Source: Chitinophagaceae bacterium (lineage in GTDB: Bacteria; Bacteroidota; Bacteroidia; Chitinophagales; Chitinophagaceae). Taken from it: DNA of 32,044 nucleotides. Positions 1 through 32,044 of this stretch are shown here, in pieces (the first letter of the stretch is position 1; every line of letters begins with the position of its first letter). The position numbers and the translations under genes are program-made. The notes below the pieces were generated by a model. The model did not search any database. It was not told where the DNA came from and saw only the letters and a list, made by a program, of their open reading frames with translations. Location: positions 1 to 32,044 of the forward strand of contig JAIXOJ010000109.1 in assembly GCA_027486835.1 (NCBI GenBank), in the 5' to 3' direction.

Positions 1-280
1 AAGCATAACTAGCTTCACAGTAGGCATAACTAGCATCACAGTAAGCATAACTAGCTTCACAGTAAGCAGAACTAGCATCACAGTAAGCATAACTAGCTTC
101 ACAGTAAGCATAACTAGCATCACAGTAGGCATAACTAGCATCACAATAAGCATAACTAGCATCACAATAAGCATAACTAGTATTCCAGAAAGCATAACTA
201 GTACACCAGAGAAGGCATAACTAGTACACCAGAGAAGGCATAACTAGTACTCCTTTAAGCATAATCTGGTATTCCAGCAA
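1..280. repeat. 21-bp degenerate tandem repeat array
   Basis: About 12-13 head-to-tail units share the core GCATAACTAG. The first nine units keep an exact 21-bp period. They fall into two subtypes, AGCTTCACAG and AGCATCACAG, which alternate for the first six units. From about position 178 the second half changes to a TATTCC or TACACC form and the units become 22-23 bp. The last recognisable unit is degenerate, starting near 257. Because 21 is a multiple of three, three of the six frames stay open through the regular part, encoding heptapeptide repeats: SITSFTV on the plus strand, and YCEASYA or a hydrophobic MLxxxLV type on the minus strand. I cannot find a complete gene, and the array runs off the left edge of the window, so it may be the end of a longer array or gene. 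Confidence 0.85.
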
Positions 281-1102
281 CAAATTCCAATTCCAACTAA
301 ATTGCTTCCTAGCAAAAAAGTCGGTTTATAGGTATTTGGAGGGAATTCCCTTCTTGTGGCGGTAGCCGAACGCATAGTGGGATGATTTTGCACATGTTAT
401 ACAGGTAAGAACCATAAGTCACTCTTTTTTAAAACGCTGTGTATTCTGTGTAATATATACTTTCACAGTCAACCTTTATAGTGTTAGAAACACCTAAAAA
501 GTTCATAAGGTGAGCAATCACTTACAAATAAACTGGTTTGGTGGGTAAATACATGTGCTATAAAAAGAACCATACCAACAGTTTTTAGCATCCCAATTTC
601 TATCAGTTTTTCCAATCAAATCAATCAACCAAACAAATCATTTGCGCCCGCTAAAAAAGAGGAATGTTAGCTATAACCCCTAAGATGTCTTATTGGACTA
701 GTGATATGTCGTATTCGATGGTTGCTCGTAGGATTACATGTATAGTTTTACATTTCATGATATACTTATTTATCGTTCAGTTTTTAACTCAACCCCAAAA
801 GCCTGTTTTCACATTATCATTCATGTATTCAACAAGACGTTTACCACAAATAGGTAAAGCCCACAGTTCAATATTGTATTTACCATTCCAAACCTCCATT
901 TTTTCAATCTTGCAAAAAAAAGTGAATCATTTTCTCTCGCTATTCTAAAAGGCGAAGTCTCCTTGAATCATAAATGGTTCGAGGTGATTAAATCAAATCG
1001 TTCTGAATTTTAATCATAAACGCATTGCATTTCAATTCCTGTAAGCTTGTTAGCTCAAACAAGTAGCTATACCTTCTTTATCATTTTCAACATTTCCCGC
1101 AC
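281..1102. other. Intergenic region without a convincing gene
   Basis: This AT-rich stretch of about 820 bp holds no recognisable gene. One ORF at 664-948 (plus, 94 codons) begins with ATG just after AAGAGG, but the encoded protein has no recognisable domain, an odd composition and no coding-like repeat or family signature, so I do not call it. Small palindromes are present: AGGGAATTCCCT at 340-351, and a 6-bp inverted repeat CTTGTT/AACAAG at 1046-1063 in the probable leader of the next gene. The latter could be a leader hairpin. Confidence 0.5.
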
Positions 1103-4100
1103 ATGATGCTCAAAAAGTTTTACTCCCTTTGCTTGCTCCTTTTTTTGGGTATGCTCGTTTTTTACAAACCAAGCTATGCCCAAATATGCCCAACCGCCTC
1201 CATCAGTGGTAATACCTCATTTTGTACTGGAGGAAATACCGTGCTCAACTCCAATGCAACGGGCGGTACTGTAGCATCTGTTACAGCCACTGCAGCAGGT
1301 GTAGGCCATTCTTTGTTTTTAAAGAATGATGGCACCGTGTGGGCAACGGGGAATAATGGCAATGGTCAATTTGGTGATGGAAGCACTACCAATAGAACCA
1401 CGCCCGTTCAGGTGAGCAACTTAAGCAGTATCACTGCCATAGCGGCTGGACAATACCATTCTTTGTTTTTAAAAAATGACGGCATCGTTTGGGCAACGGG
1501 CAAGAATAACAATGGGCAATTGGGCAATGGAAGCACTACGCAAACAACTATACCCGTAAAGGTGAGCGGGCTTAGCGGTATCATTGCAATTGCGGCGGGA
1601 AACAGCCATTCCTTGTTTTTAAAAAATGACGGCACCGTGTGGGCAACGGGTTTAGGTGGCAGTGGTCAATTGGGCGATGGAAATGCTACGAATAGTAGTA
1701 CACCCGTTCAAGTGAGTGGCGTTAGCGGAATTGCTGCAATTATTGGGGGGGGATTCCACTCCTTGTTTTTAAAGAATAACGGCACCGTGTGGGCAACGGG
1801 TTATAATGGCTCTGGTCAATTGGGTAATGCAACCTATACGGCTAGTATCACACCCGTTCAGGTGAGCAGCTTAAGCGGTATCAATGCCATAGCTGGAGGA
1901 GAAAGCCATTCCTTATTTTTAAAAAATGACGGCACCGTGTGGGCAACGGGATATAATCTCTTTGGTCAATTGGGTGATGGAAGCACTACAGATAAAACTA
2001 CACCCGTAAAGGTGAGCAGCCTTAGCGGTATCACTGCCATAGCAGGTGGTTCTTACCATTCATTATTTTTGAAGAATGACGGCATCGTTTTGGCAGCGGG
2101 ATTTAATGCCTTTGGTCAATTGGGCGATGCAAGCATTTCGCAAAGAACAACACCCGTTCAGGTAAGCGGTCTTAGCGGTATCATTGCAATTGCGGGTGGA
2201 CAATACCATTCCTTGTTTTTGAAGAATGACGGCAATTCGTGGGCAGTGGGAATTAATCAGAATGGTCAATTAGGCGATGCATCCACTACGGATAGAACCA
2301 CTCCCGTTCAGGTGATTCCAGTATCTGCAACGGTTACAGCTTATCAATGGCTTTTAGGCGGTAGTAATATAACGGGTGCTACTGCTTCTACTTACACTGC
2401 CACAACTGCCGGCAGCTATACGGTGCGGGTAACCAATAGCAGTGGTTGCAGCATCACTTCAGCGGCAGCTTCGGTAACAGCTTCTGGAAACAATACAACA
2501 AGTGCAGCATCAACTACGCCAACTATTTGTATCAATACAGCCTTAACAAATATTACCCACACCACCACAGGCGCAACAGGCATCGGCACATCTACAGGTT
2601 TACCTGCTGGTATAACAGCTGCTTGGTCAAGCAATACCATTACTATTAGTGGTACGCCAACTGCTTCGGGTACATTCAATTATAGTATCCCATTATCAGG
2701 CGGTTGTGGTTCGGTGAATGCCACAGGAACAATTATAGTAAATAATGGTATTTATTCTGCTTCTTTATCATCTAGCACTTCCACTATTTGCGCTGGCACA
2801 AGTGTCAACTTGAATGTAGCTATTTCTGGTGGTACATCACCTTACAGTGTGATTTATTCAGGCGGAACAGTGAATAATTATACCAACGGTAGCAATATTT
2901 CAGTTAGCCCTGCTAGTACTACTACTTACTCATTAACCAGTGTTACTGATGCTAGTGGTTGCAAAGCATCATTGGGTTGGAAAACTATTAAAGCTGGACC
3001 TTCTCACATGGTCGGTATTAAGGCGGACGGTAGCTTGTGGGCGTGGGGTAATAATTATAGTAATCAATTAGGGGATGGAAGCGACGTTGATAGGTCTAGC
3101 CCTGTGCAAATAGGTAATTCTACGAATTGGGCCTCGGTAGCTCCTGGTTTTAATCATACCGTTGCCACTAAAACAGATGGCACACTTTGGGCATGGGGAT
3201 ATAATAACGTTGGTGAATTAGGGGATGGTACTACGACGAATAGGTCTAGCCCCGTGCAAATAGGCAATTCTACGTGGGGCTCGGTAGCAGCTGGGGGTAA
3301 TTATACCATCGCTACCAAAACGGATGGTAGCCTTTGGGCGTGGGGTGATAATACTTATGGCCAATTAGGTGATGGCAGTACCATGTATAGGACAAGCCCA
3401 GTGTTAATAGGCAGTGCCACTAATTGGGCTACCATCGCAACCGGACAATATCATACCATTGCTACAAAAACAGATGGCACACTTTGGGCATGGGGTCGTA
3501 ATGATTATGGTCAATTAGGTGATGGCAGTAACACAACAAAGACAAGTCCTATGCAAATAGGCAGTTCTATGAACTGGGCTTCGGTAGCTGCTGGATTTAA
3601 TCATACTATCTCTACCAAAACGGATGGCAGCCTCTGGGCATGGGGAAATAACGGAAATGGTCAATTAGGTGATGGCTTCACTACCTTTAGGGCAAGCCCT
3701 GTGCAAATAGGCAGTGCCATTACTTGGGCTTCAATTGCTGCTGGAGAATTTCATACTATCGCCATACAAACGGATGGCAGCCTCTGGACATGGGGAAAAA
3801 ACGGAAATGGTCAATTAGGTGATGGCAGCACCACTCAAAATATTACTCCAGTAAAAATAGGCAGCCCAATGAATTGGTCTTCAATTACTGCTGGTAGTTC
3901 TAATACTATCGCCAAAAAAGCGGACGGTAGCCTTTGGGCATGGGGATACAATACAAGTGGTCAATTAGGTAATGGTACACAAACGCAAAGCTTAGTACCC
4001 GTGCAAATAGTTGCAACTGGCAGCAGCATAGTTACGGTAACAGCTGCTAATACAGCAGGTGCAGCATCAGCTACACCAACGCTTTGCATGAATTCAGCCT

Positions 4101-7100
4101 TAACCAATATCACCCACAGCACCACAGGTGCAACAGGCATTGGCACAGCCACAGGTTTACCTACTGGCGTAACAACGGCTTGGGCAAGCAATACCATTAC
4201 TGTTAGTGGTACGCCAACTTCGGCAGGAACATTCAATTATAGTATTCCATTAACGGGAGGTTGCGGTTCGGAAAGTGCTACTGGAACAATTACAGTAACA
4301 GCAGCAAATACAATTAGCCTAAGCTCTTCAGTAAATAGCGATGCGCAAACCGTAAATGCAAACAATGCCATTACAACCATCACTTACAGCACCACAGGTG
4401 CTACTGGTGCAACTGTAAACGGTTTGCCCACAGGCGTAGTTGGCAATTGGCTTAGTAATGTATTTACAATCAGTGGTACACCAAGTGTAAGTGGAACTTT
4501 CAATTATACCATCACACTTTTAGGAGGTGGTTGTGGTACGGTAACCAAAACAGGTAGTATAGTGGTGATTAATCAAGCCACCCTAGGCAATTATTCAACT
4601 ACCTCAGTAATATCGGGGCAGAACACCAGCATTACGCCAAGTGCCGCTCCTACTAATGCTGCTAGCATAGTAGCTTATACCAATACCAATTTTTCGGGGG
4701 TATTAACGGTAAACACTACTACTGGCGTGGTAACGGTAACCAATGCCAAACAAGCTGGCAGCTATACCCTAACCCTAAAAGCAACAAGCAGTACGGGTCT
4801 TTCCGCTACCACTACATTTACCCTCACTGTAACCAAGCCAGCTTGTAGCCAAGGGTTATTTAGCGGAAGCACCAGTGTTACTGTAGGAGCTAGTCCTTAT
4901 AGTGTTGCAGTGGGAGACTTTAATGGGGATGGCAAGCAGGATATAGCCACAGCTAATTACGGTAGCAACAGTGTTTCTATCCGCTTAGGTGATGGAATTG
5001 GTGGCTTTAGCGGAAGCACCAGTGTTACTTTAGGAGCTAGTCCTTATAGTGTTGCAGTGGGAGACTTTAATGGGGATGGCAAGCAGGATATAGCCACCGC
5101 TAATTACGGTAGCAACAGTGTTTCTATCCGCTTAGGCGATGGGACTGGTGGCTTTAGCGGAAGCACCAATGTTTCTGTAGGAACTGATCCTACTAGTGTT
5201 GCTGTGGGAGACTTTAATGGAGATGGTAAGCAAGATATTGCCTCGGCTATTTACACTAGCAACAGTGTTTCTATCCGCTTAGGCGATGGAACGGGTGGCT
5301 TCAGTGGAAGCACCAATGTTTCTGTAGGGAGTTATCCTATTAGTGTTGCAGTGGGAGACTTTAATGGGGATGGCAAGCAGGATATAGCCACAGCTAATTA
5401 CGGTAGCAACAGTGTTTCTATCCGCTTGGGCGATGGAACTGGAGGCTTTAGCGGAAGCACTGAAGTTACTGTAGGTTCTGGTTCTAGAAATATAGCAGTG
5501 GGAGACTTTAATGGGGATGGCAAGCAAGATATAGCCACCGCTATTTGGGTTAACAATACAGTTTCTATCCGCTTAGGCGATGGAACTGGTGGCTTTAGCG
5601 GAAGCACGAATGTTTCTGTTGGAAATTTGCCTTGGAATGTTGCAGTGGGAGACTTTAATGGGGATGGTAAGCAGGATATCGCCACTGCTAATTATAGCAG
5701 CAATACAGTTTCTATCAGCTTAGGCAATGGAAGTGGTGGCTTTAGTGTAAGCACTAATGTCTTTGTTGGAAGTGGTCCTGCAAGTGTTGCAGTGGGAGAC
5801 TTTAATGGGGATGGCAAGCAGGATATCGCCATCGCTAATAACATTGACGGCACAGTTTCAATCCGCTTAGGCGGTGTCGCAATTATGAATGTATTGGGCA
5901 ATACCAATACTGTTGCCAATGGCACTACCACCACTACACAAACCAATGCTACCAATTTTGGAAGTACTTGTATAGGCAGCAGCACTACATCAACCTATAC
6001 TATTCAAAATACAGGCATTACAGCGTTAACTATCAGTACAGGTGGTATAACCCTGTCTGGCACCGATGCTTCGCTGTTTACCGTTGGGGGCATTATGCTA
6101 CCAGCTACCATAGCAGCCAATAGTACTGCTACTTTTACGGTTAGTTTTTCGCCCACTACATCTGGGGCAAAAACAGCACAAATAAATATCGCTAACAACA
6201 CTTGCGATATTCCTACTTATACCTATGCCATTGGTGCAACGGTAACTGCAAACAATTCAGCAGGTACCGCCTCAAGTACCCCAACAGTTTGTATCAATAC
6301 TGCAATAACAAATATTACCCATACCACCACAGGTGCAACAGGCATCGGCACAGCCACAGGTTTACCTTCTGGGGTTACCGCTGCATGGGCAAGCAATACC
6401 ATCACTATTAGTGGTTCACCAACTGCAGTAGGTGTATTCAATTATAGTATTCCATTAACGGGCGGTTGCGGAGCGGTGAATGCTATAGGAACAATTACAG
6501 TAACTGCAAACAATACAGCAAGTGCAGCATCAACTAACCCAACAGTTTGTATCAATACGGCCTTAACAAATATTATCCACACCACTACTGGTGCAACAGG
6601 TATCGGCACAACCACAGGTTTACCTTCTGGCGTTACAGCGGCTTGGGCAAGCAATACCATCACCATTAGTGGAACGCCAACTGCAGTAGGTGTATTCAAT
6701 TATAGTATTCCATTAACGGGCGGTTGTGGAACGGTGAATGCAACTGGAACAATTACAGTAACTGCTAATAAAACAGTAAGTGCAGCATCAAGTACCCCAA
6801 CAGTTTGTATCAATACAGCCTTAACAAATATTACCCACACCACTACTGGTGCAACAGGTATCGGCACAACCACAGGTTTACCTTCTGGCGTAACTGCGGC
6901 TTGGGCGAGCAATACCATCACCATTAGTGGAACGCCAACTACAGCAGGTACATTCAATTATAGTATCCCATTAACGGGCGGTTGTGGAACGGTGAGTGCA
7001 ACGGGAACAATTACAGTAACTGCTAATAAAACAGTAAGTGCAGCTTCAAGTACACCAACAGTTTGTACCAATACAGCCTTAACAAATATTACCCATACCA

Positions 7101-10100
7101 CCGCAAGTGCAACAGGCATTGGCACAGCCACAGGTTTGCCTGCTGGCGTAACTGCTGCTTGGGCAAGTAATACCATTACCATTAGTGGTACGCCAACTGC
7201 AGCAGGTACATTTAGCTACACGATTCCATTAACAGGAGGTTGTGGAACGGTGAGTGCTACTGGAACCATTACTGTGTCTGCAAGTCCTGTTATTTCCTCT
7301 ATAGGCAATGCTTTGAACTTTAATGGAACAAACAATTACGTTGATGCTGGAGCATTAATAAGTTCTGTGTCAGACTTTACATGGGAGGCTTGGATAAAAA
7401 CCTCAGCAAATGGAACTATTATTTCCAAATCTCCACTTACTGGTATTTGGGCTCAAGGTGGAAAATCGCTTTTCGTACGCAATGGTAAAATTGGTTTTGA
7501 TATTGGCTGGGTGGCTGCAGTTGAAACACCTAATACTTATAATGATGGTAGCTGGCATCATGTAGCATTAACAGCCCAAAAAAATACATCAGGTAGCAAT
7601 GACCTTGTTAAAATATATGTTGATGGTGTACTAGCAGCCACAAAGAGTGATTGGGATATTGATACCTATTCAGAAGCAGGTTTGTACACGAAAATTGGGT
7701 ACACCAATGTTGATTTTCCTTCCCCTTCCTATTTCTCAGGCACTATTGATGAAGTAAGAGTTTGGAATACTGTGAAAACGCAGGCAGGGTTGCTGGCATC
7801 TATGAATAAAGAGTTAGTAGGAAATGAAAGTGGATTGGTGGAATATTATAATTTCAATCAAGGCATAGCAGGTGGCAATAATATTGGCATTACCACTCTG
7901 TTAAAAAATACTACAAGTGGTCATAATGGAACCTTGAACAATTTTAATTTATTTGGCAGTACCTCTAATTGGGTAAGCAATACCAATTTAGTTACTGCTT
8001 TTGTTCCAAGTACACAAACGGTGTGTATCGGTACAGCAGTAACTAATACCACGATTTTCACCACAGTAGCAACTGGCATCGGCACGGCCACAGGTTTACC
8101 TCCTGGGGTAACTGCGGCTTGGGCAAGCAATATCATCACCATTAGTGGTACGCCAACAGCATCGGGTATATTTAATTACAGTATCCCATTGGTAGGCGGT
8201 TGTGGAACTGTGAGCGCAACAGGAACGATTACCGTAACTGCAAATAATACAGTAGGTAATGCCTCTGTTAGTCCAACAGGGTGCATCAATACAGTGCTAA
8301 CAAGCATCTCGCACGGCACAACCGGTGCAACAGGCATTGGTACAGCAACAGGTTTACCCACAGGCGTGACAGCTTTTTGGGGTAGCGATAAATTGGTCAT
8401 TAGTGGTACGCCAACTGTGGCAGGTACTTTTAACTACAGCATTCCATTAACGGGCGGTTGTGGTTCGGTGAGCGCAACTGGAACGATAACCGTAACTGCT
8501 GCTAATACCATCACCCTAAGTTCAGCAGTAAGCACCGATGCGCAAACGGTCAATCAAAACAATGCCATAACATCCATCACTTATAGCACCACTGGTGCAA
8601 CAGGTGCATCTATAACAGGTTTTCCAACAGGCGTCTCAGGCAATTGGGCTAGTAATGTTTATACCATCAGTGGTACACCAAGTGTAAGTGGTACGTTTAA
8701 TTATACCATCACCCTTACAGGTGGTTGTGGTACGGTAACCAAAACAGGAAGTATTACTATTATAGCAACGCCTGTAATTACTTGGACAGGTACAACATCT
8801 ACCGATTGGAACACTGCAAACAATTGGAGTACCCTTTCCGTACCAGCTAGTGGCGATAAAATTGCTATTCCATCTGCGCCAACCAATCAGCCAACGCTTG
8901 CTGCAAATACCACAGTGAAAGAGGTGCTATTAAATGGTAAAATAAACCTCAATGGTAAAACACTCACTTTAACAGGTGCTGTAACAGGGTCGGGTGTCCT
9001 TAAAAGCACTGGACTTTCTTCCGTAGAGATTAAAGGCAATGTAGGTACACTCTATTTTGATGCAGTTAATAACTCCGTTACCAACCTAACCATTACCACT
9101 GGCAGTGTAACCTTAGGCAACGCGTTAAACGTAACGGGAGTACTCACACCAACTAGTGGCACACTCAATACAGGCGATTTCTTGACCCTTAAATCTACAA
9201 GTATCACCACCAGTGCTGTTTTAGGAATAGTAGGCGGTACGGTAAATGGTAAGGTAACAGTGGAACGTTTCATTCCAAAAGGATACAAAGCCTTCCGTCA
9301 ATTGTGTACAGGGGGTGTGTATAATGCAGGAAGCATATTCAGTAACTGGCAAGAAAACGGTGCAAGCCCTGCTGGTTATGGTATGTATATTTTTGGTAAA
9401 AAAGGTACATCAGCAGGAGTTGATGCAACCACAGGCTTAGACCTTACCGATTCTGGTAGGGCCTCTATGTACACCTACACCAATTACTTAACTTATACCC
9501 CAATAACCAACACGAAGACTACCCAGTTAAATCCTTATTTGGGTTATTATGGTGTAGTGTATGGCGACAGAACCAAGAGTACGCACCCTGCTACCGCTTT
9601 TGATGCGAGTAGAATGATGCACTCCGCAACCACCATTCGCAGTACAGGTCAATTGATTACCGGCACGGTTACCTATTCAACCACAGGGGTAACTGGTAAT
9701 TATAGCAGCAGCGACGTGAAAATATTCCCCTTACAAGACACGGGCGTATTAATAGCCAACCCTTATGCAGCCCCGATTGACTGGCATACGATTACCAAAA
9801 CCAACATGAGCAATAGCTATTGGTACGTAGATCCTACCTTCCTTACGAGTGCAGGTTATCAAGTACCTGTTGCTTACAATGCCATTGCGGGTACCAACAG
9901 TAATGTATTATCGAAGATTGGTAGGTATATCCAAGCTGGACAAGCCTTTTGGGTATTTACCGATGCTACCACCAATAGTAACCGCCAGATTGTAATAACG
10001 GAGAACAACAAAGCCATTGCTTCCACCCGATTATCTGTTTTTGGTGCGAGTACCATCAACCGTATTGCCATTGGTTTGTGGAATGCAGCTGGTAATTTGG

Positions 10101-11026
10101 ATGGAGCTGTAGCCGTATTTGACAATAGTTTTTCAAAAGGGTATGGTCCAGAAGATTCCAAGAAGCTATTTGGAACTGCAGAGGCATTGGTGATAGAGGA
10201 AGCAGGAAAGGCATTATGTATTAGTGGTTTGCCCAATCCTATCAATGGCGATAATATCACCTTTGGTTTTGCCAAACTGAAAAAAGATAGCACCTATCAA
10301 TTGAGCATAGATGTGGCTGAGTTCCAAGGTCTAGGTATGCAAGCATATCTAAAAGATGCTTATTTAGGTACACAAACATTGATTACCAGCCAATCAATGG
10401 TTAGCTTTACGATAACCAGCAATACGGCTAGTTATGCAGGTAGATTCTCCATCGTGTTCAAGCCAGCAGTTACCCTACCACTTCATTTTGTATCGGTAGC
10501 AGCACAAAAGAAAACCAATGGAGCCGCAACTATTCAATGGCATACAACCAATGAAAGGGGCATAGCTACTTACACCGTAGAAAGAAGTAATAATGGTAGC
10601 AATTTTGAACCTATTGGCAATCAACAAGCGTTGAATCAATCAATAGCTACTTATCAGTTCAATGATGAAAAAGCCATCACCTCCACAGTTTACTATCGTA
10701 TCAAAGCTGTGCAAACGGATCGTACGGTACTCTATAGTAAGGTAATAGCTGTATCGGCCAATACCGAAAAAGAAGGTATTACGGTTTATCCAAACCCTGC
10801 CAAAGCGAGCGGCTTCAACCTATTGCTAAACAACGCAGTAACAGGTGAATACTCCCTTGTTTTACACAATAGTAAAGGCAGAAAAGTGTACACCCAAGCC
10901 CTAAACGTAGCAACTGGAACTAGTACCATTGCGGTACAACCAACCGTACCTCTATCATCAGGAGTTTACCTGCTATCTGTAGAAAGTAAGAGCCATATTT
11001 ATCAAACGCAAATTATCATTAATTAA
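1103..11026 (+). CDS. Giant secreted multidomain repeat protein (RCC1, Ig-like, FG-GAP, LamG) with T9SS C-terminal tail
   Basis: This 3307-residue protein is probably exported by Sec and then displayed or released by the type IX secretion system. Visible order: signal peptide 1-26 (cleavage after SYA); seven RCC1 units about 53-407; Ig-like and He_PIG-type module to about 548; SprB-like linker; seven RCC1 units about 623-975; two Ig-like modules; a further beta module about 1157-1250; seven FG-GAP/VCBS units with DFNGDGKQD about 1250-1595; an ASPM-SPD-2-Hydin-like module about 1596-1716; four Ig-like modules 1717-2060; LamG-like lectin domain about 2066-2280; three Ig-like modules; a region beginning with [15 protein letters not shown] about 2560-2720; an uncharacterised region; FN3-like module about 3128-3222; T9SS type A sorting domain about 3226-3307 containing YPNP. 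No enzymatic motif is visible. Adhesion or a matrix role is inference. The frame is intact despite heavy DNA repetition. The start is the first ATG before the signal peptide. Confidence 0.95.
1257..2330 (+). repeat. RCC1 array 1: seven 150-bp units
   Basis: Seven in-frame units begin with the conserved HSLFLKNDG block. Its histidine codon lies at 1307, 1457, 1607, 1757, 1907, 2057 and 2207, an exact 150-bp spacing (50 residues). Each unit continues WATG...[15 protein letters not shown], the RCC1/BNR-like signature. Seven units are what is needed to close one RCC1-type seven-bladed propeller. DNA identity between units is high, which suggests recent duplication or gene conversion. Confidence 0.93.
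2968..4015 (+). repeat. RCC1 array 2: seven units of a different subtype
   Basis: Seven units carry the block DGSLWAWG...GQLGDGS with the NWASVAAG connector. The first tryptophan codon of that block lies at 3038, 3188, 3335, 3485, 3635, 3785 and 3935, so the spacing is 150 bp except for one 147-bp step. The consensus (LWAWG, ATKTDG) differs clearly from array 1 (VWATG, FLKNDG). The two arrays therefore amplified separately, rather than one being a recent copy of the other. Predicted to form a second seven-bladed propeller. Confidence 0.93.
4855..5880 (+). repeat. FG-GAP/VCBS array: seven 147-bp units
   Basis: Seven units contain [15 protein letters not shown], a calcium-binding FG-GAP/VCBS motif with D-x-N-x-D-G geometry, followed by [18 protein letters not shown]. 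The aspartate codon of DFNGDG lies at 4916, 5063, 5210, 5357, 5504, 5651 and 5798, an exact 147-bp period (49 residues). As in integrin alpha chains, seven FG-GAP repeats would close a seven-bladed propeller with calcium sites. Confidence 0.93.
6251..7282 (+). repeat. Four 258-bp Ig-like (He_PIG-type) module repeats
   Basis: Four adjacent 86-residue modules share [20 protein letters not shown], then [20 protein letters not shown] and [12 protein letters not shown]. The GGTTTACC/GGTTTGCC mark recurs at exactly 258-bp steps (6361, 6619, 6877, 7135). Six further copies of the module, some divergent, lie elsewhere in the same gene near 2600, 4150, 4425, 8095, 8355 and 8620. These are extracellular beta-sandwich spacers. 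The near-identity of the DNA makes this block prone to copy-number change. Confidence 0.9.
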
Positions 11027-11038
11027 AAAACACATCAC

Positions 11039-11074
11039 GCTGAGTTGCCTCCCCACAAAAGGAGGCAACTTAGC
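11039..11074 (+). terminator. Strong hairpin terminator after the giant gene
   Basis: A 14-bp stem, GCTGAGTTGCCTCC paired with GGAGGCAACTTAGC with one G-T wobble, encloses an 8-nt loop CCACAAAA. It starts 13 bases after the stop codon of the giant gene. The tract after it (TGTTGTTAAT) is only moderately T-rich. It sits 33 bases ahead of the next gene start, so it probably separates the two transcripts or lowers read-through. Confidence 0.8.
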
Positions 11075-11106
11075 TGTTGTTAATCCATTTTAAAAGAAAA
11101 GAGATA

Positions 11107-11355
11107 ATGAATCAAATAATAACAAAAATCATCTGCTTGTTCCTGTTGTTGAGTGTGTTCTCCTTAATGCCGCCAATGGTAGAAGCCCAGTTTGGGGTAG
11201 GGGGCGTAGCACCCGGTACTGACCCTACTGTACCTATAACCGGTGCTGGTAATCCTGGCGGCCCAGTAGTACCGTTTGATGGCGGTATGAGCTTGATGCT
11301 ACTAGCTAGCGGCGTGAGCTATTGCGCTAAAAAACTGCGTCGGGTAAAACAATAG
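11107..11355 (+). CDS. Small PID-CTERM-like secreted protein
   Basis: This 82-residue protein has a signal peptide (MNQIITKIICLFLLLSVFSL..., cleavage near VEA-Q), a Gly/Pro-rich middle, and a C-terminal tripartite tail: PFDGG motif, hydrophobic stretch MSLMLLASGVSYCA, then basic KKLRR. This matches the layout of the Bacteroidota PID-CTERM class (usual motif P-[VI]-D-G-G, hydrophobic helix, basic end), here with F in place of V/I. The function of the class is not established. The tail resembles a protein-sorting signal. I chose the ATG at 11107, after AAAAGAGAT, because the upstream extension from 11077 would need a TTG start inside the terminator region and would bury the signal peptide. It lies just downstream of the T9SS giant gene, so a linked role is possible but unproven. 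Confidence 0.72.
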   Translation: MNQIITKIICLFLLLSVFSLMPPMVEAQFGVGGVAPGTDPTVPITGAGNPGGPVVPFDGGMSLMLLASGVSYCAKKLRRVKQ

Positions 11356-11555
11356 AATTAGACCATAATTGTTGGCGTTTTAGGATTAAGCAAGGTAAAA
11401 ACTACCTTTTAGGAATGATCAGTTTTCCATTGTTTAAAACTAAAGTGTACTATTTCAAGAAATTAGGAATAGTATTGATGTGGTGCAAGATAAAATCAAT
11501 AGTGAAGTATTGCATATTCTGAATCGTTCATAGCTTTTTCTTTTAAAATAATGAG

Positions 11556-11583
11556 GCACATGAATAGGTAGTTATTCATGTGC
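11556..11583 (+). terminator. Hairpin terminator or attenuator before the YhhN-like gene
   Basis: A perfect 11-bp inverted repeat, GCACATGAATA / TATTCATGTGC, with a 6-nt loop GGTAGT is followed by the T-rich tract TTTATTGCTTTCTTT. It ends only 20 bases before the ATG at 11604. It may end transcription of the PID-CTERM-like gene, or act in the leader of the gene that follows. Confidence 0.68.
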
Positions 11584-11603
11584 TTTATTGCTTTCTTTAA
11601 ATA

Positions 11604-12323
11604 ATGAATCATCAAGAAAATAAATTGGCAACCATTGGAAAGTTGTCGTTAGTTGTGCTGTTTTGGATTTGTTTAGGAGTAGAAAGTTATGCCTTATTTA
11701 CCAATCATTTTTTGCTCTATGGGATGGCTAGACCTTTAATTGTGCCACTATTGTTTTTCAGGGTTTTTAGTGAAAGCAATAAGGGACAGCTAGGAGCGAT
11801 ATTTTTTATATCGTTTGTTATTTCCATCCTAGCCGATGTATTAACCCTATATGGAAATAGCCTATCTATGGGTTATGTAGGGCTAAGCATGTATTCAATC
11901 AGCTATTTAGCATTAGGGTGTTTCATTCTAAATAAAATTAGCACATTGGATGTACGATATATAGTTTTGATAATGGGCGGAATGCTATTTTTTGGAGTGG
12001 ATATATTGTGGATTATTATTCCAAAATCGAGAGACACAATTTTCTATTTACAATTATGCTTGCATGTTGCTGTCATTCTTTTTCTATTATTCTCAGCAAT
12101 ATATTTATTCATCAAAAAAAAGGAAGTTACTTATCCAATCATTTTTTTGATAGCAATTTTCTTCGTTATCCTAGCGAATGGTCTTTATGCCATCAGCTTA
12201 CTAAAGTATCATATTCATAACCCTATTGTCAATATGGTAGTAGGTCTTAGTCATGGCTTGTACATTTACTTTTTTGCAAATGGAGCGATTAAAACCATTA
12301 ACGAAGCCAATGAATTTGATTAA
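11604..12323 (+). CDS. YhhN-family-like integral membrane protein
   Basis: This 239-residue protein is almost entirely hydrophobic, with about seven or eight membrane helices (for example around residues 12-30, 38-52, 63-82, 88-108, 113-136, 144-168, 174-196 and 208-226). The features ARPLIVPLLFF near the N-terminus and a polar ISILADVLTL in a helix resemble the K-P-L-x-x-P and G-D-x-x-L motifs of YhhN proteins, some members of which are lysoplasmalogenases. The match is by eye only and the D is the main polar residue I can align. Length fits the family (about 210-240). It stands alone, with a hairpin in front and an insertion sequence behind. A generic multi-pass membrane protein is the alternative. 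Confidence 0.55.
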   Translation: MNHQENKLATIGKLSLVVLFWICLGVESYALFTNHFLLYGMARPLIVPLLFFRVFSESNKGQLGAIFFISFVISILADVLTLYGNSLSMGYVGLSMYSISYLALGCFILNKISTLDVRYIVLIMGGMLFFGVDILWIIIPKSRDTIFYLQLCLHVAVILFLLFSAIYLFIKKKEVTYPIIFLIAIFFVILANGLYAISLLKYHIHNPIVNMVVGLSHGLYIYFFANGAIKTINEANEFD

Positions 12324-12553
12324 TCAGCAAGCCAAGAGAATAAAATAGATTTTAGTATTTATGCTAGAAATCCATTGTCAAAAAGTTAATTGACCCAAAC
12401 TAAAAAAAGACATTTTGTCATAAAATAACAGTTGAGTGACTAAACATGACAAATGGGTCACCTAGAAATGCTCGTGTATTAGGAAGAAATGCAATTGTAT
12501 CACCCTAATGAGCTTATGTATTAAAAAGAATTGTTCGTGCATTATAAGTAAAT
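12324..12553. other. Intergenic spacer with nested inverted repeats
   Basis: No gene is visible between the membrane protein and the insertion sequence. The stretch contains two nested 7-bp inverted repeats: TGACCCA (12391-12397) with TGGGTCA (12454-12460), and TTGTCAT (12415-12421) with ATGACAA (12446-12452). An AT-rich string with imperfect direct repeats (CGTGTATTA, TATGTATTA, CGTGCATTA) follows. No function can be assigned. Confidence 0.45.
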
Positions 12554-12653
12554 CACTATTGTCCGAGATAAAATGTTAAATGCCGATTTCATCGGCTGAA
12601 CCCTATTTACAAGACAACAGAAAATCAAAAAACTGAAAAGCGGGGGGAAGTAA

Positions 12654-13866
12654 TTAATTAGAAAACAAATCGGTTTTTTTAGATAGGGTTTTCGTATTTC
12701 TAGCTCTTTTTTTATTGTGCAATGCTAGCAAGTCTTTGATGCTAATATAGCTAGGCAGGTGCATTCTTAAAACGGCCACCGTGTTACTAAATGCCATTTT
12801 CGATTTATTCTGAAAATGAATATGGCTTAATAATAACAGCGCAATCAAAGCACACCAAATTTGAATCTCAATTGCATTTTGATTATCGCCTACGAAATAG
12901 TGAAGTGGGAAATTTTGTTTAAGCTTCTTAAAAAACAATTCAATACGCCACCGATACCTATAAATATCCGCTATTACAACTGCCGCCAATTCAACATTGT
13001 TGCTGATAAACTCATAGACGCCTATTATTTTCCGAGTCCCACCATGCTATCCTCCGTAATTGGAGCAGTTGGCTTTTGCCATCGCCGTCAGTATAACGTT
13101 GCTGTATTATTTCGTCCTTTAAGATGGCATGGGGCATCTCATTGGTCAGTATCCGTTCACTGATGCTGGTATAAACGGCATTGCTCTTCTGACGGGTGAT
13201 AAAATAGATACCGGACTGTGTAAATGCGGCAAACTGTGGATAATTATTATATCCTTTATCGAAGGTCAGGAATGAGCCTTCAGGTAGCTTGATGTATTGG
13301 AGAATCTGTTGGTCGTTAACAGCTGCCGCATTGAATTGAACTAGAACAGGCATTAGGGTTGCCCCTTGCAGCATGGTGTTCTTTTTTATGCCTCCTTTTT
13401 TCTTTCCACCAGCAGCATGTCGCCCCGATGTTTTAAGAATTGCTTTGAATAGCCCAAAGACGGTTGAATCGATAATAAATAGCTTAGAAAGCACGTTTTT
13501 AGGTAGGGTGCTGTCCGAGATAGCGCCATTGTACTTGGTATTTAGGTGATTAAAAATATCCTGAAAAACAGCGGATGGGCGGCGAATATTCGCATCGGAC
13601 AGGGTGCTTCTTGCCGGCACTTCTAATAGGTTGATATGATTAAGTTTACCCTCATACGCTTCAAGCCCCATACAGATTTCGCGTAAAGAAGTACATCCAG
13701 CAAGCACAGAAAACAGCATGGTTACAAAATGTTCCCAAGACTTTAATCGCTTAATACGCAGATCTTATTTGTGATTAATAATAATATGTTCAAGCTCGTT
13801 TTTGGTACATAAAGAAAGTATTTGGGACAGTACGTGCTGTCCGACATAGGTCGTAGATTTGTTCAA
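12654..13866 (-). pseudogene. Broken IS4-family DDE transposase
   Basis: Read with corrections, this encodes a transposase of about 403 residues. The N-terminal DUF4372-like part (NKSTTYVGQHVLSQILSLCT) begins at a TTG codon (13864-13866) where ATG might be expected. It hits an in-frame TAA at 13765-13767 after NHK, and resumes at DLRIKRLKSWEHFVTMLFSV. DDE-domain aspartates are visible in LFIIDSTVF and LTFDKGYNNY. Near 13015-13020 a frameshift (net +1 base) separates ENNRR from YEFISNNVELAAVV, after which the IS4 signature Y-(2)-R-(3)-E-(6)-K is intact in YRYRWRIELFFKKLK. The two surviving open segments are 13012-13719 and 12654-12989. With a stop, a shift and a doubtful start it should make no active enzyme, although the terminal repeats could still be mobilised in trans. 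Confidence 0.9.
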
Positions 13867-13906
13867 AATTGTTAGTTTTATAAGTGGTATCTGCAAACTA
13901 ACAAAA

Positions 13907-13930
13907 AGGGGGCTACAAGCCCCCTTTTAA
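13907..13930. terminator. GC-rich hairpin inside the right end of the insertion sequence
   Basis: GGGGGCT (13908-13914) pairs with AGCCCCC (13918-13924) around a 3-nt loop, flanked by A-run and T-run arms with one extra C. It looks like a bidirectional terminator and probably shields the transposase from outside transcription. Confidence 0.6.
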
Positions 13931-13953
13931 CATTTTATCTCGGACAATAGTGG

Positions 13954-14318
13954 TTTGCAACCAACAAATTGAAAATGTGGATGTTAATTGCAACTAAAGC
14001 ACCTTAGGTTAATAATTGTTTCCACTCAGGTATTTAGCCATTCTGGGATAAATACAAGGGATGTACAATTAGTGATGAACACTTTACCCAAAAGTGGTTA
14101 TTGAGGGTTTTGCCTGAATGACGCGAACACTGTTACGACTCTTTTAAAAATTTCTTGGGAGAATTCAGAAAGAATGTCAAATTACTATAGCTTTTTTATC
14201 AACACTCCTGCCTACTATTAATAATGTATCAAACAAAGGCAATACAAAAATCAATTTAAACTGGGTTAGTCAATAGGTAAAACAAGGTGGAGTACTATTT
14301 TTCTTAGGTTTAAATTTG
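13954..14318. other. Intergenic spacer, no gene seen
   Basis: About 365 bp lie between the insertion sequence and the 3' end of the LacI-type gene. I see no coding region with a recognisable product, no RNA gene and no strong terminator hairpin here. Confidence 0.5.
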
Positions 14319-15335
14319 TTAACGAACGGTAGAATGTCTGATGATTAACTCTGTTGTTAAGGTTTTGATGATTCCGCTTGTTTTTGGTAAATGACCATTA
14401 ATTAGGTTAAATAATAGTTCTGCAGCCGTTTCTCCAATTTTTACCATTGGCTGCGAAATGGTAGTAAGCGATGGTTCCATTAGAGCCGAAATGGGGTCGT
14501 TACTGAATCCTACAACGGCAAAATCCTCTGGAATCTTCATTCCTCTTGCTTTGATTATTTGAATAGCTTCAATTGCTGTGGGGTCGTTTATGGCAAATAA
14601 TGCATTGGGTGGATTTGGTAAATCTAGTAGGTGATTAACATGCGTATGCACATTCTCTATTCGTAAATCGTAAGGGATAATTATTTGTTCATCCAAAGGA
14701 ATATGGTATTTTCTTAGTGCAGCTAGGTATCCATTTAACCGTCTTCTACTAATGGCTAGATTGTCTGGACCTCCTAAGTGAGCTATTCTAGTTTTGCCTG
14801 TAAGAATTAAATGTTCAACAGCTCTAAAAGAACTGTCATAATCATCTACAACTACTTTAGGTGCTTGAATGTCTTCACAAACCCGATTAAAAAAAACGAT
14901 CGGTATTTCCTTTCTTTGAAATACAGTTAAGTGGTCAAAATTGGTCGTTTCTTTGGTCAGCGAAATAATGAGCCCCTCTACTTGGTTAGCCATCATAACT
15001 TCTGCATTGGCCACTTCCGTTTCGTATTTCTCATTAGATTGAGCAATAATGGTATTGTAGCCCGCCTTAGTGGCAATAGCTTGCACACCAGTAATCACTT
15101 TTGGAAAATAGGAACTAAAAAATTCGGGTACAATAATGCCAATTGTATTTGTCTTGTGCGTTACTAATGTACTAGCGAAAATATTCTTCTTGTATTCTAA
15201 TTTCTTAGCCAGTTCTAATACAGCAATCCGCGTTTGTTCATTCACAGTTGTAACGCCAGACAAAACCCTAGAAACAGTTGTTTTGGAAATGTTCAATTCT
15301 TTAGCTATGTCTTTAATCGTTACGGGCTTAATCAT
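14319..15335 (-). CDS. LacI/GalR-family transcriptional regulator
   Basis: This 338-residue protein, usual length for the family, is probably a sugar-responsive DNA-binding regulator of the neighbouring polysaccharide locus. Residues about 4-55 form the LacI helix-turn-helix and hinge: VTIKDIAKELNISKTTVSRV followed by LSGVTTVNEQTRIAVLELAKKLEYKKN. Residues about 60-330 are the periplasmic-binding-protein-like effector domain, with NTIGIIVPEFFSSYFPKVIT, VEGLIISLTKE, VVDDYDSSFRAVEHLI, RIAHLGGP, NALFAINDPTAIEAIQIIKA and FAVVGFSNDPISALMEPSLT. It is transcribed divergently from the susC-like gene across about 420 bp that hold a CG-centred palindrome, the usual arrangement for a local regulator. Whether it represses or activates, and which sugar it senses, cannot be read from sequence. 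The start is the first ATG before the helix-turn-helix. Confidence 0.93.
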   Translation of the reverse strand: MIKPVTIKDIAKELNISKTTVSRVLSGVTTVNEQTRIAVLELAKKLEYKKNIFASTLVTHKTNTIGIIVPEFFSSYFPKVITGVQAIATKAGYNTIIAQSNEKYETEVANAEVMMANQVEGLIISLTKETTNFDHLTVFQRKEIPIVFFNRVCEDIQAPKVVVDDYDSSFRAVEHLILTGKTRIAHLGGPDNLAISRRRLNGYLAALRKYHIPLDEQIIIPYDLRIENVHTHVNHLLDLPNPPNALFAINDPTAIEAIQIIKARGMKIPEDFAVVGFSNDPISALMEPSLTTISQPMVKIGETAAELLFNLINGHLPKTSGIIKTLTTELIIRHSTVR

Positions 15336-15348
15336 CGTTGTTACGTTG

Positions 15349-15372
15349 ATTTATTAATAGTGAATAATAAAT
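15349..15372. promoter_or_regulatory. AT-rich inverted repeat upstream of the LacI-type gene
   Basis: An 8-bp perfect inverted repeat, ATTTATTA / TAATAAAT, with an 8-nt spacer lies 14-37 bases upstream of the regulator start. Its position in the leader suggests a regulatory role such as autoregulation or part of the promoter, but its composition is low-complexity. Confidence 0.3.
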
Positions 15373-15419
15373 ACAGTAGAAGTATTCTATGGCAGGGCAA
15401 ATCTAAGGTAGTAATTCAT

Positions 15420-15429
15420 AAAACGTTTT
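15420..15429. promoter_or_regulatory. Candidate secondary LacI-family operator AAAACGTTTT
   Basis: A 10-bp perfect palindrome with a central CG, AAAACGTTTT, lies 85 bases upstream of the regulator start. It shares the AACGTT centre with the stronger palindrome at 15608-15621. The centres are 190 bp apart, close to 18 helical turns, so looping by one regulator could be considered. The short, AT-rich form keeps confidence low. Confidence 0.3.
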
Positions 15430-15561
15430 TTGTTCTTGCTGGAAAGGCAGTGCGTCTTTTTTGGGGGAAGCAAAACAAGCTTAAGGCAAATAAGGCGTAT
15501 CCAATGTTAGATGAAGATATGCAAAAAAAGGATGGAAATGGCATAATTGGGTAACTATCTA

Positions 15562-15600
15562 TAGGCTAAATAAGCCTAAATCAGCTTGATGCAACATCAA
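15562..15600. repeat. Two small adjacent inverted repeats in the divergent promoter region
   Basis: TAGGCT / AGCCTA (15562-15567 and 15573-15578, 5-nt spacer) is followed by TTGATG / CATCAA (15586-15591 and 15595-15600, 3-nt spacer). They lie just upstream of the operator-like palindrome. They could be additional protein sites or leader hairpins. Confidence 0.35.
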
Positions 15601-15607
15601 ATCGAGT

Positions 15608-15621
15608 AGGGAACGTTCCCT
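15608..15621. promoter_or_regulatory. Probable LacI-family operator AGGGAACGTTCCCT
   Basis: A perfect 14-bp palindrome with a central CG has the classical LacI/GalR operator form, two half-sites around a CG step where the hinge helices insert. It is 137 bases upstream of the susC-like start and 273 bases upstream of the divergent regulator start. Flanking bases add partial symmetry (TCGAGT on the left, TCGAC on the right). Likely bound by the regulator encoded at 14319-15335; this is inference from position and form. Confidence 0.68.
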
Positions 15622-15757
15622 CGACAATAGGTGAATGTAAAGCCTGATTTTGCCATTTTTTATGCCAATGTTGACGAAACGCACGATAATATTGCTTATC
15701 ATTTGATTGCATTGTTGAAATTGAAAAGTAATTTGCTTATATCCACATTAGATTGCT

Positions 15758-18700
15758 ATGCGTAAAAAGACGTTTTTGAAAATCACTCATTTCTGCTGTT
15801 TGTGTACATTATTCATGTTGTTTCCATTTGTTCGATTGGCAGCTCAAGAAGTACTAGTAACAGGTTCGGTTTTTGACACAGTAAAGAAAGCACCGCTCGC
15901 GTTCGTAAGCGTGAAAGTTTTGGGGAAAGTAGATAAAGGGGTGGCTACGACCAATTCAGGAGCTTTTTCATTGAAAGTGGCCAAATCTGCTGTAATAAGA
16001 TTTTCATTAGTAGGGTATGAATCGAAAGAGCTTTCAGTGGAATCAATCAAGAAAAATCCTACAATAATACTTAAGGCCATTGCAGCAGACTTAGATGACG
16101 TGGTGGTAGTAGGTTATGTGGCACAAAAAAGAAAGGATTTCTCCACTGCCATTTCTAATGTAAGTACTAAAAATGCCACAGAAGGTGGCTATTCTAACTT
16201 TCAGCAATTGATAGGTGGGAGAGCTGCTGGTGTTTTAGTTACGGAGAATAGTGCAGAGCCTGGTGGCGGCATCAATATTGAGGTGCGCGGTACCGGCAGC
16301 TTAAATTTTTCGACACAGCCTTTGTATGTCATTGATGGTATCCCATTTGAACAACCTAACCTTAATCTTACTTCTAATACAAATATCAGTGCAGTAGTGG
16401 GAAATAATGTTGCCAATCCGCTATCCACCATCAACCCAACAGATATTGAATCACTAGAGATTTTAAAAGACGCAGCGGCTACGGCTATATATGGAAGTAG
16501 AGGAGCTAATGGGGTCATTCTTATCACTACCAAAAAAGGGAAAGTGGGTAAAACCAAGGTTACAGTTGGCCTCAATCAGGCATATGTTATGCCTCAACGG
16601 TATGAAAAGCTATTGGATGCAAAGGACTATGCGGTATTTGCAAACGAGGCTTGGAAGTATCGTCAATCGATAGGTACCTATACACCTTCGACCTTTATAC
16701 CATATACCGATGGGGAGATTGATTCACTACAGACCTACGATCATCAAAGAGAGCTGATGCAGGTGGCCAAATCAACGGATGCGAATATTAGCATTTCTGG
16801 CGGGTCACCGATGTCAAAGTATTATTTATCTGGTCAATATTTCTATCAACCAGGAATTATACCTAATACTTCATTAAATAGGTATAGCTGTAAGTTTAAT
16901 TACGATGCAACGCTTTCTCCTAAGTTAACCATGACGGCAAATATTAGCGTTAACAATACGGAACGCAATGGCAACGCAACAGCTAATTTAATGGGGCGGG
17001 CAAAGAGTTGGTCACCAGCTTCCCCTTTTATAAACCCCGATGGCTCATTTAATCGTCTTTACAACCATTTATATGGTTACGGAAATGGTTACTACAATGA
17101 CTCTGTCTATGGATCTATTTATTACAACCCTCGATTTCCTTTAAGTACCATATTGGCTGCTAACGGAAACATAAATACCAACAATCCATTAATGTTCACT
17201 TCTTCCAGAGGTGTTAAAAATGTAAACAACTCTACACAAATTTTAGCAAACCTTAGTCTTACTTATGCATTTACAAATTCGCTAAAACTTACTGGAACAT
17301 TGGCACTGACCCAGTTTAATTCTGTCTTGCAAACCTATATTCCCATTTCAATAGTACCAACTTTTGGTACACAGCGTGGGGACGCATCCATTGGTAATTC
17401 GCAAAATAAATCTGCTTTGTATCAGTTAAACTTGAGTTACAGAAAATCGATTGGAAAACACGCTATTTCTTTAGCTGCTGTTGCTTCAGCAGAAAAGTAT
17501 ATTTCTGAAACGCAAAGTGTTGGGAGTTCAGGTTTTACATCTGATATTACTTCTTTTTATTCCATTCAATCAGGCGCTGTGCCTGGCGTACCAAAAGCTA
17601 CCTATAGTGCTTTTCAATTGGTTTCATCGGTACTGCAGGGGGTTTATTCCTATCAAGACAAATACATTCTTAATCTATCAGGTCGTTTTGATGGTACTTC
17701 AAAATTTGCTGATAACAATAAGTATGGGTTTTTCCCTTCAACAGGATTGGCTTGGAAGGTGGATAAGGAAAAATGGTTTAAAATCAACAAGTCTTTGGTA
17801 AATGAACTGAAACTGAGGGTGAGTTTTGGAATAGTTGGTAATCAAGGTATCAACCCTTATTCCACAATGGCCACTTTGTCTAGTAACTACATTGTGTTTG
17901 GCAATAGTACAGCTAACATCGGGTATTATCCAACGATATTGGCTAACCCAGGATTGAAATGGGAAAAAACACAGTCATTAAATAGTGGGATTGATATTGG
18001 TTTGTTTCAAAACAGAATCAATGTAACTGTAGATGCCTACAGAAGGTTTACAAAAGACTTATTGGTAAACGTTACCCCTCCACTTACATCTGGTTTCACA
18101 ACTTACACCGCCAACTTAGCAACCATGCGTAATGAAGGTTTAGAATTTTCCCTTGAAGCTAGGGTAATAGAAAAAAAGGATTTTCGCTTGTCATTTGGTG
18201 GGAATATAGCGTTCAACTGGAATAAAGTGGAGAAATTAACTGGTTCAGCAGGTGAATATTATAATCCACCAGCAGGGGCGATTGGTACAGGCGGTTATAT
18301 AACAAGGATAGAACCAGGCAAACCTGTAGGTCAATTTTTTGGTTACAAGTCAATCGGGATATGGAACGATTCCTCTATCAAAACCAAGCCTACTACTTTT
18401 ATGCCATCAGCAAAAGAAGGCGACAGAAGGTATGCTGATTTGAACAACGACAACTTATTGTCTGATGCCGATAGAACATATATCGGTAGTGCATTGCCGA
18501 AATACTTTGGAGGGTTTAACATAAATATTTCATACAAATCATTTGACCTTTCTTCCTTTTTTAGCTATTCTATAGGTAGTCAAATATTCAATACTTACCA
18601 GATTACTTATGGTAACATGTCTGGAAATGCCAACATCAGAAAAGATGTTTTTGATAAACGCTATCGGGTTATTTATCCTGATACAGACACTAAATTAATC

Positions 18701-19033
18701 GACGCTATACGGGCAAATAATTTAAAGACCAATGTATCTGTAGCAGGCTCAACCCTTGAGGCTAGAGAAGCAACAGACTACTATATTGAAGACGGATCTT
18801 ATATGCGTTGTCGAGACATTACCATTGGTTATCGGTTACCTTATAAGTTGGTAAAAAAAGCAGGTTTGTCTTCCATGAAAGCATACATAAACCTACAGAA
18901 TGTATTTATGATAACGAAGTATTCGGGCCTAAATCCAGAGGTGAGTTCCAGAGGTGGGTTAGTAAGAGGAGTGGATGATGGTTCTGCACCTTTGTCAAGA
19001 GGGCTTAGAATAGGGTTTAACGCTAATTTTTAA
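15758..19033 (+). CDS. SusC/RagA-family TonB-dependent outer-membrane transporter
   Basis: This 1091-residue protein imports oligosaccharides across the outer membrane with energy from TonB. A signal peptide (residues 1 to about 29, ending LAA-Q) is followed by a carboxypeptidase-regulatory-like beta domain (about 30-112: TGSVFDTVKKAPLAFVSVKV). Next comes the SusC signature DDVVVVGYVAQKRKDF near 113-128, where VAQ replaces the more usual GTQ. The plug domain (about 120-265) includes LIGGRAAGVLVTENSAEPGG, IEVRGTGSLNFSTQPLYVID and LEILKDAAATAIYGSRGANG. The rest is the beta-barrel (for example LKWEKTQSLNSGIDIGLFQN and YYIEDGSYMRCRDITIGYRL), ending in the aromatic FNANF. Length is normal for the family. 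It is the first gene of the PUL and lies 17 bases before its SusD partner. Confidence 0.96.
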   Translation: MRKKTFLKITHFCCLCTLFMLFPFVRLAAQEVLVTGSVFDTVKKAPLAFVSVKVLGKVDKGVATTNSGAFSLKVAKSAVIRFSLVGYESKELSVESIKKNPTIILKAIAADLDDVVVVGYVAQKRKDFSTAISNVSTKNATEGGYSNFQQLIGGRAAGVLVTENSAEPGGGINIEVRGTGSLNFSTQPLYVIDGIPFEQPNLNLTSNTNISAVVGNNVANPLSTINPTDIESLEILKDAAATAIYGSRGANGVILITTKKGKVGKTKVTVGLNQAYVMPQRYEKLLDAKDYAVFANEAWKYRQSIGTYTPSTFIPYTDGEIDSLQTYDHQRELMQVAKSTDANISISGGSPMSKYYLSGQYFYQPGIIPNTSLNRYSCKFNYDATLSPKLTMTANISVNNTERNGNATANLMGRAKSWSPASPFINPDGSFNRLYNHLYGYGNGYYNDSVYGSIYYNPRFPLSTILAANGNINTNNPLMFTSSRGVKNVNNSTQILANLSLTYAFTNSLKLTGTLALTQFNSVLQTYIPISIVPTFGTQRGDASIGNSQNKSALYQLNLSYRKSIGKHAISLAAVASAEKYISETQSVGSSGFTSDITSFYSIQSGAVPGVPKATYSAFQLVSSVLQGVYSYQDKYILNLSGRFDGTSKFADNNKYGFFPSTGLAWKVDKEKWFKINKSLVNELKLRVSFGIVGNQGINPYSTMATLSSNYIVFGNSTANIGYYPTILANPGLKWEKTQSLNSGIDIGLFQNRINVTVDAYRRFTKDLLVNVTPPLTSGFTTYTANLATMRNEGLEFSLEARVIEKKDFRLSFGGNIAFNWNKVEKLTGSAGEYYNPPAGAIGTGGYITRIEPGKPVGQFFGYKSIGIWNDSSIKTKPTTFMPSAKEGDRRYADLNNDNLLSDADRTYIGSALPKYFGGFNINISYKSFDLSSFFSYSIGSQIFNTYQITYGNMSGNANIRKDVFDKRYRVIYPDTDTKLIDAIRANNLKTNVSVAGSTLEAREATDYYIEDGSYMRCRDITIGYRLPYKLVKKAGLSSMKAYINLQNVFMITKYSGLNPEVSSRGGLVRGVDDGSAPLSRGLRIGFNANF

Positions 19034-19050
19034 TCTAAAAAACATCTAGC

Positions 19051-21144
19051 ATGTTCAATAATAAAAAGTATCTCATTTATTTAGCATTCTTAATGGTACT
19101 CGGCTCCTGCAAAAAGTTTTTAGAAGAAAACCCCAAAGGCTTGATAACGAATACCAATTTTTATCAGACAACTGATGATGCGATTGCTGCAGTCAACGCA
19201 GTTTATACTACCCTCCGTCCAGATGTTGCCTTAGGTTTACCTGGCATTTATTTAACCGAAATGATTTCGGACGATGGCACCATGTCGCCTACAGCTACCC
19301 AAGTAGGGGAAAGGTTGGAACTGGAAAATATGATCTACAGTTCCCAGCACGGCATCATCAAAACGGTTTGGACAAATGCTTACATCTCCATCAATTCGGC
19401 AAATACGGTATTGAAATATGTGTATGATAGTAGCAAAATAAGACCCAACATAGTTAGAAGGGTACGTGGTGAAGCATGTTTTATAAGGGCATTTAATTAT
19501 TTCAGGTTGGTGCAGTTGTACGGTGATGTGCCCTTGGTATTGACACCTTCTGAAATCGGGGTGTCCAATCTTTCGCCAGCTAGGACTCCAGTTAAGGTAG
19601 TTTATGACAGTATTATCAGCGATTTGCAATATGCAGAGCAGAATTTAGATGATAGCTATGATTACAACAATGCTAAAAATGGTGGTCGAGCAACAGCCGC
19701 CGCCGCAAAAGCGCTGTTAGGAAAGGTATATCTAACCATGGCGGGTTATCCTTTGAATGATGCAAGTAAATACCAGATGGCAGCAGATAAACTCAATGAA
19801 ATTATTGTCAACAAAGGCACATACGATTTAGACTTGAACCCAAGCTATTCTGGCATCTTTAGTGCGGCCACTTCGGTCAAAGCAGCGGATAAAGAGCGGA
19901 TTTTTTATTGTAGGGGCACCAGTGGAATGGCACCTGATTACCAAGCTTTCACAAGGATGAAGTCCACTTATTTACAGTTTAAATATGCGGTACCTTCAAA
20001 GGAATATATACCCTATACTACTAATGCTACAACGGACAAATATTTTTCTTTGTCTGGAGGTATAAGGTTGTCATCGATAGAAGTAGATGATGCTATTACC
20101 AGTGCCATACCAATTGGCTTCTCTTTCAATTTTGGAGGTGTGTTATATGACTCGTTTTACATGAGTAGCAATGGTTTTATTAGTTTCAGAAGCAGGAGTA
20201 ATGCGCCACCCAATATTTCTACTGCAACCGACCCCGTAGTGGGGCCATTGATGGACAATCTGAACGGCACAGGTGGAACAGCCAGTTATTTGCTTTCTGG
20301 CTCTGCCCCCAACAGGGTATTGACCTTGGAATGGGCCAACTGGCGATGGAGAACAGGAACCACCGTAGCCAACAACATTAGTTTCCAAGCACAATTGTAT
20401 GAGGATGGCAGGATTCAATTCAACTACAACTGCCCAACTGGTCCAGTAAACAATGCTGCTTCGGCAATTGGGGTACGGTATCCCTCCTCTTACTTGGCAT
20501 TCAAAAACACCAACACTACAGGAGGTTTTAGTTGGGTGGCTAGCAATACGGGTTATTCTTCCAGTGTAAATAAGTTTCAATATAGCAACGGTGATTCTAC
20601 AACCGAATTAATCATCAACCAAAACTTACGAGCAGTTTATGAAGTTTCCGATTCAAGGCGGACTACATCCACTGATTTCTTGGGTACAGTAATCAATAAA
20701 TACAACGATGTGACAAATACTGGCTATACAGATAATGCCGACGATTTTATCTGGCTACGGTATTCGGATGTTTTGTTGATGTATGCAGAGGCTTTGATGG
20801 AAATAGGGGGTGTTACGAATATGGACAATGCTTTGGCAGTTGTCAACTCCATCCGAAAAGCACATGGAGGAACGGCGATTCAGGATTTGAAATACACGGG
20901 ACAAGATGATTTGCGCCAAAAGATTAGGTTGGAGCGTAGGCGGGAATTGGCATTTGAAGGCCACCGTTGGTATGATCTAAAACGATGGAACATCATTGTA
21001 CAGACCATTAAGTCCAACCTCTCCTTTCAGTACAGTCGTCCAATGTCGTACTACGATTTCTTGACTGATAATGTAAAATTGTTGCCCATTCCTTATGCTG
21101 AGTTGGTCAACAATCCTAATCTAACGCAAAATCCTGGATATTAA
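19051..21144 (+). CDS. SusD/RagB-family surface glycan-binding lipoprotein with an inserted domain
   Basis: This is the glycan-binding lid partner of the SusC-like transporter, anchored as a lipoprotein: the signal peptide ends LGSC with Cys20 as the lipidated residue. The SusD helical repeat scaffold is visible at the N-terminus (FYQTTDDAIAAVNAVYTTLR; RGEACFIRAFNYFRLVQLYG), and the canonical C-terminal block is present (DDFIWLRYSDVLLMYAEAL; RLERRRELAFEGHRWYDLKR). At 697 residues it is long for the family, usually about 500-600. The excess maps to residues about 322-515, which read as an all-beta domain (AIPIGFSFNFGGVLYDSFYM, SSNGFISF, YEDGRIQFNYN, SAIGVRYP) of a type otherwise seen in secreted Bacteroidota proteins. 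Removing it leaves about 505 residues. The insert may add a second glycan-binding surface; that is inference. Confidence 0.94.
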   Translation: MFNNKKYLIYLAFLMVLGSCKKFLEENPKGLITNTNFYQTTDDAIAAVNAVYTTLRPDVALGLPGIYLTEMISDDGTMSPTATQVGERLELENMIYSSQHGIIKTVWTNAYISINSANTVLKYVYDSSKIRPNIVRRVRGEACFIRAFNYFRLVQLYGDVPLVLTPSEIGVSNLSPARTPVKVVYDSIISDLQYAEQNLDDSYDYNNAKNGGRATAAAAKALLGKVYLTMAGYPLNDASKYQMAADKLNEIIVNKGTYDLDLNPSYSGIFSAATSVKAADKERIFYCRGTSGMAPDYQAFTRMKSTYLQFKYAVPSKEYIPYTTNATTDKYFSLSGGIRLSSIEVDDAITSAIPIGFSFNFGGVLYDSFYMSSNGFISFRSRSNAPPNISTATDPVVGPLMDNLNGTGGTASYLLSGSAPNRVLTLEWANWRWRTGTTVANNISFQAQLYEDGRIQFNYNCPTGPVNNAASAIGVRYPSSYLAFKNTNTTGGFSWVASNTGYSSSVNKFQYSNGDSTTELIINQNLRAVYEVSDSRRTTSTDFLGTVINKYNDVTNTGYTDNADDFIWLRYSDVLLMYAEALMEIGGVTNMDNALAVVNSIRKAHGGTAIQDLKYTGQDDLRQKIRLERRRELAFEGHRWYDLKRWNIIVQTIKSNLSFQYSRPMSYYDFLTDNVKLLPIPYAELVNNPNLTQNPGY

Positions 21145-21239
21145 GCTGGATTAATTGAGTCCCAATTTTAAGAGAGGGTTGCGATGTTCGATCGTAATTA
21201 AAATCGCTTACCGTTAATAATAATGAAATAACTACTTTT

Positions 21240-23519
21240 ATGATATACGATGAAAACAAAGAAGTAAGACAGTTGAAACAAGAGGCCTTGCAAGCAGACT
21301 TGGCCATTGTAGGTGGCGGTCTTGCGGGTGTTTGTTCTGCAATTACTGCCGCAAGACAAGGATTGAAAGTTGTGTTGGTACAAGATAGACCCGTTTTGGG
21401 CGGGAATGCCTCAAGTGAAGTTCGGCTTTGGATATTGGGAGCTACTTCCCACATGGGTAACAACAATCGTTGGGCTAGGGAAGGAGGCGTTGTGGATGAG
21501 CTGATGGTGGAGAATATGTATAAGAACAAAGAAGGCAACCCGGTGATCTTTGATTCCATTTTATTAGACAAGGTCATTAGCGAACCCAACATTACCTTGC
21601 TCCTCAATACCGCAATTTATGAAGTAACAAAAAAAGATGCTGATACCATTTCAGGCGTAATAGGATTTTGCAGCCAAAACCAAACCACCTATAGCGTTAC
21701 TGCCCCTCTTTTTTGTGATGCATCGGGCGATGGCATCGTAGGGTTTTTAGCAGGTGCTGCCTTTAGGATGGGGGCTGAATCCAAGGAAGAGTTCGGAGAA
21801 AAGTTTGCCCCTTCTAAAGAATATGGCGAATTGCTAGGGCATTCCTTGTACTTCTATAGTAAGGACGTAGGTAAGCCCGTACAATATATCCCGCCCTCCT
21901 TTGCCTTGGATGATATAACTAAAATACCTAGGTTCAAAAGCTTTAACGCAAAAGATTTCGGCTGTAGGTTATGGTGGATAGAATATGGTGGAAGATTAGA
22001 CACCATCACCGATACAGAAACAATAAAGTGGGAATTATGGAAAGTGGTGTACGGGGTATGGAATTACATTAAGAATTCTGGCAACTTTCCAGAAGCCGAA
22101 AACTTGACGCTAGAGTGGGTAGGTATGATTCCAGGCAAAAGGGAAAGCAGACGGTTTGTAGGGGATTATATGCTCACGCAGCAAGATATCGTTGAGCAGC
22201 GAACCCACGAAGATGCCGTGGCTTTTGGAGGGTGGAGCATCGACCTGCATCCTGCTGATGGCGTATTCAGTGAAAAGCCTGGCTGCAACCAATGGCATAG
22301 TAAGGGTATTTATCAGATACCCTACCGGACATTGTACAGTAGGAACATCAATAACTTGTTTATATCAGGCCGCTTGATCAGCGCAACCCATGTTGCTTTT
22401 GGTTCCACAAGGGTCATGGCAACAAGTGCTTATGTAGGTCAATCCATTGCAGTTGCAGCAAAAATTTGTAAGGAACACCATCTTTTGCCAAAGCAGTTGC
22501 TAACTGAAGGCTTGATTGGCCAATTGCAGAACCAATTATTGAGCACGGGTCAATATATCCCCGGATATACTTTAAAAGACCCTAAGGATTTAGTAAAAAC
22601 CGCTACATTAACGGCTACAAGTGAGCTGAAACTGAGCGAACTGCCTTTTAGTGAAGCATTAAGAAAACCATTGGACAACTCTGTCGCACAGATGGTTCCA
22701 GTGAACAAAGGCAAATTGCCGGAAATGATTATTCACGCACATGCTGAAACGAATACCAGTTTGACGGTACAATTGAGGTTGAGTGGGAAATTAGGCAACC
22801 AAACGCCAGATGAGATTGTGCAGACGATTGTAGTATCAATACATCCGAATAGAAATTGTATCTCAATTCATTTTGATGTGGATTTGGATATTGCGCAATA
22901 TGCTTTCCTTACCATCCTCAAGAACCCAGAAGTTTCTTTGTACTATTCTGATTGGCGCATCACAGGATTGCTTTCAGTGTTCAACTCCATCAATCCAGCG
23001 GTTTCCAATTATGGAAAACAAGAGCCAAAGGAAGACATTGGCGTTGACGGATTTGAGTTTTGGTGTCCAAAACGTAGGCCAGAGGGTCATAACATTGCCT
23101 TGAAATTATCCAAACCGATTGATTTATTTAGTGCAGAGAACATCCGTAACGGTGTGGATCGGCCTGTAAATGCACCCAATGCTTGGGTGGCCGATATGAA
23201 GGATGAAAATCCTTCCATATCCATTAAATGGCCTAAACAACAAACCATCAAATCCATCGATTTATTTTTTGATGCAGACTACGATCATCCCATGGAAAGT
23301 GTGCTGATGGGGCATCCAGAAAATGTAATGCCCTTTGTAGTCCGTGATTATACTATCAAGGACGATGTAGGTAATATCCTTTTCTCGAAAAAAGGAAATT
23401 ATCAAACTATCAATAAAGTGGTGTTTGATTCTCCAGTAACCACAGCTTCGCTAACGGTGGAAGTAGCACATCCTTCCCCAACCACGCCTGCAGCAGTGTT
23501 CGCTGTTCGGGCATTTTAG
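21240..23519 (+). CDS. FAD-dependent oxidoreductase with C-terminal beta (F5/8 type C-like) domain
   Basis: This 759-residue protein has an N-terminal dinucleotide-binding fold, ADLAIVGGGLAGVCSAITAA, with G-x-G-x-x-G at residues 25-30, then RPVLGGNASSEVRLWILGA. This matches the PF12831-type FAD-dependent oxidoreductases common in Bacteroidota sugar loci, some of them misnamed xanthan lyases. A second FAD-contact block is NNLFISGRLISATHVAFGST near 370-390. The catalytic part seems to end near 415. The remaining roughly 340 residues are mostly beta, and the last 125 or so (NAWVADM...ISIKWPKQQTIKSIDLFFD) resemble a galactose-binding F5/8 type C fold. No signal peptide is visible, so it should act in the cytoplasm, after the symporter encoded next. 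The oxidised substrate is unknown. It is 95 bases after the SusD gene and probably in its operon. Confidence 0.85.
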   Translation: MIYDENKEVRQLKQEALQADLAIVGGGLAGVCSAITAARQGLKVVLVQDRPVLGGNASSEVRLWILGATSHMGNNNRWAREGGVVDELMVENMYKNKEGNPVIFDSILLDKVISEPNITLLLNTAIYEVTKKDADTISGVIGFCSQNQTTYSVTAPLFCDASGDGIVGFLAGAAFRMGAESKEEFGEKFAPSKEYGELLGHSLYFYSKDVGKPVQYIPPSFALDDITKIPRFKSFNAKDFGCRLWWIEYGGRLDTITDTETIKWELWKVVYGVWNYIKNSGNFPEAENLTLEWVGMIPGKRESRRFVGDYMLTQQDIVEQRTHEDAVAFGGWSIDLHPADGVFSEKPGCNQWHSKGIYQIPYRTLYSRNINNLFISGRLISATHVAFGSTRVMATSAYVGQSIAVAAKICKEHHLLPKQLLTEGLIGQLQNQLLSTGQYIPGYTLKDPKDLVKTATLTATSELKLSELPFSEALRKPLDNSVAQMVPVNKGKLPEMIIHAHAETNTSLTVQLRLSGKLGNQTPDEIVQTIVVSIHPNRNCISIHFDVDLDIAQYAFLTILKNPEVSLYYSDWRITGLLSVFNSINPAVSNYGKQEPKEDIGVDGFEFWCPKRRPEGHNIALKLSKPIDLFSAENIRNGVDRPVNAPNAWVADMKDENPSISIKWPKQQTIKSIDLFFDADYDHPMESVLMGHPENVMPFVVRDYTIKDDVGNILFSKKGNYQTINKVVFDSPVTTASLTVEVAHPSPTTPAAVFAVRAF

Positions 23520-23573
23520 TGAGTAATAAGTTGTATGTCTATTTCAATGTATTCGAGCTAAGCAATTATTTTC

Positions 23574-23606
23574 TAACTAACAACTAACCACTTATAACTA
23601 ACCACT
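23574..23606 (+). repeat. Leader direct repeats before the symporter gene
   Basis: The 11-mer AACTAACCACT occurs at 23582-23592 and 23596-23606, with a near copy AACTAACAACT at 23575-23585 overlapping the first. The second copy ends 6 bases before the start codon. It is G-free and probably unstructured, which may aid translation initiation in a species without strong Shine-Dalgarno use. Confidence 0.5.
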
Positions 23607-23612
23607 AAAAAA

Positions 23613-25313
23613 ATGGTACAACTAGATTTTATCGTTATGGCAGTTTTTGCGCTGCTAATATTTGCCATTGGTCTTGCCTTTACCAAAATGGGAAGTAAGA
23701 ATGGACAAGCCTTTTTCGAAGCTGGTGGAGAAACGCCTTGGTGGATAAACGGGCTTTCCCTTTTTATCAGTTATTTCTCGGCTGGCACGTTCGTGGTTTG
23801 GGGTTCTATTGCCTATAAGTTTGGTTTGGTAGCCAATGCCATCCAATTGACCATGGCCATTAGTGGAGGAATTGTTGCCTTTTTTATTGCAAAGCGATGG
23901 AAAAAAACAGGCGTTAAAACCGCTGCAGAGTACATAGGCCGTCGATTTGGTCTAAAAACCCAACAGTTTTATACCTATCTCGTGCTTACGATGAGCATGT
24001 TTACAACAGCTTCCGTTTTATATCCTGTTGGGAAAATGGTGCATGTGGCAACCCCGTATTCCCTAAATGCATGTATAGTCATTATTGGGGTCATCATCGT
24101 GTTATATACTGCTGCGGGTGGTTTGTGGGCGGTGTTGGTAACTGATGTGGTACAGTTTGTTATACTAACGGCTTCCGTATTGATTGTTTTGCCAATAGCC
24201 TTAGAAACGGTGGGAGGATTCGATAAATTTACTAATCAAGCTCCTGTCGATTTTTTCAAGCCATTCAATAACGATTATACGTTTGGTTTTATGCTCGCCT
24301 TTATTGTGTACCAAACCATGTACATAGGCGGCAATTGGAGCTATGTTCAACGATACACAAGCGTGAAGGATGAAAAGGATTCCCAAAAAGTAGCTTTCAT
24401 CTTCACGATACTCTATTTGGTAAGCCCCATTTTATGGATGTTGCCACCCATGATATACAGGGTCATCAATCCTCATTTACAGGGTTTGGAAGCAGAGGGG
24501 GCCTATATGATGCTTTGCCAAAAAATATTACCAAGTGGGCTAATAGGTTTAGTGCTTGCAGGGATGATTTCGGCCACTTCAAGCAAGGCAAATACCACTA
24601 TCAACCTTGCCGCAACGGTCTTTGCCACAGATTTATACAAAAACCTGATTCGACCTAAAGCAAGCGAGAAAGAATTGATTTTGATGGCGAGGCTGTTTAC
24701 CCTATTGTTTGGGGCTGGCACGGTGGGCATTGCCATACTGATTCCAGAAGTTGGGGGGATAGTCGATTTTGTTTTGAAGATTGCTTCCATAGCGGGCGGA
24801 GCCTTGTTCGCACCAATTATTTGGAGTTTATTTTCAAAACGGCAAACTACTTTTTCCACCGTTTCAGCTACTGTGACCGCACTGATTGTAAACATTTGGT
24901 TTGAAATGTTGATGCCTATGTTGATGCACGAGAAACTAAGTAGAACCGTTGAAACCGTCTTAGGTCAGGCAGTCCCCTTAGCGGTCTTGCTTGGGTTTGA
25001 GTTGTATTATCGTTCAAAGGGAATGGTACATGATAAAGCAGGGGTATTTGAGCAAACCGAGCCTCAAAATGTTGTAACACTATCTAAGGAACACCATCGT
25101 GATGCAGAAGAGCAAAACATATTTGGTATCAGGGTAATTGCTTTGTCAATGGCTGTTGTAAGTATAGGCATCGTTACATTAGGAGTGATGGCTACCCTTT
25201 ACGGCAAAGTGGTAATGGGGGTAGGTGCTATCATCTTCCTCGTATCTATATTGGTTTGGTTGGCTGCAAACAAAAGGAAGAAATTTATTGACCAAACGAT
25301 TTTGCATGGTTAA
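23613..25313 (+). CDS. Sodium:solute symporter (SSS family), probably for a sugar or sugar derivative
   Basis: This 566-residue inner-membrane protein has about 14-15 transmembrane helices and belongs to the SSS (solute:sodium symporter) family. Visible features are the N-terminal helix LDFIVMAVFALLIFAIGLAF, the FFEAGGETPWWINGLSLFIS block (family pattern: a loop before helix 2 with W-W-x-x-G-x-S), AAEYIGRRFGLKTQQFYTYL, YTAAGGLWAVLVTDVVQFVI (helix 5 region) and LVLAGMISATSSKANTTINL (sodium-site helix 8 region, S/T-rich). Placed between a cytoplasmic-looking FAD enzyme and a periplasmic glycosidase-like protein, it most likely carries the released mono- or oligosaccharide across the inner membrane. 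Substrate specificity cannot be deduced. It starts 93 bases after the FAD gene stop, with a repetitive leader. Confidence 0.92.
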   Translation: MVQLDFIVMAVFALLIFAIGLAFTKMGSKNGQAFFEAGGETPWWINGLSLFISYFSAGTFVVWGSIAYKFGLVANAIQLTMAISGGIVAFFIAKRWKKTGVKTAAEYIGRRFGLKTQQFYTYLVLTMSMFTTASVLYPVGKMVHVATPYSLNACIVIIGVIIVLYTAAGGLWAVLVTDVVQFVILTASVLIVLPIALETVGGFDKFTNQAPVDFFKPFNNDYTFGFMLAFIVYQTMYIGGNWSYVQRYTSVKDEKDSQKVAFIFTILYLVSPILWMLPPMIYRVINPHLQGLEAEGAYMMLCQKILPSGLIGLVLAGMISATSSKANTTINLAATVFATDLYKNLIRPKASEKELILMARLFTLLFGAGTVGIAILIPEVGGIVDFVLKIASIAGGALFAPIIWSLFSKRQTTFSTVSATVTALIVNIWFEMLMPMLMHEKLSRTVETVLGQAVPLAVLLGFELYYRSKGMVHDKAGVFEQTEPQNVVTLSKEHHRDAEEQNIFGIRVIALSMAVVSIGIVTLGVMATLYGKVVMGVGAIIFLVSILVWLAANKRKKFIDQTILHG

Positions 25314-25516
25314 GTCGGGGTTTCAAAAGCTGATTGTATTCTACAATAGTTGACCTACTTGTCGGAACAGTACAATTACTGTCGAGTGCGCTTCAAATTG
25401 GATTGTTTGTTAGTTTTTTGTCCTTTTTAAAATCCAATACAGTGTTTGGTGCCACAGTCTTAGATGTAAACACTACATTCATTAACTGATAGTTTTTGCT
25501 TTCAAAATTTGCCATT

Positions 25517-26554
25517 ATGAAATATTGCGCACGAATAATAACAGCGATTGCCGTGTTTTTTCTATTTGGAAAAAATACTACTCACGCACAAGACATAGAC
25601 GTAGAAAGTTGGATCCGGCCTGTACCTGCAACTGCTAAATTTGGGTTGGATAGTTTTATGGTATGGTGCGGCAGTTGCGTCAAGGGCAACGATGGGAAAT
25701 ATTATCTATTCTATAGTCGTTGGCCAAGGAGTAGTAAACACGAATCTTGGGTTACAAAAAGCGAAGTAGCCGTGGCTGTCGCCAACGAACCTACGGGTCC
25801 TTTCAAACATGTAAAAGTGGTATTGCCCACAAGGGAAAAAACATTTTGGGATGCCGAAGTAACCCATAATCCCACGGTTCAAAAGTTTGGCAAAAAGTAT
25901 TATTTATACTATATGGGCAACTATGGCAATGGCGAATGGTGGAACCATCGCAACCACCAACGCATTGGCGTAGCTGTGGCATCTTCCCCTTTGGGTCCTT
26001 GGAAACGTTCTGATAAACCTATTATCGATACTTCTTTTCAGAGCTTCGACCATGTTATGGCTTCCAATCCTGCTGTAACCAAACGCCCCGATGGAAAATA
26101 CCTAATGATTTACAAAGGGGTGGGCAATGGCAAAATGCCCTTTGGTGGCAAAGTGCTTCATGGTGCTGCAATTGCCGATAAGCCCGAAGGTCCCTTTACC
26201 AAATTGCCCAATAGGATTTTTGTAAAAGATACCGTTCAATTCGCTGCGGAAGATCCTTTTATTTGGTTTCAGGAAGGAAAGTATTGGGCCATCGTAAAAG
26301 ACTTTAAAGGCAATTTTACCCATGCTGGCTTAAGCTTGGCCTTGTTCGAATCGATGGACGGGCTGGATTGGAAACCTGCCAAGCATGTATTGGTCACCAA
26401 AACAGAAATTCCTTGGGAGACCGGAACGAAACAAGTAAAGAAATTGGAACGTCCGCAGTTGTATATAGAAAATGGCATCCCCAAAGTATTATTCTGTGCT
26501 GTTTATGATGGAGAGGATAACTATAATGTGGCCATCCCTTTAAAAGTAAAATAG
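25517..26554 (+). CDS. Secreted five-bladed beta-propeller glycoside-hydrolase-like protein
   Basis: This 345-residue protein has a signal peptide (MKYCARIITAIAVFFLFGKN..., cleavage at HA-Q) and should be periplasmic or extracellular. The repeated pattern of a short beta blade with G-K-Y-Y-L-F-Y-type strands is typical of the five-bladed propeller glycosidases (GH43/GH117/GH130-like superfamily): VKGNDGKYYLFYSRW, HNPTVQKFGKKYYLYYMGNY, ASNPAVTKRPDGKYLMIYKG, AEDPFIWFQEGKYWAIVKDF and ERPQLYIENGIPKVLFCAVY. I cannot assign the CAZy family or the catalytic residues by eye. The start at 25517 (ATG) is preferred over the TTG at 25496, which would add seven residues before the signal peptide. It lies 203 bases after the symporter gene. 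Confidence 0.8.
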   Translation: MKYCARIITAIAVFFLFGKNTTHAQDIDVESWIRPVPATAKFGLDSFMVWCGSCVKGNDGKYYLFYSRWPRSSKHESWVTKSEVAVAVANEPTGPFKHVKVVLPTREKTFWDAEVTHNPTVQKFGKKYYLYYMGNYGNGEWWNHRNHQRIGVAVASSPLGPWKRSDKPIIDTSFQSFDHVMASNPAVTKRPDGKYLMIYKGVGNGKMPFGGKVLHGAAIADKPEGPFTKLPNRIFVKDTVQFAAEDPFIWFQEGKYWAIVKDFKGNFTHAGLSLALFESMDGLDWKPAKHVLVTKTEIPWETGTKQVKKLERPQLYIENGIPKVLFCAVYDGEDNYNVAIPLKVK

Positions 26555-26610
26555 GCAACCTATAAAAATAACTGCCCTCAAAAACTGCCCGATTGCCACT
26601 AATTGGAAAA

Positions 26611-26742
26611 ATGAAGTTGTTTTTTAAGATTTACAACATTATCGTGCTGATGCCCTTTTATAGCCATGTCCATTACAATCAACAAGCATTGGATAATGTT
26701 GGTACAGTAATAGCGACAAAGATTTACGCCCATGCCCAATAA
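26611..26742 (+). CDS. Possible small ORF (43 residues), doubtful
   Basis: An ATG-started frame in the 233-bp gap before the next large gene encodes MKLFFKIYNIIVLMPFYSHV and a short tail ending KIYAHAQ. The N-terminus resembles a hydrophobic leader. There is no recognisable family. It may be a fragment of a former gene, a small leader peptide or chance. Confidence 0.22.
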   Translation: MKLFFKIYNIIVLMPFYSHVHYNQQALDNVGTVIATKIYAHAQ

Positions 26743-26787
26743 GCTTAATTTAATTGATTAATTTATTCCCTAAATAACTTCAAGAAG

Positions 26788-29247
26788 ATGAAAAGAATGT
26801 TACTATTAGCAATGATAGGTCTGGTACAATCCATTGCTGGAAATGCGCAGACTGAGAAAAAGCCAATTTGCATTAGTGGTATTTACCCCAGTTTGGCCTA
26901 CTTTAACCACGAAGGTGAATGTGGCACAGGGGCTGTTGTGCCTTGGGCAGATCGATTATGGGTTATAACCTATGCCCCTCATAAAGCCTTTGGTTCTTCT
27001 GACAAATTGTATGAAATTACGCCTGAGTTGAAACAAATCGTTAGACCAGAAAGTATCGGGGGGACGCCAGCAAACAGAATGATTCATAAAGAAAGCAACC
27101 AGTTGTTTATTGGTCCTTATGTAATAGATAACAAAAGGAATGTAAGGGTTATCCCTATTTCCGATGCACCGGGCAGGTTGACCGCAATGACGCGAAGTAT
27201 TTCCGATCCTGAAAACAAAGTGGTCATTGGGACTATGGAAGCTGGCTTTTATGAAATAGATACCAAATCCCTGGCCGTAAAAACCTTGTATAAAGATGGT
27301 AACCAATTAAAAAAAGAAGGTGTAAACCCTTCGTTTCATTCAGGCTTGTTGTTGGGTGCGCATGGTAAAGGGTTGTATGAAAGCCAGGGTGTGATGGTAT
27401 TTGGAAACAATGGGGAAACAGGTGCGGAAAAATCGCCGAATCAACGGATTCCTGCAGGTTCATTGTCGGAATGGGATGGAAAGAATTGGAAATTGATCCG
27501 TAGAAATCAGTTTGCGGAAGTGACAGGACCTGGTGGAATCATGGGCAATGAAAAAAACACCGACCCCATTTGGGCAGTTGGTTGGGATTATAAATCAGTC
27601 ATCTTGGCACTAAGGGACAACGGGAATTGGACTTTTTTCCGACTGCCAAAAGCAAGCAATACCTATGATGCCGCTACAGGTTGGAATACCGAATGGCCGA
27701 GAATAAGAAACGTAGGTGATTCCAACAAAGCCAATTACCTAATGACTATGCACGGCATGTTTTGGCATTTCCCCAAAACTTTTACCGCCAGCAATACTTC
27801 TGGCATCCGCCCTGCAACTTCCTATCTGAAAGTAATGGGCGATTTTACCAAGTGGAACAATCAATTGGTGTTTGGTTGCGATGATGCTGCCCAAAGTGAG
27901 TTTTTAAACAAGCGGGCGGCAATTGGTGGTATAGCCGGTCCAGGACATTCGCAATCCAATCTTTGGTTTACCGACTTAAATAAACCAGACAACAATGGAA
28001 CAGCCAACGCAACAGGTGCAGTTTGGTTGCAGGAACAAGTAAAAACCAATGAAACTTCTGAACCTATGTTGTTTTCAGGTTGGGAACACAAATCTTGTTG
28101 GTTAAAAAACGACGGGGATAACAAAGTGGATTTTACCCTTGAAGTAGATAAGGCGGGAAACAATAATTGGTCAACCTTAAAAACCATTACAATTCCTGCA
28201 AAGTCAGCCCAATTGGTTACTTTCTTGCCCTCCGAAATAGGGGAGTGGATAAGGGTTAAGTCAAGTGGCGAAACATTAGCGGATGCCTCTTTTGTATATT
28301 CCAATTCGGAAAAAAGAAAACCCGTTTCAGATGCGATGTTCAAGGCATTGGCAACAGTGGACAGCAAGGAATCTATTGGCGGTTTGTTGTACAGTCTTGG
28401 CAAGGATAAACGTGCATTGGGAATTCTAGCAAATCAAACTAAGAACGGTGCGACCCTTGAAAATGGGTATTACGAAATGGATGACCAAATGAAAATAACC
28501 CTCAAACATGACACGGCTACTGCCTCTTTCATTCAAAAGCATGTAGCCATACCTACCAAAGTATTGTCTGTGGAAGCGGGTTCTTATTTGATTGTAGATG
28601 AATTGAAAAGACGTTGGAGATTGCCATTAGGGGATGAAGCATACAAGGATTTTATGGAAAAAGCCGAAGTGCGCATTTGCAGGGAAGTGGCAACCGAAAG
28701 GGCTTTGTTCAGTGTAAGCGGTACTTTTTATGAATTGCCAGCAGAAAATGCGGATGGCTACGCAAAAATCCGCCCCATTGCTACCCACCATTTTAAAATC
28801 AATGATTATGTTTCTTACCGTGGGTTGCTGGTAATGACGGGTTTAACTACAGAACCAGGAAAGAATGAACATGTGTTTCAGTCTGATGATAAGAAATGCA
28901 GCGTTTGGGCTGGGGCTATTGATGATTTATGGAAATTGGGCAAGCCTGTTGGGAAAGGCGGCCCTTGGGTGAACACAGCGGTGCAAGCAAATACACCGTC
29001 CGACCCGTATTTATTCAGTATTTATGACCATAAAACCCTCACGCTTTCTCACGCTTCTGCCGAGCCAGTAACCTTTAAAATCGCCTTTGACCCAACGGGC
29101 GATGGTTCTTGGATTACTTACAAAACTGTAGAAGTGAAACCAAAAGAAAAACAGATCGTCCGTTTCCCCAAAAATGTTCAAGCCAGATGGATACGTTTTA
29201 AAACAGATAAAGCAACCCAAGCAACCACATGGTTGGAATATCAATAA
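26788..29247 (+). CDS. Secreted protein of unknown function, propeller-like N-terminus and duplicated C-terminal module
   Basis: This 819-residue protein has a signal peptide (MKRMLLLAMIGLVQSIAGNA-Q) and no membrane anchor or T9SS tail, so it is probably periplasmic. The N-terminal part (about 30-320) shows repeated short beta strands such as DRLWVITYAP, KLYEITPELK, NQLFIGPYVI, NKVVIGTMEAGFYEID and DPIWAVGWDYKSVILAL, suggesting a beta-propeller. The rest contains an internal duplication: residues about 319-508 (MHGMFWHFPKTF...EPMLFSGWEHKSCWL...EWIRVKSS) and about 640-819 (VSGTFYELPAEN...DPYLFSIYDHKTLTL...RWIRFKTD) align across most of their length. I do not recognise the family. PUL context suggests glycan binding or cleavage; seven-bladed propeller polysaccharide lyases are one analogy, but no lyase motif is visible. 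Confidence 0.8.
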   Translation: MKRMLLLAMIGLVQSIAGNAQTEKKPICISGIYPSLAYFNHEGECGTGAVVPWADRLWVITYAPHKAFGSSDKLYEITPELKQIVRPESIGGTPANRMIHKESNQLFIGPYVIDNKRNVRVIPISDAPGRLTAMTRSISDPENKVVIGTMEAGFYEIDTKSLAVKTLYKDGNQLKKEGVNPSFHSGLLLGAHGKGLYESQGVMVFGNNGETGAEKSPNQRIPAGSLSEWDGKNWKLIRRNQFAEVTGPGGIMGNEKNTDPIWAVGWDYKSVILALRDNGNWTFFRLPKASNTYDAATGWNTEWPRIRNVGDSNKANYLMTMHGMFWHFPKTFTASNTSGIRPATSYLKVMGDFTKWNNQLVFGCDDAAQSEFLNKRAAIGGIAGPGHSQSNLWFTDLNKPDNNGTANATGAVWLQEQVKTNETSEPMLFSGWEHKSCWLKNDGDNKVDFTLEVDKAGNNNWSTLKTITIPAKSAQLVTFLPSEIGEWIRVKSSGETLADASFVYSNSEKRKPVSDAMFKALATVDSKESIGGLLYSLGKDKRALGILANQTKNGATLENGYYEMDDQMKITLKHDTATASFIQKHVAIPTKVLSVEAGSYLIVDELKRRWRLPLGDEAYKDFMEKAEVRICREVATERALFSVSGTFYELPAENADGYAKIRPIATHHFKINDYVSYRGLLVMTGLTTEPGKNEHVFQSDDKKCSVWAGAIDDLWKLGKPVGKGGPWVNTAVQANTPSDPYLFSIYDHKTLTLSHASAEPVTFKIAFDPTGDGSWITYKTVEVKPKEKQIVRFPKNVQARWIRFKTDKATQATTWLEYQ

Positions 29248-29326
29248 TGGAAGGGAAGTGAGTGGGGAATATGTTATGTCTATGGATTGGTATTTTATCT
29301 GTAATTATTTAATCAATAAAAGCAAT

Positions 29327-31783
29327 ATGAAGAGGGTTTTAGCTGCGTTCTTGTTATTTTTCGTAGGCGGTTTGGATGTTGGGTTTGCACAAACAACCCT
29401 GTTTTCGGTCACGCCCAAAAGCAGTAACAAAACATTGCCTACTACCTACCTTGCACCCAATATTTCCTTGAAAAGAGGGTTTGCTTTTGGTGGGCGTATC
29501 GTTTCTGGAGCAACTTGCATGGAAGCACCAAGCCGACTATTTACGGATTCGTTGATGGGGTACTTTAGGGATTCGATTTTGTCTAACGTAAAGAAAACCG
29601 CCAAAATCAGCTTTGCCGTCCAAGCGAATAATGGGTACAAATTGCTTCTGGATTCCATTACCTGTCAGTTCTCGGCCAATTTGAGCGGGGTGAAGTATCG
29701 AATGGCTTTTTCTGTGGATGGAGGAACTACGGTCAATTTTGTTGATAGTGATTATGTGGTTCCCGTTGTAGTCAATTGTGCTGCCAGCACGATTCCTGTG
29801 CAAAGTGCGGTATGCAATTATTTGATTCAAAGCAGCCAATCATTGGTGGTTTATTGCTATTTCTTCAATGCGCCAAAGCAAACAGAGATCAATATTTTCA
29901 GTGCCGCTATCAAAGGTTGTGTGCTTCCCGTCTCTGCTGCCAAAGATTGTAATGGCAAGGAAAATATTTGGTTAAGCCCACCACCATTGAGCAAATACCA
30001 ACTATTATATAATGAGGATTTTTCCAGCGGAACTACACCTTCTAAAATAAACACGAAAAATTGGGTAACCCGTGGTTATGGTGGTTTTGGTGGATTGATG
30101 AAGGATACCAATGTTTATTTGGCCGATGGGATGCTGCATGTAAAATATACCAAACTGGATACGAACTATATCGGCGGCGGAATCCAGAGCTTAGACCAAT
30201 TCCATTATGGGTATTATGAAACCTACATGAAAACCTACGTAGGTGCAGCTAATTTTCACCAGACATTTTGGTTGATTGGTACGAACAACAATTGGAAAAA
30301 AGATTCCTTGCCTGTAAACAATACGCAAGTGGAAATAGATGCGTTGCAAATGGATTCCTACATATCCAAGCCTTCTTTTGCATCTTATTTCAGAGCCACC
30401 AATGCTTTCGCAATGTACAACCATGCCCCCGTGCCATTGTATGCCGATGCCTTGCCCTACATTAGGGAAACAGCTTCTGGAAATGCTTCGGTGTACGACA
30501 CTGGTTGGATTAAAGTAGGCATGGAATGGTTGCCCGATAGCATCAAACTGTATTACAACGACACATTGCGGCAGTTGTTTCTTATTCCCAAACCTTGGCA
30601 GCACCATGCACAGTTGGGTGTGCAGTTCAGTGGGTTGCCTACCCCACACGGCTACAGTACTTCCATGACGGCAAATATGTCTTGTCCACCCAATGCGGAA
30701 ATGTTGGTGGACTGGTTTAAGTTCTATGCCCCAACGGCAGCACAAGCCAATATGAATTTTATCAGCGAGGGTGGTTTTGACAATGACTTACGACCTCGAA
30801 ACCTGCACCGTCCCCTTTGTTGGATTAATGCACAAGCCTACGATATTCAAGGAGCGGCAATAAAATTAGATACCATTGCCACATCTATAGACACGGTAGT
30901 TTTTCATTCTGGACGGGCCAGTTTGAAACATGATCATACCAAACCCTATAAAACAGCCAGCCGACAAATCATGAACAACATTGCCAATGGAAAATATACC
31001 CTTTCTGCTTGGGTACGATGCAGTGGGGGGCAGAATCTTTGCCAGATGCGTGTGTTAACGGGTGGTTCGTTGTTTTCAAAGAATATTCCGTCCACAAATG
31101 GTAGTTGGATTCAATTGTCACAAGACGTGACTGTTCAAAATAACCGTGCGGTCATTGAGTTTTATTCAGATGCTTTAGCTCGAAATACCCTCCACATAGA
31201 CGATGTCTTTTTTATCCGTCTGCCTCAAGTCTCATTGCCTATTTCTTTTTTGGATGTAAATGCTAAAAATAAGGGTAACCATATCATCATAAGTTGGCAA
31301 GTAGCTGAGGATAAGGAAGTGCTGAATTATGAATTAGAGTGCAGTGAAGATGGTGTTCATTTTCAAAAAATAGCCACTGTGCTTGCCCATAATAGGTCGG
31401 TTTACAGTTATGAGGATAAGAAGCCTTTTAATAAAAATATCAATTTATACTATCGAATCAAACTAATTGCAAAGCATGACCATGAGCAATACAGCAATGT
31501 AGTACAGGTTGCTCAAAAGGGAAGCCATACCAATGTTTTGCAACTGTATCCCAATCCAGACAAAGGTGTTTTGTATGTTGCTGCGCCTCAATTAATCGAT
31601 AATCAAAGCTTTGACCTTAAGATGATTTCTTTTAGTGGCAAAGTTGTATGGCAACAAACAGGAATAAAGCCTTTGTCAAATAGGTTTACTATCAATACAT
31701 CATTCCTCATCAGTGGAAACTATTATTTAGTGGTGACGAATAGTAAAGGGGAACAATATCAAGCTGTTTTTTCTAAGGAATAA
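29327..31783 (+). CDS. GH16-like T9SS-secreted protein with Glu-to-Gln change at the catalytic motif
   Basis: This 818-residue protein has a signal peptide 1-21 (cleavage GFA-Q), then an N-terminal beta domain about 25-215. A GH16 concanavalin-like domain follows at about 225-470 (LLYNEDFSSG, GGIQSLDQFHYGYYETYMKT, FHQTFWLIG, VGMEWLPDSIKLYYND, MLVDWFKFY). Next are a CBM4/9-like domain about 475-635, an FN3-like module about 640-725 and a T9SS sorting domain about 735-818 (LQLYPNPDKG). The GH16 active-site motif is normally E-x-D-x-x-E; here it reads E336-I-D338-A-L-Q341, so the acid/base glutamate is glutamine. GH16 members cleave beta-glucans, agar, porphyran or carrageenan. This one may be inactive, a binding protein, or use another acid. 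The ATG at 29327 is chosen because it opens the signal peptide; an upstream ATG at 29174 overlaps the previous gene and adds 51 unrelated residues. Confidence 0.85.
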   Translation: MKRVLAAFLLFFVGGLDVGFAQTTLFSVTPKSSNKTLPTTYLAPNISLKRGFAFGGRIVSGATCMEAPSRLFTDSLMGYFRDSILSNVKKTAKISFAVQANNGYKLLLDSITCQFSANLSGVKYRMAFSVDGGTTVNFVDSDYVVPVVVNCAASTIPVQSAVCNYLIQSSQSLVVYCYFFNAPKQTEINIFSAAIKGCVLPVSAAKDCNGKENIWLSPPPLSKYQLLYNEDFSSGTTPSKINTKNWVTRGYGGFGGLMKDTNVYLADGMLHVKYTKLDTNYIGGGIQSLDQFHYGYYETYMKTYVGAANFHQTFWLIGTNNNWKKDSLPVNNTQVEIDALQMDSYISKPSFASYFRATNAFAMYNHAPVPLYADALPYIRETASGNASVYDTGWIKVGMEWLPDSIKLYYNDTLRQLFLIPKPWQHHAQLGVQFSGLPTPHGYSTSMTANMSCPPNAEMLVDWFKFYAPTAAQANMNFISEGGFDNDLRPRNLHRPLCWINAQAYDIQGAAIKLDTIATSIDTVVFHSGRASLKHDHTKPYKTASRQIMNNIANGKYTLSAWVRCSGGQNLCQMRVLTGGSLFSKNIPSTNGSWIQLSQDVTVQNNRAVIEFYSDALARNTLHIDDVFFIRLPQVSLPISFLDVNAKNKGNHIIISWQVAEDKEVLNYELECSEDGVHFQKIATVLAHNRSVYSYEDKKPFNKNINLYYRIKLIAKHDHEQYSNVVQVAQKGSHTNVLQLYPNPDKGVLYVAAPQLIDNQSFDLKMISFSGKVVWQQTGIKPLSNRFTINTSFLISGNYYLVVTNSKGEQYQAVFSKE

Positions 31784-31953
31784 TTGTGCATCTATGGGCT
31801 ATTCGATAATGGTAAGCATTATTGTTGGTCCGGATTCATTGTTATGTCAAAAAGTGTGAATTCTTGATTTGATATTAAAATTACAACATCATGCAGGAAC
31901 CATATTGTTATGCAATAGCTATACTGAAAAACAGGATAACAATACTTCATTTG

Positions 31954-32044
31954 GGTGCATAAAAGTTTTTCGCAGTTATTAGTTAAACCTCACCCCAACC
32001 CCTCTCCGAAAGGCGAGGGGCAAAACGAAAAACTTTTATGCACC
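31954..32044. repeat. REP/MITE-like palindromic element at the right edge
   Basis: A perfect 19-bp terminal inverted repeat starts GGTGCATAAAAGTTTTTCG at 31954-31972 and ends with its complement at 32026-32044, the last base of the window. Inside is a second stem, CCCCTCTCC (31999-32007) / GGCGAGGGG (32012-32020) with a GAAA loop and one mismatch, preceded by AACCTCACCCC, a string type widespread as dispersed repeats in Bacteroidota. The element is 91 bp as seen and may extend beyond the window. It follows the GH16-like gene by about 170 bp. Confidence 0.82.

What the first reader, a model, noticed from the sequence alone, without database searches (positions are those of the whole stretch)
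29327..31783. GH16-like protein with the catalytic acid/base glutamate replaced by glutamine
The GH16 motif E-x-D-x-x-E reads E336-I-D-A-L-Q341 (codon caa at 30347-30349). The nucleophile Glu and the Asp are kept, so only the proton donor is lost. The rest of the fold, the CBM-like domain and the T9SS tail are intact, so this looks like a retained surface glycan-binding pseudoenzyme or an enzyme with a non-classical acid/base. It is the only candidate classical endo-acting enzyme in the locus, which makes the question important for what the PUL does.
Basis: partly seen in the sequence, partly recalled or inferred. Interest (0 to 1): 0.72.

Follow-up and report, generated by a model that had tools for sequence, protein, structure and literature searches.

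The report
Surface protein from a disabled sugar-cutter
A lake bacterium carries a surface protein built on a sugar-cutting enzyme whose key catalytic residue has been swapped and kept swapped by evolution, so it probably grips a glycan rather than cutting it; close relatives are altered at other positions.

Summary
The ORF at 29327-31783 reads E336-I-D-A-L-Q341, no other ExDx(x)E occurs in the protein, and profile alignments put Q341 on the GH16 acid/base glutamate. It is not a sequencing error: five sequences from four same-genus genomes have Q (codons CAA and CAG). Synonymous divergence between window and orthologs is saturated, while the GH16 domain stays 79-88% identical (N-terminal part 42-59%, tail 29-44%).

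The new part is context. The protein belongs to a clade of ten GH16-like proteins (support 100/99), found only in this genus in our samples, sharing an undescribed N-terminal domain. All ten have an altered motif, in three ways: ExDxxQ (5), QxQxxE (4), ExQxxE (1; both glutamates kept). Their nearest relatives (moderate support), short GH16+CBM proteins without this domain, are intact: EIDGFE. That fits catalysis having stopped mattering in a secreted binding protein.

Best reading: a T9SS-secreted, non-catalytic glycan-binding component of a PUL, analogous to insect beta-glucan recognition proteins. An active enzyme with a non-classical acid/base is less likely but not excluded: E336 and D338 are strictly kept. 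The GH16 core could not be modelled; binding and activity are untested. New variant of a known kind.

The parts
29327..31783 (+). GH16-like T9SS-secreted protein, 818 aa, acid/base Glu replaced by Gln
29327..29392 (+). probable signal peptide (residues 1-22), judged by eye; supports start at 29327 rather than the longer ORF start 29174
29393..29968 (+). N-terminal domain (residues 23-214), no Pfam match; its profile (E up to 0.001) matches 10 places in 13 same-genus genomes, each in front of a GH16-like domain with an altered motif
29969..30748 (+). GH16-like domain (residues 215-474); most conserved part of the protein (196 of 260 columns invariant in 5 sequences)
30332..30349 (+). active-site motif E336-I-D338-A-L-Q341 (canonical ExDxxE)
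30347..30349 (+). Gln codon caa at the acid/base position (CAA or CAG in the orthologs)
30749..31222 (+). CBM_4_9-like domain (residues 475-632; Pfam match 519-605 below cut-off)
31544..31759 (+). T9SS C-terminal sorting domain (residues 740-811)
14319..15335 (-). LacI-family regulator of the PUL
15758..19033 (+). SusC-like TonB-dependent transporter
19051..21144 (+). SusD-like protein
21240..23519 (+). FAD-dependent oxidoreductase (PF12831)
23613..25313 (+). sodium:solute symporter
25496..26554 (+). GH43-like enzyme (Pfam); best PDB names include 3,6-anhydro-alpha-L-galactosidase (GH117; that family label is recalled)
26788..29247 (+). 819-aa protein of unknown family; no PDB match at E up to 0.1, no NCBIfam match at E up to 0.1, weak F5/8C-like end

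Best explanation
The protein is a GH16-derived, non-catalytic glycan-binding protein exported by the type IX system as part of a SusCD polysaccharide-utilization locus. Shown: the acid/base Glu is Gln in all five sequences that cover the site, under purifying selection; the clade shares an extra N-terminal domain; clade members differ in which motif residues they have lost. Inferred: the concave GH16 cleft still binds the target glycan, with the Gln amide replacing the acid as a hydrogen-bonding group, so the chain is held and not cut; the CBM-like domain adds avidity and the T9SS tail puts it on the cell surface. Cutting would be left to other enzymes, for example the short EIDGFE GH16 proteins encoded elsewhere in the same genomes.
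For: Q in 5 of 5 sequences covering the site, codons CAA (2) and CAG (3); dS of the GH16 domain saturated in all four window-ortholog comparisons while dN is 0.08-0.13. 196 of 260 GH16 columns invariant against 28 of 186 in the tail. Clade of ten N-terminal-domain proteins with support 100/99; motifs EIDALQ/EVDALQ (5), QNQLFE or QNQLYE (4), ENQCFE (1); nine of ten lack one catalytic Glu; nearest rows EIDGFE at 89/81 (motif columns left out of the tree). The N-terminal domain matches 10 places in 13 genomes, 10 of 10 before a GH16-like domain with an altered motif. A further change near the end of the domain, W to Q or M at residue 433, is seen in 10 of 10 clade members against W in 6 of 6 canonical rows with a letter there (whose printed numbers are one too high). 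PUL order conserved in a second genome. Precedents: an inactivated GH16 mutant (ZgLamA E269S) still binds laminarin with Kd 1.78 uM (PMC4606783, passages); [quoted passage not shown]
Against: E336 and D338, useless to a binder as a catalytic pair, are invariant in the Q clade, although most of the domain is invariant too. The clade member ENQCFE keeps both glutamates, so it has lost only the Asp and may not be dead. No binding data. The GH16 core could not be modelled. Rv0315 shows that an inactive GH16 need not bind glycan. The ten proteins are one clade, so the association with the N-terminal domain is one event plus later changes, not ten independent tests; L032 has an altered motif without the domain.
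Confidence: 0.64

Rival explanations
1. It is an active retaining glycosidase or transglycosidase with a non-classical acid/base. E336 is the nucleophile, D338 tunes it, and either D343 (i+2 on the same strand), the substrate, or an outside acid or base replaces E341, as in plant myrosinase, where Gln stands at this position and ascorbate helps.
For: E336 and D338 invariant in 5 of 5 Q-type sequences; residue 343 is D or E in 5 of 5. H311, W315 and the GGG and YGYYE segments of the canonical relatives are kept (whose printed numbers are one too high). The Gln of Arabidopsis myrosinase is stated in a passage of PMC9632345, and the title of the ascorbate paper appears in its reference list.
Against: D or E at 343 is found in all ten clade members, including the five that keep E at 341, so it is not a matching gain. 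Four proteins of the same clade lost the nucleophile and the Asp instead. Residue 433 lost its Trp.
Confidence: 0.2
2. A scaffold or adhesin: the GH16-like domain is kept for fold or protein-protein contact on the cell surface, without glycan binding.
For: Rv0315 is an inactive GH16 protein that does not bind laminarin (PMC4606783, passages). Of the two QNQ-type proteins scanned, one (4818 aa) has FN3 repeats and a T9SS tail and the other (1313 aa) F5/8C-like domains.
Against: Sits in a SusCD locus whose gene order is conserved; a CBM-like domain follows directly; the GH16-like domain is the most conserved part.
Confidence: 0.13
3. A sequencing or assembly error, or a decaying pseudogene.
For: Draft, fragmented genomes.
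Against: Same state in five sequences from four genomes with different codons; open frames without internal stops (L010 is cut by the contig end); strong purifying selection.
Confidence: 0.01

Closest known systems
Insect beta-glucan recognition proteins / GNBPs (GH16_4 relatives that lost catalytic residues)
   Same: GH16-derived, catalytic residues lost, extra N-terminal region or recognition domain added, glycan recognition (PMC6403176 passages; PMC6827312 passages)
   Different: Here bacterial, T9SS-secreted, encoded in a PUL; our N-terminal domain has no Pfam match and no significant PDB profile match and was not compared directly with the insect one; only the acid/base is lost in this protein
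GH16 galactan-active branch (porphyranase B 3juu, kappa-carrageenase, endo-beta-galactosidase 1ups)
   Same: Among the best PDB profile hits; motif and the YGYYE and FW segments align. The same list also holds beta-glucanases and laminarinases
   Different: Distant; acid/base Gln; His in the HQxFW segment; subfamily not assigned here
Short EIDGFE GH16 + CBM proteins of the same genus (L027, L025/L029)
   Same: Nearest relatives, GH16 domain 37% and 32% identical to the window, followed by a CBM-like domain
   Different: Intact motif, no N-terminal domain; no tail match to our model and no T9SS tail in the Pfam scan of the L025 protein; PF00722 above cut-off
Rv0315, inactive GH16 of Mycobacterium tuberculosis
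   Same: Inactive bacterial GH16 (PMC4606783 passages)
   Different: Its Glu-176 is described as a conserved catalytic residue, so its inactivity is put down to an open groove that does not bind laminarin

Membership tests
GH16 (CAZy family, fold and descent) | Sequence similarity to GH16 across the domain | tested here: met
   Profile A1 (ten rows, intact relatives included) against PDB: 25 hits at E up to 0.01, best 1.9e-10; A2 against A4 99.8%. The single protein is weak: Pfam below cut-off, PDB best E 0.001.
GH16 (CAZy family, fold and descent) | Beta-jelly-roll fold | tested here: inconclusive
   AlphaFold2 failed on this domain: pLDDT 28 alone, blocks of 19-40 in the full-length model.
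Catalytically competent GH16 enzyme | ExDxE or ExDxxE with both glutamates | tested here: not met
   ExDxxQ in 5 of 5 sequences; no other such motif in the protein.
Non-catalytic GH16-derived glycan-binding protein | One or both catalytic residues lost in a stable lineage | tested here: met
Non-catalytic GH16-derived glycan-binding protein | Binds a glycan without cutting it | not testable with these tools
   Needs purified protein
T9SS cargo | C-terminal sorting domain plus signal peptide | tested here: met
   PF18962 35.5 bits against 27, TIGR04183 24.6 against 23; the signal peptide was judged by eye only
PUL member | Conserved neighbourhood with a SusC/SusD pair | tested here: met
   in L010/L082 (one contig) the order SusD end, FAD oxidoreductase, symporter, GH43-like, a different gene, GH16-like is kept; SusC itself lies outside that contig

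The most novel reading that the evidence does not exclude
A glycoside hydrolase lineage in which Gln has become the working residue at the acid/base position: E336 and D338 stay strictly conserved because the protein still forms a glycosyl-enzyme intermediate, acting on a substrate with a good leaving group or transferring glycosyl units to an outside acceptor, a GH16 counterpart of myrosinase, while its paralogs explored other rearrangements of the same motif.
Probability: 0.14. Interest if true: 0.75.

Novelty: new variant of a known kind. Interest (0 to 1): 0.47.

Why it matters
Loss of a catalytic residue is rare in GH16 outside the animal and fungal subfamily 4 (0.7-1%, PMC6827312 passages). 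Here one bacterial genus holds a clade in which nine of ten proteins lack a catalytic glutamate and the tenth lacks the motif Asp, with intact near relatives in the same genus. That offers a compact natural experiment on how an endo-glycanase turns into a binding protein, and a warning that PUL substrate predictions should not count such proteins as enzymes. The pairs of intact and altered paralogs make the idea directly testable.

Tried and rejected
AlphaFold2 of the GH16 domain with five rows: pLDDT 28, unusable. Full length with seven rows: mean 49.4; ten-residue blocks reach 76 in the N-terminal domain, 80 in the CBM-like part and 86 in the tail (with weaker blocks in each), but only 19-40 in the GH16 core. 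Foldseek of that model against PDB gave broad all-beta hits (FN3 tandems, CBM-bearing enzymes, phage tail tips, toxins) with TM-scores of 0.08-0.14 on the query in the 50 rows listed, so I draw nothing from it. Which residue sits near Q341 in space therefore stays open.

Viral-contig scans to deepen the alignment gave one relative, L074; three further scans gave none. The A4 query was rejected as too variable.

Sequencing error and alternative motif placement were rejected. D343 as a gained substitute was not supported. Literature: a search for six phrases such as 'inactive GH16' found 0 papers. Broader searches combining GH16 or inactive glycosidases with pseudoenzyme, binding, T9SS and PUL terms found 51, 22, 32, 127 and 5 papers, of which only the top 15, 15, 12, 12 and 5 were listed; by title and start of abstract none of those listed describes such a bacterial clade. 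Rv0315, a single inactive bacterial GH16, was among them. The library lacks most subscription papers, so this is not proof of absence.

Full report
OBSERVATION. The frame 29327-31783 codes for 818 aa and contains E336-I-D-A-L-Q341-M-D-S-Y; the Gln codon is caa at 30347-30349. No ExDx(1,2)E exists elsewhere in the protein. Pfam places GH16 (14.7 bits, cut-off 22), CBM_4_9 (21.4, cut-off 25.9) and the T9SS tail (35.5, cut-off 27), so the GH16 and CBM calls are sub-threshold for the single protein; its best PDB match is porphyranase B at E 0.001. A ten-row profile of the family, which includes intact relatives, finds 25 PDB sequences at E up to 0.01, best porphyranase B at 1.9e-10, with the motif lying on ELDIQE. 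Profile-profile comparison of five Q-type rows with seven intact relatives gives 99.8% and aligns EIDALQ with EIDGFE.

NOT AN ERROR. A genome-contig scan returned five loci, all titled Chitinophagaceae MAG contigs. Four of them cover the motif (L009-L012, three genomes); L013 does not reach it. With the window this makes five sequences from four genomes, all E-I/V-DALQ. In all four window-ortholog comparisons the synonymous divergence of the GH16 domain is saturated, yet amino-acid identity is 79-88% and dN 0.08-0.13; identity is 42-59% in the N-terminal part and 29-44% in the tail. The Gln codon is CAA in two sequences and CAG in three. Invariant columns: 196 of 260 in the GH16 domain, 92 of 158 in the CBM-like part, 60 of 193 in the N-terminal domain, 28 of 186 in the tail. 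The GH16-like domain is thus the most constrained part of a protein that lacks the canonical acid/base.

FAMILY AND TREE. The window domain alone found relatives at E up to 1e-4 in 8 of 394 genomes of the family. The ten-row profile at E up to 1e-8 found them in 8 of 396 genomes of the order, 5 of 395 of the class and 5 of 395 of the phylum, and at E up to 1e-5 in 7 of 13 of the genus (the samples overlap and each count includes the window's own genome). In a tree of 25 domains (nine short or divergent rows of 34 dropped; motif columns left out) ten proteins form a clade at 100/99: five E-I/V-DALQ, four QNQLFE or QNQLYE (nucleophile and Asp replaced, acid/base kept), one ENQCFE (Asp replaced, both glutamates kept). 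The EIDGFE proteins L025 and L027 are their nearest rows at 89/81, which the tool does not star. The order of the three groups inside the clade is weakly supported (89/73), so whether the Asp-to-Gln change arose once or twice is open. The Q lineage keeps exactly the residues that the QNQ lineage lost, and the reverse. The simplest account is therefore an intact ancestor with at least two separate lines of damage; this is inference, as no ancestral states were computed.

ARCHITECTURE. The N-terminal domain (residues 22-214) has no Pfam match and no significant PDB profile match (best E 0.11). In 13 genomes of the genus its profile (four Q-type rows, E up to 0.001) finds 10 places, in 5 genomes, and all ten are the ten clade members. 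Among 15 near family members of the genus, entered by hand, N-terminal domain and altered motif coincide in 10, neither is present in 4, and 1 (L032, NIDMFE) has an altered motif without the domain; Fisher P 0.004, which ignores common descent. More distant GH16 rows were left out of that tally. L034 is a fragment at a contig end, but its frame begins about 33 residues before the GH16 match, so the domain is absent there. All ten clade members also have Gln or Met where six of six intact rows with a letter have Trp, near the end of the domain (residue 433, whose printed numbers are one too high).

CONTROL WITHIN THE GENUS. PF00722 at E up to 0.01 gave 41 matches in 11 of 13 genomes. I looked at 31 loci (26 and 5, four of which one search lists again). 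24 show an intact ExDx(x)E by regex, and L091 has ETDIME. Four are altered: L109 (the ENQCFE protein again) and three orthologs of a second, separate lineage, L039, L105 and L107, reading DFNYNE. Two fragments (L093, L104) were not resolved. The DFNYNE protein (998 aa in the own genome) has a GH16 domain 34% identical over 130 positions to a short intact EIDINE protein on the same contig C7. So damage is not general in the GH16 proteins of this genus; it lies mostly in large multidomain proteins that have short intact relatives, L032 (537 aa, not among the 31) being an exception.

LOCUS. Upstream lie LacI, SusC, SusD, an FAD oxidoreductase, a sodium:solute symporter, a GH43-like enzyme whose best PDB names include anhydro-galactosidases, and an 819-aa protein. 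From SusD on the order is kept in G285 (L010/L082), where a SASA-type acetylesterase takes the place of the 819-aa gene; in L009 the 819-aa gene is present. A partial ortholog (L013) is followed by a GH3 gene. The window contig ends 261 bases after the gene, in what reads as an inverted repeat, so genes beyond are unknown. All four genomes with the Q-type protein also have an EIDGFE GH16 gene elsewhere (G135's is a fragment).

MECHANISM. I favour a surface glycan-binding protein: cleft kept, chemistry switched off, export by T9SS. Binding by a disabled GH16 is precedented: ZgLamA E269S binds laminarin with Kd 1.78 uM (PMC4606783, passages). In insects, GH16 glucan-recognition proteins combine lost catalysis with an added N-terminal region or recognition domain (PMC6403176, passages). 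The rival of an active enzyme with Gln, as in myrosinase (PMC9632345, one passage and a reference title), keeps some weight because E336 and D338 never vary in the five Q-type sequences. That E-to-Q mutants of GH16 acid/bases are usually nearly dead is recalled and comes from no call. D343 cannot be dismissed geometrically (that i+2 residues on a strand face the same side is general knowledge), but it is D or E in all ten clade members, so it did not arise with the loss.

LIMITS. No structure of the GH16 core, no subfamily assignment, no substrate. The counts are few and come from draft genomes of one genus. The clade member ENQCFE keeps both glutamates, so 'inactive' is best supported for nine of ten.

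Noticed in passing
L045:12420-15413 (own genome C7:48419-51412), L105, L107: Second, separate lineage of degenerate GH16: proteins of about 1000 aa (998 aa in the own genome, which has Golvesin_C and Big_5 domains) reading DFNYNE at the motif, related to a short intact EIDINE protein on the same contig.
   Followed up: partly
L032:718-2331 (G340:C184): GH16 protein of about 537 aa with a lipobox-like N-terminus (by eye) and NIDMFE at the motif (nucleophile Glu to Asn), without the N-terminal domain of the clade.
   Followed up: partly
L083 (own genome C7:17532-31985): 4818-aa T9SS protein with the QNQLFE GH16-like domain near its N-terminus and 11 FN3 stretches; encoded near a GH2 gene, a GH43-like gene (by eye) and an intact EIDGFE GH16 gene.
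   Followed up: partly
L027 (own genome C7:14960-16288): The intact EIDGFE gene has an open frame of 443 aa whose first ATG lies inside the GH16 domain; an alternative start or an assembly fault is possible.
   Followed up: no
L082:2185-3006 against window 26788-29247: Between the GH43-like and GH16-like genes one genome has a SASA-type acetylesterase where the window has the 819-aa protein: a cassette swap inside a conserved PUL.
   Followed up: partly
window 31955-32044: The contig ends in an apparent inverted repeat (ggtgcataaaagtttttcg ... cgaaaaacttttatgcacc), perhaps a MITE or REP-like element that broke the assembly. Seen by eye.
   Followed up: no
L012:3500-3750: Tandem repeats of about 20 bases (GGTAACCCATTCGTAACAAA-like) just downstream of the Q-type gene; L009 has a different repeat at the same place. 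Seen by eye.
   Followed up: no
window 1103-11026: 3307-aa giant protein with RCC1-like and FG-GAP-like repeats by eye, and a C-terminal match to the tail of the GH16-like protein.
   Followed up: no
window 13012-13719: Transposase gene (DDE_Tnp_1; DUF4372 matched only from profile position 43), apparently shortened, next to the PUL.
   Followed up: no
L074 (IMGVR_UViG_3300049001_000027): A contig filed as viral carries an intact EIDGFE relative of this GH16 group.
   Followed up: no
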